64,000 nt of DNA, from contig NZ_JAQZAM010000025.1 of NCBI RefSeq assembly GCF_028737215.1, positions 1-64,000 on the forward strand, in the 5' to 3' direction. Position 1 is the stretch's first letter. Each line of letters starts with the position of its first letter. This DNA is from Actinomycetospora chibensis. GTDB lineage: Bacteria > Actinomycetota > Actinomycetes > Mycobacteriales > Pseudonocardiaceae. Of the stretch, positions 1 through 64,000 are shown one piece after another. The notes under the pieces were generated by a model. The model saw nothing but the letters and a program-made list of their open reading frames with translations, was not told where the DNA came from and searched no databases. The translations under genes and the position numbers were made by a program.

Positions 1-98
1 ACATCGACCCCGACTGGTTCCAGAAGCTCACCCAGAAGGCCCGCCCCACGGCCACCATCCCGACCCGCAGCCGCTACGACGACGAGCCACCGTTCTAG
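1..98 (+). CDS. 3' end of a gene with an SSB-like acidic tail (partial)
   Basis: Only the last 31 codons are present; the reading frame is open from the left edge (first full codon at base 3) to the TAG at 96-98. The peptide ends in DDEPPF, the acidic tip used by actinobacterial single-stranded DNA-binding proteins to recruit partner enzymes. The residues before it (PDWFQKLTQKARP) are not the glycine-rich linker usual for SSB, so this may be an SSB paralogue or another protein carrying an SSB-type tip. The upstream body lies outside the window, so the identity is an inference from the tail alone. Confidence 0.45.
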   Translation, partial: IDPDWFQKLTQKARPTATIPTRSRYDDEPPF

Positions 99-178
99 CG
101 TGCCGTGGTCCGATGGGCCGCCCACTGCGCGGGATGGCCTACCGTCACGCCGGTGACGGAGGCGGGTGCGGGGCGACG

Positions 179-1006
179 ATGAACCGACGCCATTTCCTGG
201 TCCTCGCCGGGCTGACGGGGTGGGCCGTCACCAGCGGGTGCGGGGCGCCCGACGCCGCCGCCGGCCACCCCGAGCGCCTCCCGGGCCTCGCCGACCCGGA
301 CCGCCGACGTGTCGCCGAGGCGGTCATCAGCACGTTCGAGAACTCGACGATCGAGCTGCCCTACGCCGCGGCCCACCGCCTCGACGACGGCCGCGGCATC
401 ACCGCCGGCCGGGCCGGCTTCACCAGCGGCACGCACGACCTCCTGCTGGTGGTGCAGCGCTACGCCGCGACCGCCGGCAACAACACCCCCGTGAGCCGGT
501 ACCTCCCGGCGCTGCGAGCCATCGACGCGAAGGTGCAGGAGGGTGGCGACGGCTCCAGCACCAAGGGCCTCGACGGCTTCGAGGACGCCTGGACCACGAC
601 GTCCCGCACCGATCCGGGACTCAACGCCGCGCAGGACGCCGTCTACGACGAGCTCTACTTCCGGCCCGCCGTCGACCGGGCCCGGGCAGCCGGTCAGACC
701 ACCGCGCTGGGCCAGCTCGTCGTCCTCGACACCGCCGTACAGCACGGCATCGGCGGCCGGGACGGCCTCCAGGCGCTGATCACCGAGACCGGGAAGCAGG
801 CCGATCCGACGGCGTGGCTGGGGCGCTTCCTCGAGATCCGCCGGGCCCATCTCCTGGACCCGGCCGACGAGGAGACGGCCGAGGTCTGGAAGGAGTCGGT
901 CCCCCGGGTGACCACGCTCGAGACGCTGCTGGCGCAGGAGCGGTTCGACCTGGACACCCCGCTGGAGTGGACGTTCGCCGGGGACCGCTTCAGCCTCCCC
1001 GCCTGA
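179..1006 (+). CDS. GH46 family chitosanase, probable exported lipoprotein
   Basis: Predicted endo-chitosanase that hydrolyses beta-1,4 bonds in partly deacetylated chitin outside the cell. Length is 275 aa, normal for GH46. The N-terminus MNRRHFLVLAGL looks like a Tat or Sec signal and is followed by TSGC with Cys21, a weak lipobox. The family signature is visible: Glu54 in FENS (general acid), Tyr62, then Asp70 in DGRGIT (general base) followed by FTSGTHD. In Streptomyces GH46 enzymes the same Glu/Asp pair is catalytic. ATG at 179 is chosen because the signal peptide begins there; an in-frame ATG at 113 would add 22 residues that do not look like a leader. A NodB-type deacetylase lies at 3.5-5.8 kb, but no operon link is visible. 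Confidence 0.88.
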   Translation: MNRRHFLVLAGLTGWAVTSGCGAPDAAAGHPERLPGLADPDRRRVAEAVISTFENSTIELPYAAAHRLDDGRGITAGRAGFTSGTHDLLLVVQRYAATAGNNTPVSRYLPALRAIDAKVQEGGDGSSTKGLDGFEDAWTTTSRTDPGLNAAQDAVYDELYFRPAVDRARAAGQTTALGQLVVLDTAVQHGIGGRDGLQALITETGKQADPTAWLGRFLEIRRAHLLDPADEETAEVWKESVPRVTTLETLLAQERFDLDTPLEWTFAGDRFSLPA

Positions 1007-1136
1007 CGAAGGTCACCGCCGACCACCGGGCCCACCCGGGCACCGCTATCGATCGTGGTGACCGGCCGCCACCGGGTTGGCCGACGGACGCCGACCCCGC
1101 CACGATGGCTCGATCCGAGCGCGTGGAGGTGGACGG

Positions 1137-2363
1137 GTGGCCCGGGGTCGGTCGAACACGGTGTTCTCGGCGGGGTTCTTCGCCGACGAGGGGTGGGACT
1201 TCGCCGTCCGGATCGCGCTGGGCCAGTGCGCCTCCGGCGGCGCCGATGCGGGCGAGGTGCTCGCCACCGTCGCGCGGATCCACGGCGGGAAGACCTGGAC
1301 CCCGGAGTGGTCCGCCCGCGCCGAGCAGCTCCGGGGCACCGCCGAGCAGCGGGCCCGGCAGGGCGACGAGCGCGGCGCCGCGGCGGCGTTCCTCCGGGCG
1401 GCGGGCTACGGGGCCCTCGCCCTCGACGGCCTGACCGGCGAGGAGGACTCCGAGCAGCTCACCGCCGCCTTCCGCGCCCACCGCGCGAGCTGGGAGCGCT
1501 TCGTCGACTGCTCGGCAGGGCGGCACGAGCGGGTCGCGGTGCCCTACGAGGACACCACGCTGCCCGGCTGGCTGCTGCGCCCGGACGCCTCGGGCGCGCC
1601 GCGCCCGACGCTGGTGATGACCAACGGCAGCGACGGAGCGATCACCTCGCTGTGGGGCAGCGGGGCGGCGGCGGCCCTGGAGCGGGGATGGAACGCGTTC
1701 GTCTACGACGGGCCGGGCCAGCAGTCCCTGCTGTTCGAGCGCGGCGTCGGGTTCCGCCACGACTGGGAGGCCGTCCTCACTCCGGTGGTCGACGCGCTCG
1801 TCGCCCGCGACGACGTCGACGCCGATCGGCTGACCGCCTACGGCATCAGCCAGGCCGGCTACTGGCTACCGCGGGCCCTCGCCTTCGAGCACCGCTTCGT
1901 CGCCGCGGTCGCCGACCCCGGGGTGGTCGACGTGTCGACCGCGTGGACCGAGCGCCTGCCCGCGAGCATGGTCACGATGCTCGAGCAGGGCGACCGGGAG
2001 AAGTTCAACCGCAACATGCGGCTGCCGCTGCTCATCCCCTCGATCGCCCGCACCCTGCGCTTCCGCGCCCGCCCCTTCCAGCGCGACGACTGGTTCGACA
2101 CCTTCACCGAGGCCCGCCGCTACCGACTGACCCCGGAGCTGGCCGACTCGATCCGCACGCCCCTGATGATCACCGACCCGGAGGACGAACAGTTCTGGCC
2201 CGGACAGGCCCAGCAGCTGGCCGACCTCGTGCCTGGCTCGCACCGCGTGCGGTTCCTGGCCGCCGAGGGCGCCAACATGCACTGCCAGCCGATGGCCCGC
2301 CTGCTCACCCACGAGCGGATGTTCGCCTGGCTCGACGAGCAGCTCGCGACGACCGGATCCTGA
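1137..2363 (+). CDS. alpha/beta hydrolase, FrsA / dihydropseudooxynicotine-hydrolase-like
   Basis: Cytoplasmic alpha/beta hydrolase of 408 aa with an N-terminal helical region (about 1-130) before the core, as in the FrsA/2,6-dihydropseudooxynicotine hydrolase group, which can cleave C-C or ester bonds. Nucleophile elbow YGISQAGY gives Ser238; likely acid in TDPEDEQ (about Asp347-Asp350) and His382 in NMHCQ. No signal peptide. Start is the GTG at 1137 because GGAGGT at 1125-1130 sits 6 bases upstream; an upstream in-frame TTG at 1077 has no comparable site. The substrate cannot be told from sequence. The last 59 bases overlap the end of the convergent hydrolase gene. Confidence 0.75.
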   Translation: MARGRSNTVFSAGFFADEGWDFAVRIALGQCASGGADAGEVLATVARIHGGKTWTPEWSARAEQLRGTAEQRARQGDERGAAAAFLRAAGYGALALDGLTGEEDSEQLTAAFRAHRASWERFVDCSAGRHERVAVPYEDTTLPGWLLRPDASGAPRPTLVMTNGSDGAITSLWGSGAAAALERGWNAFVYDGPGQQSLLFERGVGFRHDWEAVLTPVVDALVARDDVDADRLTAYGISQAGYWLPRALAFEHRFVAAVADPGVVDVSTAWTERLPASMVTMLEQGDREKFNRNMRLPLLIPSIARTLRFRARPFQRDDWFDTFTEARRYRLTPELADSIRTPLMITDPEDEQFWPGQAQQLADLVPGSHRVRFLAAEGANMHCQPMARLLTHERMFAWLDEQLATTGS

Positions 2364-3264
2364 CGCGGGCCAGGGAGTACCGCCGGCGCGTCCACCACGC
2401 GCGGGCGGTCGCGCGCAGGCGCCGGAGCGGACCCTCGACCGGCTCGGCGGGCTCGCTCGGGGCCGGGACGGGGACGACCCGGTCGAGGAAGCCGACCAGC
2501 GCGTCGGTGAAGGCTTCCGGGGCGTCCAGGTTGCTCAGGTGCGAGGCCGACGGGATCACGACGAGCTCGACGCGGGGGTCGCGACGGGCCCAGCGCCGCG
2601 CGCCCGCGGCGATGTCGCCCACGCGATCGCCGTCGCCGTGGACGAGCAGCATCGGCACCGGCAGCCGGTAGCCCGGCTCGGCGCGCAGGGCGTCCGAGAC
2701 CAGCGACGACAGCACGCCGACGGTCGCGGCCTGGGGCATCGCCGCCGTGGCCTCCCGGACGTATCGGCGCGCGTCGGGGTCCCGGGCGGTGGCCCGGCCG
2801 GCGGCGTGCAGGAAGAGCCGGCGCGGGTACCAGGCCAGCGAGCGCAGGGCGGCGAGCGTCGCCACCTTCTCGGTGGGGAGACGGACCACGCTGTTGCAGG
2901 TCGCGTCGGCCACCACCAGGGCGTCGACGCGCTCGGGGTCGCGGCGCACGACCTCCTGTGCAATGTTGCCGCCCAGGCTCAGACCGACCAGCGCCAGCGG
3001 GTCCGGTGCCAGCGCGTCGAGCAGCGCCAGCACGTCGTCGACGGCGTCGTGGAAGCGGAAGGCGCCGGAGGCCGTCGACGCCCCGTGGTGGCGCAGGTCC
3101 ACCGTGACCACCCGGTAGCGGTCACGCAGGACACGGACCTGCGGTCGCCACGCGTGATGGTCGAGGGCCGCGCCGTGCAGCAGGAGCACCGTCGGCGCGT
3201 GCGGTGGTCCCTCGACCCAGTACGACACCGTCGCGTCCGGGCGGTCCAGGGATCGAGCGGTCAT
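2305..3264 (-). CDS. alpha/beta fold hydrolase (MhpC-like)
   Basis: Compact alpha/beta hydrolase, 319 aa, probably cytosolic. The fold markers are clear: oxyanion-hole HG at 30-31, nucleophile Ser96 in VGLSLGGN, Asp213 in HGDGDRVG and His242 in SASHLSN. ATG at 3264 follows GGAGG about 8 bases upstream on the minus strand; upstream in-frame codons would add a disordered 37-residue leader. After about residue 263 comes an unusual tail of nearly 60 residues rich in Pro, Arg and Ser, partly encoded antisense to the neighbouring hydrolase, which suggests the original stop was lost or that the gene end drifted. Substrate unknown. Confidence 0.72.
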   Translation of the reverse strand: MTARSLDRPDATVSYWVEGPPHAPTVLLLHGAALDHHAWRPQVRVLRDRYRVVTVDLRHHGASTASGAFRFHDAVDDVLALLDALAPDPLALVGLSLGGNIAQEVVRRDPERVDALVVADATCNSVVRLPTEKVATLAALRSLAWYPRRLFLHAAGRATARDPDARRYVREATAAMPQAATVGVLSSLVSDALRAEPGYRLPVPMLLVHGDGDRVGDIAAGARRWARRDPRVELVVIPSASHLSNLDAPEAFTDALVGFLDRVVPVPAPSEPAEPVEGPLRRLRATARAWWTRRRYSLARVRIRSSRAARRARRTSARG

Positions 3265-3531
3265 CGAGCCGTCCTCCGACGACGCCCCTGCGGGCGTCGG
3301 GTGCGGGCGGACCGCCGGGCCGAGACGTCCTGTGGCGGTCACCGACACCGTGACCCGCGACCCCGCCCCGGTCAAGCCGCCCTCGCCCGGCGCCGCCCGC
3401 GTCCGGGTGAGAGCCGCCCCTCCCCGGGGCCGCGGCGCTGGTCACGGGCTCGCTCCGTCGGCCGTGGTGACGGGGTGGCGCCGACCACGCGAGTCGCCGT
3501 GCCGTGGTCGCGGCCCGGCGATCGCCGGTGC

Positions 3532-5835
3532 TCACCGCCGGCTCAGCACGACCAGCCGCTCGCGGGTGGGCGTCGGGGTGGGGTCCTGAGCGCTCGACGA
3601 CACAGCGTCGGGCGGCGTCGGGAGCAGGTCCTCCAGCCCCCCGACGCGGCGCAGCTTCTGCCACCCCAGCCGCATGCCGCCGGCCGCCGTCACCATCGAC
3701 CGGATCAGCACCGCGTACATCAGCTGCCGGTAGACGATCTGCTGCAGCGGCAGGAGCCAGAGCACGCGCAGCGGCTCGCGCTCGAGCCGGAAGGCGATCA
3801 CCGCGGCGACGAGCTGGATCGCCTGCACCGACGACCACGCGATCAGCGTCGTCACCGGGTCGAGGAACAGCAGCCCGTAGATCAGGAAGATGTCGACCAG
3901 CGGCGCGAGCAGCGGCAACAGCACCTGGAACACCGCGAGGTGCCCCAGGCCCGCCCGGCCGAAGCGACCGGACGCGCCGGTCTCGAGCACCGCGCGACGG
4001 TGCTTCCACATCGACTGCATCGTCCCGTAGCTCCAGCGGTAGCGCTGGCGCCAGAGCTGGCCGAGGGTCGCGGGCGCCTCGGTCCAGGCCCGCGCGGACT
4101 CCTCGTAGACGACGCGCCGACCGCTGCGGCAGATCGCCATCGTGAGGTCGGTGTCCTCGGCGAGCGTGTCGTCGCTGACCCCGCCCACCTGCAGGAGCAC
4201 CGAGCGCCGGAACGCGCCGACGGCCCCGGGGATGGTCGGCATGCAGCGCAGGACGTCGTACACGCGGCGGTCGACGTTGAAGCCCATGACGTACTCGATG
4301 TGCTGCCAGCGCGAGATCAACCCCCGGCGGGAGGCGACCTTCGCGTTGCCCGCGACGGCGCCGACCGACGGGTCCGCGAACGGCGCCACCAGGCGCCCGA
4401 CCGTCGACGGCTCGAACACCGTGTCGCCGTCGATCATGACGATGAGCTGGTGACGGGCGTGGGCGAGGCCGGCGTTGAGCGCGGCGGGCTTCCCGCCGTT
4501 GGCCTGCCGGATCACGCGCACGTCGGGCAGGCGCAGCGCCTCGACGATCTCGGCGGTCCCGTCGGTGCTGCCGTCGTCGACGACGAGCACCTCGACGGGA
4601 TGCTCGCTCGCCACCAGCGAGCGCACGGTCGCCGCGATGTTCTCCTTCTCGTTGTAGGCCGGGACGATCACCGAGACCGGCTCGGTCACCGGCGGTCCCC
4701 ACGAGAAGTCGGCACGGTGCCGCTGCCGGTGGTGCCGGACGGCGACGACGAGCATCAGCACCAGCCGGAGCACGACGAGCACGCCGACGACGACCAGCAG
4801 CCAGGTCAGCGCATCGACGACGACGCCGGCCACCGCGACCAGCCCGATCAGCGTCGCGCCCAGCAGGTGATGGACCGTCGACACCGGACGGTTGTCGGCG
4901 GGCAGACCCACCGCGACCTCCGGGGTGGTGAAGCGGTAGCCCTGCGCCTGCAGCTGCGGGATGAGCCGGTCGAGGGCCGCGACGGTCTGGGACCGATCGC
5001 CGCCGGCGTCGTGGAGCAGGACGACGCCGCCCGCGCCGTTCGCGGGGACCGAGTTGGCGACGATGGCGTCGACGCCGGGGCGCTGCCAGTCCTCGCTGTC
5101 GGTGTCGGAGAGCACGGTGACGTAGCCGTCGGTGCCGGCGGTCCGGAACGAGCGCAGGGCGTCGTTGTCCACCGCGTCGGCGGTCGAGGAGTAGGGCGGG
5201 CGCAGCAGGTAGCTCGACTCGCCCAGGGCCCCGGCCAGCACGAGCTGGGTCTCGGTGAGCTCGCGGTCGATGCGCACGTCCGACGCCGCGGAGAGGTCGG
5301 GGTGGGTGAAGGTGTGGAGCCCGACCTCCGAGCCGGCGTCGCGGATGTCGCGGAGCAGCTGCGGGTGCTGGGCGGCCATCGAGCCGACGACGAAGAACGT
5401 CGCCGGGACCTGGTGGCGGCGCAGGACCTCGAGGACCTGCGGGGTCCAGACCGGGTCCGGCCCGTCGTCGAAGGTCAGCGAGATCGTCTTCGCCGGCATG
5501 CGCGCGCTCACCGGGGTGGCGCCGCGGGCGTCGATGACCGGTCCGCCGTCCGTGATGGCCGGCGGGACCTCGTCGTGGGCCTCCTCGGTCGGCACCGCGC
5601 CGGTGGCGTCGACGCCGACCTGCGAGCGGGCGAGTCCGTGGACCAGCAGCAGGCAGCTGAACATCAGCAGGGCGACCACGATGAACAGCACGCCGGGCCG
5701 GGGCGCGAGGCGCTTCCAGCCCCGGCCGGTGGTCACCGCGCGGTGCGGGTGGCGCGCCGGCGGGAGGTCCCGGGCGCGGGGCCCTGACGATCGAGGGGCG
5801 GACGATCGGGGCCCTGGGGAGCGGTGGCTGCCCAC
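3532..5835 (-). CDS. bifunctional polysaccharide deacetylase / family 2 glycosyltransferase
   Basis: Membrane protein of 767 aa combining two enzymes. After a basic N-terminus and a membrane segment (about 49-66) comes an extracellular NodB deacetylase domain (about 117-310): TFDDGPD with Asp123/Asp124, metal histidines in HTFTHPD (His174, His178), RPPY at 212-215 and LLHD with His275. Two membrane segments (about 325-367) lead to a cytoplasmic processive GT2 domain: IVPAYNE near 390, VVDDGSTDGT, acceptor DGD at 469-471, EDTD at 560-563 and QRYRW at 597-601, followed by further membrane helices. The layout resembles PgaC/HasA-type synthases joined to a deacetylase, so it may make and deacetylate an N-acetylhexosamine polymer. 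GTG start, 2 bases after the stop of the upstream gene, hence one operon. Confidence 0.88.
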   Translation of the reverse strand: MGSHRSPGPRSSAPRSSGPRARDLPPARHPHRAVTTGRGWKRLAPRPGVLFIVVALLMFSCLLLVHGLARSQVGVDATGAVPTEEAHDEVPPAITDGGPVIDARGATPVSARMPAKTISLTFDDGPDPVWTPQVLEVLRRHQVPATFFVVGSMAAQHPQLLRDIRDAGSEVGLHTFTHPDLSAASDVRIDRELTETQLVLAGALGESSYLLRPPYSSTADAVDNDALRSFRTAGTDGYVTVLSDTDSEDWQRPGVDAIVANSVPANGAGGVVLLHDAGGDRSQTVAALDRLIPQLQAQGYRFTTPEVAVGLPADNRPVSTVHHLLGATLIGLVAVAGVVVDALTWLLVVVGVLVVLRLVLMLVVAVRHHRQRHRADFSWGPPVTEPVSVIVPAYNEKENIAATVRSLVASEHPVEVLVVDDGSTDGTAEIVEALRLPDVRVIRQANGGKPAALNAGLAHARHQLIVMIDGDTVFEPSTVGRLVAPFADPSVGAVAGNAKVASRRGLISRWQHIEYVMGFNVDRRVYDVLRCMPTIPGAVGAFRRSVLLQVGGVSDDTLAEDTDLTMAICRSGRRVVYEESARAWTEAPATLGQLWRQRYRWSYGTMQSMWKHRRAVLETGASGRFGRAGLGHLAVFQVLLPLLAPLVDIFLIYGLLFLDPVTTLIAWSSVQAIQLVAAVIAFRLEREPLRVLWLLPLQQIVYRQLMYAVLIRSMVTAAGGMRLGWQKLRRVGGLEDLLPTPPDAVSSSAQDPTPTPTRERLVVLSRR

Positions 5836-5837
5836 GG

Positions 5838-6632
5838 TCAGGCCGCCTGACCGGTCGTGAAGGGAGCGGGCAGCACGTCGGCGAGGGCCGGGTCCGTCGC
5901 GGTGCTGCCGGACGACCCGGTCCCGGTGCTGGTGCCCGTGCCGCCGGTGGTGGTGCCGCTCCCCGCGCCGGTGCCTGCCCCGGAGCCGGTGCCGCTGCCC
6001 GTTCCGGAGCCGGTGCCCGTCGTCGGGACCGCGCCGCCCGACGACGAGCCCCCACCCGAGCTGCCGCCCGCGGTGCCACCGGTCGCCGGCGTCGTGTCCG
6101 GCGTGGAGTGGGGAGTACTCGGCACGGCGCCACCGTGCGAGGTGCTGGGGCGAGGGGAGCTCGCGGGAACGGCGCCGGCGGCCGACTGCGGGCCGCGCAC
6201 GACCCGGAGGGGAACCAGCGGCGACGCGTGAGCCCGGGGCGCTGCCGCCGCCTCCGGCTCTGCCTTGGCGTGCCGCCCGCCGGCTCCCTGCGAGTGCCGC
6301 GACGTGCCGTCGCCCCCGTGAGCCGCTCGATGGGTCGTCGCCGGGGTGGTCACCGCGGCGTCGGCGACGGCGGGGCCCTCCGACGTGACCGGCACGGCGA
6401 CGTCCTCGACGCCGTCCTCCTCCACCGAGGGCGTCGGCTCCAGGGCTGCCCCGGCGGCGTCGATCACGCCCGCGTGCGTGCTGACGGTGATGCCGAACGC
6501 CGCCAGGTAGGCGGTGCAGGCTGAGGCGCCGAGATAGCCCAGGACCGTGACCCCGCGCCGCCGGCGCCCGCTCGCATCGACGAAGACCGGCGCCCGCTCG
6601 GCGAGCTCTCGTGGTGACTGCTCAGCGTCCAT
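5838..6632 (-). CDS. membrane-anchored low-complexity protein upstream of the deacetylase/glycosyltransferase
   Basis: 264 aa, no recognised domain. It has a short basic cytosolic start, one hydrophobic segment (about 28-50, VTVLGYLGASACTAYLAAFG), then a long extracellular part rich in Ala, Thr, Pro, Ser and Gly, ending in a GTGSG-type repeat stretch. ATG at 6632 is preceded by GGGGGG at good spacing. It is the first gene of a two-gene operon with the deacetylase/GT2 fusion (2-base gap), so a role as a surface partner or regulator of that synthase is a reasonable inference, not something the sequence proves. Confidence 0.6.
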   Translation of the reverse strand: MDAEQSPRELAERAPVFVDASGRRRRGVTVLGYLGASACTAYLAAFGITVSTHAGVIDAAGAALEPTPSVEEDGVEDVAVPVTSEGPAVADAAVTTPATTHRAAHGGDGTSRHSQGAGGRHAKAEPEAAAAPRAHASPLVPLRVVRGPQSAAGAVPASSPRPSTSHGGAVPSTPHSTPDTTPATGGTAGGSSGGGSSSGGAVPTTGTGSGTGSGTGSGAGTGAGSGTTTGGTGTSTGTGSSGSTATDPALADVLPAPFTTGQAA

Positions 6633-6931
6633 GGTCGTCCCCCCGTATCACCGACTCACAGCCGGCGGGGCTTCCTCGTGAAGCCCGATCAACCACTCAT
6701 CGTCACCACAAGCGCCGATTGATACGTCGGACGTGTCACACGAACGAGTGAAGTAGGCCGAATGGGTCACGAATCCCGGACTCCTCGTCGGCTCCGACAT
6801 CCTCGGCGAGGAGGAGACCGTCGCCGGGACGAGTGTCGAGTCGTGACCGAACCGGACGTAACGACGACCGCGGACACGCCGACTGCACGACCGTCTGCCG
6901 TCACGGGAAGCGAGCCGAGGAGGACGTGCCG
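6633..6931. other. divergent intergenic region
   Basis: No gene seen. The stretch is less GC-rich than its flanks around 6680-6760 and should hold the divergent promoters for the minus-strand deacetylase operon and the plus-strand coiled-coil gene. I could not place convincing -35/-10 boxes. Confidence 0.4.
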
Positions 6932-7324
6932 ATGAGCACCGAGCTGCGGGAAGGATCGACGCGCCTCGACGCCGCCATGACGCGTCGCCACCGGCTGGAC
7001 GAGCAGGTCGTCGCCCTGGAGACCTTCGAGCGCCGCCTCGCCGAGCGCGTCCATGCCGCGCGGACGTCGCCCGGACGGTCCGACTCGGTGCGCGAGCTCC
7101 TCTCGCGCCTGCTCGGGGTCCGCGCCCGCCTCCAGGAGGCCGAGCTGGCACGGACAGAGGCCGTCGCAGCCGAGTCGCGGCTGCGCGACTCGGCCCGCGA
7201 GGAGCAGGACCGGGTCGAGCGGACTCGGCGCGAGGCCGACGACCGAGAGGAGTTCTACCGGGCCTGCCTGAGCGCCCCGTCGCTCCGAGCCTCCGAGAAG
7301 GCCGGAGACCTCGTCAGCAGCTGA
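6932..7324 (+). CDS. small coiled-coil protein of unknown function
   Basis: 130 aa, almost entirely charged alpha-helix with heptad-like spacing of Leu and Val (EQVVALETFERRLAERV and later ELLSRLLGVRARLQEAEL), ending in a basic/acidic helix. No signal peptide, membrane segment or known motif. ATG at 6932 follows GAGGAGGA at about 9 bases, which decides the start over an in-frame ATG at 6833. Divergent from the deacetylase operon and pointing toward a broken nucleotidyltransferase gene. Function not recognisable. Confidence 0.6.
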   Translation: MSTELREGSTRLDAAMTRRHRLDEQVVALETFERRLAERVHAARTSPGRSDSVRELLSRLLGVRARLQEAELARTEAVAAESRLRDSAREEQDRVERTRREADDREEFYRACLSAPSLRASEKAGDLVSS

Positions 7325-7370
7325 CGACAAGCGCCGGTAGTGCCGGTGTGACCGGTGGGCGCCACGCGGG

Positions 7371-7825
7371 TCAGGGCAGTGACGGCATCCAGTCGATGAC
7401 GGCGGAGACGAACCGGTCGAGGACCTCATCGACCACGGCGGCTCTCGGCGAACTCGCGGTGGCTGCGCTCGATGCGGGGCCGCTCGTCCGCGTAGATCTT
7501 GCGGGTCGTCGCCACCCATCGCACGCGTGCGGGTGGGTCGTCGTCGAAGAGCAGGAGCCCGTACTGGGCGACCCGGCCCCCGCAGCTCGAGCGGCGCGGA
7601 GTCGAGCACCAGCAGGTCCACACCGGGCGGGAGCAGGACGTCGAAGGATGCCGGGGCCTCCCCGCCCCACCAGGCGCGACGTCGACGTCGGAATCCGGAC
7701 GCGCCGTGCCCCGCGCACGGCTGCCGTACAGCAGGGCGAACCGCGCCGGCCTCCCGGAGGAGCCGCACGATCTCATCGCGCTCCGGAAGCGGGAGGTCGG
7801 ACGTCGCGGTGGCGAGAGGTGGCAC
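7371..7825 (-). pseudogene. frameshifted MNT-type nucleotidyltransferase
   Basis: Remnant of a minimal nucleotidyltransferase (DNA polymerase beta superfamily), the kind found in HepT/MntA-type toxin-antitoxin pairs. The order of the pieces on the minus strand is right but they sit in different frames: LPLPERDEIVRLLREAGA, then after a shift FALLYGSRARGTARPDSDVD (the GSxxxG...SDVD catalytic core), then FDVLLPPGVDLLVLDSAPLE, then VAQYGLLLFDDDPPARVRW with KIYADERPRIERSHREFAE, then VVDEVLDRFVSAVIDW and a TGA at 7371-7373. At least four frame changes are needed. The sequence between breaks is well preserved, so decay is recent or the assembly carries errors here. A GTG at 7823-7825 is a possible start. 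No intact HepT partner is seen nearby. Confidence 0.75.
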
Positions 7826-7962
7826 GCGGACCGCCGTGACCTGCGGCTCTCCGATTCTCCGGCGTGACCCGTGCGGACGCGCGTCGTTGTGCGGGTTGCG
7901 GCCCTCCGGCGGCGCGACCCCGCGCCGCGTCGACGGGGATCGGGCCTGCGGGAGGACGCACC

Positions 7963-8874
7963 GTGGCACCGATCGGACACCTGCGGCGTGGGCTCGTGAC
8001 GGTGATCGCCGCGGTCGGGTTGGCGGCCCTGGGCGTACCGACCGCGCTCGGCGACGGCAGCCACGGGGACGGCGACGGCAGCGGCGGTGCGGGCTCGGTC
8101 GAGTACGTCAACATGGGCGACAGCTACAGCGCGGCCAGCGGCGTCCTGCCGCCCGCGCCCGGCGCGCCGCCCCAGTGCCTGCAGTCGGCCCGCAACTGGG
8201 GCCACGTCCTCGCCGACCGGTGGGGGTACGACCTCACCGACGTCTCCTGCGGCGCCGCCGAGACCCGCCACTACACCGAGGCGCAGTACCCCGGCGTCCC
8301 GCCGCAGGTCGAGGCGCTCTCCGACGAGACCGACGTCGTCACGATGACCATCGGCGGCAACGACAGCGGCGTGTTCAGCGGCACCATCCAGGCCTGCGCG
8401 ACCGCAGCGGCCACCACTGCCGGCACCGGTAACCCCTGCGAGGAGCAGAACGGCGACCGGTTCACCGACACCATCGAGAACGTCACCTACCCGTCGCTGG
8501 TCGACGCGCTCGAGACCGTCAAGGCCGCCGCCCCAGACGCCCGTGTTGCGATCGCCGGCTACCTGCAGATCCTGCCCGCCGAACGGGGCTGCTACCCGAT
8601 CATGCCGGTCGCCTCCGGCGACGTCCCCTACATCAACGACATCCAGGCCACCCTCAACGACGCCGTCCGCCGCGCCGCCGAGGCCACCGGCGTCACCTAC
8701 GTCGACGTCACCGAGGCGTCCCAGGGCCACGATGCGTGCCGGCCGATCGGCACCCGCTGGGTCGAGCCCGCCGTCGGCGGCACCAACCCCGTCGTCGTGC
8801 ACCCCAACGCCCTCGGCGAGCAGGCCATGGCCGACCGCGCCGCCGCCGAGCTCGGCGGAGCGTCCCGCGGCTGA
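7963..8874 (+). CDS. secreted SGNH/GDSL-family esterase/lipase
   Basis: Extracellular SGNH hydrolase of 303 aa. A Sec-type signal (about 8-30) is followed by a short Asp/Gly/Ser linker and the catalytic domain. Block I is GDSYS with nucleophile Ser54, block III is GGND with Asn133 in the oxyanion hole, and block V is HPNALGE with His280. Six cysteines in the mature part fit the three disulfides of Streptomyces-type secreted lipases and esterases. GTG at 7963 is preceded by GGAGG 7 bases upstream; an in-frame ATG at 7864 would place extra Cys/Pro-rich residues before the signal. The substrate is probably a lipid or acyl ester, not determinable here. Confidence 0.85.
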   Translation: MAPIGHLRRGLVTVIAAVGLAALGVPTALGDGSHGDGDGSGGAGSVEYVNMGDSYSAASGVLPPAPGAPPQCLQSARNWGHVLADRWGYDLTDVSCGAAETRHYTEAQYPGVPPQVEALSDETDVVTMTIGGNDSGVFSGTIQACATAAATTAGTGNPCEEQNGDRFTDTIENVTYPSLVDALETVKAAAPDARVAIAGYLQILPAERGCYPIMPVASGDVPYINDIQATLNDAVRRAAEATGVTYVDVTEASQGHDACRPIGTRWVEPAVGGTNPVVVHPNALGEQAMADRAAAELGGASRG

Positions 8875-9028
8875 CGCCGCTCCCTGGGACCGCCAGGGGA
8901 CCCCGGGTGGGAGGCGGTCCAGTGCGGCGCATGGAGCCCGCCGAGCTCTCCGCGGCGGTTACTCGCGCCGGTCGACGAATCGGTCGCTCGAACCTGCCGC
9001 CGACCTCGTCGGCAGCTGATCTCGCGCG

Positions 9029-9913
9029 CTAGTAGCCGAAGACGGAGCACCCCTCCTCGAAGTCACGGCGGCCCCGCTCGTCGGGTGGGCCGTACCCCTG
9101 GTCCCGGTCGTGATCGGCCAGCCAGCACTGCTCCCGGGTGCTCGGCAGGGTCGGCCCGTAGTTGTAGTTACAGCGCAGCTCGGCGTTCGACATCGGATCG
9201 TCCGTGTCGTACGAGCGTTCCTGGGCAGCGCGTTCGGCGAGGCAGCCGTAGGGATCGGCGCCCGAGGCGCCGGCGGTTCCCGATGCTTGCGACGAGCCGG
9301 CTGACGACGAGTCGCTGCTCGTCACGCATCCGAGACGCTCGGCGGCACTATCCGGGACCACGACCTCCTCGTCCCCGCCGCTGTCCGAGCAGACCGGTCC
9401 CGTGCCCATGGCCAGGAATCGCACGGGCGGCCCGAGCGCGTAGATGGTCCGCACGCCGTCGGGCGTCGACGACGACCGGAGAGACACGACGGCGAACCCG
9501 CCGGCGCACGTCGCCGCACTCGTGGGTCGGGCGTCGGCTCCGTAGTTGCTCTCTGCGCGGCGGAACACCTCGACGAGTTGCTGCGCACTCGGGCATGAGG
9601 AGCCGCCGGCGGCCGACGTGGTCGGCGCTGCGGGAGAGGGTGTGGCGATCGGGACGGGGCCCGGAGGGTTGACGGCCCCTTGCGACCCGGGGGACGCCAC
9701 TGGCTGAGCCGGTGGCAGGAAGAACAACCCGATGAGCGCACCGGTGCCGACCGCCAGGACGGCGAGAAGCAGGGCGACCACCGCGAGGCGGACCCGCCGT
9801 CGGTTCGGAGTGGAGCCACGCCGCGACGTCGGGCCCGGGCGGCCCGACGGGGCCGCCGAGGTCCTCGGAAGCGGGATGCGGTCGGTGATCGCGTCGTGGA
9901 CGATGTCGGTCAC
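9029..9913 (-). CDS. membrane-anchored extracellular protein of unknown function
   Basis: 294 aa. A basic cytosolic N-terminus, one membrane segment (about 42-66) and a Pro/Ser/Thr linker precede an extracellular part with several cysteines, including SSCPSAQQLVEVFRRAE, an ATCAGGFAVV block and a C-terminal CWLADHDRDQG module ending EEGCSVFGY. The ATG overlaps the stop of the upstream zinc-ribbon gene by 4 bases (ATGA), so the two are co-transcribed. A fragment homologous to its last 30 residues is found at 17786-17917. Family not recognised; likely a cell-surface protein. Confidence 0.6.
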   Translation of the reverse strand: MTDIVHDAITDRIPLPRTSAAPSGRPGPTSRRGSTPNRRRVRLAVVALLLAVLAVGTGALIGLFFLPPAQPVASPGSQGAVNPPGPVPIATPSPAAPTTSAAGGSSCPSAQQLVEVFRRAESNYGADARPTSAATCAGGFAVVSLRSSSTPDGVRTIYALGPPVRFLAMGTGPVCSDSGGDEEVVVPDSAAERLGCVTSSDSSSAGSSQASGTAGASGADPYGCLAERAAQERSYDTDDPMSNAELRCNYNYGPTLPSTREQCWLADHDRDQGYGPPDERGRRDFEEGCSVFGY

Positions 9914-10839
9914 GCCGCCTCGTTCCGCGCCTTGAGGATGGCGTAGGCCTCGTCGACGCTTCCGACTTGGATCATCACGCCCGTCTGGTCGACGAGGAGG
10001 GCGAAGTAGTCGTACGGCGGCTGCTCGTGGTGCATGACGTCGCGGTCGATCTGGGCGTGCGCGAAGTGCCGCACCACCGGGGCCCGCCCTCGATCAGCGC
10101 GTCCGGCAACCCAGAGGCCTCCGCGCGTGACGGCGTAGACCGGTTCCCACAGATCACCGCGCCGGCCGTCGTAGGCGCCCATGAAGCTGACGTGGTCGGC
10201 CGCGCCGAGGATCGCTGTGCTTTGCGTGTCGAGTCGCGCGACGAGGGCGTCGGCGACGTCCGTGCGTCTCGCCAGCGCTTCGGGGTTCCACAGCTTCTTC
10301 TGACTCCCGCCCGAGGGATTGATGCGGTTCCCACCGAAGAGGGGCTCGAGGTGGTCGGCGTGCTCGAGCGCGTTCGTGCCGACGACGGCCACCGCTTGGA
10401 TCAGATCGTCAGGAGATGTGCGGTCGTGCCAGAGCCGGACGATCCGGTCGAGGTCGTACGTGTCTCCCTCCGGATAGAGGTAGAGACCGCCGAGCAAGTA
10501 CCGGCCCGCGTGCTCGGCGACGTACTGGAAGAGCGCGGGCCGCGGTGGGAGGTCCTGGAGGATCACGCCGCGGACCGACACGTTTACTCGTCCTCCGGAC
10601 GTCTCCTCGGTGTCGACGAACACGCTCGTGGTGCCGATCGGCACGGCAACGACACCCGTCGGATTCCGATACACGTCCTCGAAGCGTCCGAACAGGGTGG
10701 TGAAGCACTCCTGCAGCGCCCGCGACGCGGGCGAGTCGGGCGGACCGTGACCGCCCGACGCCGTCTGGATGTCCACCCCGCATCCGCCGCAGAAGCGGTC
10801 GCCGTCGTGCAACCGCGCACCGCACCGCGCACACGCCAT
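9910..10839 (-). CDS. zinc-ribbon protein of unknown function
   Basis: 309 aa, soluble. It begins with a zinc ribbon (Cys3, Cys6, Cys17, Cys20 in MACARCGARL and FCGGCG), then a globular region of about 280 residues with no family I can name with confidence; parts (FTTLFGRFEDVYRNPTGVV, GGRVNVSVRG) have a loose YbjN or secretion-chaperone feel. Start ATG at 10839 with AGGGGG upstream. It overlaps by 4 bases with the downstream membrane-anchored gene, and an ECF sigma factor gene lies just upstream on the same strand, so the trio may be one unit. Confidence 0.55.
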   Translation of the reverse strand: MACARCGARLHDGDRFCGGCGVDIQTASGGHGPPDSPASRALQECFTTLFGRFEDVYRNPTGVVAVPIGTTSVFVDTEETSGGRVNVSVRGVILQDLPPRPALFQYVAEHAGRYLLGGLYLYPEGDTYDLDRIVRLWHDRTSPDDLIQAVAVVGTNALEHADHLEPLFGGNRINPSGGSQKKLWNPEALARRTDVADALVARLDTQSTAILGAADHVSFMGAYDGRRGDLWEPVYAVTRGGLWVAGRADRGRAPVVRHFAHAQIDRDVMHHEQPPYDYFALLVDQTGVMIQVGSVDEAYAILKARNEAA

Positions 10840-10901
10840 CGTTCGTCCCCCTCGTCGTTGTGGTGAGGCCTCGGCGCCCCGGCCCTCGTTCGGAAGCGCG
10901 G

Positions 10902-12389
10902 TCAGTTCGCCGGCCCGCCGGCCGTCGTCGGAGCAGTTGGGGTCATCTCGCTGGGCAGCGGCGTCGCCGGATCATCTGGTTGGTCCGGCTCGACCACTTC
11001 CGGAGGCGGCGGCTTGGCCGGCATCCCCTTTTGAGGGCCCATCGGACCGAGAGGGATGGGAGACGCAGAGCCACCGGGGTCCACGGGCACGACGCCGGGA
11101 CGACCCCCCGAGCCAGGCTCGCTCGGGGCGCCGCGTGAAGGCGTCGTGGTCGGCGCGGGTTCCGTCGTGGCGCCCGGTCGCGACGACGGGCGTGGCGAGA
11201 GCGGAGCCGGTGGGGCGGCACTGCTGGTGCTCGGAACGGCGACGCTCGGGGCCGCGACCGGGGCGGTCCCCGCCACCCCGGCCCCCAGGAGGGCGGCGAC
11301 CACGATCGCGGGGATCGCGACCACGGCACCGAGCACGGGGGCGAGAACGGTGGCCGAGGGCGCACCGCCGGACACACCGGCCGGCCACCAACTGGCCATG
11401 CCTGCTTCCGCGATCACGCCGAGGCCGCCGCCTTCTCCCTGGAGCAGGGGCGGTGCCTCGCGGGCGAGGGCGTCGCTCAGCCAGCCGGGTGCGGGCACCA
11501 CCGCGGGCGCCGAGGCCAACAGCGTTCGCGGGGACACGAGTCGATCCCTGGCCTCCCGACACCCGAGACAGTGCTCGATGTGGCGGTTGACCCGCTTGCG
11601 GAGAAGGACGGTCATGGCGCCGTCCCAGGCACCCAGGAGCTCGGCGAGCTCGGCGCACCGCTCGGGCTGGTGGCGCGCGACGAGCAGCGCGCCGAGGCAG
11701 CGTCGGACGGTGTCCCGCAGCCTCGAGACCAGGGTGTTCGCGTTGGTGGCGCTCAGCCCGAGGGCGTCCGCCAGCTCCGGGCCGTCGAGCCCGTGCCGGT
11801 AGTGCAGTTCGAGCACCGCACGGTCCCGGTCGCTGAGCCCGCTGGCCGCGTCGGCGACCAGCGCCGCGAGCTCGCCGCGAGCAGCCAGCACCTCGGGACC
11901 GTCGTCGTGGGTGGCCCGTTCGGGCAGGACCTCGGCCGGCTGCTCCCGCCGACGGCTCCGCAGACGGGCGAGCGCTTCGTGGCGGGCGATCGCGTAGAGC
12001 CAGGGCCGCAGCTTGTCGTGCTCGCGCAGCTGATGCAGGCGGGTGGCCGCGGTACAGAACACGTCCTGCACGCAGTCCGCCGCCGCGTCGGGATCCCGCA
12101 GCATGCCCAGGCAGAAGGTGTGGAGGGAGTCGCCATAGCGGCGGTAGATCGCCCCGAATGCCGTGGGGTTGTGCGGCGCGGCCGCGGCGAGCGAAGCGTC
12201 GCTGACACGCAGAGGGCCGGTGAACACGTCGGCGGCACGTCGCGGGCGCGGGAGGCGCACGCGCAGGGGAACCGGCGAGAGCTCCGGGGTCGACCCGAGC
12301 GCAATCGGCTCGGTCTGCATGTCCGGGTCGTCCATGACGAACGGGAGCGCCGCGTGGGTCCCGTGGAGGCGGGCGTTCCCGAGGGTCAC
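10902..12389 (-). CDS. ECF sigma factor fused to a zinc anti-sigma domain, membrane segment and proline-rich tail
   Basis: About 495 aa from the GTG at 12389. Region sigma-2 lies near 73-148 (AFGAIYRRYGDSLHTF, DCVQDVFCTAATRL, RPWLYAIARHEAL) and sigma-4 near 185-240 (LSDRDRAVLELHYRHGLDG, LGLSATNANTLVSRLRD). Directly after comes His270-x3-Cys274-x2-Cys277 (HIEHCLGC), the ZAS motif of zinc-binding anti-sigma factors, then a membrane segment (about 347-376) and an extracellular Pro/Ser/Thr tail. Sigma and anti-sigma would thus be one membrane-tethered polypeptide whose sigma part needs release or rearrangement. The start is uncertain: ATG codons at 12335 and 12323 are alternatives and none has a strong ribosome site. 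Confidence 0.82.
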   Translation of the reverse strand: MTLGNARLHGTHAALPFVMDDPDMQTEPIALGSTPELSPVPLRVRLPRPRRAADVFTGPLRVSDASLAAAAPHNPTAFGAIYRRYGDSLHTFCLGMLRDPDAAADCVQDVFCTAATRLHQLREHDKLRPWLYAIARHEALARLRSRRREQPAEVLPERATHDDGPEVLAARGELAALVADAASGLSDRDRAVLELHYRHGLDGPELADALGLSATNANTLVSRLRDTVRRCLGALLVARHQPERCAELAELLGAWDGAMTVLLRKRVNRHIEHCLGCREARDRLVSPRTLLASAPAVVPAPGWLSDALAREAPPLLQGEGGGLGVIAEAGMASWWPAGVSGGAPSATVLAPVLGAVVAIPAIVVAALLGAGVAGTAPVAAPSVAVPSTSSAAPPAPLSPRPSSRPGATTEPAPTTTPSRGAPSEPGSGGRPGVVPVDPGGSASPIPLGPMGPQKGMPAKPPPPEVVEPDQPDDPATPLPSEMTPTAPTTAGGPAN

Positions 12390-12699
12390 GCGGCCACCAC
12401 GGTGCCCCGACCCACGTCGACCTGTGCACTCATCCCGCACCCCGCTCTCTCGTGCGGGTGGCCGGCACGAAGTACCGAGCCGCCCGCTGACCCCCCGGTC
12501 GGGCGTTGATCTGCGCATCGCCGCGACGCCGCGCAACGTTTCCGATCACCGGTCAGCGGTCGACTCTCCGCGCCCAACGGCGTCGCTCGACCCGGCGGAA
12601 AATCTTCTCGAGAAAAGTGTGCGGGTCGTCGGGGGTCGCTGCTCCTACCCGCGTCACCGCCGCCGAGACCGGCTGCGGGCGAGATGCGAGGAGAGCCCG
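12390..12699. promoter_or_regulatory. divergent intergenic region with an AT-richer patch
   Basis: No gene seen. It separates the ECF sigma gene from the divergent surface-protein gene. Around 12596-12620 there is a locally AT-rich patch containing the perfect palindrome TTCTCGAGAA (12605-12614), a plausible operator or promoter site for the plus-strand gene. No clear -10/-35 pair was found; the regulatory role is an inference from position. Confidence 0.3.
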
Positions 12700-13584
12700 A
12701 TGTCCCTGCGTTGCCACCTGCCGATCCGCTTCAACGCCCTTCTCGGCGGCGCCCTGCTCGCGGGCGTGTTGCTGCCCTTCAGCGCCGGCATCGCTCTCGC
12801 CGACCCCGCGGCCTCCACCGACCCGGCCTGCGTCGCGCTCGTCGAGGCCGGGGACCTCGTCACCGAGCGGCAGAAGGCGCTGACCAAGGCCCGCAACGCC
12901 TACGAGCGGCAGAAGGTGGTCGTGGAGACCACCTACGCCGAGTACAAGCGGGTGCAGGCCGACGAGGAAGCCACCCCCGCCGACGTCGAGGATGCCCGGC
13001 TCACCGCCCACCGGGCCGTCGAGCGCAGTACCGCGCTCTTCGAGGCGCAGACCGCGGCCGGCCGCGCCCACGCTGCGGCAGTCCGCGCCCGGGACGAGGC
13101 CCGCCGGGACGCGGCGCGCGTCGACTGCACCCCCGACGAAACCACCACGAACCCGCGGCCCAACCCGAACCCCAACCCGAACCCCAACCCGAACCCGCGG
13201 CCGCAACCGGTCCCCCGGCCCGTCCCGCAGCCGACGGCGGTGAACCGGCCGGTGGTCCTCACGCAGCAGACCCATATCCACCCGACGTCGGTCTACCTCT
13301 ACGACGGCGGCCGCTGGGTGGCCTACAGCGACGGCACGGCCGTCCGATGCGGCTCGAACGGTCAGGACGTCGAGCGTGTCGAGGTCGTGGAGACCGGAAC
13401 CGAGCAGGGCGTCCCGAGCGCCGCCGACGTCCAGGACGCGAGCTACCCCACCGGTGGCGTCGAGGCGGGCGACGGGTCCAGCCCCGTCGACCCGATCCTG
13501 CCGGTGGCCGCCGGCGCCCTGGGTCTCTCAGCAGCCGGCACCGGGGCCTACGCCTGGCACCGCCGACGCGGCGCGGTGGGCTGA
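12700..13584 (+). CDS. secreted coiled-coil protein with Pro-Asn repeats and a C-terminal anchor
   Basis: 294 aa. A Sec signal (about 10-35, ending in a probable ALA cleavage site) leads to an alpha-helical coiled-coil part (about 45-145), then a PNPNPN stretch and Pro/Arg-rich region, a short domain (HPTSVYLYDGGRWVAYSDG) and a C-terminal signal: LPVAAG, a hydrophobic run and HRRRGAVG. That order (short motif, hydrophobic helix, basic tail) is the layout of a sortase sorting signal, but the motif is not canonical LPXTG. ATG at 12700 is set by GAGGAG upstream and by the signal peptide. Probably a wall- or membrane-anchored surface protein divergent from the ECF sigma gene. Confidence 0.65.
   Translation: MSLRCHLPIRFNALLGGALLAGVLLPFSAGIALADPAASTDPACVALVEAGDLVTERQKALTKARNAYERQKVVVETTYAEYKRVQADEEATPADVEDARLTAHRAVERSTALFEAQTAAGRAHAAAVRARDEARRDAARVDCTPDETTTNPRPNPNPNPNPNPNPRPQPVPRPVPQPTAVNRPVVLTQQTHIHPTSVYLYDGGRWVAYSDGTAVRCGSNGQDVERVEVVETGTEQGVPSAADVQDASYPTGGVEAGDGSSPVDPILPVAAGALGLSAAGTGAYAWHRRRGAVG
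13159..13200 (+). repeat. short tandem repeat inside a surface-protein gene
   Basis: About three copies of a 12-base unit (AACCCGAACCCC) encode the Pro-Asn repeat of the surface protein. Copy number could vary by slippage and change stalk length. Confidence 0.75.
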
Positions 13585-13692
13585 CCGAGGGAACGACCTC
13601 CAGCAACCGAGTGAATGACATCTCCGCGCGAGATGTCCGTGCACGGACCGTCGATCGAAGTGATCACGAACGCCCCTGGGAGATGGGAAGTC

Positions 13693-13962
13693 ATGGAACT
13701 GCTGATCGTGCTGCTCTGGCTCGTCGGATGGATGGTCGGGATCGGCGTGCTCCGCGCGCGAGCCGGTCTCGGCCTCTGGCACACGTTGCGCGTGTTCGGG
13801 CCCGGAGGTGTCGGGCTCGCCTGGCCGTTCCTGGCCGGAATGTGCGCGCTGCTCTGGCCGATCACATTGGTCGTCTGGCTCGCACGAGGCTGCCCGGAGC
13901 CGCGCGTCGTCTTCAACGAGCGCGCCGAGGCCCGTGAGGCCCGACCCGCCGCGTCGATCTGA
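13693..13962 (+). CDS. small membrane protein
   Basis: 89 aa with two predicted membrane segments (about 2-20 and 45-68, the latter WPFLAGMCALLWPITLVVWL), then a short charged cytosolic tail. No known family recognised. ATG at 13693 begins directly with the first hydrophobic helix; an in-frame ATG at 13615 would add 26 polar residues. It precedes the mini zinc-finger gene by 38 bases and may be co-transcribed with it. Confidence 0.5.
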   Translation: MELLIVLLWLVGWMVGIGVLRARAGLGLWHTLRVFGPGGVGLAWPFLAGMCALLWPITLVVWLARGCPEPRVVFNERAEAREARPAASI

Positions 13963-14000
13963 TCGTCATCACCAACCCCACCTCGGAGGAGAACGACATC

Positions 14001-14150
14001 ATGGCGACCTGCCGCGTCTGCAACGGCAACAAGAGGTGCACGACCTGCAACGGCAACGGGTCAAAGGGCGGAGTGATCCGCTCCAGCTGCCCGACCTGTA
14101 AGGGCAAGCGCTACTGCTTCGCTTGCGACGGCAAGGGCTGGCGCAATTGA
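14001..14150 (+). CDS. 49-residue DnaJ-like zinc-finger mini-protein
   Basis: ATG at 14001, TGA at 14148-14150. The peptide is nearly all zinc-finger: CRVCNGNKRC, CTTCNGNG, SCPTCKGKRYC and CFACDGKGW, four CxxC pairs with the CxxCxGxG flavour of the DnaJ cysteine-rich domain, where two zinc ions bind unfolded substrates. There is no J domain. A strong GGAGGAG ribosome site lies about 9 bases upstream, which makes it a convincing real gene. It sits between a small membrane protein and a 175-residue unknown on the same strand. Likely a small zinc-binding chaperone-like or adaptor protein; that role is inferred from the motif. Confidence 0.7.
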   Translation: MATCRVCNGNKRCTTCNGNGSKGGVIRSSCPTCKGKRYCFACDGKGWRN

Positions 14151-14203
14151 CCGCCGCCGACACTCGGCACGGGAGCGCTCCGGGCGCCCGATACGCCGAC
14201 ACA

Positions 14204-14731
14204 ATGACCCTCCGCGACGCCCTCCGCACCGTGCGAAGGTTCGGAGAACGGCGCTGTCAACAGGGCGACGCCTTCACCGAGACCTGCGACCTCGACGGCG
14301 CCTTCTTCTACGAGACGGGCGCCGCTCGGGTCGGGATCCGCCTGTGGGGCAACGACGATGAGTGGGCGATCAGCGTCTTCTCGGCGGCGCGGATGAACAT
14401 GGCTCCGACGCTCGAGCTCTACCGATTCATCTCGCGCTGGCGCACCACCAGCGGGACGGGCGCGCCCTACGTCGTCGAGGACGGCGGAAGGGCCGCGGTT
14501 ATGTGCGAGCGCGGTTACCAGAGCTCACAGCTGGCCAGCGACACGACGGGTTGGCGACTCATCGCCTCAACCATCGACCTCGTCGGCGAGTCCGCCCTCC
14601 CGATCGCCCGAGCGCTCGACCGCGCCGACGGCGTCCCCTTCACCGCCCGCGGCGAAGTCGGCCTCGAGCTGCTGCACGGGTGGTGGGAGATCGACGAAGA
14701 AGCCGTCACCCGCGCCCTGCGCGCCACCTGA
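14204..14731 (+). CDS. hypothetical cytosolic protein, possibly YbjN-like
   Basis: 175 aa, soluble, no signal or membrane segment. The order of elements (an early FFYETGAARVGIRLW strand pair, AISVFSAARMNM, LELYRFISRWRT and a late helix ALPIARALDRADG) is loosely like YbjN / type III chaperone-like regulators, but no diagnostic motif is present. ATG at 14204; the ribosome site is weak. It lies 25 bases before the next gene on the same strand. Function unknown. Confidence 0.5.
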   Translation: MTLRDALRTVRRFGERRCQQGDAFTETCDLDGAFFYETGAARVGIRLWGNDDEWAISVFSAARMNMAPTLELYRFISRWRTTSGTGAPYVVEDGGRAAVMCERGYQSSQLASDTTGWRLIASTIDLVGESALPIARALDRADGVPFTARGEVGLELLHGWWEIDEEAVTRALRAT

Positions 14732-14756
14732 ACACCCTCCGGAGAACGGAATCCCC

Positions 14757-15746
14757 ATGACCTTTCTGATCATCGTGACGGTCGTGGTCGTCGCCATCGT
14801 CGGCTTCCGCATCGCACGCAAGGGCAGAGCTCGAGACGAGTACGAGCAGCGCAGTGCCCAGCAGCCGCTCGACCCCGGGCTGAGCGAGGTGTTCCACCGG
14901 ACGGCGGGCGAGTCCGACTGGAAGGCCCGCAGGCTCGCCGACGACGCGCTGCGGGAGGCCACCCCGCACGTGCACCGCCTGACCCGGGAGATCGGGCAGG
15001 CCCCCGTCCTGATCCTCCATCAGCGGACGGACAACTCCTACCTGGCGAAGGGAGGGCTGCTCGTCGTCACCACCGACCGAACACTCCTCTTCTCCGAGGG
15101 CAGGTTGTCCAGCGTCTCCCACAGCAGCGGGACGACCACCAGAATCCAGGGCACGGGAACGACGTTCTGGATCGAGATCGAGGGCGGGGACGGCTCGTTC
15201 ACCTACGCCTGCGACAACCTCGAGATCGCACGACTGGTGTGCGCGACCATCGACATGTGGGCCGACAACCTCGACGTGCGGTACATCCCGGGGGCGCACA
15301 TCACACCGGAGCGCGTACACATCCCGGTCGACTTCTACGCCGGCGTCCTGCAGGCCTCGCGGTACCCCGTCACGCACTCCAACCTGCGAGCGCTGCAGGA
15401 GCGATTCGGCATGCTCTTCATCCACTACACCCGCAAGCTGATCGACTCGACCTCCGGGCTCGCCGTCGGCGAGCACTTCACCCGGGACCACGGGCGCCCG
15501 ACGGACGACCGTGAACTACCCCAGTGGCCCGAGCGCGTGCTGCGCGGCCTCATCGCGCTCGACCGCGACGCGGGGTACGTCATGGCCCCGTTCCTGCCTG
15601 GGCGGGTGCACAGCATTCTCCTCGAGGACTACCTCGCCCACCCCGAGCGGCCGCTGTCCATGTGGATGAGCAACGAGTACGAGAACGACGGCACGGGAGC
15701 TCGGCGGCACGGCTCCTACGGAGCCCTGCCTCCCATGTCGACGTGA
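14757..15746 (+). CDS. membrane-anchored cytosolic protein of unknown function
   Basis: 329 aa. One N-terminal membrane helix (about 2-20, TFLIIVTVVVVAIVGFRIA) and a large cytosolic part. Residues about 95-165 (LLVVTTDRTLLFSEGRLSSV ... FWIEIEGG) look like a GRAM/bacterial PH-type beta domain, an impression rather than a firm match. Start ATG at 14757 with GGAGAACGGA upstream. Last gene of a plus-strand run beginning at 13693; a decayed CHAP gene follows at once. Confidence 0.5.
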   Translation: MTFLIIVTVVVVAIVGFRIARKGRARDEYEQRSAQQPLDPGLSEVFHRTAGESDWKARRLADDALREATPHVHRLTREIGQAPVLILHQRTDNSYLAKGGLLVVTTDRTLLFSEGRLSSVSHSSGTTTRIQGTGTTFWIEIEGGDGSFTYACDNLEIARLVCATIDMWADNLDVRYIPGAHITPERVHIPVDFYAGVLQASRYPVTHSNLRALQERFGMLFIHYTRKLIDSTSGLAVGEHFTRDHGRPTDDRELPQWPERVLRGLIALDRDAGYVMAPFLPGRVHSILLEDYLAHPERPLSMWMSNEYENDGTGARRHGSYGALPPMST

Positions 15747-15775
15747 GGTCGCCTCCCAACGACGGCCTCCGCGGG

Positions 15776-16250
15776 GGAAGAGACTGTCTCAGCCACGGCT
15801 ACGACTGCACCCCGGGCTACTCGGGCCACAACGCCCTCTCCGGCTGGTCAGGGCGGTGGTACGGAGCTGACTCCCAGGCGCCCATCGGCATCCACAACTG
15901 CACGCTCTACGTCGCGTGGCGGCTGAAGCAGGCGGGGATGCCCGACCCGAATCGGTCGTGGGGCAATGCCGCCGGCTGGTCGATGTTCTTACGGCACGCG
16001 CGGCCGGGCAGTGGACGGTGTGCGTGTTCGGCATCAACGTGGGCCCGGACACGAACACCTGTACTGGCTGTCGGTCCCTCTCGGTCTCACCCGAACCCTT
16101 CGGGTACCTCGACGTCCGTCGGGTGCCCGGTGGCACCGAGGCCAGCGGGACCGCGCCATGGAGGTCGCGGACCGGGTCCCGACTGCACGGCCCGCGGCGG
16201 TGGGACCCGGAGGGCGACGGTGTCCGGGTCGTCGTCCACGCGCGGAGGCG
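15776..16250 (+). pseudogene. decayed CHAP-domain cell-wall hydrolase gene
   Basis: No start codon and at least one frame change. The first part (to about 15985) reads as the core of a CHAP amidase: DCLSHGYDCTPGYSGHNAL, then HNCTLYVAWRLKQAG with the nucleophile-type Cys, then SWGNAAGWS. In another frame (from about 15995) follows GQWTVCVFGINVGPDTNT and PFGYLDVRRVPGGTEASG, which resembles the repeat modules found after catalytic domains in actinobacterial secreted proteins. The 5' end abuts the upstream gene directly, as if the locus was truncated by recombination. Downstream to 16452 nothing coding is recognisable. Confidence 0.65.
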
Positions 16251-16452
16251 CCGCGGCGTGGCGACGACCGGGCGTGCCGAGGTCCCGCGTCGTCGGCTCG
16301 GCGAACACCTGCTCGACGGCCGTCGACAACGCAGAGCGCTCGAGCCGGCAACCGCGGCAGAAGCGTCGGCTGCGCGCGACGGTGCAGCGCAGCGCGTACA
16401 GGTTGTCAGCACCGGCTCCCCGCCGCGATGAGGCGTCGCTCCGACGCGGCCG

Positions 16453-17652
16453 TCACGGCCCGTCGCAGATGTCCTCGTAGCCGTTGCCCGGCGGCAGGGA
16501 CGTCTCGCCCTCGGTCGGGAAGTACCAGCCGACGCTGCGGTAGGCGAGCCGCCCGTGGCAGTCCCCGAGGTTGGTGGCGACGACCACCGCGGGCCGCGAC
16601 ACGCTGTCGGAGACGTAGCCGTCCGGGGGCATCCAGCTGCCCGTGCCCCGGCCGATGGCCGTGGGGCCGCCCCACGACTGCCAGGTCACGTCGGTGACCA
16701 TCCCGGTCGGGTCGCCGCCGGCGTAGACCTCGGGGGGACGCACCGCGCCGAAGCCGGTCTGGTTCGGCGCCCAGACTGCGCCGAGGGTCGGAGTGGCTCC
16801 GCCGGGCACGGCGCTCTCGCGCAGGCCCGTGCCCGAGCCCTCCCCGGTCCGCAACGCGGTGTGGGACGCGTAGCCGCCTGTGTGCGACAGGCGCTTGGCG
16901 TAGCAGTCGTCCGGCCCGAATCCCGCGCTCTCGCACCAGGCGTTCGCGGCGTCGGCGGACGGGAAGGAGCGGTTGACCAGCGTGATCCAGAAGTCGCCGC
17001 TGCGGAAGCTGGTGTAGTCCCCCGACCACACGAGGATCGCGTCGGGCTGCTGCCCGCGGAGGCGCTGGTGGTCGGTGAGGATCGTCGCCGCGTCGTAGGT
17101 CTCCCCGTCGACGACCAGGCCCTGCTTCTTCGCCGAGAGCTGCGGCGCCCACGAGCCGACCAGTGCCTCGGCCGCCGCGGCGTCGGCGCCTCGCAGGACC
17201 TCCAGCGCCTGCGCGGGGTCCGCGGGCAGGGCCGGCGAGGCCGGTGTCGGAGCTGACGCGGCCACCGGACCGGCGGCCGTCGTCGTGCCGGCTCCGGCCG
17301 ACCACGGCGTGCCGACGACGAGGAAGGCGCCGAGGACCACGGCCACGAGCGCGAGCACGCAGGCCACCACGATCAGGCCGCGGTTCGAACGGCGCTGCCC
17401 GGGAGCCGGCGACGGCCCGGCCGGCGGGAACGGTGTCGGCCACGGCGGGGCGGGTGGACCCGGCGGCCGCCCGGGAGGTCCGGGCGGTCCGGCCCATCCC
17501 TGCGTGGGCACGGCGGCCTGCGGGACGCCCCGTCGGGGTGATGGCGGCCCGAGCGGGGCCTGGTGGCCGCAGGTCGGGCAGAAGCGCGCACCGGGTCGCC
17601 ACGGCGCCGCGCAGCCGCGACAGGTGGCGTCGGCCGCGTCGATGGTGGTCAT
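16453..17652 (-). CDS. zinc-ribbon, membrane-anchored extracellular protein (paralogue of the gene at 37833)
   Basis: 399 aa. A cytosolic zinc ribbon (Cys11, Cys14, Cys25, Cys28) and a Pro/Gly-rich linker precede one membrane segment (about 92-114) and an extracellular domain with LVWSGDYTSFRSGDFW, ANAWC and DDCYAKRLSHT. The same domain, in the same architecture, occurs in the 37833-38681 gene. A C-terminal extension (about 150 residues, with NLGDCHGRLAYRSVG and paired cysteines) is unique to this copy. ATG at 17652 is set by GGGGGG upstream. Function unknown; the metal ribbon inside and a disulfide domain outside suggest a sensor or assembly factor at the envelope. Confidence 0.6.
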   Translation of the reverse strand: MTTIDAADATCRGCAAPWRPGARFCPTCGHQAPLGPPSPRRGVPQAAVPTQGWAGPPGPPGRPPGPPAPPWPTPFPPAGPSPAPGQRRSNRGLIVVACVLALVAVVLGAFLVVGTPWSAGAGTTTAAGPVAASAPTPASPALPADPAQALEVLRGADAAAAEALVGSWAPQLSAKKQGLVVDGETYDAATILTDHQRLRGQQPDAILVWSGDYTSFRSGDFWITLVNRSFPSADAANAWCESAGFGPDDCYAKRLSHTGGYASHTALRTGEGSGTGLRESAVPGGATPTLGAVWAPNQTGFGAVRPPEVYAGGDPTGMVTDVTWQSWGGPTAIGRGTGSWMPPDGYVSDSVSRPAVVVATNLGDCHGRLAYRSVGWYFPTEGETSLPPGNGYEDICDGP

Positions 17653-17785
17653 GCCCGTCCCCCCGGAATCGATCGACGGCAACCGAGCCGTCGACAACGG
17701 GTCGCTGGGGGATGCGGAGTCGTTACAGATCACCCGCACGCCCCTCCATTCGCCGGGGCCGCCGGTCCGGTCTTCAGGGCCGCCC

Positions 17786-17917
17786 TCACGCGTTCATGCC
17801 TGTGTAGCGCCCCGGACTAGTTGCCACGGGGGCGCATCCCTCCTTGAAGTCCCACCGATCGCGCTCGTACGGCGTTGTCAGGCCTTGATCTTGGTCGTAC
17901 GCGGCAAGCCAGGACTT
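17786..17917 (-). pseudogene. fragment homologous to the C-terminus of the 9029-9913 protein
   Basis: Reads KSWLAAYDQDQGLTTPYERD, then RWDFKEGCAP, to a TGA at 17786-17788. It aligns without gaps to CWLADHDRDQG...DERGRRDFEEGC at the end of the 9029-9913 protein (WLA, DQG, ER, DF and EGC conserved). Upstream in the same frame a stop appears within ten codons, so the rest of the gene is lost or shifted. It marks the edge where high-GC DNA gives way to the low-GC polysaccharide segment. Confidence 0.6.
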
Positions 17918-18561
17918 TCGCCGTGATCGACTTCCCCGGCTTCAGCGCTAGGACAGATGCCGGGGGGAGGTATCAACGTCGGAGGAGCCCGAGCTCCGGC
18001 CGATGTCCGCCAGCCCTACGGCCCGCCCCGTGGAGACTGCGACCGCGTACTAAGCCAGCAGACGCCTTGCGCTCGCTGCTCACCACCAGCACCTACCGCA
18101 ATTGCCCCTCTTGAGTCCGTCCGGCTCCTGCACCCTCGTTGACACCGTCACCCGCTGATGTCGTCACGGTTCCTAGAACCAGAACCGGTACAGAGGGCAC
18201 CAACCTTGTTGTCTACCTCGACCGTGCAACAGGTACGCCTCTTCTTTGCAGTCAATAGCGACCAAGTCCAGCAGTGGGCGCCTTTCGGTCGTCCGTCCGA
18301 ATGATCGCCGCACCCAGTCGCTCGCGACTACAGGCCGTACGTGCGAACTCGCTGACTGACACGTCCGAAGCGAGGTCATCTCTCGACCTCTGCATCACCA
18401 GCACGGGCTAGCACGCAGTACCATGCGCTCTTGGAACTAGAGCACCTACGCCGACCACGCACCCTTAACTAGCCACGGTTGGCCATAAGCCTTCACGTGC
18501 TCCTCGGATGAGCACGGCGACGTCCAGAGCGCCTACGTCGCGCCGAGCGAGACTCACGACA
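17918..18561. other. low-GC intergenic stretch without a convincing gene
   Basis: Lies between the gene fragment at 17786-17917 and the last gene of the polysaccharide operon. A minus-strand ORF of 68 codons (18173-18379) ending in WCPLYRFWF is open but has no ribosome site or recognisable domain. The stretch probably holds the operon's 3' end and debris from an insertion or rearrangement. Confidence 0.35.
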
Positions 18562-19635
18562 TCAAAGACCCAACAACTGCGCCAGCTGTCCGTCCGCTCG
18601 AAGTGATTCGAATATCTGCCGCGACAGCGGTCTTACATGACTAGACTCGCCAAAGAGAATGCGCTCGACCGTTTCTGCGATCAGGAAAGCATCCGGCCTC
18701 TCTACCAACCATTCAGAAGGAAGAATCTCACCCAAGGAGCCTACCCGAGTTGCTACGACCGCGAGTTCGTTCGCGAGCGCTTCCAACACCACGAGCGGCT
18801 CAGCCTCATTCGCGTAGCTACTAGGAAAGAGAAAACAGTCGCTACGTTCAAGGACGGAGTAGATCTCGTCGGTGTTACACTGGCCGTGGTGCGTCACCGA
18901 AGAATCACTGGCGGCCAGACGTGCGACCCGATCAGCGAGTTGAGTCGAGCGAATTGGCCCAACAAGATCGAGGCTGACTTCTGCGTTCCGACTCCTGAGA
19001 ATCTTGTACGCGTCTAGCACAACCGGAGTGCCCTTCTCAACGGAGAGATTGCTAACGTGCACAAGGCGCATCTTTGCCAAAGATCGGTCTTCTCGAGGCC
19101 GACCCCTTCGCACCACGAGAGCATTACTCACAACTACTCTCGAACCGACGCGGCCATATAGCGCGACGAAGCGCGTCTCCATATCTCGAGACAAGAACAC
19201 TTGCCGATCTTTCGTGCGCAATAGCCGAGTCATTGCGCTCATCGCCAGCGTTCGCTTGCCAGACAAGTAGCGATAGCTGTGATGGTGGAGAATGACGCGA
19301 CAGCCGCGGACTCTAGCTACAGCAACGGCTAGCACCTGATACCAAAGCCCTAGGCCACCTGCTACCGAAACGTAAACAACACCGCTCGAAGGCAGCGACA
19401 AGACTTCTCTCGTAGCCCTCAGGTTGGTGACGACTCGACGTACGTGGTAGGCCCATGAACGGCCTAGACTTCCACCAGATGTTGATATCCGCCTGACCTT
19501 AGCAGCCTCGACAACATCCGGATCAGTTGAGACCGCATCCGTCACCAACGCCGCTCCGTGCCGCGGCGGCGGAAAGGGACCGATGACAAGCATATCGCTC
19601 TTCGCGGCGTTTGGACCGATTGCCATTATCGACAT
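18562..19635 (-). CDS. family 4 glycosyltransferase (exopolysaccharide)
   Basis: GT-B fold glycosyltransferase, 357 aa. N-terminal start MSIMAIGPNAAKSDMLVIGPF includes a GPFPPPRHGAA loop typical of GT4 enzymes; the C-terminal half has RLVHVSNLSVEKGTPVVLDAY (nucleotide-sugar domain entry) and the EAEPLVVLEALA motif carrying the family E-x7-E. It would add one sugar to the lipid-linked repeat unit in the cytoplasm. ATG at 19635 lies 37 bases after the stop of the BY-kinase gene; longer in-frame starts would run into that gene. Last gene of the operon and low in GC. Sugar donor unknown. Confidence 0.8.
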   Translation of the reverse strand: MSIMAIGPNAAKSDMLVIGPFPPPRHGAALVTDAVSTDPDVVEAAKVRRISTSGGSLGRSWAYHVRRVVTNLRATREVLSLPSSGVVYVSVAGGLGLWYQVLAVAVARVRGCRVILHHHSYRYLSGKRTLAMSAMTRLLRTKDRQVFLSRDMETRFVALYGRVGSRVVVSNALVVRRGRPREDRSLAKMRLVHVSNLSVEKGTPVVLDAYKILRSRNAEVSLDLVGPIRSTQLADRVARLAASDSSVTHHGQCNTDEIYSVLERSDCFLFPSSYANEAEPLVVLEALANELAVVATRVGSLGEILPSEWLVERPDAFLIAETVERILFGESSHVRPLSRQIFESLRADGQLAQLLGL

Positions 19636-19672
19636 GCCCGAGAGCGTGGCAGCGGGCTCAGCAACAATGCCA

Positions 19673-21166
19673 TCAGCTGCCCAACCGTGATTCCACGGTC
19701 GGCGCGTCAGCTCCGTCCGACACTTCAGCTCGACGGTGGGGGCTCGGCCTCCGCGCGGCGCTCTGCGTATCCTGAGATCTAGCCGTTGGCCTAGGGGCGC
19801 CCGCCGAGGATGCGCTGGGGTCAGAGTAGTACGAGTCATACTGGCCATAGACGCGCGCGTCTGCTTTGGGGACGAAGGTAAGTACGGCTCCTAGCAGCCG
19901 GGCTCTCACGTTCGCAAGAATCGCCACCGAGGCACGCAACTGCTGCGCTTTGAGCAATCCGTGGCGGCAGAACAAGATCACACCATCGCAGGCAGGTGCC
20001 AGGGCGGCAGCATCCGAAACGGGCAGAAGAGGCGGTGCGTCTACCAAGACGTAGTCGAACTGCGCCCCCAACTCGTCTAGAACATTCTGCATACGCTCAG
20101 AGGACAAGAGCTCGCTCGGGTTCGGCGGGACAGCGCCACTGCCCAAGAATGTCAGACGATCGCCAGCTGACTGCAACACGTCCTTAAGCTCCGCTCGCCC
20201 CGCCAGAATCGTCGTCAATCCCACGTCGCTCGTGAGACCAAGGTACGAGCCAGCTTTCGGCCTGCGAAGATCGGCTTCCACGAGACAAACAGAGTAGCCA
20301 CTAGCCGAGATGGCGAGCGCCAGGTTGCAGACGCTGGTCGTCTTACCCTCAGCCGGCACAGAACTGGTAACCAACACGCGCCTAGCCGGATTGTCAACCG
20401 ACAGAAATTGAAGATTCGTCCTAATCTGCCTTGCTGCCTCAGCGTGAGTGGACTGCGTGCCCCTCCTAACGGTAAGCGCATCGTCTTGGATCGACGAGTC
20501 TTTCGGCATCACCCCGATGATCGGTGCCATCGTAAGATTCGTCACCGTGTCAGTGGACCGGACCGAGGTGTCAAGGAGGTCACGCAAGAACCCGACGCCC
20601 AGTCCAAGGATAAGTCCGAGAACGGCCGCCAGACCGAGATAGAGCGCCGGCCTCGGCTCTATTGGGGCCGCCGCTGGGACTGCGGGCTGCACCACGCGAG
20701 CGATCACTTGCGGAGGGCCCGGACGGCCGATCGGCTGTTCGAGCTCAGCCACAAGATCCGAAAACGAAGCAGCTCCAGCATTAGCGATGGCGGCCGACCT
20801 CGCAGGGTCCGAGTCCCGTACCGACAGCACGAGGATCACACTGTCTGGCTGCGTTGAAGCAGACATCTTCGCCGCGATTTGGGACGCGTTCTCTGGCAAT
20901 CCCAGCCGCTCAACCACGCCCTGTCCGACACGCTCACCGGCAAGAAGCTGACTGTAAGACTGAACCCTCTGTTCAGAGAGAAGTCCGCCTTGGTATGCCT
21001 GCGTCGTATTATCAGCCTGCGAGGTGATGTAGATCGTCGTTTGCGACAAGTAGATGGGCGTCATCGAGAAGGTATATGCAAATCCGATCAGTAGACATAT
21101 ACCGAAGACGACACCGATCTCCTTCCATCTACGACGAACAACAACAACAACATCGTTGACGCTCAT
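19673..21166 (-). CDS. polysaccharide co-polymerase / BY-kinase (Wzz-Wzc fusion)
   Basis: 497 aa. Two membrane segments (about 17-36 and 176-194) flank an extracellular Wzz chain-length domain; the cytosolic part is a bacterial tyrosine kinase: Walker A VPAEGKTT (270-277), Walker A' VEADLRRP (296-303), Walker B VLVDAPP (373-379), and a C-terminal tyrosine cluster at 440, 443, 446 and 447 (VYGQYDSYYSD), the usual autophosphorylation tail. Firmicute systems split the two halves; here they are joined as in Gram-negative Wzc and many actinobacteria. It would control polymer length and export. Overlaps the upstream polymerase gene by 4 bases. No cognate phosphatase gene is adjacent. Confidence 0.9.
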   Translation of the reverse strand: MSVNDVVVVVRRRWKEIGVVFGICLLIGFAYTFSMTPIYLSQTTIYITSQADNTTQAYQGGLLSEQRVQSYSQLLAGERVGQGVVERLGLPENASQIAAKMSASTQPDSVILVLSVRDSDPARSAAIANAGAASFSDLVAELEQPIGRPGPPQVIARVVQPAVPAAAPIEPRPALYLGLAAVLGLILGLGVGFLRDLLDTSVRSTDTVTNLTMAPIIGVMPKDSSIQDDALTVRRGTQSTHAEAARQIRTNLQFLSVDNPARRVLVTSSVPAEGKTTSVCNLALAISASGYSVCLVEADLRRPKAGSYLGLTSDVGLTTILAGRAELKDVLQSAGDRLTFLGSGAVPPNPSELLSSERMQNVLDELGAQFDYVLVDAPPLLPVSDAAALAPACDGVILFCRHGLLKAQQLRASVAILANVRARLLGAVLTFVPKADARVYGQYDSYYSDPSASSAGAPRPTARSQDTQSAARRPSPHRRAEVSDGADAPTVESRLGS

Positions 21167-22635
21167 ACTCCGTCAGCCCCGATCAGTCTGTTTCGCTGCG
21201 CACTCTCAAATTTTCCGTAGCCAGCAGGATCGTCGTAAAACGCGGAAGGTGCTGAAAGCCTCTGACGGCGGACAAAGAGGCTCAGCGCTACGAGACTCAG
21301 TCCAGCCAATACTGCGACCTCGAGATAGATTGGGAGCAGCTTCGCGCCATTGCCACGTATGAGGGTCGGGACGCCCGCCCATAAGGTCAAAGTTAGGACA
21401 CCGACACGATAGGGAGGATTGAACTTCGGCCGCGAGAGCTGGGCCAGGATGACGCCGAGAAGTGTCATACCAATAACAACCCCGACAAGGTCGAGATCAT
21501 TCATCAATAGGCCCACTATCGAGGGGACCGGGCAATAGGGCTGTCCACAGCTCCCGCCATAAGTCGCCTGCAGGAACTGATCACTGAACAAGTCCTCGGG
21601 TGATAGGTTCGCGGGCAACGCTGCCACGGCTGCCTCACCTATAGTCGCTTCTCCGTAACCATAAGGATAGCCCGATTGGCGGGCGATCGACGATAGCGCG
21701 ACATAGTTGAACATCTCTGTGTCATACGATACGAAAAACTGACGTACCGGCTCCCCGACCCCTTCGTTGACCACGTACTCAAGAGCAGCTCCGACAAGCG
21801 AGTCTGATTCCCCTCGCGACCCTTCGCTGCGCACGAAAGGCGTGACCATTAGTAGCAGCGTTACGACAATTGCGGGTAGAAAGATTCGCGGACTCAGTAC
21901 ACGTTTCCACTTGTTGGTAGAGACGCAAAGGAGCAACGCGACAAGAACCGGAAGAATAAATCGACGTGTCCCGAGCGCCAGAGGCGGTATGAGCGCCAAC
22001 GCGACGGCCATCCAGAACCAGAGTCGTTCGGATACTTTTAGGGGCCTGCTTGAGCTTATTCTCAACCGAACGATACAAACCATGATTGCGCCAACCATTG
22101 GTAGCGCACCCACGAGATTCGGTACATTGGTCTGGATTTCAGAGTTCACTTCATTACGTCCGGCGAAGAGAGTCGCGAGGTAACCGGCGCCTCCGCCGAT
22201 GAGCGCTTGAAGCGCGACCCACAATAGGGTCCAGAGTATCGCTATGCTCCCGACCGCCGGCATGCTGGGCCATCTCATCGTCGAAGCCGACGGGCGAACA
22301 CCTGGTAGTACAGCCGTTGGTGACGACTCCGAACTTGTTAGCACTACACGTTCGGCTATCAGGAACGAGATAAGCAGAACCGCAACGGCAACGAACCCGG
22401 CGAAGGCCGCATACTGGAACCCCGGCTCGATGTTAACACCGTAAAGAAGATACGATCTATCGTTGATCATGTAGAGCGGTCGTATCCCGAAGATTGAGAC
22501 TAGTACCAGCAAGGTGATAGAAATCGGGCTAAGAATCCGACCGACCTCAAGTCGCGTGACCAAAAGCCATCCGCCCAGCCCGAGGACAACTGTGCTGACA
22601 GGGAACGCAAGTGATGGTCCGCCTGAAAGTATCAT
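21163..22635 (-). CDS. O-antigen/capsule polymerase-like membrane protein (Wzy)
   Basis: 490 aa with roughly a dozen hydrophobic segments and a large extracellular loop (about 270-370, containing GGSCGQPYCPVPS), the layout of Wzy-type repeat-unit polymerases. Sequence conservation in this family is poor, so the call rests on topology and position between a glycosyltransferase and the chain-length/BY-kinase gene. It would join lipid-linked repeat units outside the membrane. Overlaps both neighbours by 4 bases, a tight translational chain. GC is low (31 of 60 bases at 21661-21720). Confidence 0.75.
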   Translation of the reverse strand: MILSGGPSLAFPVSTVVLGLGGWLLVTRLEVGRILSPISITLLVLVSIFGIRPLYMINDRSYLLYGVNIEPGFQYAAFAGFVAVAVLLISFLIAERVVLTSSESSPTAVLPGVRPSASTMRWPSMPAVGSIAILWTLLWVALQALIGGGAGYLATLFAGRNEVNSEIQTNVPNLVGALPMVGAIMVCIVRLRISSSRPLKVSERLWFWMAVALALIPPLALGTRRFILPVLVALLLCVSTNKWKRVLSPRIFLPAIVVTLLLMVTPFVRSEGSRGESDSLVGAALEYVVNEGVGEPVRQFFVSYDTEMFNYVALSSIARQSGYPYGYGEATIGEAAVAALPANLSPEDLFSDQFLQATYGGSCGQPYCPVPSIVGLLMNDLDLVGVVIGMTLLGVILAQLSRPKFNPPYRVGVLTLTLWAGVPTLIRGNGAKLLPIYLEVAVLAGLSLVALSLFVRRQRLSAPSAFYDDPAGYGKFESAQRNRLIGADGV

Positions 22636-23771
22636 CGGTCGACGCCAGGAGTCGTAATAGCATTATTTGCAACGATCTCACTTGCGCCAGCCGCAAGCTC
22701 TCTGAAAGGCGACGCCATCTGCTCCGTCGAGTGTTCGTCGGCAATGCGAGCAGAGAGTTCGGCCGGGGCGCCGAACTTTTCGCTCGGCGAGGAACTTGCC
22801 AGATCGACGAGTATCGCGGGTAGCTCGCTCAATGCTTCTTTGGAGCTGTAAGCCCTACTGTTGAGATCATTGAGTAGAACCACTTCAGGGGCGTGGGGTT
22901 CATCGTAAGGATAGATGACAGGAACCCCGAAACCAAGTGCCTGAATTGCATTAAGCCCTATGTAGCCCGTCGCAATTAGGGCTCGAACGGAGTGGAAAAT
23001 AGGACGAAGAAGCTCTGGGTCGTTGACTTCGCCATGGAAGACCACTCGGCCATCTATCCCTAGTTGGCGCGATAGGGCTTCCGCGGCTGGCCTCTCCTCA
23101 CCGTCTCCAACGAGGTGAAGAGTGAAATCCTTAGGCAAGCTAGGTGCCGCTCGCGCGAAACACTCAATCACGACGAGCGGTTTCTTCGACTTCGTCAACC
23201 GTCCGATACTTAGGAACCCGCGAGCATCCCCTACGCGTCTGGAGCTGAGGAGGTTGGCCGAATATAGTGCATTATTCGCTGAGCGAATCCAACGGCCGGG
23301 AAGCCGCGTCCGGAACAGGGCGGCGTCTTCCGGCGTGTACGCGATAATTCCATTACATGCGCGCTCGAGGAAGGCACGAACAAATCCAGGGTCCCCGCCA
23401 GCCCGGGAGGTTGCATGTCCCCACCCCACGGTTGGGCGACCACGAGCCCGCCGAAGGAGTATCACCAGCCATGATGAGAGCACTCTAGGGTTCAGCTCAA
23501 CTACGACCACTTCGGCCTCAATGACTGAACGAACTTTGATCGCTTGCCACGCAAGCCGCCCGCCGAAAAGGAATCGATTGCGACCGACGGAGGTCACAAG
23601 CGGGCTCTTTAACAGGCCGGGATCCGAGCGCGGAGACCCGTGAAAGAATCGATCACCAACGTGAAAGCGGACCAAATGTTCCAGATCACGTAGTTCTTCC
23701 AGGAGCCCACGGCGATACGCTGGCATCACAAGCTGGAGGACTAGGAGTCCGCGACTCTTGTGCTGTCTCAC
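22632..23771 (-). CDS. family 4 glycosyltransferase (exopolysaccharide)
   Basis: 379 aa, GT-B fold. The donor-binding half shows GFLSIGRLTKSKKPLVVIEC, LHLVGDGEE and GYIGLNAIQALGFGVPVIYP, the standard GT4 order. The N-terminal half has GWGHATSRAG (acceptor loop) and RACNGIIAYTPEDA. The usual E-x7-E is altered (GLNAIQALGFG), so the donor site may be atypical. It transfers a sugar to the growing repeat unit on the inner face of the membrane. Overlaps by 4 bases with both the polymerase gene and the pyruvyl transferase gene. Confidence 0.8.
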   Translation of the reverse strand: MRQHKSRGLLVLQLVMPAYRRGLLEELRDLEHLVRFHVGDRFFHGSPRSDPGLLKSPLVTSVGRNRFLFGGRLAWQAIKVRSVIEAEVVVVELNPRVLSSWLVILLRRARGRPTVGWGHATSRAGGDPGFVRAFLERACNGIIAYTPEDAALFRTRLPGRWIRSANNALYSANLLSSRRVGDARGFLSIGRLTKSKKPLVVIECFARAAPSLPKDFTLHLVGDGEERPAAEALSRQLGIDGRVVFHGEVNDPELLRPIFHSVRALIATGYIGLNAIQALGFGVPVIYPYDEPHAPEVVLLNDLNSRAYSSKEALSELPAILVDLASSSPSEKFGAPAELSARIADEHSTEQMASPFRELAAGASEIVANNAITTPGVDR

Positions 23772-24823
23772 AAGGATCGGCCCCGATCTCTGCTGAACAA
23801 CGCGAGAATCGCTCGCTCGGCCTGCCTAGACTCGATGGCCGCTTCGGCGATGATTTGAAGAGAGTGCTCTCGCTCGTCAATACGGTCGGCGATAAAATCC
23901 TCCGGCGCTCGACCAGAAACTTCAAGCCCACCTAGGTCGGCTACATGATGTCCTAGCTTAACGGCTCCCAATACCGACTCGAGCTTCCGCTGCCGATAGC
24001 TCGTCAAGCACAGTGGTAAGGCACCTTCGACGGCGGCGAGAACAAATACATGCAGTCGGTCAGTGATCACCACATCGGCTTCCCGGTACGTCTGGCGAAG
24101 GTTCCTTTCATGGCGAGTCCGGATCGGGTCCCACGCGAGAACGCCTCCAGCCAGCCGATCTGCAATCATCGAAGCACGGTCTCCGTCGCGCTCCACCTGC
24201 ACGACCACAATCGGCTCGAGTTCGTACCGCTTCGTGACGTCGCTCAAGGCTTGGAACCACCGCTCAGGCGGATATTCCCGATCTCCGCGCATCGCGACTA
24301 CTATCCGATTACACCGTCCTCGATGCTTCTCAACTGGTGCCTCCGCTAATCCGATGTCGGGGACGACCCGACCGACCTGCATCTGATCGCAGGACTCTCG
24401 GTCTCGCCAAGTTGTGCTGGTGGAGATCCTGCACGCAAGAGCGTGCACGAATCCGGTTAGGGGATGAACGTTCGCGACGGAGCGCGCGACCCTGATTACC
24501 TGACCTCCACGAAGTCGCACCAGCGCAGTAAGTAGCAAGGTGATTAGCTCGTGGGGCATCTGCCTCAAAGGCAATGTGAATTCGCCGGGCGCGAAAAAGA
24601 GGACCGGCCGACGCGTGGCGACGCATCGCAGGAACCAAGCTGACTGTCGCTGGATCATTTCACTTGCCTTGAGCTCAAGGCTCTGGATCCAATCCGGATC
24701 TGCATCTCCCGCGAAAACCTTGACAGGTCCGATTTGGCGCGCCAGTTCAAGGGTTCGGCGTCGGATCAGCAGATCACCCAGATTGTCGAACTGGGCGGAC
24801 ACGCTCACGAACGTGGTCTGCAT
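23768..24823 (-). CDS. polysaccharide pyruvyl transferase family protein
   Basis: 351 aa. The family marks are DNLGDLLI near the N-terminus, TWRDRESCDQM mid-protein, IVVAMRGDREYP and TDRLHVFVLAAVEG late, as in CsaB/WcaK-type enzymes that transfer pyruvate from phosphoenolpyruvate to a sugar of a surface polymer. The ketal adds negative charge and can serve as an anchor for SLH-type proteins. The ATG shares one base with the flippase stop (TAATG), so translation is coupled. Low GC as for the rest of this segment. Confidence 0.82.
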   Translation of the reverse strand: MQTTFVSVSAQFDNLGDLLIRRRTLELARQIGPVKVFAGDADPDWIQSLELKASEMIQRQSAWFLRCVATRRPVLFFAPGEFTLPLRQMPHELITLLLTALVRLRGGQVIRVARSVANVHPLTGFVHALACRISTSTTWRDRESCDQMQVGRVVPDIGLAEAPVEKHRGRCNRIVVAMRGDREYPPERWFQALSDVTKRYELEPIVVVQVERDGDRASMIADRLAGGVLAWDPIRTRHERNLRQTYREADVVITDRLHVFVLAAVEGALPLCLTSYRQRKLESVLGAVKLGHHVADLGGLEVSGRAPEDFIADRIDEREHSLQIIAEAAIESRQAERAILALFSRDRGRSL

Positions 24824-26064
24824 TAATGGACCGCCTGGACTTCGGTTAGCCTCGGACTGTTCAAAGTGAGTAGCAGTAGAATAATCTGCACTAGAAACGC
24901 GATCGCACCCGCCAAGGCTGCGCCGTTGGCACCAATCAAGTAACCAAGTAGACCGATCGACGCAAGGTGCAACGACGCCACGACCCAGGCAATGGACGCC
25001 GCGTGTGTTGGAGTGATTACCTGCACTCCGCTATTCAAGACCGACGAGATTGCCGCGAGACTTAACGAACCAATTGCAATGGCTGTCGGCATAGAGCTGC
25101 TCCCGTAGCCTGCGCCGAGAACTACTGGAAGCAAGAAATAGGCAGCAGCCGCCAGTAGGAGGTAGAACGGGACAGCCAGAATGACGACAGGGAGAACATC
25201 TCGCCGACCGAGCGGGCGACCTTCCCGAGACAATCTCGCGAGGACGAGTTGCGCATACGTCGTGGGCAGGATTCGAAGTGGTGGAACTAGACGACTAGCC
25301 GGCGCAAAGGACGTCGCTGCTTGCAGGCCCCCGGCTGCGCCTAGGACCACGAGGTCTAGTTGGCGCACTTGTTGAGCTATTCCGTTCATCCAGAACGGCA
25401 TTACTGTACGTAGTACTTCTGCCCGACTTTGATGGGCTACCCCGTCGCCCACCGCAAAGCTTCCGATACGTGCGCCGAGAAAGATCAGCGCCGCAATCGA
25501 TGAAGCCGCGGACGAGATCGCGAATACCTCCACTGAGTTAACTTCGACGACACCCGCCACCAATACCGCAACTAGGACAAGCGCTCGTCTTCCGACTAAT
25601 GCGATGCTACCCCGGACGATGCGATTCCAAGAAACAAGGTAGACGGTCCTGACCTCAACCTGCCTCTCGGCGGCGACCCACACCGCTAGAGGCAATAGTT
25701 GGATAAGGATTAACGAGTCAAGCAGTCTCGCCGCTATGAATAGCCCTACAAAGGCGGTCACTGCGGACGCGACGGCAACGTCGCGCCCCAGTCTCAAGAT
25801 CGCTAAGACTTGGCCGCTATCATTGTGGAACCGCGCAATGGCCGTACCGCAGCCAAGGTCGGCGAACGCCTGAAAGAGTAGGAGCGCACCAAGCGTTGCG
25901 GAGAACACCGCGAACTCGGTCGGGGCTAGTGCCCGGGCGATCACCACGAGGGTAATGGCCTGAAGCAGTGTGGCGGCTATCCGGCTCGATGCAAATCCCG
26001 TGAACGACCTCAGCAAATCAAGGCCATCCCGACATCCGTGCGGCTCCGCTTGAGGCCGGCCCAT
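24823..26064 (-). CDS. oligosaccharide-lipid flippase (Wzx-like, MOP superfamily)
   Basis: 413 aa from ATG at 26064, 8 bases after the gmd stop. Around 12 to 14 hydrophobic segments; early FASSRIAATLLQAITLVVIA and ALAPTEFAVFSATLGALLLF match the opening of polysaccharide transporters. It would flip the lipid-linked repeat unit to the outer face for the polymerase. The in-frame upstream extension overlapping gmd is rejected because of its Pro/Arg-rich shadow composition. Between this gene and gmd the GC content jumps, marking the right border of the low-GC block. Confidence 0.83.
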   Translation of the reverse strand: MGRPQAEPHGCRDGLDLLRSFTGFASSRIAATLLQAITLVVIARALAPTEFAVFSATLGALLLFQAFADLGCGTAIARFHNDSGQVLAILRLGRDVAVASAVTAFVGLFIAARLLDSLILIQLLPLAVWVAAERQVEVRTVYLVSWNRIVRGSIALVGRRALVLVAVLVAGVVEVNSVEVFAISSAASSIAALIFLGARIGSFAVGDGVAHQSRAEVLRTVMPFWMNGIAQQVRQLDLVVLGAAGGLQAATSFAPASRLVPPLRILPTTYAQLVLARLSREGRPLGRRDVLPVVILAVPFYLLLAAAAYFLLPVVLGAGYGSSSMPTAIAIGSLSLAAISSVLNSGVQVITPTHAASIAWVVASLHLASIGLLGYLIGANGAALAGAIAFLVQIILLLLTLNSPRLTEVQAVH

Positions 26065-26071
26065 GGAGAAG

Positions 26072-27049
26072 TCATCGGCCGAGGGCGGTCGTCTCGGCGT
26101 CGACCATGAGGTGGGCGAGTTGTTCGGGCATGGTCTGGGCCTTCCAGCCGAGCTCGCGCTGGGCCTTGGACGCATCCCCGATCAGGGCGTCGACCTCGGT
26201 CGGCCGCAGGTAGGTCTCGTCGAAGCGGACGTGCTTCTCCCAGTCGAGCCCGACCCGCTCGAAGCAGTACCGGGTGAACTCCCGCACCGTGGTCGCGGTC
26301 CCGGTGGCCAGCACGTAGTCGGTGGCCTGGTCGGCCTGCAGCATCCGCCACATGCCCTCGACGTACTCCTCGGCATACCCCCAGTCCCGCACCGCGTCGA
26401 GGTTGCCGAGATACACGTTCTCCTCGATCCCCGCCGCGATGCGGGCGGCGGCGCGGGCGATCTTGCGGGTCACGAACGTCTCCCCCCGCCGCGGGGACTC
26501 GTGGTTGAACAGGATCCCGTTGACCGCGAACAGCCCGTGGGCCTCGCGGTAGTTCCGCGCCATCCAGTACCCGTAGACCTTCGCCGCCCCGTACGGGCTA
26601 CGCGGGTAGAACGGGGTGTCCTCGTCCTGCGGCGGCGGGGTCGCCCCGAACATCTCCGAGGACGACGCCTGGTAATACCTCGTGTCGACCCCGACCATCC
26701 GGATCGCCTCGAGCAACCTCGTGGTCCCCACCCCGGTGGTGTTGCCGGTGTACTCCGGCTCATCGAACGACACCCGCACATGCGACTGCGCCGCCAGGTG
26801 ATACACCTCGTCGGGACGGATCTTCTCGATCAACGTCACCAGACGCGAGCTGTCGGTCAGGTCCCCGTAGTGCAGCACCAGACGCTGATCGCGCTCGTGC
26901 GGATCCTGATACAGGTGATCGATCCGCCCGGTGTTGAACGTCGAGGAGCGACGGATGATCCCGTGCACCTGATAGCCCTTCGAGATCAACAACTCGGTCA
27001 GGTACGACCCGTCCTGCCCCGTGATCCCCGTGATCAACGCCCGCTTCAC
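26072..27049 (-). CDS. gmd: GDP-mannose 4,6-dehydratase
   Basis: 325 aa, full length. Converts GDP-D-mannose to GDP-4-keto-6-deoxymannose, the first step to GDP-L-fucose and related sugars. Extended SDR features are plain: GITGQDGSY (8-16) in the NADP Rossmann loop, SSSEMFG at 129-135 with the catalytic Glu, YGAAK with Tyr153 and Lys157, NHESPRRGE at 182-190, and [18 protein letters not shown] at 27049. The matching GDP-fucose synthase is not next door but at 41047-42012. High GC, unlike the genes downstream. Confidence 0.95.
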
Positions 27050-27058
27050 TGCGCCCCC

Positions 27059-27856
27059 CTACTCAGACATCTTTTCGTGCACGACACTCGGACGAGCGGC
27101 GAAAGCCCCAGAATCGTCGCCACGTTGGTCGCCTCGCCGAAAGAGCAGATCGGCCTGGAGGATCTCGTGCGACTCTCCACGAGCAGGATTTTCGATCGCG
27201 ATCAACTGGAACCCACGGGACGAGAGATAGGCAATGATCTCGGTGCCCAGCGCTTGGCCTTCGTAGAGATGCCTGAAGGAGCACTCGAGGTAGATGTCCG
27301 CGAAGCCTCGAATTTGCTCGCCGAGCCCTTTCAGTACCTCCAACTCCAGCCCCTGGACATCGATCTTCAGCAGACCGGTCCCCGCACCGAACTCGGCGGT
27401 GTGCCGGTCAAGACGATGTACGGGCACCGAGAAACGGCCGACTTCGCCGGCGTTCGCAACCTGCTCAGCCAGCTCGCCCACCGGAAGGAGTGAGGACGAA
27501 TCCTCGCGGCCGGAAACAATGAATTCCTCGATGCCCTCCTCGTTACTGAGGGCGACTTCGTGTACCTCACCCCGGCCACCGACGACCGCTCTTGCAGTCG
27601 CTGCACATTTGGGCTGCGGCTCGAAGCAGAACAAGCGGGAATGTGGCCACTGGTTCTTCGCGAACGACGCGAACTGCCCTCTGGACGCTCCGGCATCGAC
27701 GACGTAGTCGTAATGGCTCAGGAAAGGAACTTGCAGGTGCTCCAGCCCTGGGAAGACGCCCCTCCGGAGGTCGCTCCAGTAGGCTGGTCGCGTAGCGAGC
27801 CTGCCAACCTTCATTATCCGCATCCGAAGGATCTCCAGTTTCCAGCGGATGCTCAT
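27059..27856 (-). CDS. FkbM family SAM-dependent methyltransferase
   Basis: 265 aa. FkbM-type O-methyltransferase: SAM loop VVDAGASRGQFASFA near 50-65, acidic FCFEPQP, and the family hallmark LLKIDVQGLELEVLKGLGE. Such enzymes often cap or decorate sugars in surface glycans, which fits its place between gmd and a glycosyltransferase. The gap to gmd is 9 bases. GC is intermediate, between the high-GC gmd and the low-GC block. Acceptor sugar unknown. Confidence 0.85.
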   Translation of the reverse strand: MSIRWKLEILRMRIMKVGRLATRPAYWSDLRRGVFPGLEHLQVPFLSHYDYVVDAGASRGQFASFAKNQWPHSRLFCFEPQPKCAATARAVVGGRGEVHEVALSNEEGIEEFIVSGREDSSSLLPVGELAEQVANAGEVGRFSVPVHRLDRHTAEFGAGTGLLKIDVQGLELEVLKGLGEQIRGFADIYLECSFRHLYEGQALGTEIIAYLSSRGFQLIAIENPARGESHEILQADLLFRRGDQRGDDSGAFAARPSVVHEKMSE

Positions 27857-28019
27857 GATCGTCCATGCTCTCTAATCATCGTCCCCCCGAGTCGACGCGA
27901 GCACTGTAACGACCGTCCCTTCAACGGCAGCGAGGGGACGAAACTAGTGGCGCGTTCGGCTCATGTGAAGGCCCCGAACAGCCTAACCATTTTGGCGCAA
28001 TCAGCCCAAGTCGGCGATC

Positions 28020-29351
28020 TCAAACGGTCTTCGCGCCAAGGCGACGCGAACGAGCGGCGACCGCACGACGAGGAGCGGGAACCACGACAGCGTCCGTGGC
28101 CGGAACGCCCAGCGGAAGCACCGCGGCGCGGCGCGCGCCAGCGAGCTGCTCGACCCAGGTGACGTAAGCCGTACGGGCGGCACCCTCGGCGAGGGCGTCG
28201 CGAGCGAACAGCTGGCCGCGCAGACCCATGGCCAGCGCCTCCTCCTTGTCGGCGCCGACCTCCATGACGACCTGGAGAAGGGCCTCGGGCTGACCCGGTG
28301 CCACGAGCCGGCCGCCGCCCGAGGCGGTGACCTCGCTGGTGGCCGCGCTCTTCGAGCTGGTCGCCGCGACGACCGGCCGGCCCGAGGCGAAGTAGGAGGT
28401 GAGCTTGCTCGGGACGCACATCTCGGCGACCTCGGGCCGCTCGTTGAGCAGCAGCACGTCCGCAGCGGCCATGGCCGTCTGGAACTCGTCGCCGGGCAGC
28501 GGGTCGATGAACTGGAGGCGCTCGATGCCGGCGCCGAGCTCCTCGAGGTAGGCACGCTGGTTGCCGGCGCCCAGCAGGACGAACCGCATCGGGAGGCCGT
28601 CGCGGTCGGCGGCGCGAGCGGCCTCGACGACGTTCTCCAGGCCCTGCTTGGCGCCCATGTTGCCGGCGTGGAGGGCGATGATCTCGTCGTCGCGCCATCC
28701 GAGCCGGTTGCGGAGCTTCTGGGTGTCGCCGACGACGCCCTTGATGTGGGTCCAGTTGCGGATCGTGGTGATGCGCTCGTCGTCGATGCCCAGGTTCACC
28801 AGCGAGTGGCGGAAGCTCTCGTGGATCGCGATGACACCGTCGGCCCGGCGGAGCAGCGCACGCTCGAGGCGCTCCGCGGCCTTGGCGCCCCTGCCGCCGA
28901 GAGCGCCGGTCTCGGCGATCGCCCGGCTGTAGAGGTCCTGAGTGATGACGCCGATCGCGGTGCGGCCCGGGGTGCGCCACCGCAGGGCGGCCGCAACGGT
29001 GAGAAGGGCGGGGCTGACGGCGAGGACGACGTCGGGGCGGGGGCCGGCCACGGCCGCGGCCTGCAGCGCGAAGACCGCCTCCATCTTGATGCGGCTCTTG
29101 CCGGTCGGGACCCCGGGAACCGGGTGCGAGACCCGGGTGATGCGGACCTTGCCGTCCTCCTCGTGGATGCGACGACCGCGGTAGCCGGGGGCGATCTCCC
29201 AGTGCGGGTAGTGCGGCAGCCCGGTGATGACGTGGACGTCGTGGCCGGCCTCGGCCAGGAAGTGCGCCATGCCCGTCGTGTAGGGCGCGATGCCGGTCGG
29301 CTCCGGTGCGTAGTTGAGGCCGAGGATCAGGATGCGGAGGGCCTTCGTCAT
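28020..29351 (-). CDS. family 4 glycosyltransferase (WcaI-like)
   Basis: 443 aa. The N-terminus ILILGLNYAPEPTGIAPYTT and HVITGLPHYPHWEIAPGYRG are the marks of the WcaI/colanic-acid type GT4 group; the C-terminal half has IALHAGNMGAKQGLENVVEA, RFVLLGAGNQRAYLEEL and ERPEVAEMCVPSKLTSYFAS. It probably adds the second sugar after the initiating transferase encoded just upstream. ATG at 29351 with AGGAGA 8 bases upstream; the in-frame ATG at 29375 has no ribosome site. A proline/alanine-rich tail of about 45 residues follows the core. High GC. Confidence 0.87.
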   Translation of the reverse strand: MTKALRILILGLNYAPEPTGIAPYTTGMAHFLAEAGHDVHVITGLPHYPHWEIAPGYRGRRIHEEDGKVRITRVSHPVPGVPTGKSRIKMEAVFALQAAAVAGPRPDVVLAVSPALLTVAAALRWRTPGRTAIGVITQDLYSRAIAETGALGGRGAKAAERLERALLRRADGVIAIHESFRHSLVNLGIDDERITTIRNWTHIKGVVGDTQKLRNRLGWRDDEIIALHAGNMGAKQGLENVVEAARAADRDGLPMRFVLLGAGNQRAYLEELGAGIERLQFIDPLPGDEFQTAMAAADVLLLNERPEVAEMCVPSKLTSYFASGRPVVAATSSKSAATSEVTASGGGRLVAPGQPEALLQVVMEVGADKEEALAMGLRGQLFARDALAEGAARTAYVTWVEQLAGARRAAVLPLGVPATDAVVVPAPRRAVAARSRRLGAKTV

Positions 29352-29418
29352 GGTCGTTTCTCCTGTAAGTGGCAAGGGGGTGCTAGCGGAAGGAGGTGCG
29401 ACGAGCTGAGAAGGGCGC

Positions 29419-30891
29419 CTAGTAGGCGCCGCGGCCGCGGAAGACCGCGCCGACCGTCTTCCAGAGGATCGAGATGTCGAGGGCGGCGGACCAGTTCTCG
29501 ACGTAGCGGAGGTCCAGCCGGACCGACTCTTCCCAGGTGAGGTCCGAGCGTCCGCTGACCTGCCAGAGGCCGGTGAGGCCCGGGCGGACGCAGAGCTTGC
29601 GCAGCGCGTCCTCGGTGTAGGTGGCCACCTCGCGCTGCAGGGCGGGGCGGGGGCCGACCAGCGACATCGAGCCGCCGATGACGTTGAACAGCTGTGGGAG
29701 CTCGTCGATCGAGAAGCGGCGCAGCACCCCGCCGATGCGGGTGATGCGCGGGTCGCGCTTCATCTTGAACAGCGGGCCGGCGCCCTCGTTGGCGGCGGCG
29801 AGCTGGGCGACCTGCTGGTCGGCGGTGACGACCATCGAGCGGAACTTGATCATCCGGAAGGTCTGGCCTGCGCGGCCGACGCGCTCCTGACGGTAGAACA
29901 CCGGGCCGCCGTCCTGGCGGATGAGGACCGCGATGGCGAGGAACACCGGCGCGAGGATCAGGACCAGGGTCGCGGCGGCGGCGCGGTCGAAGAGGTTCTT
30001 GGCCATACGGGCCGGGCCGCCCCAGCGGGGCTCGGTGAGGCGCAGCAGCGGCAGGCCGTCGACCGGGGCGACGTGCAGCCGGGGGCCGGTGATCTCCATG
30101 AGGCCCGGGTCGACCACCAGCTCGACGCCGGCGCCCTCGAGGTCCCAGGCGAGGCTGTGCAGGCGCTTCGGGGTCCACCCGGGCGTCGGGGCGACGGCGA
30201 CGACCTCAATGCCGAGCTCGTGCACGTGGCGGGCGACGTCGTCGAGGTCACCAACCACCGGGACACCGGCGATCTCGCCGGCGCCGGTGGAGGTGCAGGC
30301 CGCCGTGACGGTCCAGCCGTGGTGCGGCACGCGGCGGGTGCGGGCGACGAGGTCGGCGATCGCGGCCTCGGAGCCGACGACGAGCACCGAGGACATGCAG
30401 CGGGCGTCGCGGCGGGCGCGGTGCAGGACACGGCGTACGGCGTAGCGGCCGAGCAGCAGGCCGGCGCCCGTGGCGGGGATGACCCCGAAGATCCAGGGGC
30501 GGACCTGCTCGACCTTGAGGGCCATCCCGGCGAGGGCCAGGACGACGGCCGCCACGGCAGTGCCGCGGAGAACGCGGTTGAACTCGTCGGCGCCCTGACC
30601 GAGGACCCCGCGGTCCCAGGCCCGGAAGGCCACCAGCCCACCGAGTACGAGGGCCGCCGCGACGGCGTTGAACTGCGTAGAGGGCCCGAGGCCCCAGTCG
30701 CCGATCACCGTGGCGAGGGCCGAGACGATGGCGATGACCGTCAGGTCGGTCGCGACCGTGATCTGGAGGAGCCGGCGCTGCCAGCGACGCGAACTCGGTC
30801 GGGCAGTGACGGTCGAGGTGGAGTCGGCGGCGGCGCGAGGACGCGGCACCGAGCTCTCAATCGATTCCGTCAACTCGAGGCCACTGCTCAC
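29419..30891 (-). CDS. polyprenyl glycosylphosphotransferase (initiating, WcaJ/WbaP-like)
   Basis: 490 aa. Starts repeat-unit synthesis by moving a sugar-1-phosphate from a nucleotide sugar to undecaprenyl phosphate. N-terminal membrane segments (about 40-150) are followed by a CoA-binding-like Rossmann domain (VLVVGSEAAIADLVARTR) and the catalytic domain: LFDRAAAATLVLILAPVFLA, KFRSMVVTAD, RRFSIDELPQLFNVIGG, SLVGPRPALQ and RPGLTGLWQVSGRS. GTG at 30891 is chosen because GGGGGG lies 6 bases upstream; the GTG at 30912 has none. First gene of the minus-strand polysaccharide operon. Confidence 0.92.
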   Translation of the reverse strand: MSSGLELTESIESSVPRPRAAADSTSTVTARPSSRRWQRRLLQITVATDLTVIAIVSALATVIGDWGLGPSTQFNAVAAALVLGGLVAFRAWDRGVLGQGADEFNRVLRGTAVAAVVLALAGMALKVEQVRPWIFGVIPATGAGLLLGRYAVRRVLHRARRDARCMSSVLVVGSEAAIADLVARTRRVPHHGWTVTAACTSTGAGEIAGVPVVGDLDDVARHVHELGIEVVAVAPTPGWTPKRLHSLAWDLEGAGVELVVDPGLMEITGPRLHVAPVDGLPLLRLTEPRWGGPARMAKNLFDRAAAATLVLILAPVFLAIAVLIRQDGGPVFYRQERVGRAGQTFRMIKFRSMVVTADQQVAQLAAANEGAGPLFKMKRDPRITRIGGVLRRFSIDELPQLFNVIGGSMSLVGPRPALQREVATYTEDALRKLCVRPGLTGLWQVSGRSDLTWEESVRLDLRYVENWSAALDISILWKTVGAVFRGRGAY

Positions 30892-31439
30892 TGCGATCCC
30901 CCCGGATGTCACGGATGGTGAACGACCATCCGCCCCTCTGACCTCGCGGCGTCGGCTCTGTGTGAGCCGGACCGCGTTCTTGTGCCGCTATCGCGTGACC
31001 TCGCCCAGGTCGTTACACACGCCCTGCGGCCGTTCCTCGGCGTGTCGCAACGACACGCGCTGTTTGATGACGCGCGTTCACCCATCCAGCTCTGTGTGGT
31101 CTGGATCGCACCGCCTGTGCGTAACGTTTCGGAGGGCAACGATCAGCGGTGCACCGACCGGACGTTCACCCAGCTGGGGCTCGCGCGTCGTACTTCCACC
31201 GCGCTCGAGTCGGCGTCAGCGGGAGCCGCTGATCACGGTCGCTAGTCCGTTCAGGGCAGCGCCGGAGGTCACGCCGCCTTCACGCCGAAAGGTCGGTGAA
31301 AGCGGAACCGTGTCTGCTCTGCGTCACGGGCCGCTGGCCGGTGGCAGGAGGGAGCGACGCGATGTCGATCGCCTCGCGCCGCCGGACAGGGCCCGGGGCC
31401 ACGGGCTGCGACCCGTCCCGGCCTGACGAGGGGGGTACG
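30892..31439. promoter_or_regulatory. intergenic region upstream of the polysaccharide operon
   Basis: No gene supported. It lies between the start of the initiating transferase gene and the 3' end of the SARP-type regulator gene (both minus strand), so it should hold the operon promoter and the regulator's terminator. Several direct GTGTG/CACAC motifs occur (for example around 31014-31020 and 31092-31098) but no clear operator or -10/-35 pair was identified. Confidence 0.3.
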
Positions 31440-34400
31440 TCAGGGCGGCGGGAGCAGTCCGAGCGGGCGGGCGTCCGGCGGGATGGGGAGACCCCCCGCC
31501 GGGCGCCCGTGCCCCGGCTTGACGTAGCGGACGAAGCCCCGGGCGGCCTCCGCCCAGGGCGCCCAGCCGAGGCCGTCGGCGACGGTCGCGGCCTGGCCCA
31601 GGAGCTTGCGGGCCTCCGTCCGGTCGCCGAGCACGGCGGCGGCGAGGCCCTGGTAGAGCGCGAGCGGCCCGAAGGTGGCCGAGCCGATGCCCACGACGAC
31701 CACCGCACCGGGGTCCGGGGGCAGGTCGCGGCGGACGACCTCGGCGGTCGGGACGTCGCCCAGCGCGAACGCCGCGCAGGCGGCCAGGCAGAGGCCGGGC
31801 CGGTCGAAGAGCCGGCCCTCGCGCCCCTCGCGCTTGCGGTGCCAGTCGGCGAGGTGGCCGGCGGCGGTGTCGAGGTCCTCGGCGACCGCGGCGTCCACCG
31901 CGGCGGCGGCCGACCACGCCGCGACCAGCGGGTACATGGCGGCCGCGCCGGCGGGCAGGCCCTGGAGCGAGGGCAGGGTGCGCCCCAGCAGGTGGCGCAC
32001 CAGCAGGTGCACCCCGTAGGCGCCGACGGCGTCGGGGAGCCCGAGCTCCTGGCCGCGGTGCAGGGCGGCGAGCGCGGCGGCGTCGGCCTCGTCGGTGTCG
32101 CCGCGGGCCAGGGTGAGGCCGGCGTCGAGCAGCGAGACCATCCACATGGTGCGCGGCCGGTGACGGTCGACGGCGAGCGGCTCGAGGGCGCGGCGCGCCG
32201 CGACGGCCGCGTCCTGCCGGCCGGTGGCCAGCAGCGCGGCGATGCGCAGCTCCTCGGCCTCGAACCACAGCGCGTCCACGCCCTCGGCGTCGGCGAGCGC
32301 GGCGGCCTGCTCGCAGACCGCGAGCCGCTGGGCGGCGGGGACGGGCGCGTCGACGAGGTGGTTGGCCTCCAGGACGCGGACGCCGGCGAGCAGGCCCGGG
32401 TCGCCGAATCCCGTCGCGGCGAGCTCCAGCAGCTCGGGCAGCGCCGTGGGGTCGTCGACGTCCCCGTGGAGCTGCTCCTCCTCCAGGATCAGGCTGCGCA
32501 GCACCTCGGCGCGCTGCCGCTTCGACAGCGGCAGCGCCCGGGCGCGCCGCAGTCGCCGGGCGCGTCGGGGGCGCCCGGCGACGCTGATGCCCATGGCGTC
32601 GTGCCCGACGGCGGCGACCACCGCGTCGTCGACCTCGCGTGTGTCCGCCGCGGCAAGGCCCTGCTCGGCGCCCAGTGCGGCGTGCTCGACGACCTCGTCG
32701 AGCACCTCGTCAGCCTCGTCGTGACGGCCGAGCGCCTCGAGCACGAGACCGCGGTGCAGCGAGACCGAGCTGGGACGCGACGAGTCGAGCACCGCGTCGA
32801 GCTGGACGAGGGCTTCCTCCATCGCGCCCTGGCGGTACGCCGCGATACCGGCCCCGAGCCGGGCGTCGCCGAGCTCGAGGGTCGGGAGGAGCGGGCCGGC
32901 GCCGACGGCGTGGCGCAGCAGGGTGAACGGTTCCGGCCGGCTCTCCGTGACGAGGACCCGGTAGCGGGCGTGGTGCAGCGCCTGCGCGCTCGCCGGCGGG
33001 ACGGCGTCGAGCACGGCGTCGCGGGTCAGGGCGTGCCGGAAGGCGAAGCCGTCGCCCGTGGCGGCGAGCAGACCCCGGTCGACGGCGCTGCGGAGCTGCT
33101 TCGACAGCGCCCGTGGAGCGACGTCGAGCAGGGCGCCCAGGTCGGCGAGCGAGAGCGGGGCGAGCACGGCCAGGCCCTCGAGGGCGTCGCGGGCCTCGGG
33201 CTCCAGGCCGGCGAGCTGGTGGTCGAGCAGGGGCCGCAGGCGCGCGGGGATGACGGTGGCGAGCTCGTCGACCGCCTTCTCCCCGTCCGGGGCGTCGAGG
33301 CCGGAGAGCGACTCGATCACCGCGGAGACGTGCAGGGCGTGCCCCCGCGTGCGCTCGAAGAGCGCCTCGGCGACGCGCGCGGCGCCGTCGGGCGCGAGCC
33401 CCGGAAGGTGCCGGACGACCAGCCGGCGCACCGCTGCGGAGTCGAGCTCGCTGAGGCGCACGTCGCTGACGCCGTCGAGCAGCGCCAGGTCGGCGTGGGT
33501 CCCGCCCCAGATCGGGTGGGCCTGCGCGTCGGGCTCGCGGGCGGCGACGAGCAGCGCCACCCCGGCGGGCAGGCCGAGGCGGGCGAGGCCGCGCAGGGCG
33601 GCGAGCGTCGCGGAGTCGGCCAGGTGGAGGTCGTCGAGGGTCAGCAGCACCGGACCGGGCCGGGCGGTGAGCCGGTCGAGCAGCGCGCGACCCGGGGCGG
33701 GCTCCCCCGGGGCGACCGGGGGGACGCCGAGGTCGGCGAGCGCCTCGGCCCACGCCGTCCACGGTGGCGCGTCGACGTCGCACGAGCCGCCGCCGACGGC
33801 CGCCCCGCGCATCCACGCCTCGCGGCGGGCGGCGCGCAGCAGCGCGGTCTTGCCGATGCCGGCCTCGCCGGTGATCAGGCGGATCGCGCCCGCCTCGGGG
33901 GCCTCGAGCAGCGCCCGGACCGCGGCGAGCTCCTCCTCCCGGCCGACCAGGGTAGGTCGCGGCTGGCGAGTGGGGGTGGGGGCGAGCAGCCGGAGGGTGA
34001 GGTCCTCGATCTCGGCGCCCGGCTCGACGGCGTAGTGGTCGTGCAGCACGCGGCGCGTGGCGGTGAGGATCTCGAGGGCCTCGCTCGTGCGGCCCTGGCG
34101 ATGCAGGCCGGACGCGGCGATGACGGCGAGGCGCTCGCGCGAGCGGTCGGCGGTGAGGTCGGCGACGACGAGCTCGACGGCCTCGGCGGGACGGTCGAGG
34201 TCGAGCAGGGTGGCGCCCATCCGCTCGACGAGACGCAGGCGCCGGTCGACGGCGCGCACGCGCTCGACCTCGAGGCGCTGGCCCACCGGCGTCCCGGCGA
34301 AGGGCTCGCCGCGCCAGGTCGCCAGCGCCCGTCCGCCGCGCTCGAGCACGGTGTCGCGCGAGGCGTCGGCGGCGAGGGCGGCGGCGGCGTCGTCGTGGAA

Positions 34401-34730
34401 GCGGTGGAGGTCGACGGCGTCGCGCGGCAGGTCGAGCCGGTAGGTCTCGCCGATCGGGACGATCGGCAGCCGCGTCCCCTCGTCCGGGGCCTCGCGCCGG
34501 AGCCGGCTGACCAGCACCTGCAGCGCGCCGTCGGGCCGCTCCGGGAGGTCCTCGGCCCAGATCTCGTCGATCAGCGCCGGCACCGCCACGGTGCCCCGGC
34601 ACGCCGCGGCGATCAGGGCCAGGAGGGTGCGCAGCCGTCGCCCCGGCCGTCCGATCTCGCCCGACGCGCCCTCGATGGCGACCTCGCCGAGCACCCGGAT
34701 ACGGACATCCGAGGACGACGACGGTGACAT
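31440..34730 (-). CDS. large SARP/AfsR-type regulator with BTAD and ATPase domains
   Basis: 1096 aa transcription factor. N-terminal OmpR-like winged helix (about 8-102, IRVLGEVAIEG, LLALIAAACRGTVAV), bacterial activation domain (about 105-250), then an AAA-type ATPase with VGREEE (262-267), Walker A GEAGIGKT (288-295) and Walker B LLTLDDLH, followed by a long TPR-like helical region to the end. No LuxR helix-turn-helix at the C-terminus. ATG at 34730 follows GGGGG; the longer frame would run through the divergent gene. It shares a 22-base divergent promoter gap with the amidase-like gene at 34753, which is the obvious first target. The inducing signal is unknown. Confidence 0.85.
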   Translation of the reverse strand: MSPSSSSDVRIRVLGEVAIEGASGEIGRPGRRLRTLLALIAAACRGTVAVPALIDEIWAEDLPERPDGALQVLVSRLRREAPDEGTRLPIVPIGETYRLDLPRDAVDLHRFHDDAAAALAADASRDTVLERGGRALATWRGEPFAGTPVGQRLEVERVRAVDRRLRLVERMGATLLDLDRPAEAVELVVADLTADRSRERLAVIAASGLHRQGRTSEALEILTATRRVLHDHYAVEPGAEIEDLTLRLLAPTPTRQPRPTLVGREEELAAVRALLEAPEAGAIRLITGEAGIGKTALLRAARREAWMRGAAVGGGSCDVDAPPWTAWAEALADLGVPPVAPGEPAPGRALLDRLTARPGPVLLTLDDLHLADSATLAALRGLARLGLPAGVALLVAAREPDAQAHPIWGGTHADLALLDGVSDVRLSELDSAAVRRLVVRHLPGLAPDGAARVAEALFERTRGHALHVSAVIESLSGLDAPDGEKAVDELATVIPARLRPLLDHQLAGLEPEARDALEGLAVLAPLSLADLGALLDVAPRALSKQLRSAVDRGLLAATGDGFAFRHALTRDAVLDAVPPASAQALHHARYRVLVTESRPEPFTLLRHAVGAGPLLPTLELGDARLGAGIAAYRQGAMEEALVQLDAVLDSSRPSSVSLHRGLVLEALGRHDEADEVLDEVVEHAALGAEQGLAAADTREVDDAVVAAVGHDAMGISVAGRPRRARRLRRARALPLSKRQRAEVLRSLILEEEQLHGDVDDPTALPELLELAATGFGDPGLLAGVRVLEANHLVDAPVPAAQRLAVCEQAAALADAEGVDALWFEAEELRIAALLATGRQDAAVAARRALEPLAVDRHRPRTMWMVSLLDAGLTLARGDTDEADAAALAALHRGQELGLPDAVGAYGVHLLVRHLLGRTLPSLQGLPAGAAAMYPLVAAWSAAAAVDAAVAEDLDTAAGHLADWHRKREGREGRLFDRPGLCLAACAAFALGDVPTAEVVRRDLPPDPGAVVVVGIGSATFGPLALYQGLAAAVLGDRTEARKLLGQAATVADGLGWAPWAEAARGFVRYVKPGHGRPAGGLPIPPDARPLGLLPPP

Positions 34731-34752
34731 CGAACCCCCAGGGATACTCACA

Positions 34753-35790
34753 GTGACGGAGACACAGGACATTACGTCCTTCGAGGTCAGAAGCAAGGAC
34801 GAGGTCCGGCCCGGAGACCTACTCCTCGTCACCCAGATACCCGGTGAGGCGCTCGGCCGACTCATGGAGCGCTTCGACGGCACCGTGCTCTCGCACTCCG
34901 GGATCGCCGTGAGCATCGACGAGGACGGACGCCCCCAGCGCGACGGTCCGGCGAACGGCATCGCCAGCGCCCTGGCCGACAACCTCCGGTACGACGTCGG
35001 CGGCATCCGGTGGGACAGGTTCGAGAAGTTCTGGCCGAGTCGCGATTTCTACACCATCGCGATGCCGGACGCCCTGCGCGCCCGGGCCCTCGACTACCTC
35101 GATCGCTTCGAGCCGACGCCGGGCGAGGAGGGGGCCTTCTCCTTCCTCAAGCTCGTCAACGTCGCCGCCGGCCTGCGGTCGGTGGAGCTGTGGGCGACCG
35201 ACCGCGACCTCGGCGACCGCCTCTACCGCGCCTGCCGTGACGTCGCGACCTCCTGGGCGGCCACCCCCACATCACCGAGCTTCTACTGCGCCGAGCTCGT
35301 GGCCACCGCCTACGGACGACGCTTCACCCGCGCCGAGTTCACCCCGCCCCCGGCCCGTGGCCTGCGCAGGGACATCGAGGAGCCGGAGTGGGCCTCGACC
35401 GTGATGGAGCGTCTGCAGCGCCGTGTCGACGACCTCGAGGACACCGACGACCGGTCTGCCGCGACCATGCTCGCCCTCCTCTCCTCCGACGACTGGGACT
35501 TCGTCGTCGACGCCTCCACGGCCATCGCCCAGTCCGGCGGCAAGGCGATCGGCGACCTGCTCGACGGGATGGTCGACCGCGTGAGTTCCTGGGTGCGCGG
35601 GGACGAGGAGGCCGACCCGGGCGAGAAGCCCCGCGCCCCGGAGGCCCTGCCCGACCCCCGGCCGATGCCGGGCCTGCCCGACCCCGACTCCCCGCTCCCC
35701 CACGGCCTCGTCACCCCGCGGATGCTGTGGCAGGTCTTCGGGCGCGACGAGCTGTGCCGCATCGAGCAGCCCTCGCTCCGGGCCCACTGA
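34753..35790 (+). CDS. permuted papain-like (YiiX/NlpC-like) hydrolase with a conserved C-terminal tail
   Basis: 345 aa, no signal peptide. The N-terminal domain has the circularly permuted NlpC/P60 order: RPGDLLLVTQIPG, His48 in LSHSGIAVS, then Cys179 in SFYCAELVATAYGRR, so His precedes Cys as in YiiX/lecithin-retinol-acyltransferase-like enzymes that cleave amide or thioester bonds in lipids or peptides. After a helical stretch (MERLQRRVDDLED from 218) and an acidic Pro-rich linker comes a tail, PHGLVTPRMLWQVFG (316-330) to CRIEQPS. A related tail appears in the ORF at 36824. GTG start at 34753, divergent from the SARP gene. Confidence 0.72.
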   Translation: MTETQDITSFEVRSKDEVRPGDLLLVTQIPGEALGRLMERFDGTVLSHSGIAVSIDEDGRPQRDGPANGIASALADNLRYDVGGIRWDRFEKFWPSRDFYTIAMPDALRARALDYLDRFEPTPGEEGAFSFLKLVNVAAGLRSVELWATDRDLGDRLYRACRDVATSWAATPTSPSFYCAELVATAYGRRFTRAEFTPPPARGLRRDIEEPEWASTVMERLQRRVDDLEDTDDRSAATMLALLSSDDWDFVVDASTAIAQSGGKAIGDLLDGMVDRVSSWVRGDEEADPGEKPRAPEALPDPRPMPGLPDPDSPLPHGLVTPRMLWQVFGRDELCRIEQPSLRAH

Positions 35791-35939
35791 GAACCACAGC
35801 GTCACGCCTCCGAGGACAGGTGTCTCCGTCGTCCGCTTCTCACGCTCGTTCGGCGTAACCCTTTGATCTCAACGAGTGCGAAGAGTAGTCGGCGTCGCCG
35901 ACGATCTGTCACTGTCCCCCGATGGGGGAAGACACACAG

Positions 35940-36761
35940 GTGGCGGAGCGGAGCGTGCTCTCACGAATCCGACGTCGGCTCCATCGGCTCAACGACAGGA
36001 CGCGCGAGAAGAGCGAGCAGCTGATGAGCGCGCTCGGGGTGCACCACAGCGAGGAACGGCTGATCGCCGACGCCGCGAACTACTGGGCCGATCGCAGCGA
36101 CCCGCGCTGGCTCGACGACTCCCACTGGTGTGGCGGGCGACGGGTCGACGAGGGCCGGTTCGACCAGATCGGGACCGACCACCTCGCGCTCTTCGACCAG
36201 CTCGCCGCCATGGTCGGCGGACGCCCGCAGCTCGGCCGGGTGCTGGAGTGGGGCGTCGGGGGCGGCGCCAACGCGGCGCGGTTCGCGCCCCGGGCGGAGA
36301 GCTTCGTCGCGCTCGACATCAATCCCCACTCCACGGCCGAGGCCGCGCGCGTCGTCAAGGACCACTGCCACACCCCGGTCACCGAGGTCGTGGTCGACAT
36401 CGCGGCGCCGGACGCGGTGCTCGACGACGTCGCCGCCGGGAGCGTCGACCTCTTCCTCTGCCTCTACGTGCTCGAGCTCGTCCCGAGCCCGGACTACGGC
36501 CTGCGGCTGATGCGCCTCGCGGCCACGATGCTGCGTCCCGGCGCCCTGGCCTTCGTGCAGATCAAGTACAGCACCGGCGCAACCGGCACCTGGTCGCCAC
36601 GTCGCAACTACCGCTTCCACAACGCGAACATGACGACCTACCGCCTCGACCACTTCTGGACCGCGATGGACGACATGGGCCTGCGACCGGTGGGCATGAC
36701 GCTCGTGCCCGAGAGCGACCTCGACCAGAACTACGGGTATCTGCTGCTGCGGCGGACATAG
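35940..36761 (+). CDS. class I SAM-dependent methyltransferase
   Basis: 273 aa, soluble. SAM-binding loop LEWGVGGGANAARFA, acidic FVALDINPH, later VDLFLCLYVLELVPS and LRPGALAFVQIKYS; this is the Methyltransf_11-like layout. GTG at 35940 is preferred because GGGGGAAG lies about 8 bases upstream; an ATG at 35922 adds six residues and has no site. Located between the amidase-like gene and the ORF repeating its tail, same strand, suggesting a functional set. Substrate unknown. Confidence 0.75.
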   Translation: MAERSVLSRIRRRLHRLNDRTREKSEQLMSALGVHHSEERLIADAANYWADRSDPRWLDDSHWCGGRRVDEGRFDQIGTDHLALFDQLAAMVGGRPQLGRVLEWGVGGGANAARFAPRAESFVALDINPHSTAEAARVVKDHCHTPVTEVVVDIAAPDAVLDDVAAGSVDLFLCLYVLELVPSPDYGLRLMRLAATMLRPGALAFVQIKYSTGATGTWSPRRNYRFHNANMTTYRLDHFWTAMDDMGLRPVGMTLVPESDLDQNYGYLLLRRT

Positions 36762-36823
36762 GGACGCAACCCCGGCCGCACGAGGCCGGCGAGGACGCAG
36801 GGCCGGCAGTCCCGCGTGCGCTC

Positions 36824-36973
36824 ATGCGGAGGCTGGAGCGGAGGGTCGAGGAGCTCGACGACCCGCGCTCCCCCGTCCCCCACGCCCTCGTCACCCCGCG
36901 GATGCTGTGGGCGGTGTACGGGCACGACGCCGAGGGTCGGAGCACGCTGTGCCGGGTCGAGCAGCCGTCCTGA
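36824..36973 (+). CDS. 49-residue ORF repeating the tail module of the amidase-like protein
   Basis: ATG at 36824, TGA at 36971-36973. The peptide starts MRRLERRVEELDD, matching MERLQRRVDDLED of the 34753-35790 protein, and then passes straight to PHALVTPRMLWAVYG and CRVEQPS, matching its last 30 residues; the 85-residue linker between the two is missing. DNA identity is also high over CTCGTCACCCCGCGGATG. It may be a stand-alone tail peptide, or the 3' remnant of a duplicated gene. No clear ribosome site. A short (3-base) gap separates it from the convergent next gene. Confidence 0.45.
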   Translation: MRRLERRVEELDDPRSPVPHALVTPRMLWAVYGHDAEGRSTLCRVEQPS

Positions 36974-36976
36974 CGT

Positions 36977-37627
36977 CTATCGAAGGGTGATGTCGGCGCC
37001 GCTCGACTCGATCTGCTCGCGGCTGAACCCGACGCCGTCGCCCGCACCGCTCCCGGCCTTGACCCGGAAGTAGTCGCCGGTCGCCGCGACGTCGGGCATC
37101 GTGAACGAGTACTCGCAGCTGTCGGAGTAGCCGTAGTACGACGTGCTCCACGTGTTGCGCGCAATGCCGTACCCGGTCAGCGAGGTCGCGCCGACGAGAT
37201 CGCCGGAGGCGTCGTAGATCGTCACCGAGGTGCCGTTGACGGCGGAGCCCGTGCAGGAGGAGCCCGGCGAGACGTAGCCGGACATGCCGTAGACCGTCAC
37301 GGTGCCCGTCACCGTCATCGTTCTGCTGTTCGACGCGACGGTGCCGATCAGCATCACCGCCGCGATCGCCGCGACGATCGCGATGACGACCCAGCCCCAG
37401 CGCATGCCGGGTCGCGTCGGTGTCCCGGGTCCGATCGGGCCCGGACCGGCGGGCGGCATCGACCAGGAGGACGGGGCGGGCCGGCCGTGCGCCGTGGGGT
37501 GAGGGGCCGGCGGCGCGTAGTACGGCGGCGTCCACGGGCCGGTGGGCCGCGGGATCGCCACGGTCGTCTCCTCGGCGGTGGGCGTCGGCCCCGTGGTGTG
37601 GGGCCGCTGCTCGGTGCTGCTGCTCAT
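36977..37627 (-). CDS. membrane-anchored extracellular protein of unknown function
   Basis: 216 aa. A Pro-rich cytosolic N-terminus, one membrane segment (about 77-97, WGWVVIAIVAAIAAVMLIGT) and a small extracellular beta-like domain with two cysteines (SSCTGS and SCEYSF) that probably pair. The layout (proline-rich inside, one helix, small disulfide domain outside) recurs in this window. ATG at 37627 with GGGGAG upstream. Family not recognised. Confidence 0.55.
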   Translation of the reverse strand: MSSSTEQRPHTTGPTPTAEETTVAIPRPTGPWTPPYYAPPAPHPTAHGRPAPSSWSMPPAGPGPIGPGTPTRPGMRWGWVVIAIVAAIAAVMLIGTVASNSRTMTVTGTVTVYGMSGYVSPGSSCTGSAVNGTSVTIYDASGDLVGATSLTGYGIARNTWSTSYYGYSDSCEYSFTMPDVAATGDYFRVKAGSGAGDGVGFSREQIESSGADITLR

Positions 37628-37832
37628 GATCGTCTCCCCGACGTCACCCGGCGCCGTCGTGGCGCCCGATGCCGCCGGTGTCGCCGGATCGACCGCGGCC
37701 GTTACGCCCCCTCCACTCGTCCGGGTGACGCATGCTGAATCGAGCTGACCGGTCGTAACGACGGCGCCGGCAGGGCGATGTCGTGGGCAATCGGGCCGGC
37801 TCCCTCGGCCCGGATCGTCGGGGGATGATCAC

Positions 37833-38681
37833 GTGAACGAGCGGTGCAGCTGTGGCGCGGACCTGATCGCGGACCTGCCGATGTGCCTCGCCTGCGGAGC
37901 GCGGCGTCCGGCGCCGCAGGTGCTGGTCGGGGCGGGCGCTCCGCGTCCCGCTGCGCCGTGGGGCCCGCCGCCCGCGCCTCGCCAGATGGTCCGACCGGTG
38001 GTTCGGCCGCTGCCCCAGCCTCCGGTGCCCCGGGCTTCGATGCCGGTGGCGCCGATGCCGGTGGCGCCGGTGCCCGCGCCTGCTGCTCCGGCCCGCTCGT
38101 CGTCGGCGCTGTGGATCGTCGCCGCGGCGGCGATCGTGGTCCTCGCCGTGATCGGCGCGCTGGCCGTCGTGCTGCTGCGCCCGAGCTCCGCGGGCACCCC
38201 GGTCGTGACGACGCCGGCGCCGGTCACCGTGACCGCTGCCCCGAGCACCGTGTACTCCTCGCCGTCCTCCTCGTCGTCCTCGTCCTCCTCGACCGGGGAC
38301 GGCGGCGGCACGAGCACGCTGCAGGCGATCGTCGACTCCGACCGCACCGCGATGGAGGGCTTCGACGGGATGTGGGTGCCGCAACTCTCCTCGAAGCAGC
38401 CCGGCACCGTCGACAACGGCACCACCTACGACGCGTCGTCGATCTACGCGAACTACCAGGGCCTGGTCGCGAGCCACACGAACGTGCGGCTGCTGTGGTC
38501 CGGCGACTGGTCGGTCTACCGCGAGAGCGACTACTGGGTCGCGGTGTACGGGCAGGGCTTCACGACCGCCGCCGGCGCCAACGCCTGGTGCGACGCGCAG
38601 GGCTTTGCCGCCGACGACTGCTTCGCCAAGCAGCTCTCCCACACGGCCGGACCGGCCGGCACCACCGAACCCCGCTCCTGA
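37833..38681 (+). CDS. zinc-ribbon, membrane-anchored extracellular protein (paralogue of the gene at 16453)
   Basis: 282 aa. Cys5, Cys7, Cys18 and Cys21 form an N-terminal zinc ribbon; a Pro/Val-rich linker, a membrane segment (about 91-115) and a Ser-rich stalk lead to an extracellular domain with LLWSGDWSVYRESDYW, ANAWC and DDCFAKQLSHT. This domain is shared with the 16453-17652 protein, which has an extra C-terminal half. GTG at 37833 with GGGGGA upstream. The PrsW-type protease gene starts 30 bases after it on the same strand, so cleavage of this protein by that protease is a testable idea. Confidence 0.62.
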   Translation: MNERCSCGADLIADLPMCLACGARRPAPQVLVGAGAPRPAAPWGPPPAPRQMVRPVVRPLPQPPVPRASMPVAPMPVAPVPAPAAPARSSSALWIVAAAAIVVLAVIGALAVVLLRPSSAGTPVVTTPAPVTVTAAPSTVYSSPSSSSSSSSSTGDGGGTSTLQAIVDSDRTAMEGFDGMWVPQLSSKQPGTVDNGTTYDASSIYANYQGLVASHTNVRLLWSGDWSVYRESDYWVAVYGQGFTTAAGANAWCDAQGFAADDCFAKQLSHTAGPAGTTEPRS

Positions 38682-38711
38682 GCCGTCACGACCCGCTGCC
38701 CGGAGACCCCG

Positions 38712-39653
38712 ATGACCCCGCCCGGCTCCCGCCTGCCCGACCTGTCGGTCCTCTTTCCCTTCCGCGCCTGGCTGCGCCACCCGGCCCTGCGCGCCTGGAC
38801 GACGTGGTTGTTCGTCGCCCTCGTCGCGACGCCGCCGGCCGCGCTCGCCCTCTTCCGCGACGCCTCGGGCGTGGGCGGTGAGGCGACCACCTTCGCCGCC
38901 TACTTCGCCGCAGCCTGGTTCCTGGTCCTCTGGGTCGTCGTCCGACCCCAGGCGATCAAGGGGTCCCTGCTCCTCGGAGTCGTCGTCCTCGCGCTCGTCC
39001 TGGAGGCTCCGCTCGCGCTCGCGATGGAGGAGTTCGTCGACGGCGATATGGACAACCTCGCCGGAAGCATCTTCGGAGCGGGCCTACCGGAAGAGCTCGC
39101 GAAGATGCTCCCCGTCGTCCTGGTGGTGCTGGCGCAGCGGCGGCTCGGCCTCGTTCCCCGCGACACCCTCTTCCTCGGAGCGGTGAGCGGGCTCGTGTTC
39201 GGCGCGGTCGAGGCCGTGTACTACGCGACGGGCAGCAGCGGTGGGGGCACCTACAGCGCTCTGATCCTGGTCTGGCGTTTCGTCACCGACCCAATCGCGC
39301 ACGCCCTGTGGTCCGGGGTGGCCGGCTACTTCGTCGGTCTCGCCGCCCACTACCGCGCGCCGGGCCCGTTCTTCGCTCTGATCGGCATCGGGATCGGCGT
39401 TCCGGCGCTGCTGCACGGCCTCAACAACTGGGTGCCGGTGAACACCAGCATTCTGTGGGTCGTCGTCACCGTCGTCAGCGCTCTGCTGTTCCTTGCGTAC
39501 GCCCGCGTCGGGCTGGTTCCGACGCGTCCCGTCGCACCGATCGCTCCCCCGCTCGCCCCGCCCGGTCGTGCGGGTCGTCCCGCCGTCGTCGACCCGCCGA
39601 CCGCACCGATCGCGATGCCCCAGCACAGCTCCGGGCGGCACGCGCTGGTCTGA
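38712..39653 (+). CDS. PrsW-family intramembrane metalloprotease
   Basis: 313 aa polytopic membrane protein. The family motifs are present: EELAK (in GLPEELAKMLPVVLV), FGAVEAVYYATG, the histidine in DPIAHALWSG, and HGLNNW. In Bacillus PrsW cuts an anti-sigma factor; other members process membrane-anchored proteins. Candidates in this window are the ECF/anti-sigma fusion at 10902-12389 and the anchored zinc-ribbon protein encoded just upstream. About eight membrane segments and a Pro-rich cytosolic tail. Start ATG at 38712 with GGAGA upstream. Confidence 0.85.
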   Translation: MTPPGSRLPDLSVLFPFRAWLRHPALRAWTTWLFVALVATPPAALALFRDASGVGGEATTFAAYFAAAWFLVLWVVVRPQAIKGSLLLGVVVLALVLEAPLALAMEEFVDGDMDNLAGSIFGAGLPEELAKMLPVVLVVLAQRRLGLVPRDTLFLGAVSGLVFGAVEAVYYATGSSGGGTYSALILVWRFVTDPIAHALWSGVAGYFVGLAAHYRAPGPFFALIGIGIGVPALLHGLNNWVPVNTSILWVVVTVVSALLFLAYARVGLVPTRPVAPIAPPLAPPGRAGRPAVVDPPTAPIAMPQHSSGRHALV

Positions 39654-39676
39654 CGCGGCGAGGCGAGGGGCCCGAG

Positions 39677-39703
39677 CGAACCGTGTCCTCGGGACACGGT
39701 TCG
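39677..39703. terminator. bidirectional stem-loop terminator
   Basis: Perfect 12-bp inverted repeat CGAACCGTGTCC / GGACACGGTTCG around a TCG loop, placed between the convergent ends of the PrsW-type gene (39653) and the alpha/beta hydrolase gene (39715). No U-tract on either side, which is normal for high-GC actinobacteria. Confidence 0.75.
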
Positions 39704-39714
39704 CCCCGCACCCG

Positions 39715-40785
39715 TCAGCTCACCGGAGTGTCGAGCAGCTCCTTGAGCTGGGCGTCGATCTGCGGCATGTAGTCGGGATTCACCGCGAAGAGTCCGAGGT
39801 GGCCGAGCACGTCGTTGATGACCCGCAGCTCGGAGCCCTTGATGTGGGCCTGCTCGGTGACGTGGTCACGGATCGGGAAGAACATGTCCTCGTCGATCGG
39901 CAGGACGAAGGTCTTCGCCGTGATCCGGCCGAGCGCGGCGGCCAGGTCGCCACCGGTGTGGCGGGCGACGTCGCCGCGCTGCCACTTCCACATCATCGCG
40001 AGCAGGTCGTTCGGGTCCATCGCCGTGAAGTAGGGCTGCAGGAAGCCGGCGAGGAACGCGTCCATGTCCTCGAACCCGAGCCCGGTGTAGACCTTCTGCT
40101 TCCAGAACTCGGTGGAGAAGCCCATGACGCCCCAGATGCGGGCGTGGCGCTCGAGCCCGGCCTGGACCTCGGCGTTCGAGGTGTACTCGCCGCCGTGGAA
40201 CCCCGGGTCGGAGGTGATCGCCTCCATCAGCACCCGAACGTAGAGGAAGTCGTGGTCGGTGTTCTGCGCGGTGCCGGCGATGGGCGCGGCGCGCTTGACC
40301 TTGTCGGGGAAGCGCACGGCCCACTCGTAGGTCTGCTGCGCGCCCATCGACCCGCCGGTGACCAGCTGCAGGGTCTCGATCCCGAAGTGCTCGCGTAGCA
40401 ACCGCTCCTGCGCAACGACGTCGTCACCGATGCGGACCTTCGGGAACGCCGACATCGAGAGTGCGGCGTTGGCCCCGTTGGCATTGTGCGGTGAGGTCGA
40501 CAGACCGTTGCCGATCTGATCGATGATCACGATGAAGTACTTCGACGGGTCGAGCGCGTGGCCCTCGCCGATGTACTGCTCGCGGAAGATCTGGTGGGTG
40601 CCCGAGTACCAGGTGGACACGAAGATCGCGTTGTCCTTGGCCTCGCTGAGGGTCCCGAACGTCGCGACCGCGAGGTGGCAGTCGGGGATCGACCCGCCCT
40701 CCTCGAGATCCAGACGTCCGATGCTGACGAGGTCGTAGTCCCCGTGGAACTCGTGGCTGTAGTACGGATTGTCGATCGCCGCCAT
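39715..40785 (-). CDS. alpha/beta hydrolase of the homoserine O-acetyltransferase (MetX) superfamily
   Basis: 356 aa, soluble. MetX-like core: HLAVATFGTLSEAKDNAIF, GNGLSTSP, the nucleophile elbow LVTGGSMGAQQTYEW and a late LGHLGLFAVNPD with the catalytic His. True MetX has a longer and different middle region, and this protein lacks the usual homoserine-binding context, so it is likely a relative acting on another ester or acyl group. ATG at 40785 with AGGGGAG upstream; the longer in-frame start is a Pro/Arg shadow. Stands alone, convergent with the PrsW-type gene. Confidence 0.72.
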   Translation of the reverse strand: MAAIDNPYYSHEFHGDYDLVSIGRLDLEEGGSIPDCHLAVATFGTLSEAKDNAIFVSTWYSGTHQIFREQYIGEGHALDPSKYFIVIIDQIGNGLSTSPHNANGANAALSMSAFPKVRIGDDVVAQERLLREHFGIETLQLVTGGSMGAQQTYEWAVRFPDKVKRAAPIAGTAQNTDHDFLYVRVLMEAITSDPGFHGGEYTSNAEVQAGLERHARIWGVMGFSTEFWKQKVYTGLGFEDMDAFLAGFLQPYFTAMDPNDLLAMMWKWQRGDVARHTGGDLAAALGRITAKTFVLPIDEDMFFPIRDHVTEQAHIKGSELRVINDVLGHLGLFAVNPDYMPQIDAQLKELLDTPVS

Positions 40786-41046
40786 CGTCGGCTCCCCTGA
40801 TCGCCCGGTTGTGGACTCCTCATCCACCCACAGCCCCGAGGGCTGCGGAAGGAGGAGGCGCGCACTACGTACCGAAGCCGCCACAGCGACGCTGGGCGAG
40901 GACGACCTCGGGGAGGAGGGTCGAAGTCGTCGATGAGGGGGTGGCGTGCGCGTCGCCCCCGGTAGCCCGCAGGATCTCATCGACTCGACCACCAGCGCTG
41001 GGTGAAGGTCCTCACCCGACTCCCGCGCACCCCAGGGGGAACTCTC

Positions 41047-42012
41047 ATGACCGACCCGCTCGCCGGCTGGGAGATCGGCCGGCCGCTACCCCGTGACGCG
41101 CGCGTGCTCGTCGCCGGCTCGTCGGGGCTCGTCGGCTCCGCCGTCGCGCGTCATCTGCGCGCCGCGGGCTTCACCGACGTCGTCGGAGTGCGCTCGGCGC
41201 AGGTCGACCTGCGCGACGCCGACGCCACCGCCCGCTTCCTCGAGGAGACCCGGCCGGCCGTCGTGGTCGACGCCGCCGCGCGCGTCGGGGGGATCGCGGC
41301 GAATGCGGCCGAGCCCGTCGAGTTCCTCCACGACAACCTGCGCATTCAGGCCAACCTGCTCGATGCCGCGCACCGCGTCGGTGTCGGCCGCCTGCTGCTG
41401 CTCGGCTCGTCGTGCATCTACCCGAAGTTCGCCGACCAGCCGATCCGCGAGGACTCGCTGCTCACCGGCCCGCTCGAACCCACCAACGACGCGTACGCGA
41501 TCGCGAAGATCGCCGGGATCATGGGCGTGCAGTCGTACCGCCGCGAGTACGGCCGGTCGTGGATCTCCGCGATGCCCACGAACCTGTACGGGCCGGGCGA
41601 CAACTTCGACCTCGAGAAGTCCCACGTGCTGCCCGCGCTCATGCGCAAGTTCCACGAGGCCCGCGTGTCCGGGGCGCCGACCGTGACCGTGTGGGGCACC
41701 GGGACGCCGCGCCGCGAGTTCCTCCACACCGACGACCTCGCCGCCGCGTGCCTGCACCTGCTCGAGCGCTACGACGACCCGTCGCCGATCAACGTCGGCG
41801 TCGGCGAGGACGTCCCGATCGCCGACCTCGCGTCGCTCGTCGCCGACACCGTCGGGTTCACCGGCGACATCGTCTACGACACCTCCCGCCCCGACGGCAC
41901 GCCGCGCAAGCTCCTCGACGTCTCCCGCCTGCAGTCGCTGGGCTGGACGCCGACCATCGGCCTCGCCGAGGGCCTGGCCTCGACCTATCAGTGGTTCCTC
42001 GAGCAGCAGTGA
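41047..42012 (+). CDS. fcl: GDP-L-fucose synthase (GDP-4-keto-6-deoxymannose epimerase/reductase)
   Basis: 321 aa. Takes the product of Gmd to GDP-L-fucose by epimerisation and NADPH reduction. Features: nucleotide loop AGSSGLVGSAV (24-33), GSSCIYPKFADQP with the catalytic Ser/Cys (121-123), AYAIAK with Tyr150 and Lys154, and PTNLYGPGDNFDLEKSHVLPAL read as two adjoining halves. ATG at 41047 with AGGGGGA upstream. It sits 14 kb from gmd and on the opposite strand, so the two steps are split across the locus. A short helical tail ends in EQQ. Confidence 0.93.
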   Translation: MTDPLAGWEIGRPLPRDARVLVAGSSGLVGSAVARHLRAAGFTDVVGVRSAQVDLRDADATARFLEETRPAVVVDAAARVGGIAANAAEPVEFLHDNLRIQANLLDAAHRVGVGRLLLLGSSCIYPKFADQPIREDSLLTGPLEPTNDAYAIAKIAGIMGVQSYRREYGRSWISAMPTNLYGPGDNFDLEKSHVLPALMRKFHEARVSGAPTVTVWGTGTPRREFLHTDDLAAACLHLLERYDDPSPINVGVGEDVPIADLASLVADTVGFTGDIVYDTSRPDGTPRKLLDVSRLQSLGWTPTIGLAEGLASTYQWFLEQQ

Positions 42013-42131
42013 CATCGGTCTGATCGGGCGAACGCGAGGGCTTCCATACATCGCCCGTCCGGCGCGTAACGACGGTCCCGGCCCCGCCGACAGAGCCCGT
42101 AGACGTTCGAGGACGACGGGGGTTGCCTGCG

Positions 42132-42257
42132 ATGACGATGATCCTGACGGCCGTGGCCGGTGCGACGGCCGGTGCGGCGGCGTGGCTGATCGCCCCCTGG
42201 GCGAGCATGGCCGTCCACGGCACGGTCGACGAGCGAACCTGGGCCACGCAGCGCTGA
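42132..42257 (+). CDS. 41-residue membrane protein, related to the next gene
   Basis: ATG at 42132, TGA at 42255-42257. Reads as one hydrophobic helix (LTAVAGATAGAAAWLIAPW) and a short tail SMAVHGTVDERTW. The tail matches DMARHGTLDQQKV of the 42361 protein, and both helices are Gly/Ala-rich ending in (L/I)AP. It follows fcl by 119 bases on the same strand. Ribosome site weak. Function unknown; I judge it real mainly because the paralogue follows. Confidence 0.45.
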   Translation: MTMILTAVAGATAGAAAWLIAPWASMAVHGTVDERTWATQR

Positions 42258-42360
42258 GGCCGAGCCTCACAGTTCGGTCTCGTCGGCCCCGCGGGCCGGA
42301 GCCCTCCCCCACGATGCTCACAGCACGTGGGGTGCGAGGTCTCCGGGGGGAGTGCCGACG

Positions 42361-42603
42361 ATGGCGAAGTGCGGGCGAGGACCGGCGGTGGCCGTGGGGG
42401 TCCTGGTCGGAGCCGCTCTGGGATGGGCGCTCGCGCCCGTCGTCGACATGGCGCGACACGGCACGCTCGACCAGCAGAAGGTGCGAGCCTGGCGCGAGGC
42501 CGGGCCCCGGCGACCGCGAGCCGTCCCGCGGTGCGACGAGCTGAGCGTCCCGGCGCCCCGGAGCGGGGCCACCGGGGCGTCAGCTCCCGCGACCCGCCGC
42601 TAG
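42361..42603 (+). CDS. 80-residue membrane protein, related to the previous gene
   Basis: ATG at 42361 with GGGGGG about 10 bases upstream. One helix (VAVGVLVGAALGWALAPVV) is followed by DMARHGTLDQQKVRAW and a basic Pro/Arg tail. It shares the helix-AP-x2-x-M-HGT-x-D pattern with the 41-residue protein upstream. Its TAG overlaps the stop of the convergent acyltransferase-like gene. No known family. Confidence 0.5.
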   Translation: MAKCGRGPAVAVGVLVGAALGWALAPVVDMARHGTLDQQKVRAWREAGPRRPRAVPRCDELSVPAPRSGATGASAPATRR

Positions 42604-43316
42604 GGCTTGAGCACCCGCGTCTCCTCGACGCGGGCGGCGTCCATCTCCTGGAACTCCATGCGCCGCCGGCCCGCGAGCCTCTTCTCGAGGCGGTCGACGT
42701 AGGGCAGGAAACCGGCCCGCTCGCAGCCCTTGAGGCTCGCGATGTTGTCGGTGCCGACGAACGTGACGACGTAGCGCGCCCCGAGGTCGGTGGCCTTCTC
42801 CGCGATCATCGACATGCCGGCGCTCATGATCCGCTTGCCCTGGTGGCGCACCGGCGTGAACGCGCCCTCGAGCAGCGCCTCGTCGGGGCCGAGCACGGGG
42901 AAGATGCCGTGGAAGAACGACTGCACGTCATCGTTGTCGTCGGCGGAGAACAGCCACTGCACGTAGCAGGGCTCGTCGTCGGAGTTGACCGCCACGTAGG
43001 GGCTGCCGATGCCCTGGTCCAGGAGGCGACCACGGGTCTGCCGCTCCCAGCGCTCGGCGGTGTCGACCTCGGCGTGGATGTCGAGGATGTGCTCGACGTC
43101 GTCGTCGCGCATGGCGCGCACCGAGATCGGGATCTTCGCGACGGGCGTCTCGTGGGGGGCCACCAGGTCCCGCTTGAGTCCGTAGGAGTGCGACGTCGAC
43201 AGTGCTCGCTTGCCGACGGAGCGCATCGTCGGGATGAAGGTCCCCGACTCCAGCGTCGTCCTGGCGAATCGGGCGTAGCGCGTGAGCGTCGTGCCGGCGC
43301 TCGAGTTGTCCTGCAC
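42600..43316 (-). CDS. GNAT-like acyltransferase
   Basis: 238 aa. Core features of a GNAT fold: ISVRAMRDDDVEHILDIHAE at the beginning of the domain, an acetyl-CoA loop near VRHQGKRIMSAGMSMI, then ARYVVTFVGTDNIASLKGC with the usual xxN-xx-S-xx-xx-ERAGF (ERAGFLPY). No signal peptide. GTG at 43316 with a GAGGA site; upstream in-frame codons exist but lack one. The acyl donor and target cannot be told. Confidence 0.6.
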   Translation of the reverse strand: MQDNSSAGTTLTRYARFARTTLESGTFIPTMRSVGKRALSTSHSYGLKRDLVAPHETPVAKIPISVRAMRDDDVEHILDIHAEVDTAERWERQTRGRLLDQGIGSPYVAVNSDDEPCYVQWLFSADDNDDVQSFFHGIFPVLGPDEALLEGAFTPVRHQGKRIMSAGMSMIAEKATDLGARYVVTFVGTDNIASLKGCERAGFLPYVDRLEKRLAGRRRMEFQEMDAARVEETRVLKP

Positions 43317-43552
43317 AGCGAAGTCCTCACCGTTGGGGAATCGGCCATGGTCGCCGATCGCTCTCGACCGAGCGACCACCACCCGGGGTGAGACGCGCAC
43401 ACGAACGGAGGGTTCGTTCGCCGCCCATACACATCACCCGATCGGGGTAGAATCGCGCGCGTCACCGTGATCGAGCTAACGATCCGTGTCTCATGGACGA
43501 GAATCGGATCGAGCGCCGGCGGGGAGCCGGCTCAGCACCCTCGGGGGGTCCC
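43317..43552. promoter_or_regulatory. divergent intergenic region
   Basis: No gene. It separates the acyltransferase-like gene from a small plus-strand ORF. A TAGAAT at 43448-43453 would fit a -10 box for the plus strand, about 100 bases before the ORF start, but no matching -35 was found. Confidence 0.25.
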
Positions 43553-43714
43553 ATGTCCAAGCACTCGGCTCCACAGCCCGGCCGCAGCACCGGCGACCCC
43601 GTCGTGCTCATCCGTCCGGTGGCGCTGAGCGCTGCGGACTATCTCGGTCGTCTGCGGACCGCCGCGACGACCCTGGTCCCGACCACGGTGCCGGGTCGGC
43701 ACTCGCGGGGCTGA
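43553..43714 (+). CDS. small hypothetical protein (53 aa)
   Basis: ATG at 43553 with GGGGGG a few bases upstream. The peptide has no hydrophobic helix or known motif; mid-part VVLIRPVALSAADYLGRLR could be a short beta-helix element. It ends 18 bases from the stop of the convergent histidine phosphatase gene. A longer start at 43493 is possible. Could be chance; support is the ribosome site and a possible promoter. Confidence 0.3.
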   Translation: MSKHSAPQPGRSTGDPVVLIRPVALSAADYLGRLRTAATTLVPTTVPGRHSRG

Positions 43715-43732
43715 CACCCCGGGACCGGACCG

Positions 43733-44359
43733 TCAGGCCGGTAGCACCGTGCCCGCGTGCTCCGTCCCTGCGTGCTCCGTCCCCGCGTGCAGCGGGCCCG
43801 CGTCGTTGACGGCGAGCAGCAGCGGCACCGGTCCGCTCGTGTCGATGCGGCACACCGCGGCGTCGACGAGGAACATCCGCCACGCGATCTCGATGCCGAC
43901 CCCGAGGGCCCAGCTGATCGCCGCCTTGATCGGCGAGACGTGGCTGACCACCACCACCTCGCCCTCCGCCGCCTCCGCCGCCAGGTCGGCGCACGCGGCG
44001 GCCACGCGGTCCCGCACCGCCACGAGCGACTCGCCTCCGGCCGGCACGTGCTCGGGGTCGGAGCGCCAGGCGTGCCAGGCGTCGCCGTCGAGGGCCGTCA
44101 TGGGTTGGCCGTCGAGCTCGCCGTAGTCCATCTCGGTCCACCGCGTGTCGACCTCGACGGGCACCTCGGCACCGAGGAGCACCGCGGTCTCGCGGGCCCG
44201 GACGAGCGGGCTGGTCACCAGCCGCGTCGGCCGCGGGAGCCCTGCGGCGAGGGCGCGGGCCTGCCGCCGTCCGGTCTCGGTGAGCGGCGGGTCGGCCCGC
44301 CCGCACATCACCCCGCGGGCGTTGGCCTCACTCTGACCATGGCGGACGAGGGTGAGCAC
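43733..44359 (-). CDS. histidine phosphatase family protein
   Basis: 208 aa. Branch-1 histidine phosphatase: TLVRHGQSEAN with the phospho-accepting His near residue 7, LVTSPLVRARETA with its Arg, EMDYGELDG and VVVSHVSPI with the second His. It removes phosphate from small molecules or sugars. GTG start at 44359. The C-terminus carries three HAGTE repeats from a short DNA repeat (about 43747-43790). It overlaps the end of the upstream membrane-protein gene by 52 bases, so the two are co-transcribed. Confidence 0.85.
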   Translation of the reverse strand: MLTLVRHGQSEANARGVMCGRADPPLTETGRRQARALAAGLPRPTRLVTSPLVRARETAVLLGAEVPVEVDTRWTEMDYGELDGQPMTALDGDAWHAWRSDPEHVPAGGESLVAVRDRVAAACADLAAEAAEGEVVVVSHVSPIKAAISWALGVGIEIAWRMFLVDAAVCRIDTSGPVPLLLAVNDAGPLHAGTEHAGTEHAGTVLPA

Positions 44360-45432
44360 CTACGCCACGGTAGTGCCGCCCGAGTGGCGATCCGGTGCGC
44401 ATTCGGGCGACGAGCAGCGTCCGCGAGCAGCACCAGGGCGCCCGGAGCGCACGAGATCAGGGCGAGGACGCCGTAGACGACGGCCGTCGCGAGCCCCTGG
44501 CCCGGGGCGAGGCCGACGGCGGCGAAGGCGACGGCCGCCACCGCCTCCCGCGGGCCCCAGCCGCCGACCGTCAGGGGCACCGACATCGCCAGGAGCGCCA
44601 CGGTGAGGAGCGGGAGCAGCTGCCCCAGGGGGGCGGTGACCCCGGCCGTGCGGGCGGCGACGACGAACAGCGCGAGCAGCCCGGCGAGCGCCACCAGCGA
44701 GAGCAGGACGACGGCGGGCGCGGTGCGCCACCGGCCGAGGCCCTCGCGGACGTCGCGCATCGCCGCGACGAGCCCGAGGCGCCACCGCGCCGCGCGGCGG
44801 GCGGTCCAGAGCCAGCCGACGACGCCGGCGACGAGGAGGACCACGCCGGCCGCGACGAAGCCGAGCCCGGGGCCGACGACGGCGTGCACCACGGCGGGCT
44901 GCGCGAACAGCACGGCGGCGCCGACGGCGACGACCACGACCTGGCCGGCGACACGCTCGATCACCACGGCGCGCGCGCCGCGTCCGTCGCCGGGACGGTG
45001 GTGACGCACGGCGCGGTGCACGTCGCCGAGCACGCCGGCGGGCAGCAGCGAGTTGAGCAGCGTCGCGCGGTACGCGTCGGCGGTGGCATCGCCCAGCGGC
45101 AGCGTCAGCCCGACGCCGCGGGCGACGACGCACCAGCGGGCGGCGCCGGCGACGGTGGTGAGCGCGCCGAGCAGGAGCGCGGCGGCGACCACCGGCCCGG
45201 AGATCCCGGCGAGCGCCTCGACCACGCCGCCGGCGCCCAGGCGCACGACGAGCAGGACGGGGAGGCCGAGGCCGACGACGAGGCGGATCACGGTGCCGAG
45301 GCTAGGCATCCGGCGGGGTGCGGGAATCGCCTTCGGAGAATGAGGGGCGGCGGTCTCGGGGCTGGTGCGGGGAACGGGGACGTCGATCGTCGGGGGCGGG
45401 GTCGAGCAGGTCACGGGCGCGGGGAGCGTCAC
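44308..45432 (-). CDS. lysylphosphatidylglycerol-synthase-type (AglD/YbhN) membrane protein
   Basis: 374 aa with about eight membrane segments. Family signs are LLPAGVLGDVHRAVRH (the LPA-G-xx-D element near the first third), AVVIERVAGQVVVVAVGA and PLTVGGWGPREAVAAVAFA. Members are thought to be flippases or partners of lipid and glycolipid synthesis; only the MprF subset adds lysine, and no synthetase domain is present here. The start is uncertain: GTG at 45432 gives a Pro-rich leader, ATG at 45309 starts directly before the first helix. Its end overlaps the histidine phosphatase gene by 52 bases. Confidence 0.8.
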   Translation of the reverse strand: MTLPAPVTCSTPPPTIDVPVPRTSPETAAPHSPKAIPAPRRMPSLGTVIRLVVGLGLPVLLVVRLGAGGVVEALAGISGPVVAAALLLGALTTVAGAARWCVVARGVGLTLPLGDATADAYRATLLNSLLPAGVLGDVHRAVRHHRPGDGRGARAVVIERVAGQVVVVAVGAAVLFAQPAVVHAVVGPGLGFVAAGVVLLVAGVVGWLWTARRAARWRLGLVAAMRDVREGLGRWRTAPAVVLLSLVALAGLLALFVVAARTAGVTAPLGQLLPLLTVALLAMSVPLTVGGWGPREAVAAVAFAAVGLAPGQGLATAVVYGVLALISCAPGALVLLADAARRPNAHRIATRAALPWRRCSPSSAMVRVRPTPAG

Positions 45433-45523
45433 GTCGAATCAGTCCAGTGGGGAGCTGGGGAGCGGGTGGTCCGAGGTCGAGCGGGTGGTGCGGGTTCGGG
45501 GTAGGGGTGTCAGGCAGGGGGTG

Positions 45524-46453
45524 TCAGGGCAGGGCCAGCAGGTCGAGGTGGCCGACGTGGACGCGCAGCCGGCCCTGCTCGGCGGCCTCGAGGCGTCGGT
45601 CGAGGTAGGCGTCGGCGTGCCGCGCAAGGTCGGGGTCCTGCGCGACGGCCGCCGACACCCAGCCGTGCAGCCAGGCGACGGCGAGGTCGACGTCGTCGAG
45701 CCCGAGCTGCCAGGGGCTGGTCCGGGAGACGACGTGGGCGCCGCGGCGGGCGAAGGCCCGCTCCGCGACGTCCGGGGCGGAGGGGCCGAGCAGCCGGCGG
45801 CCGTCGACGACCCGCTGCTGGTGGGCGTCGAAGGCCGCGGCCATGGAGACGTCGCGCGCCTCCGCGGGCTCGAGGCGGACCTGGCCGACCACGCTGAGCG
45901 TCAGCAGCGCGGCGCAACCGGCGCCGACGCACGCGGCGGCGACGGCCTCGACCTCCTCGGCGGTGAGCACGTCGAGCAGGGCCGACGCGGTGACCAGGTC
46001 GATCCCGGCGAGGTCGTCGGCGGTGAGCGTGGTGATGTCGACCGCGCGGGTCTCGGCGGTCACGGGCGAGCGGTCGCGGGCCCGGGCGGGGAGGTTCGCG
46101 GCGGCGTGGGCGAGCAGGTCGGGGTCGCGGTCGGCGAGCACCCAGTGCTGCGGGCCGGGCAGGCGGGGCGCGAGCCAGCGCGCCATCGACCCCGTGCCGG
46201 AGCCGAGGTCGAGGATCCGCCCGACGGCAGGGTGACCGGCGCGGAGGTCCTCGACGAGATCGACCGCGCGGGCCTCGGCGTCGGCGGGCTCGCGCAGGGC
46301 GAGCCAGTCGGGCGCCGCGGGGGCGCCGGGCCGGGTGTGGCCCGGGGCGGGGTGGCGGGGGCCGGGGAGTCCCCCGCTCAGCTCGGGGCGCGCAGATCCG
46401 TCAGCACCTGCTGCACCCGTTGCGAGGTCTGCGTCCACGTCGAAAGAGTGCAA
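45524..46453 (-). CDS. class I SAM-dependent methyltransferase
   Basis: About 309 aa. SAM motif I is ILDLGSGTGSMARWLAPRL, with an acidic LADRDPDLLAHAA and a later IDLVTASALLDVLTAEEVEA (motif IV/post region). Followed by LTLSVVGQVRLEP and a C-terminal helical part. The first codon at 46453 is TTG; a GTG at 46438 is equally possible. The first 50 residues look disordered. It overlaps the end of the upstream glycosyltransferase gene by 76 bases on the same strand, strong evidence of a single operon. Acceptor unknown; a glycolipid or sugar alcohol is plausible from context. Confidence 0.75.
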   Translation of the reverse strand: MHSFDVDADLATGAAGADGSARPELSGGLPGPRHPAPGHTRPGAPAAPDWLALREPADAEARAVDLVEDLRAGHPAVGRILDLGSGTGSMARWLAPRLPGPQHWVLADRDPDLLAHAAANLPARARDRSPVTAETRAVDITTLTADDLAGIDLVTASALLDVLTAEEVEAVAAACVGAGCAALLTLSVVGQVRLEPAEARDVSMAAAFDAHQQRVVDGRRLLGPSAPDVAERAFARRGAHVVSRTSPWQLGLDDVDLAVAWLHGWVSAAVAQDPDLARHADAYLDRRLEAAEQGRLRVHVGHLDLLALP

Positions 46454-47400
46454 CGCCGAGATCTCGCTGAGATCTGTCGCCCATTGCGATGCGCATGATC
46501 GGCGAACCAGCGGTGTAGTCCTGCGACGAGTGCGGGAACATCCTCAGCAGAAACTAAGATTCCGGCGCCGTCGAGGGTCTCGGGCAGCCCGCCGGCGTCG
46601 CTCGCCATGACGGGGATGCCCCGCGCGAGCGCCTCCGTCACCACCATCCCGTACGTCTCGACCCGCGAGGGCGCGACGAGGAGATCGGTCGCGTCCCAGG
46701 TCCTGTCCAGGTCAACGCCGGAGAGGGGTCCGGGGTGACGGATCCGGTCTCCCAGACCGTGCCGGGTGATGCTGGCACGCAGGTCGGCGACGAAGGTGGG
46801 GGCGCGCCGGGTGGGGCCGACGAGGTCGAGGGTCCACGGGTGCTCCGGAAGCGTGGCGAGGGCCTCGACGAGCAGGTCCTGCCCCTTGGTGGGCGTCACG
46901 GCGCCGAGGCAGAGCAGGCGGTGCGCGCCGTCGGTGCCGGTGGCGAGCGGGGCGGGGTCGACGCCGGGGACGGCGACGGCGACCCCGTCGAGGCCGTGGC
47001 GCGCGTGGAGGCGCCGCGCCGCCCAGGGACTCGTCGCGAGAACGGCCCCGGCGGCGCGCAGCACCGCGCCATCGCCGGCGTCGAGGTCGGGCGCCTCCTC
47101 GCCGAGGGGCAGGTGCACGAGCACCGCGAGGGGGCGGCGCGCGGCGCGCGGGACGACGATCTCCGGCACCCCGCACGCCACCAGCCCGTCGAGCAGCACC
47201 GGGCCGTCGCCGTCGGCGAGCACCGCGTCGAGCTCCCGGCGGGCCGCGTCGTCGGGTCGCGGCCAGGTGCCCGCGACCTGCGCGTCGCGCACGGCCACCC
47301 CGTCGGCACGCAGCCCCTCGATGAGCCGCGCGTCGTAGACGTCACCCCCGCTGACGAGGGCGGGGTCCGCCACCGGTCTCACGAAGGTCACCGCGCGCAC
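46378..47400 (-). CDS. family 4 glycosyltransferase
   Basis: 340 aa from GTG at 47400. GT-B fold: N-terminal VRPVADPALVSGGDVYDARL (donor-side loop GGDVYD), then LLCLGAVTPTKGQDLLVEAL, LVGPTRRAPTFVADL, and VAPSRVETYGMVVTEALARG with the family E-x7-E. It is most like enzymes that glycosylate lipids or sugar alcohols, with no membrane anchor. The ATG at 47433 lies inside the 46-base palindrome and is rejected as a start. The last 70 bases overlap the methyltransferase gene. Confidence 0.82.
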   Translation of the reverse strand: MRAVTFVRPVADPALVSGGDVYDARLIEGLRADGVAVRDAQVAGTWPRPDDAARRELDAVLADGDGPVLLDGLVACGVPEIVVPRAARRPLAVLVHLPLGEEAPDLDAGDGAVLRAAGAVLATSPWAARRLHARHGLDGVAVAVPGVDPAPLATGTDGAHRLLCLGAVTPTKGQDLLVEALATLPEHPWTLDLVGPTRRAPTFVADLRASITRHGLGDRIRHPGPLSGVDLDRTWDATDLLVAPSRVETYGMVVTEALARGIPVMASDAGGLPETLDGAGILVSAEDVPALVAGLHRWFADHAHRNGRQISARSRRCTLSTWTQTSQRVQQVLTDLRAPS

Positions 47401-47430
47401 CGCCCCAGCATGCCGAGGGTGCGCTCCGCG

Positions 47431-47476
47431 CATGTGAGCACTTTCGGGTGCTGGAGCACCCGAAAGTGCTCACATG
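47431..47476. repeat. perfect 46-base palindrome between convergent-side genes
   Basis: Two perfect 22-base arms (beginning CATGTGAGCACTTTCGGG) around a GG centre. It sits just before the start of the glycosyltransferase gene and 16 bases from the stop of the penicillin-binding protein gene, both minus strand. It could form a very stable hairpin and act as terminator for the PBP gene, as an operator, or be a dispersed palindromic repeat family. Confidence 0.75.
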
Positions 47477-47491
47477 GGGCGCAGCCCCACC

Positions 47492-49753
47492 TCAGCGCGG
47501 GGGACCCGGCGGCGGGGTGAGGCGACCCGAGGAGGTCGTCAGCGTCACCGTCTGTCCCTCGACGGCCCCGCCGATCGGGTCCTCCCCGACCACCGTGCCG
47601 GCCGGGGCCCGGCTGTCGACCGGCGCCACCGCCACCGCGAAGCCCGCGCCCCGCAGCGCCGCGGTCGCCTGATCGGCGGGCTCGCCGATCACCGACGGGA
47701 TCGTCGTCAGCCGCCCGCCGGTGACGAACCGCGGGTCGGGCGTGGGCAACGGCTGGACCGGGCCGCTCCCGAGGATCGGCGTCACGGCGCGGTACCAGGT
47801 CCGGGCGGGCGTGGTCCCGCCGAAGAGGTTGCCCGTCCCGCACGACGTCGGGGGCGCGCCGGTGCAGATCGGGCGCGGCGACGACGAGTCGTCGAACGTG
47901 ATCGCCGCCGCCGCGAGCGACGGTGTCGCGGCGACGAACGCGGCCGACTCCGAGGTCTGGGTGGTGCCGGTCTTGGCGGCGATCGGCCGGTTCCAGCCGG
48001 CCGCCGCCGCCGCGGCGGCCGAGGTCCCGCCGGGCTGGTCGTCCTTCGACAGCCCGGTCATCTCGGTGTCGGCCAGGGGTCCCGGCACCGCCTGCTCGCA
48101 CGCCGCCTCGTGCACCGGCACCGCCCGCCCGGTCTCGTCCGTCACCGAGGTGACGGGGCTGGGCGGGCACCAGACGCCGTGGCTCGCGAGCGTCGCGCCG
48201 ACGTTGGCGAGCTCGAGCGAGCTGGTCGGCGCGACGCCGAGGGTGAACGACGCCTGGTTCTGCGCCGTGACCGTGTCCGCGATCGACGGCTGTCCCGGGC
48301 CGGGCGACTCGGCGAGCGACCGCATCCCCAGCCGGACCGCCATGTCGACCACCGGCGCGATCCCGGTGGTCTCCTCGAGCTTGACGAAGGCGGTGTTCGG
48401 CGACTGCGCGAGGGCGTCCTGCAGGGTCATCTGCGGCGGATAGTCGCCGTCGTTGGACACGACGAAGCCCGGGGTCAGCGGTGAGGCGTAGCCGTTGCCG
48501 GGGACCGGGATCACGGTGTCGATCCCCCCGCCCTGCGCGAGGTAGGCGGACGAGGTGAAGATCTTGTAGACCGACCCCGCGCCGAGGTTCTCGGGCGTGC
48601 CGGGCAGGTCGTAGGTGGTCTGCTGCTGCGACGCGTCGAGCCCGTAGCCGCGGTTGGCGACCATCGCGGTGACACGGTGGGCGTCCGCCCCCGGCGCGAC
48701 GATCGAGAGCACGTCGGCGACGTGCGGCTGGGTGGATGGCACCTCGGCGTCGACGGCGGACTTGGCCTGCTCCGTCGCGGCGCGGTTCATCGTCGTGCGC
48801 ACGGTGTAGCCGCCGCGCCGCAGCTCGTCGGCGCTGATCCCGCTGCGGGCGAGGTCGTCGAGGACGTACGAGCAGAAGAACCCCGCGTCGCCCGCGCCGA
48901 GGCAGCCCTCCGTGGGGCCGTGCAGCGCCGGGCCGACGCCGAGGGGCGCCGCGGTGGCCTCGGCGGCCTGCGCGGGGGTGATGGCGCCCTGCTGCGCCAT
49001 CTGATCGATCACCACGTTGCGCCGCGCCGTTGCGGCCGCGGGGTGGCGCACCGGGTCGTCCTGGGCCGGGCTCTGCACCATGCCGGCCAGGAGCGCCGCC
49101 TGCGGCACGGTCAGGCGGTCGGCGGTGGTGTCGAAGTAGGTGCGGGCGGCGGCCTGGACCCCGAACGCCTGGTTCCCGAAGGAGACGACGTTGAGGTACC
49201 AGGTGAGGATCTGGGCCTTGGGCACGCCGTGGTCGAGCTGCTCGGCGACCTCCGCCTCGCGCACCTTCCGCCCGAGGTCCGGCGCCGTCGCGCGCAGCTG
49301 CTCCGCCGGCGTCCGCGCCGCGACGTACTCGTCGTAGTTCTTGACGTACTGCTCGGTGAGCGTCGAGGCGCCCTGGGTCGCGCCGCCGGTGCTGTTGTTC
49401 ACGAGCGCCCGCACCACCCCGCGGGCGTCGAGCCCGGACTCCACGAAGAAGCGGCGGTCCTCGATCGCGACGATCGCCGCCTTCATGGCCGTCGAGATCC
49501 GATCCGACGCCACGACCTGGCGGTCCTGGTCGTAGAGGTAGGCGATCGGCGCGCCGGCGTCGTCGGTGATCGTCGTGACCGAGGGCATCTGCCCGGTCAG
49601 CACCCCGGGCGTCGTCGCCTCGACGCCGCCGACGGCCTGCCCCGCGAGGTGCCCCAGACCTCCGACGACGGGGTACGCGAGACCGGCGAGCAGCAGGCCG
49701 CCGATCACCGCGATCCCCACGAGTCGCGATCCGAGGGCCACCGATCTCCGCAC
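47492..49753 (-). CDS. class A penicillin-binding protein with C-terminal PASTA domain
   Basis: 753 aa bifunctional cell-wall synthase. One N-terminal membrane helix (about 10-30), a GT51 transglycosylase domain (about 60-270) with AIEDRRFF (catalytic Glu98), and ATQGASTLTEQYVKN, then a transpeptidase domain with SVYK (Ser394, Lys397), SPN (451-453) and KTGTT (594-598). A PASTA domain (683-743) at the end senses or binds wall fragments. GTG at 49753. It polymerises and cross-links peptidoglycan outside the membrane. The alanine-rich loop (AAAAAAAG) just before KTGTT is unusual. An L,D-transpeptidase gene lies divergently upstream. Confidence 0.92.
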   Translation of the reverse strand: MRRSVALGSRLVGIAVIGGLLLAGLAYPVVGGLGHLAGQAVGGVEATTPGVLTGQMPSVTTITDDAGAPIAYLYDQDRQVVASDRISTAMKAAIVAIEDRRFFVESGLDARGVVRALVNNSTGGATQGASTLTEQYVKNYDEYVAARTPAEQLRATAPDLGRKVREAEVAEQLDHGVPKAQILTWYLNVVSFGNQAFGVQAAARTYFDTTADRLTVPQAALLAGMVQSPAQDDPVRHPAAATARRNVVIDQMAQQGAITPAQAAEATAAPLGVGPALHGPTEGCLGAGDAGFFCSYVLDDLARSGISADELRRGGYTVRTTMNRAATEQAKSAVDAEVPSTQPHVADVLSIVAPGADAHRVTAMVANRGYGLDASQQQTTYDLPGTPENLGAGSVYKIFTSSAYLAQGGGIDTVIPVPGNGYASPLTPGFVVSNDGDYPPQMTLQDALAQSPNTAFVKLEETTGIAPVVDMAVRLGMRSLAESPGPGQPSIADTVTAQNQASFTLGVAPTSSLELANVGATLASHGVWCPPSPVTSVTDETGRAVPVHEAACEQAVPGPLADTEMTGLSKDDQPGGTSAAAAAAAGWNRPIAAKTGTTQTSESAAFVAATPSLAAAAITFDDSSSPRPICTGAPPTSCGTGNLFGGTTPARTWYRAVTPILGSGPVQPLPTPDPRFVTGGRLTTIPSVIGEPADQATAALRGAGFAVAVAPVDSRAPAGTVVGEDPIGGAVEGQTVTLTTSSGRLTPPPGPPR

Positions 49754-49983
49754 GGAGGTTCATCATCCGCCGGCAGCCTGAGCCGGGTGTGAACGCGCGG
49801 TCGTCACCCGATCGAGCGGGAGGGAAAGCGTGCCGTCGACGCGTCGACCGTCGGGATGCGGGTTACCCGGGTGGCGACCGACGCCGTGGGCTCCCCCATG
49901 ACGATCGCCCGGGACACCGTCGTGAGACGGTCCCCGCCGATCCACCACGGCCGACCGTCGACCCCGACGACTTGGAGTCCCCG

Positions 49984-50490
49984 ATGGCCCGGCACCGCCG
50001 GACGTCCGACCGTGCCCGCACCGCGCGAGCGGTCCTCGCACCGATCGGACTGGCCGCCGTCAGCGCCGTGGGGGCCTCGCCCCTCGCGCTGGCAGCACCC
50101 ACCGCTCCCGCCCCGTCCGCGGTGGGTCAGGGCGACGCCGTCCCCTGCACCGACACCGCCGACGTCTGCGTCGACCTCAGCGAGAACAAGGCGTGGCTCG
50201 CCGACGACGGCGTCGCCACCGGTGACGCGATGACGATCACGTCCGGCTCGCCCGCGGACCCGACGCCCACCGGGACGACGACGGTGCAGCGCAAGGAGCG
50301 CCACCACGTCAGCCAGGAGAACCGGGACGCGCCGATGCCGTACTCGATCTTCTTCGACGACGAGGGCCGGGCGTTCCACAGCGGCGACACGGCCGGTACC
50401 TCGCACGGGTGCATCCACCTCGAGGTCGAGGACGCCCGCGCGGTGTTCGCGGCCCTCGACATCGGCGACGAGGTGCAGATCCGGCAGTGA
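49984..50490 (+). CDS. short L,D-transpeptidase (YkuD)
   Basis: 168 aa exported enzyme. An RR-containing signal (about 5-38, ending ALA) precedes the YkuD domain: His132 in AFHSGDTAG and SHGC (140-143) with catalytic Cys143, preceded by PYSIFFDDEG. It makes 3-3 cross-links in peptidoglycan or anchors proteins to it. It lacks the Ig-like domains of mycobacterial Ldt proteins and is therefore a minimal form. ATG at 49984 with TGGAG upstream; longer in-frame codons belong to a shadow. It diverges from the PBP gene. Confidence 0.87.
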   Translation: MARHRRTSDRARTARAVLAPIGLAAVSAVGASPLALAAPTAPAPSAVGQGDAVPCTDTADVCVDLSENKAWLADDGVATGDAMTITSGSPADPTPTGTTTVQRKERHHVSQENRDAPMPYSIFFDDEGRAFHSGDTAGTSHGCIHLEVEDARAVFAALDIGDEVQIRQ

Positions 50491-50495
50491 CTCGG

Positions 50496-50531
50496 GAGTG
50501 CGTGTCCGTGCCCCGGCACGGACACGCACTC
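50496..50531. terminator. bidirectional stem-loop terminator
   Basis: Perfect 16-bp stem GAGTGCGTGTCCGTGC / GCACGGACACGCACTC with a CCCG loop, between the convergent ends of the L,D-transpeptidase gene (50490) and the pterin-synthase-like gene (50530). The right arm overlaps the latter's stop codon by two bases. Confidence 0.8.
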
Positions 50532-50931
50532 ACGAGAGCGTCAGCTCGAAGCTCGCCGACGCCACGTGGGACTCGTGCAGGGTCACGGCGATGCTCGCGA
50601 GGCTCCGGCCGCCCTCGCCCAGGCTTCCGTCGCCCGCGCGGGCGCCGAGGCGCTCGGCGATGACCTTCGCGAGGTACTCGGTGGTCGTGTTGACGCCCGC
50701 GAAGTCCGGGTGCTCGTCGAGGTTGCGGTAGGTGAGGTCGGCGAGGGCCGTGTGCAGCTCCTCGGTGGCCCGGCCGATGTCGACGACGATGTTGTCGGCG
50801 TCGAGCTCGGCCCGCCGGAACGTCGCGTCGACGACGAAGGTCGCGCCGTGCAGCGCCTGCGCCGGCCCGAACACCGCCCCGGTGAAGCTGTGGGCGATCA
50901 TGATGTGGTCGCGGACGGTGACGGCGAACAT
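50530..50931 (-). CDS. 6-pyruvoyltetrahydropterin synthase / QueD family protein
   Basis: 133 aa, the full tunnelling-fold length. Metal and catalytic motifs: His14 in [19 protein letters not shown] with His28, the GADAxN-like [41 protein letters not shown] and a late [11 protein letters not shown] with His. The expected catalytic Cys near the first His is not obvious ([16 protein letters not shown] has none), so activity may differ from QueD or PTPS. No other queuosine or folate genes are nearby; the context is a set of lipid/glycan genes, where such homologues are linked to unknown biosynthesis. ATG at 50931. Confidence 0.82.
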
Positions 50932-50976
50932 GCGGACTCCTCGTCGACGGGTACGCGCCCCATCACATCAGCCCGG

Positions 50977-51204
50977 TCAGACCAGCGCGGCGACCACCGC
51001 GACGGTCACGCCCACGGCGAGCACGGCGAGGAAGAGCCACAGGTCGCCGATCAGGCGCCCGCGCCAGGAGACCTCGGGGGACGACGGCGCGGCGACCGGC
51101 AGCGAGCGGACCTGGGGCACCGGCGCGTCCGGGATGCGGGAGATCACGCGCACCGGCCGGGGGACGCGACCCGTGGAGGCCGCCGACGAGGTGGTCACGG
51201 ACAT
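50977..51204 (-). CDS. small membrane protein
   Basis: 75 aa. A Pro/Arg/Ser-rich N-terminal half (VPRPVRVISRIPDAPVP) and one C-terminal membrane helix (about 54-74, LWLFLAVLAVGVTVAVVAAL). No family recognised. ATG at 51204 with GGGAG upstream. Lies 45 bases upstream of the pterin-synthase-like gene on the same strand and may be its operon partner. Confidence 0.5.
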   Translation of the reverse strand: MSVTTSSAASTGRVPRPVRVISRIPDAPVPQVRSLPVAAPSSPEVSWRGRLIGDLWLFLAVLAVGVTVAVVAALV

Positions 51205-51388
51205 GACGGTCTCCCGAGGACGGAACGGCGGAGCCTGACGGCGGAGGGTGACGGCGACGCCGCCCTGCCTGGTGCTCACCGACACAGAGAACCTGGCCAC
51301 GTGACTGTAGGCAACGTCCATGTCGTCAAACGGACCGGGGTTGGGCCGAACCGGTGACGGCCGCTCGACGCGCGGTCGTCGAGAGCGC

Positions 51389-51634
51389 CTAACCGCAGCC
51401 GCACGCTCCGCCGCAGCAGCCGCCGCCACCGCCACCCGGAGGCGAGGCCATGGCCCGCGGCGTGCCGGTCGGCTGGGCCGTCCGGGCCTTGCCGCCGAGG
51501 CCGACGGTGTTCAGCAGCTTCACCGTGTCGTCGTGACCGGTGGGGCAGGGGGCCGGGTCGCTCGCCGCGCTCATCGGCCGGTCGACCTCGAAGGTCGACG
51601 CGCAGGTCCGGCAGCGGAACTCGTAGCGCGGCAT
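51389..51634 (-). CDS. FmdB-family zinc-ribbon protein
   Basis: 81 aa. MPRYEFRCRTCASTFEV with Cys8 and Cys11, and a second metal pair near CPTGHDD, is the FmdB/CxxC_CxxC_SSSS family layout; the end is a Gly/Cys-rich run (GGGGCCGGACGCG) common in these proteins. Often transcribed next to mechanosensitive channel or formamidase genes, not seen here. Small regulatory or structural zinc protein of unknown role. ATG at 51634. Confidence 0.72.
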   Translation of the reverse strand: MPRYEFRCRTCASTFEVDRPMSAASDPAPCPTGHDDTVKLLNTVGLGGKARTAQPTGTPRAMASPPGGGGGGCCGGACGCG

Positions 51635-51722
51635 GGACCGCAGCCTACGAACCCGGAGTTCTGGCGCATAGGAGCAGCGAGCATCCGGCGGAGCACGCCG
51701 AGAGGGGGTTCGTCACCACGGG

Positions 51723-52688
51723 TCAGTAGCGAACGCGCACCCCCAGGCCCGGGCGCTCGCCGGCGGCGAGGGCCGGGAGCACGTCCGGGAGGTCGTCGAA
51801 CGCGCAGGTGTCGGTGATCAGCGCGTCGAAGCGCGGGTCGGCGAGCAGGCGCAGGGCGAGCGCGAGGCGGTCGCGGAGACTCCACCGGGGCCGGCGGGCC
51901 GGGGCGACCTGGCCCACCTGGCTGGCGCGGATCGCAAGGCGCCGCGAGTGGAAGGCCTCGCCCAGCGGCACGCGGGGCGCGCGCTCGCCGAACCACGACA
52001 TCTCGATCACCTCGCCCTCGTCGCCGAGGAGCTCCAGCGACCGCGCGAGCCCGGCCTCGGTGGCGCTGGCGTGCAGCACGAGGTCGCACTCCCCCGTCGC
52101 GGCGTCCGGGGTCGCGAACCCGACGCCCAGCGCGTCGGCCACCGCGCGCCGGGATCCGTCGACGTCGACGAGCTCGACGCGCACCCCGGGGAACGTCGCG
52201 AGCACCCCCGCCACCGACGCCCCGACCATCCCGGCGCCGACCACGGCGATGCGGTCGCCCACGCGTGGCGCGGCGTCCCAGAGGGCGTTGACCGCGGTCT
52301 CGACGGTGCCGGCGAGCACCGCACGCTCGGGCGGGACGCCGTCCGGCACCTCGACCACCATCGACGCCGGCACGCGGAAGCGCTCCTGGTGGGGGTGCAG
52401 GCAGAACACGGTCCGCCCGGGGCCGGGCCCCTCCTCGACCACACCCACCGCGAGGTAGCCGTAGATCACGGGGCCCGGGAAGTCGCCGGACTGGAAGGGC
52501 GCGCGCATGCGCTCGTGCTGGCTCGAGGGCACCTCGCCGCGGAACACCAGCGTCTCGGTGCCGCGGCTCACGGCGGAGTACAGGGTGCGGACGACGACGT
52601 CGTCGGGCCCCGGATCGGGCAGCGGGACCTCGACGATGCTCGCCCGGCCGGGTGATTCGACCCGGAACGCCCGTGTCGTGCCGGTCAT
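51723..52688 (-). CDS. medium-chain zinc-type dehydrogenase
   Basis: 321 aa. MDR fold: SAVSRGTETLVFRGEVPSSQ near the N-terminus, GPVIYGYLAVGVVEEG, then the NAD(P) loop IAVVGAGMVGASVAGVLA and acidic VELVDVDGSRR. The catalytic zinc Cys of classic alcohol dehydrogenases is replaced (VSRGTE), the same pattern as in BchC-like relatives, so it may not use a zinc for catalysis. Divergent from the CDP-alcohol/LtaS-like fusion with a 39-base gap, so the two share a promoter region. It could oxidise or reduce the alcohol that the fusion protein uses; that is an inference from position. Confidence 0.78.
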   Translation of the reverse strand: MTGTTRAFRVESPGRASIVEVPLPDPGPDDVVVRTLYSAVSRGTETLVFRGEVPSSQHERMRAPFQSGDFPGPVIYGYLAVGVVEEGPGPGRTVFCLHPHQERFRVPASMVVEVPDGVPPERAVLAGTVETAVNALWDAAPRVGDRIAVVGAGMVGASVAGVLATFPGVRVELVDVDGSRRAVADALGVGFATPDAATGECDLVLHASATEAGLARSLELLGDEGEVIEMSWFGERAPRVPLGEAFHSRRLAIRASQVGQVAPARRPRWSLRDRLALALRLLADPRFDALITDTCAFDDLPDVLPALAAGERPGLGVRVRY

Positions 52689-52727
52689 GGACGACCCTCC
52701 TCACCCCGCGACGATCACGAGGCGGCC

Positions 52728-55061
52728 ATGCTGGCACGCGTGCAGAGCGAGCACGGCCCGTCCCCGATCCTGACCGTCGAGCTCGTCGGCGGCGCGCTGG
52801 CGAGTGCGGGCCTGCTCGGGGTGCTCGCCGAGGGGTTCGGGCTCGGCCCTTTCGGTCTCGTCGTCGGGGCGGCGGCGGCCGCGGCGCTCGTCGCGGTGCT
52901 CGTCGGCGCCGGCGTGCCGGCCCTGGGCCCGGCGGGACGGGTGACCCTGGCCCGCGGCGTGCTCGTCGTCGGCGTCACCGCGCTCGTCGCCGATCCGGTG
53001 TCGACGCCCGCGCTCGTGGTGCTCGCGGGCGTCGCGCTCCTGCTCGACGGGGTCGACGGCCAGGTCGCGCGGCGCCGCAACGTGACCTCGGAGTTCGGCG
53101 CGCGCTTCGACATGGAGCTCGACGCGTTCCTGCTGCTGGTGCTCTCCTGGCACGTCGCGGGCCAGCTCGGGAACTGGGTGCTGCTCATCGGGCTCGCGCG
53201 CTACCTGTTCGTCGCCGCGGGCGTCGTGCTCCCGTGGCTGGGCGGGGAGCTCGAGACGAAGTTCTCCGGCAAGGTCGTGGCGGCCGCGCAGGGCATCGTG
53301 CTGGTCGTCGCGGCTTCGGAGCTGCTGCCGCTCGTGGCCGCGCAGGTGCTCGTCGGGGTCGCCCTCCTCGCGCTCCTGTGGTCGTTCGGCCGCGACGTCG
53401 TCCGGCTCTGGCGCGGCGCCGACACCCACCCCGTCCGCGTCCGCCGCGGCCTCGCCGCCGTGGTGACGGCGCTCGCCGCGCTGCTGGTGCTCGTCGCGCT
53501 GCTCACCCCCGGAGACATCGCGCGCCTCGTGCCGCAGTCCGGCCTCCGCATCCCGTTCGAGATCCTCGTCGCGCTCGTCGTGGCCGTCCTCCTGCCGCGC
53601 TGGGCCCGGCTCGTGGCCGCGTGGACCGCCGGCGTCGTGCTCGGTCTGATGCTGGTGCTGACGCTGTTCGACCTCGGCTTCTCCGTCGCGATCGCGCGGC
53701 CGTTCGACCCGGCGCGCGACGCGGTGCTGCTCGGCAACGCCTACGACTTCGTCGCCGAGACGTCCGGTCCCGTCGTCGGCGTCGTCATGGCGGTGCTCGT
53801 GGGGCTGCTCGGGGTCGCGCTGCTGGTCGGCACGGGCGGCGCGGTCGCCCGGCTCGCGCGGATCGCCGCCGACCACCGGTCCGGCGCGCTGCGGCTCGCC
53901 GGCGCGCTCGCCGTGGCCTGGATGGTGGCCTGGACGCTCTCGGCGCAGCTCCTGCCGGGCGTGCCGGTGGCCTCGCGCGACGTCTCCATCCGCGCCGTCG
54001 ACCGGGCCGTCGCGATCGGGGACGGCGTGCGCGACCAGCGGGCGTTCGAGCGCGAGGCCTCGGTCGACGCCTACCGCGACGTGCCCGGCGACCGCCTGCT
54101 CACCGCGCTGCGCGGGCGCGACGTGGTGATCGTCGCGGTCGAGAGCTACGGCCTGTCCGCCCTCGACGACCCCGCGATGGCGGGCCCCGTCCGGGCGGTG
54201 GTCGCCGGCGGCGAGCAGCGCCTCGGGGCCGTCGGGTACGGCGCGCGTACGGGCGTGCTGACCTCCCCCGTCGCCGGCGGTGGCAGCTGGCTCGCGCACG
54301 CCACGCTGCTCTCGGGGCTGTGGATCGACGGCGAGCAGCGCCACACCGACCTGACGTCGTCGAGCCGGCTCACGCTCTCGCGCGCCTTCCACGAGGCCGG
54401 CTGGCGCACCGTCGCCGTCCAGCCCGGCACCACGGGCCCCTGGCCGGAGGCCGCGTTCTTCGGCCTCGACCGCGCCTACACCCACGACGACCTCGGGTAC
54501 CGGGGCCCGCGGTTCAGCTGGTCGCCGATGCCCGACCAGTACCTGTTCTCCGCGTTCGACCGCCTCGAGCGCGGCCCCGGGGCGCCCCCGACGATGGCCG
54601 AGCTCGTCCTGACCTCGAGCCACGGACCGTGGGCGCCGCTGCCGCGCACCGTGCCGTGGGAGGCGGTCGGCGACGGCAGCGTGTTCGGCCCCGAGGAGCC
54701 GCAACGCTCGTTCCAGTCGATCTTCACGACGAACTCGGCCGAGGTCCGGGACGACTACCGGCGGTCGATCGAGTACACGCTCTCGACGGTCTACGCCTGG
54801 GCCGAGCGCCAGGCCACGGCGCGTCCCGACCGCGCGCCCGTCCTCGTCGTCCTGGGTGACCACCAGCCCTCGCCCGCGGTCACGGGACCGACGGCGAACC
54901 GGGACGTCCCGATCTCGATCGTCAGCCGCGACCCGGCCGTGCTCGCCGCCGTGGACGACTGGGGGTGGTCGGACGGCCTCACCCCGGACCCGGGCGCGCC
55001 CGTATGGCGCATGGACACCTTCCGTGACCGCTTCCTCGACGCGTACGGGCCGCGTCCCTGA
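52728..55061 (+). CDS. CDP-alcohol phosphotransferase fused to an LtaS-like sulfatase-fold domain
   Basis: 777 aa. The N-terminal part (about 70-230) is a CDP-alcohol phosphotransferase: Asp107-x2-Asp110-Gly111-x2-Ala114-Arg115, then Gly124, Asp128 and Asp132, an exact family signature; it would transfer an alcohol phosphate from, or to, a CDP-lipid. The middle (about 245-410) has several membrane segments. The C-terminal part (about 465-760) is a sulfatase/alkaline-phosphatase fold like LtaS and MdoB: VIVAVESYG, LTSSHGPW (His632) and LGDHQP (Asp711, His712), with a possible Thr/Ser nucleophile near SWLAHATLLSG. LtaS alone has exactly this membrane-plus-sulfatase layout, so the protein reads as a PgsA-like plus LtaS-like fusion, able in principle to make and then polymerise or transfer a phospho-alcohol. 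ATG at 52728. Confidence 0.85.
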   Translation: MLARVQSEHGPSPILTVELVGGALASAGLLGVLAEGFGLGPFGLVVGAAAAAALVAVLVGAGVPALGPAGRVTLARGVLVVGVTALVADPVSTPALVVLAGVALLLDGVDGQVARRRNVTSEFGARFDMELDAFLLLVLSWHVAGQLGNWVLLIGLARYLFVAAGVVLPWLGGELETKFSGKVVAAAQGIVLVVAASELLPLVAAQVLVGVALLALLWSFGRDVVRLWRGADTHPVRVRRGLAAVVTALAALLVLVALLTPGDIARLVPQSGLRIPFEILVALVVAVLLPRWARLVAAWTAGVVLGLMLVLTLFDLGFSVAIARPFDPARDAVLLGNAYDFVAETSGPVVGVVMAVLVGLLGVALLVGTGGAVARLARIAADHRSGALRLAGALAVAWMVAWTLSAQLLPGVPVASRDVSIRAVDRAVAIGDGVRDQRAFEREASVDAYRDVPGDRLLTALRGRDVVIVAVESYGLSALDDPAMAGPVRAVVAGGEQRLGAVGYGARTGVLTSPVAGGGSWLAHATLLSGLWIDGEQRHTDLTSSSRLTLSRAFHEAGWRTVAVQPGTTGPWPEAAFFGLDRAYTHDDLGYRGPRFSWSPMPDQYLFSAFDRLERGPGAPPTMAELVLTSSHGPWAPLPRTVPWEAVGDGSVFGPEEPQRSFQSIFTTNSAEVRDDYRRSIEYTLSTVYAWAERQATARPDRAPVLVVLGDHQPSPAVTGPTANRDVPISIVSRDPAVLAAVDDWGWSDGLTPDPGAPVWRMDTFRDRFLDAYGPRP

Positions 55062-55079
55062 CGCCCGCGCAGCCTCGGC

Positions 55080-55352
55080 TCAGTGGAGGTCGCCGACCTC
55101 GAAGCGCCCGGACCCGTAGCTGATCACGGTGCCCTTCTCGACGTGCGAGAGGAGATGGGCCAGCGCGTCGCGGCCCTTCGCGGCGGCGTCGACGTCGTCC
55201 AGGTGGCCGGTGACGTCGATGTTGTCGTGGCGTTCGGTCTCGACGGTCACCATGAGCCCGCCGTTGGGGTGCGACGTCGTCTTGACCGCGACGACCTCCG
55301 ACGCGCGGTAGAGGTCGCCGTCCTCGGCACGGATCCAGCTGGGCTTCGCCAT
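55080..55352 (-). CDS. small hypothetical protein
   Basis: 90 aa, soluble. No known motif; the alternation MAKPSWIRAEDGDLYRASEV, VTVETERHDNIDV looks like a small beta-rich domain, with a helix (DAAAKGRDALAHLLSHVEKG) near the end. Convergent with the fusion gene (18-base gap) and 31 bases after the Clp-N gene on the same strand, possibly co-transcribed. Confidence 0.5.
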   Translation of the reverse strand: MAKPSWIRAEDGDLYRASEVVAVKTTSHPNGGLMVTVETERHDNIDVTGHLDDVDAAAKGRDALAHLLSHVEKGTVISYGSGRFEVGDLH

Positions 55353-55383
55353 GCCCGGATCGTGCCTGCCCGCGACGAGATCG

Positions 55384-56043
55384 TCACGCCTCGGCCGTCA
55401 CGTCCTCGGCGGGGCGCCGCCAGGCCGAGGACAGCAGGCCGCTCGGGTCGCGCGGCATCGGTCGGGGTGCGACCTCGGGGCGCCCGGCCAGGCCGGCGAC
55501 CGCGTCGGTGAGGTCGTCGGCGTCGACGCCGAGCGCGGCGAGCATCTCCGCCGCCTGCCCCCACGGCCGCGCGAGCAGCGCCGTGAGCAGGCCCGCGGCG
55601 CTGACGACGCCGTCGCTCGCCCCGGCCGCGAGGACCTCGGCGACCGCCGGCCCCGCCACCGGCACGTCGTCGCCGCCCTCGTCCACGGGCTCGGACAGCG
55701 AGGACGACGCGACCAGCGCCATCGCCGCGCCCACGGTCGCCGTCGTCACGCCCGCGTCCGCGAGGAGCCCGCGCTCCGGGCCCTCGGCGCGCACGAGGGC
55801 GAGCAGCAGGTGCCCGGTGCCGAACGCACCGTGCCCCCGGTCCGCGGCCTCCGCCCACGCCAGCGCGACGATCCGCTCGGCGTCCCCGGCGACGGTCGGC
55901 GCCGGCAGGTCCTCACGGTCGCCCGCGTCGTCCTCGGTGTCCGTGCTCGTCGCATCCACCGGGCGGTCGAACGAGACGTCGAGACCCCGGAGGGCGTCGA
56001 GGGCCTCGGCGAGCGCGTCGTGGATGGGCGTGGAGATCCCCAT
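55384..56043 (-). CDS. Clp N-terminal domain protein
   Basis: 219 aa. Residues about 50-175 contain the two-repeat Clp-N fold: AFGTGHLLLALVRAEGPERG, LLADAGVTTATVGAAMAL, then SAAGLLTALLARPWGQAAEM and LAALGVDADDLTDAVAGLAG. In ClpC/ClpA this domain recruits substrates and adaptors; here it stands alone, without ATPase modules, as in other actinobacterial Clp-N-only proteins. It may compete for or deliver substrates to ClpC. ATG at 56043. Confidence 0.75.
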   Translation of the reverse strand: MGISTPIHDALAEALDALRGLDVSFDRPVDATSTDTEDDAGDREDLPAPTVAGDAERIVALAWAEAADRGHGAFGTGHLLLALVRAEGPERGLLADAGVTTATVGAAMALVASSSLSEPVDEGGDDVPVAGPAVAEVLAAGASDGVVSAAGLLTALLARPWGQAAEMLAALGVDADDLTDAVAGLAGRPEVAPRPMPRDPSGLLSSAWRRPAEDVTAEA

Positions 56044-56472
56044 GACCCGTGGTCTCTAGCGCGTCCCGGCGCTCCGCGCGAATCGCCCCGGCGGCGTCCG
56101 GGCACGTCCGGGTCCCGGCCCGCACCGGTGGTCACGCCGACGGGTCACGACCGCGATCGCCGCGCCATTCCCGTGACGGACGTGGGGGACATCGGTCACG
56201 CGTCGTGGTCTGCGGGTTCGCGTCGCGGGCAGCCACCGCCCGTCCGGCGGAATCGCCGACGACACGCCGCGCCGACGGAGATGCTTCGGTTCCCGAAGCA
56301 TCTTCGTAGCCGGTCTCGAGCAGCTCCTGGACGGTGTGGGCGGCGCGCACCGGGTTTCACCGCAGAGCATGATCACGGAAAGTGCCCGTGGTCGGCAGGT
56401 CGGGTCCGCGCTACTCTGAGCGAGTGAGATCGGTGGGGCGCCATCTCACGCTGAGCAACAGTGGGGGAGACG
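56044..56472. other. divergent intergenic region with a hairpin
   Basis: No convincing gene. A minus-strand ORF (56132-56350) containing HTVQELLETGYEDAS is open but lacks a ribosome site. The region separates the Clp-N gene from the next plus-strand gene and contains the perfect palindrome at 56279-56303. Confidence 0.3.
56279..56303. promoter_or_regulatory. 11-bp perfect inverted repeat, candidate operator
   Basis: AGATGCTTCGG / CCGAAGCATCT around TTC in a divergent promoter region. Placement between divergent genes favours an operator over a terminator, though no regulator gene is adjacent. Confidence 0.4.
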
Positions 56473-56874
56473 ATGGCGAGCACGATCACCGCCGAACGGC
56501 GGACGACACAGGAAGGCGGACGGGCCGAGCGGGCGTCCGAGATCCTGGCCGGGCTCGCGGCGCTGCCCTCCCTGCAGGGGATGACGCCCCCGGAGGCCCG
56601 GGCCGCGCAGGTGATCGGCAAGCCCTGGGACACGGCCGAGATCGTGGAGCTCGCCATCGCGTGGGTGGGCACGGGACTCGACGTCCCGACGCTCACCGAC
56701 CTCGCCGGCCGTGACTGGGACGATCCCGTGCTGCCCACGCTCTTCGACATCGTCCTCGACGACCTCGGCGCCGGGCACCCGGCGTCGAGCACCGCCCGGC
56801 GCCGGGTCGCCGCCTACCTCGCACGGCGCGCGGCGGCACTCGCCCCGGTGCCCGCGCCCCGCCGAACGGCCTGA
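56473..56874 (+). CDS. hypothetical alpha-helical protein
   Basis: 133 aa, soluble and helical. Repeating alanine/leucine helices (ASEILAGLAALPSLQGM, IVELAIAWVGTGLDV, LFDIVLDDLGAG, VAAYLARRAAALAPV) without a known motif; a four-helix bundle is plausible. ATG at 56473 with GGGGGAG upstream. Convergent with the next gene (5-base gap). Function unknown. Confidence 0.5.
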   Translation: MASTITAERRTTQEGGRAERASEILAGLAALPSLQGMTPPEARAAQVIGKPWDTAEIVELAIAWVGTGLDVPTLTDLAGRDWDDPVLPTLFDIVLDDLGAGHPASSTARRRVAAYLARRAAALAPVPAPRRTA

Positions 56875-56878
56875 CGCC

Positions 56879-57118
56879 TCACCGCAGGCGCGCGTCACCC
56901 ACGAAGCCGGTGCGCGGCCCCTCGTCGTGCACGCGCGTCATCACGACGGCGTCGGTGCGCAGGGTGGTGCCGTCGCCGAGGTCGAGCGTCGGGTGGGACT
57001 CCCGGGCGTCGAGGTGGGCGACGATGCGCGCACGCAGCGCGCTCGCCTCGTCGTCGTCGAGACCGGTCACGGTGTGCTCGTGACCGCTGCGCAGGGCCAC
57101 GTACAGACTGGAGCTCAT
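56879..57118 (-). CDS. small hypothetical protein
   Basis: 79 aa. A mixed alpha/beta peptide (SLYVALRSGHEHTVTGLDDD, TLDLGDGTTLRTDAVVMTRV) with no known family. ATG at 57118. Convergent with the helical protein gene and 246 bases from the divergent sortase gene, leaving a promoter-sized gap there. Confidence 0.45.
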   Translation of the reverse strand: MSSSLYVALRSGHEHTVTGLDDDEASALRARIVAHLDARESHPTLDLGDGTTLRTDAVVMTRVHDEGPRTGFVGDARLR

Positions 57119-57364
57119 GACCCCAGCGTGATCCTCGCGAGCGCTGCTCGGGGCGGTGTTCGCCCAGAGCAGGACGGGCGCCTGGAACCCGGAACCCGTC
57201 GTCCCGGGTAGTGGTCCGAACGGGGGTACTGACCCACTAGGGTGACCGCGTGCCGTGGGGTGAGCGGTCGGACACGCTCCGCGCCCGCCGTCGGCCCACT
57301 CTCTGATCGTCGCGCTCCCCCGTTCGTCTTCCTCGTTCGTCCCCCGCCGTTCAGGAGCTCCCGA

Positions 57365-58861
57365 GTGACCGGAGCGCAGGACCAGCCCGACACCCCACCG
57401 GTCGACGCCCCGTCTCGCGAGCGGCGCCCGCCCTGGCGCCGGCCCCTCGTGTGGGTCGCGCTCGCCGCGGTGCTCGTCGCCGTCCTGGCCGTGACCGCGA
57501 CCCTCGGGGTCACGTCCGCCACGGCCGACAGCTCGACCGGGATGCTGCGCATCGCGCAGCTGTCGCCCGTGACGTCCGCGGTCGACATGTACGTCGCCGG
57601 CCCGGAGCTGCCCGAGACGCTCGTCGCGCCGGGCGTGGCCTACCGGGGGACCTCGCCGTACCTCACCGAGCCCGCCGGGACGTACACGCTCACGGCCCGC
57701 CCGGCCGGCGCGAGCCCGACGAGCCCGCCGGCGGTGCGGATGTCCGTCGACGTCGCCGCCGGCACCGCCCAGACCGCGGCGTTCGTCGACCCGGCGACGC
57801 CGGGCGGCCCGGAGCTGCAGGTGCTCGACGACCAGACCGCCCCGGCCGCGGCGGGGTCGACGCAGGTCCGCGTGGTGCAGGGCGCGAACGGCGTCGGGGC
57901 GCTGGACATCGATCTCACCGGCGGCCCGCCGCTCGGGCGCGACCTCTTCTACGGCTCGACCACCCCGTACGCCACGGTGCCCGCGCGGACGTGGGAGGTC
58001 GACGTCCGCTCCCGCCTGGGGTCCACGAACACCACGACGGTGCCGCTGTCCGACGGCAGCGTGACGACGCTGTTCGTGGGACGCGAGCCCGACGGCCAGC
58101 TGATCGTCGAGGCCGTGCCGGACGCCGCGACCGTCGCCGGCGTGCCCGGCCCCGGCACCGGCACCGAGCCGACGTCGTCACCCGCGACGCCGACGCCCCG
58201 CGTGACCCCCGACCCCGAGACCCCGCTGCCGACGCCGCCGCGCGTCCCGCCGGTGCCTCGCGGCGGCACCGGGGCCGGCCTCGGCGGGCTGGCCGCCCCG
58301 ACCGGGCTCGGCACGATCAGCTCCGTCGGCGCCTGGTTCGAGAGCTGGTTCTCCGACGAGCCCGACGTCCCGCCCGCGCCGCGGATGCCGCTGGCGGCGG
58401 CGCTCGCGGCCCCCGAGGGCCTGCGTCCCACCGGGATGCAGATCCCGTCGGTGGGGCTGGCGGCGCTGGACATCGCCGATCTGCGGATCGACTACCGCGG
58501 TGCCCTGCAGGCGCCGACCGACTTCGGCAAGGTCGGCTGGTACACCTCGAGCGCGGTGCCCGGCGACCCCGGACCCGCCGTGTTCGCGGGCCACGTCGAC
58601 ACCCGGCGCGGACCGGCCGTCTTCGCCCAGCTCGACCGGCTGCGGCCGGGCGACATGATCGAGGTGCCCCGCTCGGACGGCGGGACCGCGCGGTTCTCGG
58701 TCGACAGCGTCGAGTACTACCCGAAGGACACGCTGCCCTCGGATCGGATCTACGGTCCGTCGACGACGCCCCAGCTGCGGCTGCTCACGTGCGGCGGCCC
58801 GTTCGACGAGGACACTCTGTCCTACCGGGACAACGTCGTGGTCTTCGCCTCGGTGCGCTGA
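57365..58861 (+). CDS. DUF4397 domain fused to a class F sortase
   Basis: 498 aa membrane protein. One N-terminal helix (about 29-53) leads to an extracellular DUF4397 beta-sandwich (about 60-260, with LRIAQLSPVTSAVDMYVAG and repeated TLTARP/TTPYATV strands), a Pro/Thr-rich linker and a sortase domain with His410 in FAGHVDTRRG, Cys476 in LLTCGGPFDE and Arg488 in SYRDNVVVF. Class F sortases of actinobacteria anchor few, specific proteins. GTG at 57365 with AGGAG upstream. The gene stands first of a plus-strand pair and 12.7 kb or more from any LPXTG-like candidate (see 12700-13584). Confidence 0.88.
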   Translation: MTGAQDQPDTPPVDAPSRERRPPWRRPLVWVALAAVLVAVLAVTATLGVTSATADSSTGMLRIAQLSPVTSAVDMYVAGPELPETLVAPGVAYRGTSPYLTEPAGTYTLTARPAGASPTSPPAVRMSVDVAAGTAQTAAFVDPATPGGPELQVLDDQTAPAAAGSTQVRVVQGANGVGALDIDLTGGPPLGRDLFYGSTTPYATVPARTWEVDVRSRLGSTNTTTVPLSDGSVTTLFVGREPDGQLIVEAVPDAATVAGVPGPGTGTEPTSSPATPTPRVTPDPETPLPTPPRVPPVPRGGTGAGLGGLAAPTGLGTISSVGAWFESWFSDEPDVPPAPRMPLAAALAAPEGLRPTGMQIPSVGLAALDIADLRIDYRGALQAPTDFGKVGWYTSSAVPGDPGPAVFAGHVDTRRGPAVFAQLDRLRPGDMIEVPRSDGGTARFSVDSVEYYPKDTLPSDRIYGPSTTPQLRLLTCGGPFDEDTLSYRDNVVVFASVR

Positions 58862-58881
58862 GGCGGGAGGAGGAGGAGCCG

Positions 58882-59394
58882 GTGGATGCCATCGACGTGC
58901 TGGTCGACGCCTTCGGGCGCGCCCGCAGCGACGCCACCCGGGCGGTCGACGGGCTCACCGCCGCCGACCTGGTGTGGCGGCCCGACGACGGGGCCAATCC
59001 GATCGCCTGGCTGGTGTGGCACCTGACGCGCGTCCAGGACGATCACGTGGCCGACCTCGCCGGTACCGAGCAGGTGTACACGGCCGACGGCTGGGCGCCC
59101 CGCTTCGACCTGCCGCTCGACGACGCCTCGATCGGCTACGGCCACACCAGCGAGCAGGTCGCGTCCGTCCGGGTCGACGACCCCGGTCTGCTCACCGGGT
59201 ACCTCGACGCCGTGCACGAGCGGACCATCGCCTATCTGCGGACACTGCGTTCCGACGACCTCGACGAGGTCATCGACGACCGCTGGGACCCGCCCGTCAC
59301 CCGCGGGGTGCGGCTGGTGAGCGTCGTCGACGACGACATCCAGCACGCCGGCCAGGCCGCCTACCTCGCGGGACTCGCCCAGCGACGTCGTTGA
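58882..59394 (+). CDS. DinB / mycothiol-dependent-isomerase superfamily protein
   Basis: 170 aa four-helix bundle. Metal histidines are likely in LVWHLTRVQDDHVADL and DDDIQHAGQAAYLAGL; first helix VDVLVDAFGRARSDATRAVDG (read as the start of the bundle). This is a DinB_2 type protein, often a mycothiol- or bacillithiol-linked enzyme or stress protein; mycothiol is the actinobacterial thiol. GTG at 58882 with GGAGGAGGAG upstream; 20 bases after the sortase stop, likely co-transcribed. Confidence 0.8.
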   Translation: MDAIDVLVDAFGRARSDATRAVDGLTAADLVWRPDDGANPIAWLVWHLTRVQDDHVADLAGTEQVYTADGWAPRFDLPLDDASIGYGHTSEQVASVRVDDPGLLTGYLDAVHERTIAYLRTLRSDDLDEVIDDRWDPPVTRGVRLVSVVDDDIQHAGQAAYLAGLAQRRR

Positions 59395-59472
59395 GATCCT
59401 TACCACTTCCCCACCGTCCGGGGGGCTAGTCTGGGCGCCCGGTGATCGCCGTACGGGGGTGTGGGGGGCCAG

Positions 59473-60765
59473 ATGCGTTCCGAGCGCGACCGGTGGGCGC
59501 GGGGGCTCGCGGCCCTGACGGTGGCGGTGGCGCTGCTGATGGTGACGGGGTGCGAGGCCGGCACGCCCCGCGCGTCGGCCGCGCCGTCGAACAGCCTCGG
59601 CGTCGGCTTCACCCACACCCAGTTCAGCGCCGTCGACGGCCCCCCGCAGGCCACGCAGCAGCTCGCCACGGTCCTCGCGGCGCAACCGATGCCCCAGGCG
59701 CAGCACATCATGGGGTTCGGCGCGGGCAACCCCGAGCCGTCGCCCGGGGAGTACGACTTCGCGAGCCTCGACGCCCGCATCGACTTCATCCGCCGCAGCG
59801 GCGGCACACCGGTGATCACCCTGTGCTGCGCGCCGGACTGGATGAAGGGCGGCGCCGAGGGCAGCACCGACTGGAGCCGGCTCGAGGTGGCCCCCGAGCC
59901 CGAGCACTACCAGGACTTCGCCGACCTGGCCGCCGAGATCTCCCGCCGCTACCCCGACGTCCGCCACTTCCAGGTGTGGAACGAGTTCAAGGGCTTCTTC
60001 AACGAGCGCACCAAGACCTGGGACGGGGAGGCGTACACCGAGCTCTACAACCGGGTGTACGACGCGCTGAAGGAGGTCGACTCCGGCAACCAGGTCGGCG
60101 GCCCGTACATCGAGATGACCGCACCACCGCCGGGCGTCGACACCGGGCCCTCCGAGCTCACCGGGCCGTGGGGGCTGGTCGACCAGCGCATCCTCGATGC
60201 CTTCGACACGTGGAACGAACGCAAGAACGGCGCCGACTTCGTCGTCGTCGACGGGCACACCACCACCGAGGAGGGCGCCCCCGACGACGTCACGGCCCTG
60301 ACGAAGATCGCCGCCGTCAACCAGTGGATCCACGGGCGGACGCCGCTGCCCCTGTGGTGGGCCGAGTGGTACGTCGAGCCGGCCGCGGCGCGCTGGGCTC
60401 CCGAGAAGCGGCTCGCGCAGCGCACGGCCGGGCTCGTCGAGTTCGCCCGCACGGGGGTCGACACGTCGTTCTACTGGAACGCCTCCCGTACGGCGTCGTT
60501 GCCGACCGGCCTGTGGACCTCGCTCGGAGACCCGGGCGGCGGTCGCCCCGAGCCGTTCCTCGCGACGCTGCAGGAGTTCAACCGCCAGTTCCCCCCGGGC
60601 GCGCCCGTCGGCGACCCCGGCGTGGCGCCCCCGGTCTTCGGCGCCCGCGGCTCCCGGGCCACGGTGCTGGTCAACACGAGCGACGCCCCGGCGACGGCCA
60701 CGGTCGACGGCGCCGAGGTCGGGCTCGCGCCGTACGAGGTCCGGTGGACCCCGTCGGGCGCCTGA
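59473..60765 (+). CDS. clan GH-A glycoside hydrolase lipoprotein (GH39-like)
   Basis: 430 aa. A lipoprotein signal ends in LMVTGC with Cys27. The TIM-barrel core has the clan GH-A pair: FQVWNEFKG with acid/base Glu171 and LWWAEWYVE with nucleophile Glu298; other marks are GFGAGNPEPSPGEYDF and GGPYIEMT. It resembles GH39 and related xylosidase/hexosidase families, so it cuts a glycan at the surface. ATG at 59473 with GGGGGG upstream (GTG 59461 is a weaker choice). A beta-sandwich tail (ATVLVNTSDAPATATVDGAE) may be a small carbohydrate-binding domain. Convergent with the large membrane protein gene 16 bases away. Confidence 0.8.
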   Translation: MRSERDRWARGLAALTVAVALLMVTGCEAGTPRASAAPSNSLGVGFTHTQFSAVDGPPQATQQLATVLAAQPMPQAQHIMGFGAGNPEPSPGEYDFASLDARIDFIRRSGGTPVITLCCAPDWMKGGAEGSTDWSRLEVAPEPEHYQDFADLAAEISRRYPDVRHFQVWNEFKGFFNERTKTWDGEAYTELYNRVYDALKEVDSGNQVGGPYIEMTAPPPGVDTGPSELTGPWGLVDQRILDAFDTWNERKNGADFVVVDGHTTTEEGAPDDVTALTKIAAVNQWIHGRTPLPLWWAEWYVEPAAARWAPEKRLAQRTAGLVEFARTGVDTSFYWNASRTASLPTGLWTSLGDPGGGRPEPFLATLQEFNRQFPPGAPVGDPGVAPPVFGARGSRATVLVNTSDAPATATVDGAEVGLAPYEVRWTPSGA

Positions 60766-60781
60766 CGGTCCGGGCCCGTGT

Positions 60782-63700
60782 TCAGGTCAGCGCCAGCAAC
60801 CGCTCGACGACCACGGCGGCGAACGCCAGGAGCAGCAGCCCCCAGGTGACCACCCATCCCCGCAGCGCGGCCCGCCCGGGGCGTCGCAGCGCCCGGACCT
60901 GCAGCGTCAGGAGCACGACGACCAGCCCGATCAGGATCGTCACCCCGACCGGCGTCCACGGCGTGGCCCCGATGCGCACCCCGAGGTTCTCCGGGGTCCG
61001 GTTGATCGGGTCGAACGCCTGGTCGTTGCGCGGGACGTAGATCTGGGCGTCGCCGGTGTCGACCACCTTCTGCAACCGGGGGTCGGCGGCCAGGGCCGCG
61101 CGGAACCGGTCGCCCCAGCCCTTCGGGTAGCCGGCGCTGACCTCGAGGTACTGCTCCTCCGCCCGCGAGGTCATGAAGTAGGTGCTGCCGCCCCAGTAGA
61201 CGAGCTGCTCGACGACGGGGTCGACCGTGCGCGGGTCCAGCGGCGCGAGCATCGCGCGCGGCCCGACACCGACCGGGTCGGTGTAGCCCATCGGCATCAT
61301 CGGGGTGGCCCCGGAGTCGAGGGAGTCGGTGACGAAGAGGATCTGCGCGTTGCCGGGGCGGTCGTACACCCAGTGCACGGCCGCCATCTCCCCCGGGGAG
61401 ACGCGCTCGAAGGACTCGTTGCCGTAGGCGGCGACCCCGTAGGCCGCGCCGAGCACCAGCACCACCAGGCCCGCGGCGACGTAGCGCCACACCGAGCCGA
61501 ACGCCTCGCGGAACCCGGCGCCGCGGGCGGTCTCGGGGAAGAACGCGAGTGCGATCAGCACGCAGGCCCCGGGCAGGGCGAACATGTACACCCGGAGCCC
61601 GATCTCCCCGCCGTAGTTCTGCACGAGCACCGCGAGGAACGGCACGGCGAGCAGCAGCGCGACGACGCGGTCGTCCACCCCGCGGTGACGGCGCCGCAGC
61701 AGGCCGACGAGCGACCCGATCGCCAGCACGCCGAACAGGGCCACCCGCACCAGGACCACGACGGCGTGCGCCGGGTCGCCCCCTGTGCGGGCGGTGATGC
61801 TGGTGGCGACGTTGCCGGAGACGTCGCCGACACCGCCGAGGACGTCGGGGAGGTGGCCCGTCCAGAAGGACGCCGTCATGAGACTCACCCAGGCCACCAG
61901 CAGCACCCCGAGCAGCACCGGCAGCCCGCGCAGCGTGGAGCGGCGCGCGAGCGCCAGCGCCCCCGCCGCGATGACCATGACGAACGGGGTGAGCTGGTGG
62001 CTCACCGTGGCCGCTGCGAAGAGCACCAGGAGCATCCCGAGCAGCGCGATGCGGGTCGCCGACGAGGACGGCCGCGCGGCGTGCTCGCCCGGCGTCGTCG
62101 GGGTCCCGATCACCCGGCCGACGAGGTGCCGTCCCCGGCTCCCGGCGCGCCGCAGCCACGACGGCGTCCGGCGCGCCGCGACCGCGAGCCACGCGGGCCG
62201 GCCGGCCGGGAGAGCCTCGCGACCCATCGGCCGGAACCACGTCAGCAGGATGCCGATGAAGATCAGGTACAGCAGGAACGTGTAGCCCTGCGGCGAGAAG
62301 TAGTCCTGCCCGATCCACTGCAGGACGGTGAACAGCAGGGCCGCGAACCACTTGCCGCGCCAGCTGACCCTCAGCGTGCGCAGGATGAGCCACATCGCGA
62401 GCAGGTAGAGCAGGTTCGACAGCAGCGGCGTCACCCGCACCAGCGGGAGCAGCGCGTCCGGGGGGATCCCGTCGGACACGAAGGACACCAGGGCGAAGAA
62501 GCCGGGCCAGCTGAAGCGGGCGTCGAGGTCCGGGACGACGGTGCCCGACAGCGAGATGAAATCGACGAACCCCAGGTGCACGTACGACGTGGGGAAGCGG
62601 GGCAGCGGCTCGATCAGCGCGGTGATGCCGTGCAGCACGGCGCACACCGCGACGAGCTGCCCGGCCAGCAGGACCCGGTGCTCGCGGGCGAGCGCGAGGG
62701 CGACGACGACGCTGAGCAGCAGGCACGCCACCCCGATCACCGTCGCCACGGGCAGCACCGACACCAGGCCCCACCCGGTCAGCCCGGTGAGATCGACGCG
62801 GCGCAGCGGCACGACGATCAGCACCACCGACAGCAGGCTCGCCTCGGCCACCAGCACCGCGGGGACGACGGGAAGGATCGCGGCCAGGAGGCGCCGCCGC
62901 CGCGACCGCGGAGGTCCGGTCGGGTCGGGATCGGGGGCAGGCTCGGGACCGGGACCGGGACCGGGGCCGGGGTCGGGTTCGGGGGCGGGGTCGGGCTCGG
63001 GGGCGGAGTCGGGCTCGGGGGGCGACTCGGGCGGCGGGGCAGCTGCCGGGGCGGACGCACGGGGGCGCACGTGCACGGTCACGAGTGACGAGCGGGTGGC
63101 CGGGTCACCGCGGTCGGGCGCCGTGAGCGGCACCGGGCGGGGCCGCGGCGAGGGGACCCGGGCGTCGCCGGTGGCCGGGCGCGTGGTGCGGGCCTTCGCG
63201 GTGATCACCCGCAGCAGGCTGGGGAGGACGGCGAGCGCCACCGCCGCCTGGCTGACCAGCACGAGCACGCCCACCCCGGTCACCTGGTCGATGGGCATCC
63301 CGAGCGTGCCGCCCCCGACGAACAGGCCCACGACCACGGTGCCGACGACGACGGTCCCGGAGACGACCTGCCAGCGCACGATCGACCGGGCCTTGCCCTG
63401 CGCCCGCAGGACCCCGAGCCAGACCTCCATGACCGCGCGGCCCATCGCCGCGAGGGCGAGCAGCTGCAGCAGCGGCGCGGCCGCGGCGTAGTCCGGCCCG
63501 AGGACCTCGAGCACGGGGCGGGCGACCACGAGCAGCGCCGCGGCGGCCGCCCCGAGCAGCGCGATCGAGCGCACCAGCGCCGACCGTGCGTACCGCGCGA
63601 GGCGGTCGGCGTCGAAGACCCCCTCGACGGTGAGCGTCTGCGCGAGGTTGTTCGGCACCAGGTTGAGGACCGCGGCCATCATCCAGGCGATGTAGAACAC

Positions 63701-64000
63701 CGCGAACGTCGACGGAGGCAGGGCCGCGGCCACCACGACCGGGACCAGGTAGATCGCGCCGAACCCGAACAGGGCCCCGACGAAGTCGCCGGCGAGGAAC
63801 CCGCGGATGTCGCTGCCGGTGGTGACCGTCCCGGCGGTCTCGCGCGCGTGGCGGGGCGCGCGCCGGGCGAAGACGAGGACGTTGACCGGGATGCAGAGCA
63901 GGATCATCGGGACGATCCATGCGACGTAGACGCCGGTGGTGGGCAGCGTGGCCGCCAGCAGGATCAGCAGACCGGCCTTGAGCAGGCCGAAGAGGGTGTT
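60782..64000 (-). CDS. very large membrane protein: flippase-like part joined to a second polytopic region (5' partial)
   Basis: The frame is open to the right edge, so at least 1072 residues are visible and the start lies beyond 64000. The upstream part reads as the back half of a MOP-superfamily flippase (GLLILLAATLPTTGVYVAWI across the edge, then FLAGDFVGALFGFGAIYLVP, NLVPNNLAQTLTVEGVF). A Pro/Glu/Gly-rich linker (about 62930-63050) leads to a second region of about 12 membrane segments with conserved-looking extracellular loops (FVDFISLSGTVVPDLDARFS, WIGQDYFSPQGY) and a soluble end (VYDRPGNAQILFVTDSLDSG, VPRNDQAFDPINRTPENLG). Such a flippase-plus-polymerase-like fusion would move and perhaps link lipid-bound sugars. 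Function is inferred from topology. Confidence 0.7.
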   Translation of the reverse strand, partial: NTLFGLLKAGLLILLAATLPTTGVYVAWIVPMILLCIPVNVLVFARRAPRHARETAGTVTTGSDIRGFLAGDFVGALFGFGAIYLVPVVVAAALPPSTFAVFYIAWMMAAVLNLVPNNLAQTLTVEGVFDADRLARYARSALVRSIALLGAAAAALLVVARPVLEVLGPDYAAAAPLLQLLALAAMGRAVMEVWLGVLRAQGKARSIVRWQVVSGTVVVGTVVVGLFVGGGTLGMPIDQVTGVGVLVLVSQAAVALAVLPSLLRVITAKARTTRPATGDARVPSPRPRPVPLTAPDRGDPATRSSLVTVHVRPRASAPAAAPPPESPPEPDSAPEPDPAPEPDPGPGPGPGPEPAPDPDPTGPPRSRRRRLLAAILPVVPAVLVAEASLLSVVLIVVPLRRVDLTGLTGWGLVSVLPVATVIGVACLLLSVVVALALAREHRVLLAGQLVAVCAVLHGITALIEPLPRFPTSYVHLGFVDFISLSGTVVPDLDARFSWPGFFALVSFVSDGIPPDALLPLVRVTPLLSNLLYLLAMWLILRTLRVSWRGKWFAALLFTVLQWIGQDYFSPQGYTFLLYLIFIGILLTWFRPMGREALPAGRPAWLAVAARRTPSWLRRAGSRGRHLVGRVIGTPTTPGEHAARPSSSATRIALLGMLLVLFAAATVSHQLTPFVMVIAAGALALARRSTLRGLPVLLGVLLVAWVSLMTASFWTGHLPDVLGGVGDVSGNVATSITARTGGDPAHAVVVLVRVALFGVLAIGSLVGLLRRRHRGVDDRVVALLLAVPFLAVLVQNYGGEIGLRVYMFALPGACVLIALAFFPETARGAGFREAFGSVWRYVAAGLVVLVLGAAYGVAAYGNESFERVSPGEMAAVHWVYDRPGNAQILFVTDSLDSGATPMMPMGYTDPVGVGPRAMLAPLDPRTVDPVVEQLVYWGGSTYFMTSRAEEQYLEVSAGYPKGWGDRFRAALAADPRLQKVVDTGDAQIYVPRNDQAFDPINRTPENLGVRIGATPWTPVGVTILIGLVVVLLTLQVRALRRPGRAALRGWVVTWGLLLLAFAAVVVERLLALT

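Follow-up and report, generated by a model that had tools for sequence, protein, structure and literature searches.

Does a single open reading frame of Actinomycetospora chibensis, in which two kinds of enzyme usually described as separate proteins are joined, encode two consecutive steps in building a surface lipid or polymer, and if so, for which head group? The frame lies in the 64,000-nucleotide stretch of DNA analysed here (the window), from a genome of 6.2 Mb. The initial annotation described it as a CDP-alcohol phosphotransferase (CDP-AP) followed by a domain like that of lipoteichoic acid (LTA) synthase, LtaS. Our reading agrees exactly with its coordinates:

52728 to 55061, plus strand: fusion gene, CDP-AP plus LtaS-like head-group transferase, 777 aa, single open reading frame

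The gene shows a strong coding bias (GC1/2/3 = 0.78/0.52/0.97), and its eight best relatives all belong to Actinomycetospora (Pseudonocardiaceae), at 96% to 74% identity. An AlphaFold2 model computed with 60 sequences reaches a mean pLDDT of 93.4 and a pTM of 0.78. That the join arose as an artefact of assembly or annotation is extremely improbable, because both halves recur in one open frame at 24 of 100 loci (L021-L120; loci with a stop inside the match were left out of the count, L038 and L049 coincide, and L041 shares 96% identity with the window). These loci are all from Actinomycetota and include assemblies of Actinomycetospora, Actinophytocola, Pseudonocardia and Blastococcus. We found no evidence supporting an artefact and rejected it; the worry, voiced with the original proposal, that the halves might be mere annotation joins is not borne out.

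Profile match, motif and predicted structure place the N-terminal half in a known fold family:

52728 to 53435, plus strand: CDP-AP half, residues 1-236 (Pfam PF01066), two extra N-terminal helices followed by six core helices
53046 to 53123, plus strand: signature DxxDGxxARR...GARFDMExD (D107, D110, D128, D132), each Asp conserved in all 23 aligned sequences

The CDP-OH_P_transf profile (PF01066) matches residues 72-216 at E 2.4e-13 and 51.2 bits, above its cut-off of 22. The family motif D-x2-D-G-x2-A-R-x8-G-x3-D-x3-D is complete, its aspartates standing where they had been proposed, and D107, D110, G111, A114, R115, G124, D128 and D132 do not vary in the 23 aligned CDP-AP sequences. The predicted structure contains a six-helix membrane core with the motif spanning helices 2 and 3, and a model of this half alone has a pLDDT of 88.8. 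Its nearest fold is PgsA (7drj/7drk; TM 0.56-0.58 by query, at a weak E of 0.035 and worse); unlike PgsA and other CDP-alcohol phosphotransferases, it carries its own signature GARFDMExDA and the two additional N-terminal helices.

The remainder of the protein consists of further predicted helices and an outer domain with several invariant residues:

53436 to 53936, plus strand: five further membrane helices in the model, at about residues 235-259, 277-290, 291-322, 348-382 and 384-403; the count of five and the topology are predicted
53937 to 55058, plus strand: predicted extracytoplasmic alkaline-phosphatase-superfamily domain, residues 404-777; Foldseek matches LtaP 4uop (E 9.5e-8), LtaS, 3lxq, MCR-1 and GacH
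54141 to 54143, plus strand: E472 (in VESYG), candidate metal ligand, 35 of 35
54285 to 54287, plus strand: S520 (in GGGSW), candidate nucleophile; helix 520-529 starts here in the model; 35 of 35
54621 to 54623, plus strand: H632 of SSHGPW, 35 of 35
54858 to 54863, plus strand: D711-H712 of GDHQP, candidate metal ligands, 35 of 35

In the predicted topology the two extra, six core and five further helices would be followed by an outside domain from residue 404; the Arg-rich stretches RDVVRLWRGADTHPVRVRR, RWAR and ARLARIAADHRSG are placed where cytoplasm is expected. An alkaline-phosphatase-superfamily domain preceded by membrane helices is the layout of LtaS and LtaP, and the LtaS-type arrangement originally proposed is upheld by Foldseek against the PDB. 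LtaP ranks first, and ranks 1-15 also comprise LtaS from three species, 3lxq, full-length MCR-1 and GacH, with TM-scores to the LtaS-type hits that are only moderate (0.42-0.51 by target; rmsd 6.5-8.4). Sequence matches are weak: the best profile match in the PDB is LtaP at E 0.042, with single stretches not significant; hhalign assigns OpgB (MdoB) a probability of 4.2% (E 0.0097); and a single-sequence search of the PDB returned no match to the C-half at E up to 1.

We take the metal ligands of LtaS to be a glutamate, the nucleophile, an aspartate and a histidine, a pattern of E, nucleophile and D-H that the C-half repeats. E472, S520, H632, D711 and H712 are each invariant in all 35 aligned sequences, and a C-half devoid of active-site metal ligands, which would have spoken against the original proposal, is not what the candidates E472, D711 and H712 suggest. 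Their correspondence to LtaS residues is a candidate one, drawn from the order of the motifs, their conservation and the point where the helix begins rather than from coordinates. The GDHQP and SHGP motifs named as metal sites in the initial annotation are both present in every sequence; by analogy, the SHGP histidine (H632) more likely lies on the substrate side than binds metal. E472 and the probable nucleophile S520 are additional to those motifs.

OpgB, EptA/MCR-1 and GacH, the latter two among the fold matches of the C-half, take phospho-head groups off phospholipids and transfer them to acceptors on the outside, using a threonine nucleophile, whereas the clade of the fusion C-half has a serine. 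The catalytic residue of Listeria LtaS is likewise a threonine, within GQGKT according to passages of one study (PMC4192460), in contrast to S520, which is serine in 35 of 35 sequences and part of the clade signature GGxSWLAH / MPDQY / GDHQP. The C-half, although of a known fold family, therefore does not pass as a simple LtaS orthologue: its nucleophile is a serine, its sequence similarity is weak, and it keeps unrelated gene company, being fused to or paired with a CDP-AP.

Instead of a transferase, the C-half might be a hydrolase, whether phosphodiesterase, phosphatase or sulfatase, with a role in trimming some lipid or polymer. Serine is the nucleophile in some phosphatases, and from rank 16 on the Foldseek matches, at weaker scores, include sulfatases and phosphonate monoester hydrolases together with MCR-1 catalytic domains. 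We nevertheless consider a hydrolase unlikely, because the best folds are transferases, full-length MCR-1 among them, and because fusion to a lipid synthase suits transfer better. Moreover, the S-W-L-A-H at 520-524 differs from C/S-x-P-x-R, the signature of formylglycine-type sulfatases, and a classic sulfatase was rejected for this reason. The Pfam Sulfatase profile matches residues 545-716 at E 9.8e-5 and 22.2 bits, below its cut-off of 25; in a search of the window's own genome the fusion scores 24.4 bits, or 25 with in-frame neighbours.

Outside the fusion, the two halves are partner genes. Among 150 genomes of the window's bacterial family, 78 have a match, tallied by eye as 15 with the full-length fusion, 55 with separate genes and 8 with the CDP-AP half alone, the C-half being absent from these 8 at the cut-off used. 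Both halves lie in separate frames at 39 of the 100 loci L021-L120, and always so at those loci from Pseudomonadota, Acidobacteriota and Gemmatimonadota that have both. On a quick tree of 91 C-halves, which has some long branches and leaves out L038, L041 and segments under 290 aa, the fused or split label requires three changes, against a shuffled mean of 20.5, and at least two of the three are forced by well-supported branches. Given these split and fused genomes and the three changes on the tree, the fusion is a 'Rosetta-stone' join of partner enzymes. The proposed two-step logic, in which a lipid is made and its head group then transferred, is supported because halves that are partner genes elsewhere are fused in Actinomycetota.

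The strongest evidence is the gene context of the fusion, on which the initial annotation is silent, beginning with the immediate neighbour:

51723 to 52688, minus strand: MDR-type dehydrogenase (BchC-like), divergent neighbour of the fusion, with nearly the same presence pattern

Strong MDR matches (61% identity or more) occur in 77 of the 150 family genomes, all within the 78 that carry the fusion or a half (Fisher p 9e-43, ignoring relatedness); the hypergeometric p for the presence pattern, which likewise ignores relatedness, is 2e-13. The sole exception among the 78, G028 (86% complete), has both halves and no MDR match, and three genomes with weak MDR matches (G080, G102 and G138; 36-38%) have no fusion match. 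Genera g20, g22 and g25 are each mixed, some of their genomes having both genes and others having neither. Of 296 genomes sampled from the phylum, 8 have MDR (E up to 1e-60) and 7 have the C-half (E up to 1e-30), each of the 7 being among the 8. Another search found MDR in 23 of 23 genomes. The locus of 15 of them had shown the C-half alone, whereas MDR was already present at the locus in the remaining 8, of which 5 had a lone CDP-AP and 3 a full cluster.

These patterns bear on whether the halves act in sequence at all. Within one pathway, the CDP-AP could make a structural lipid while the C-half adds phosphoethanolamine or phosphoglycerol elsewhere, and the N-half may indeed have a use of its own, since 8 of 78 genomes lack a C-half match. 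We give this arrangement little credence, because the fused state has changed repeatedly on the tree and a C-half without any MDR match occurs in G028 only, with no such case in the 23-genome or the 296-genome sample.

Beyond MDR, the following neighbours of the fusion are relevant:

50530 to 50931, minus strand: PTPS homologue close to SCO6650 (PDB 3d7j), with HGA instead of HGH and no Cys in the protein
46378 to 47433, minus strand: GT4 glycosyltransferase of the module, kept across phyla
45524 to 46453, minus strand: SAM methyltransferase of the module, start uncertain
44308 to 45432, minus strand: LPG_synthase_TM flippase-like membrane protein of the module (PF03706, 2.3e-30)
43733 to 44359, minus strand: histidine phosphatase (PF00300), beside the module in the window's lineage and at 5 of 65 MDR loci

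Across the 100 loci searched, MDR, PTPS, GT4, methyltransferase and LPG_synthase_TM recur near both halves in Actinomycetota, Pseudomonadota, Acidobacteriota and Gemmatimonadota, so that the fusion points to a conserved module in at least four phyla. All-against-all gene clustering brought in three more families, which Pfam and NCBIfam identify as RibA, creatininase and RibD_C. With L038 left out, 65 of 107 loci contain MDR, and among these 65 we count PTPS in 62, CDP-AP in 62, GT4 in 61, methyltransferase in 53, the C-half in 51, LPG_TM in 43, RibA in 38, RibD_C in 35, creatininase in 28 and an IMPase-like phosphatase in 10, tallies that are not unbiased rates because L021-L040 were selected for having halves that are fused or, in most cases, close together, seven loci were retrieved from the position of MDR or CDP-AP, and many loci end at 10 kb or at contig ends. 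PBP1 (47492-49753) and an L,D-transpeptidase (49789-50490) were rejected as module members, since the L021-L120 scan finds them in Actinomycetospora loci only; as a control, the same scan places ClpN, Sortase, X90 and X137, nearby genes that do not belong to the module, likewise only there.

The co-conserved genes point to a head group that is probably derived from GTP, not the glycerol of an LTA-like lipid as first assumed. The family names alone do not reveal the reactions involved, because the PTPS lacks the known motifs and the MDR lacks the usual zinc ligands. Groups I-III of COG0720 are described, in passages of PMC5041015, by CxxxHGH, CxxxxxHGH or ExxHGH. The window PTPS has HGA, without the Cys and without the third His of the canonical PTPS/QueD motif, and the third-His position is Ala in 56 of 60 module PTPS sequences and His in four (loci L095, L096, L098 and L099). 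In the window MDR, the usual zinc ligands were not seen at the positions we take to be theirs in MDR dehydrogenases.

The RibA proteins are more informative. At the position of Tyr105 in E. coli numbering, RibA of the 38 MDR loci has His in 15, Met in 10 and Tyr in 13. A creatininase stands alongside RibA at 25 of 25 His-or-Met loci versus 2 of 13 Tyr loci (L103 and L110; p 6e-8), and one further His-RibA locus, without the module, has the creatininase too. Spoonamore and Bandarian reportedly found that such a change of the tyrosine, in SCO6655 of S. coelicolor, makes the enzyme stop at the formylated intermediate. The creatininase-family protein BrbF of Sinorhizobium deformylates a GTP-cyclohydrolase intermediate, according to passages of PMC9478397. 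The RibA-creatininase pair thus fits a split GTP cyclohydrolase II reaction, because the tyrosine change pairs with a creatininase and deformylation by that family has been published. Reduction by RibD_C would then turn the ribosyl into a ribityl chain and so yield a free polyol. The modules of relatives contain the RibA, reductase (RibD_C) and creatininase (BrbF) families with which riboflavin-type pathways start; unlike in the riboflavin pathway, these are joined here to genes for lipid, sugar and head-group transfer.

None of RibA, creatininase and RibD_C occurs in the eight Actinomycetospora loci, and only one RibA (PF00925) gene is present in the window genome, on another contig. Elsewhere that genome encodes 13 RibD_C domains and one creatininase-family gene. 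With a single RibA, the module would have to share riboflavin intermediates in this organism, which we assume to be the case.

An alternative in line with the original proposal is a glycerol-phosphate, LTA-like polymer, with the N-half acting as a PgsA-type synthase of phosphatidylglycerol (phosphate) and the C-half as an actinobacterial LtaS that has escaped recognition. The nearest folds, PgsA and LtaP/LtaS, agree with it, as do passages of PMC3196553 reporting LTA in Agromyces, Thermobifida and Streptomyces without clear LtaS orthologues. Since actinomycete LTA is published, LTA in itself would not be surprising, contrary to the initial annotation, which had held such a pathway to be unexpected in actinobacteria. 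Yet six further CDP-AP genes are present in the window genome, two of which match the family far better (E 1.6e-47 and 1.1e-38), and it is not evident what the co-conserved GTP cyclohydrolase, reductase, PTPS and MDR genes would do in making glycerol LTA. The module is also present in Rhizobium, Variovorax and Acidobacteria, and we know of no LTA in these. We therefore regard an LTA-like polymer as improbable.

We favor, at roughly even odds (about 0.5), a pathway in which the N-half synthesises a phosphatidyl-alcohol whose phospho-head group, probably GTP-derived, the C-half then transfers outside the cell. With its active site on the cytoplasmic side, the N-half would convert CDP-diacylglycerol and an alcohol to the phosphatidyl-alcohol, and the lipid would be flipped, probably by the co-conserved LPG_synthase_TM protein. 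On the outer face, the C-half would attack the phosphodiester through S520, aided by a metal that E472, D711 and H712 bind, forming a phospho-head-group enzyme intermediate from which the phospho-head group would be handed to an acceptor. The head group would come from GTP by the riboflavin-type chemistry of GTP cyclohydrolase II and RibD_C, and the MDR, PTPS-like, GT4 and methyltransferase proteins would then modify it. More tentatively, and in our estimate rather doubtfully, the ribityl-pyrimidine with which riboflavin synthesis from GTP starts, or a pterin derived from it, may be attached to diacylglycerol as the phospholipid head group that is glycosylated, methylated, flipped and moved to the cell surface by the LtaS-like transferase, giving a nucleobase-derived polymer or coating in Gram-positive and Gram-negative bacteria alike.

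A full-text search of the open-licence literature, outside which most subscription papers lie, brought up no description that we recognised of the fusion or the module, and no mention of SCO6650. If the favored pathway is correct, GTP chemistry of the riboflavin type supplies a surface lipid or polymer by an undescribed surface-building route, and roles would follow for SCO6650, whose structure was deposited under the label of an uncharacterized protein, for the variant GTP cyclohydrolases and for the divergent PTPS group. The C-half would also represent a concrete class of candidate enzymes for transferring phospho-head groups in actinobacteria, in which LTA is known but lacks clear LtaS orthologues to account for it. 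The window PTPS matches SCO6650 at E 4.8e-57, a likeness to the SCO6650-type region of S. coelicolor, which we take to include SCO6655. In S. pilosus (L138), CDP-AP, MDR, PTPS, GT4, methyltransferase, LPG_TM, creatininase and RibA stand in a row; unlike in the window, the C-half is there a separate gene on another contig (L072).

The module gene adjoining the fusion gene encodes a dehydrogenase of the MDR type:

Window 51723-52688, (-): MDR-type dehydrogenase in which the motifs SRGTE and PHQ are conserved and whose presence pattern is strict

In its sequence, the zinc ligands typical of MDR enzymes are not seen at their usual positions.

Where the CDP-alcohol phosphotransferase and the LtaS-like C-terminal half are encoded by separate genes, a small membrane gene sits between the two in the relatives' loci L021, L022, L023, L025, L026, L027 and L029; we call it DoxX-like after the Pfam name of the L026 member. 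The genomes G300, G333 and G354, from another bacterial family, each contain two places encoding the C-terminal half. In the divergent module loci L095, L096, L098 and L099, whose hosts are Myxococcota, Thermodesulfobacteriota and one unplaced proteobacterial MAG, the PTPS retains an HxH motif, and a CDP-alcohol phosphotransferase was not detected in three of the four.

Flanked by module genes, window 47492-50490 encodes a PBP1 with a PASTA domain and an L,D-transpeptidase; in the scan of the 100 relatives' loci (L021-L120), matches to this pair were confined to Actinomycetospora.

A further block is set apart by its composition, with a GC content of 57-64% per 2 kb vs 68-79% in the rest of the window:

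Window 18562-27856, (-): low-GC block encoding glycosyltransferases, a Wzz/AAA_31 protein, a polysaccharide pyruvyl transferase and an FkbM methyltransferase

Given this low GC content and gene complement, the block is probably an acquired exopolysaccharide island. Elsewhere, window 57242-58861 (+) encodes a single protein in which a DUF4397 domain is combined with a sortase domain.
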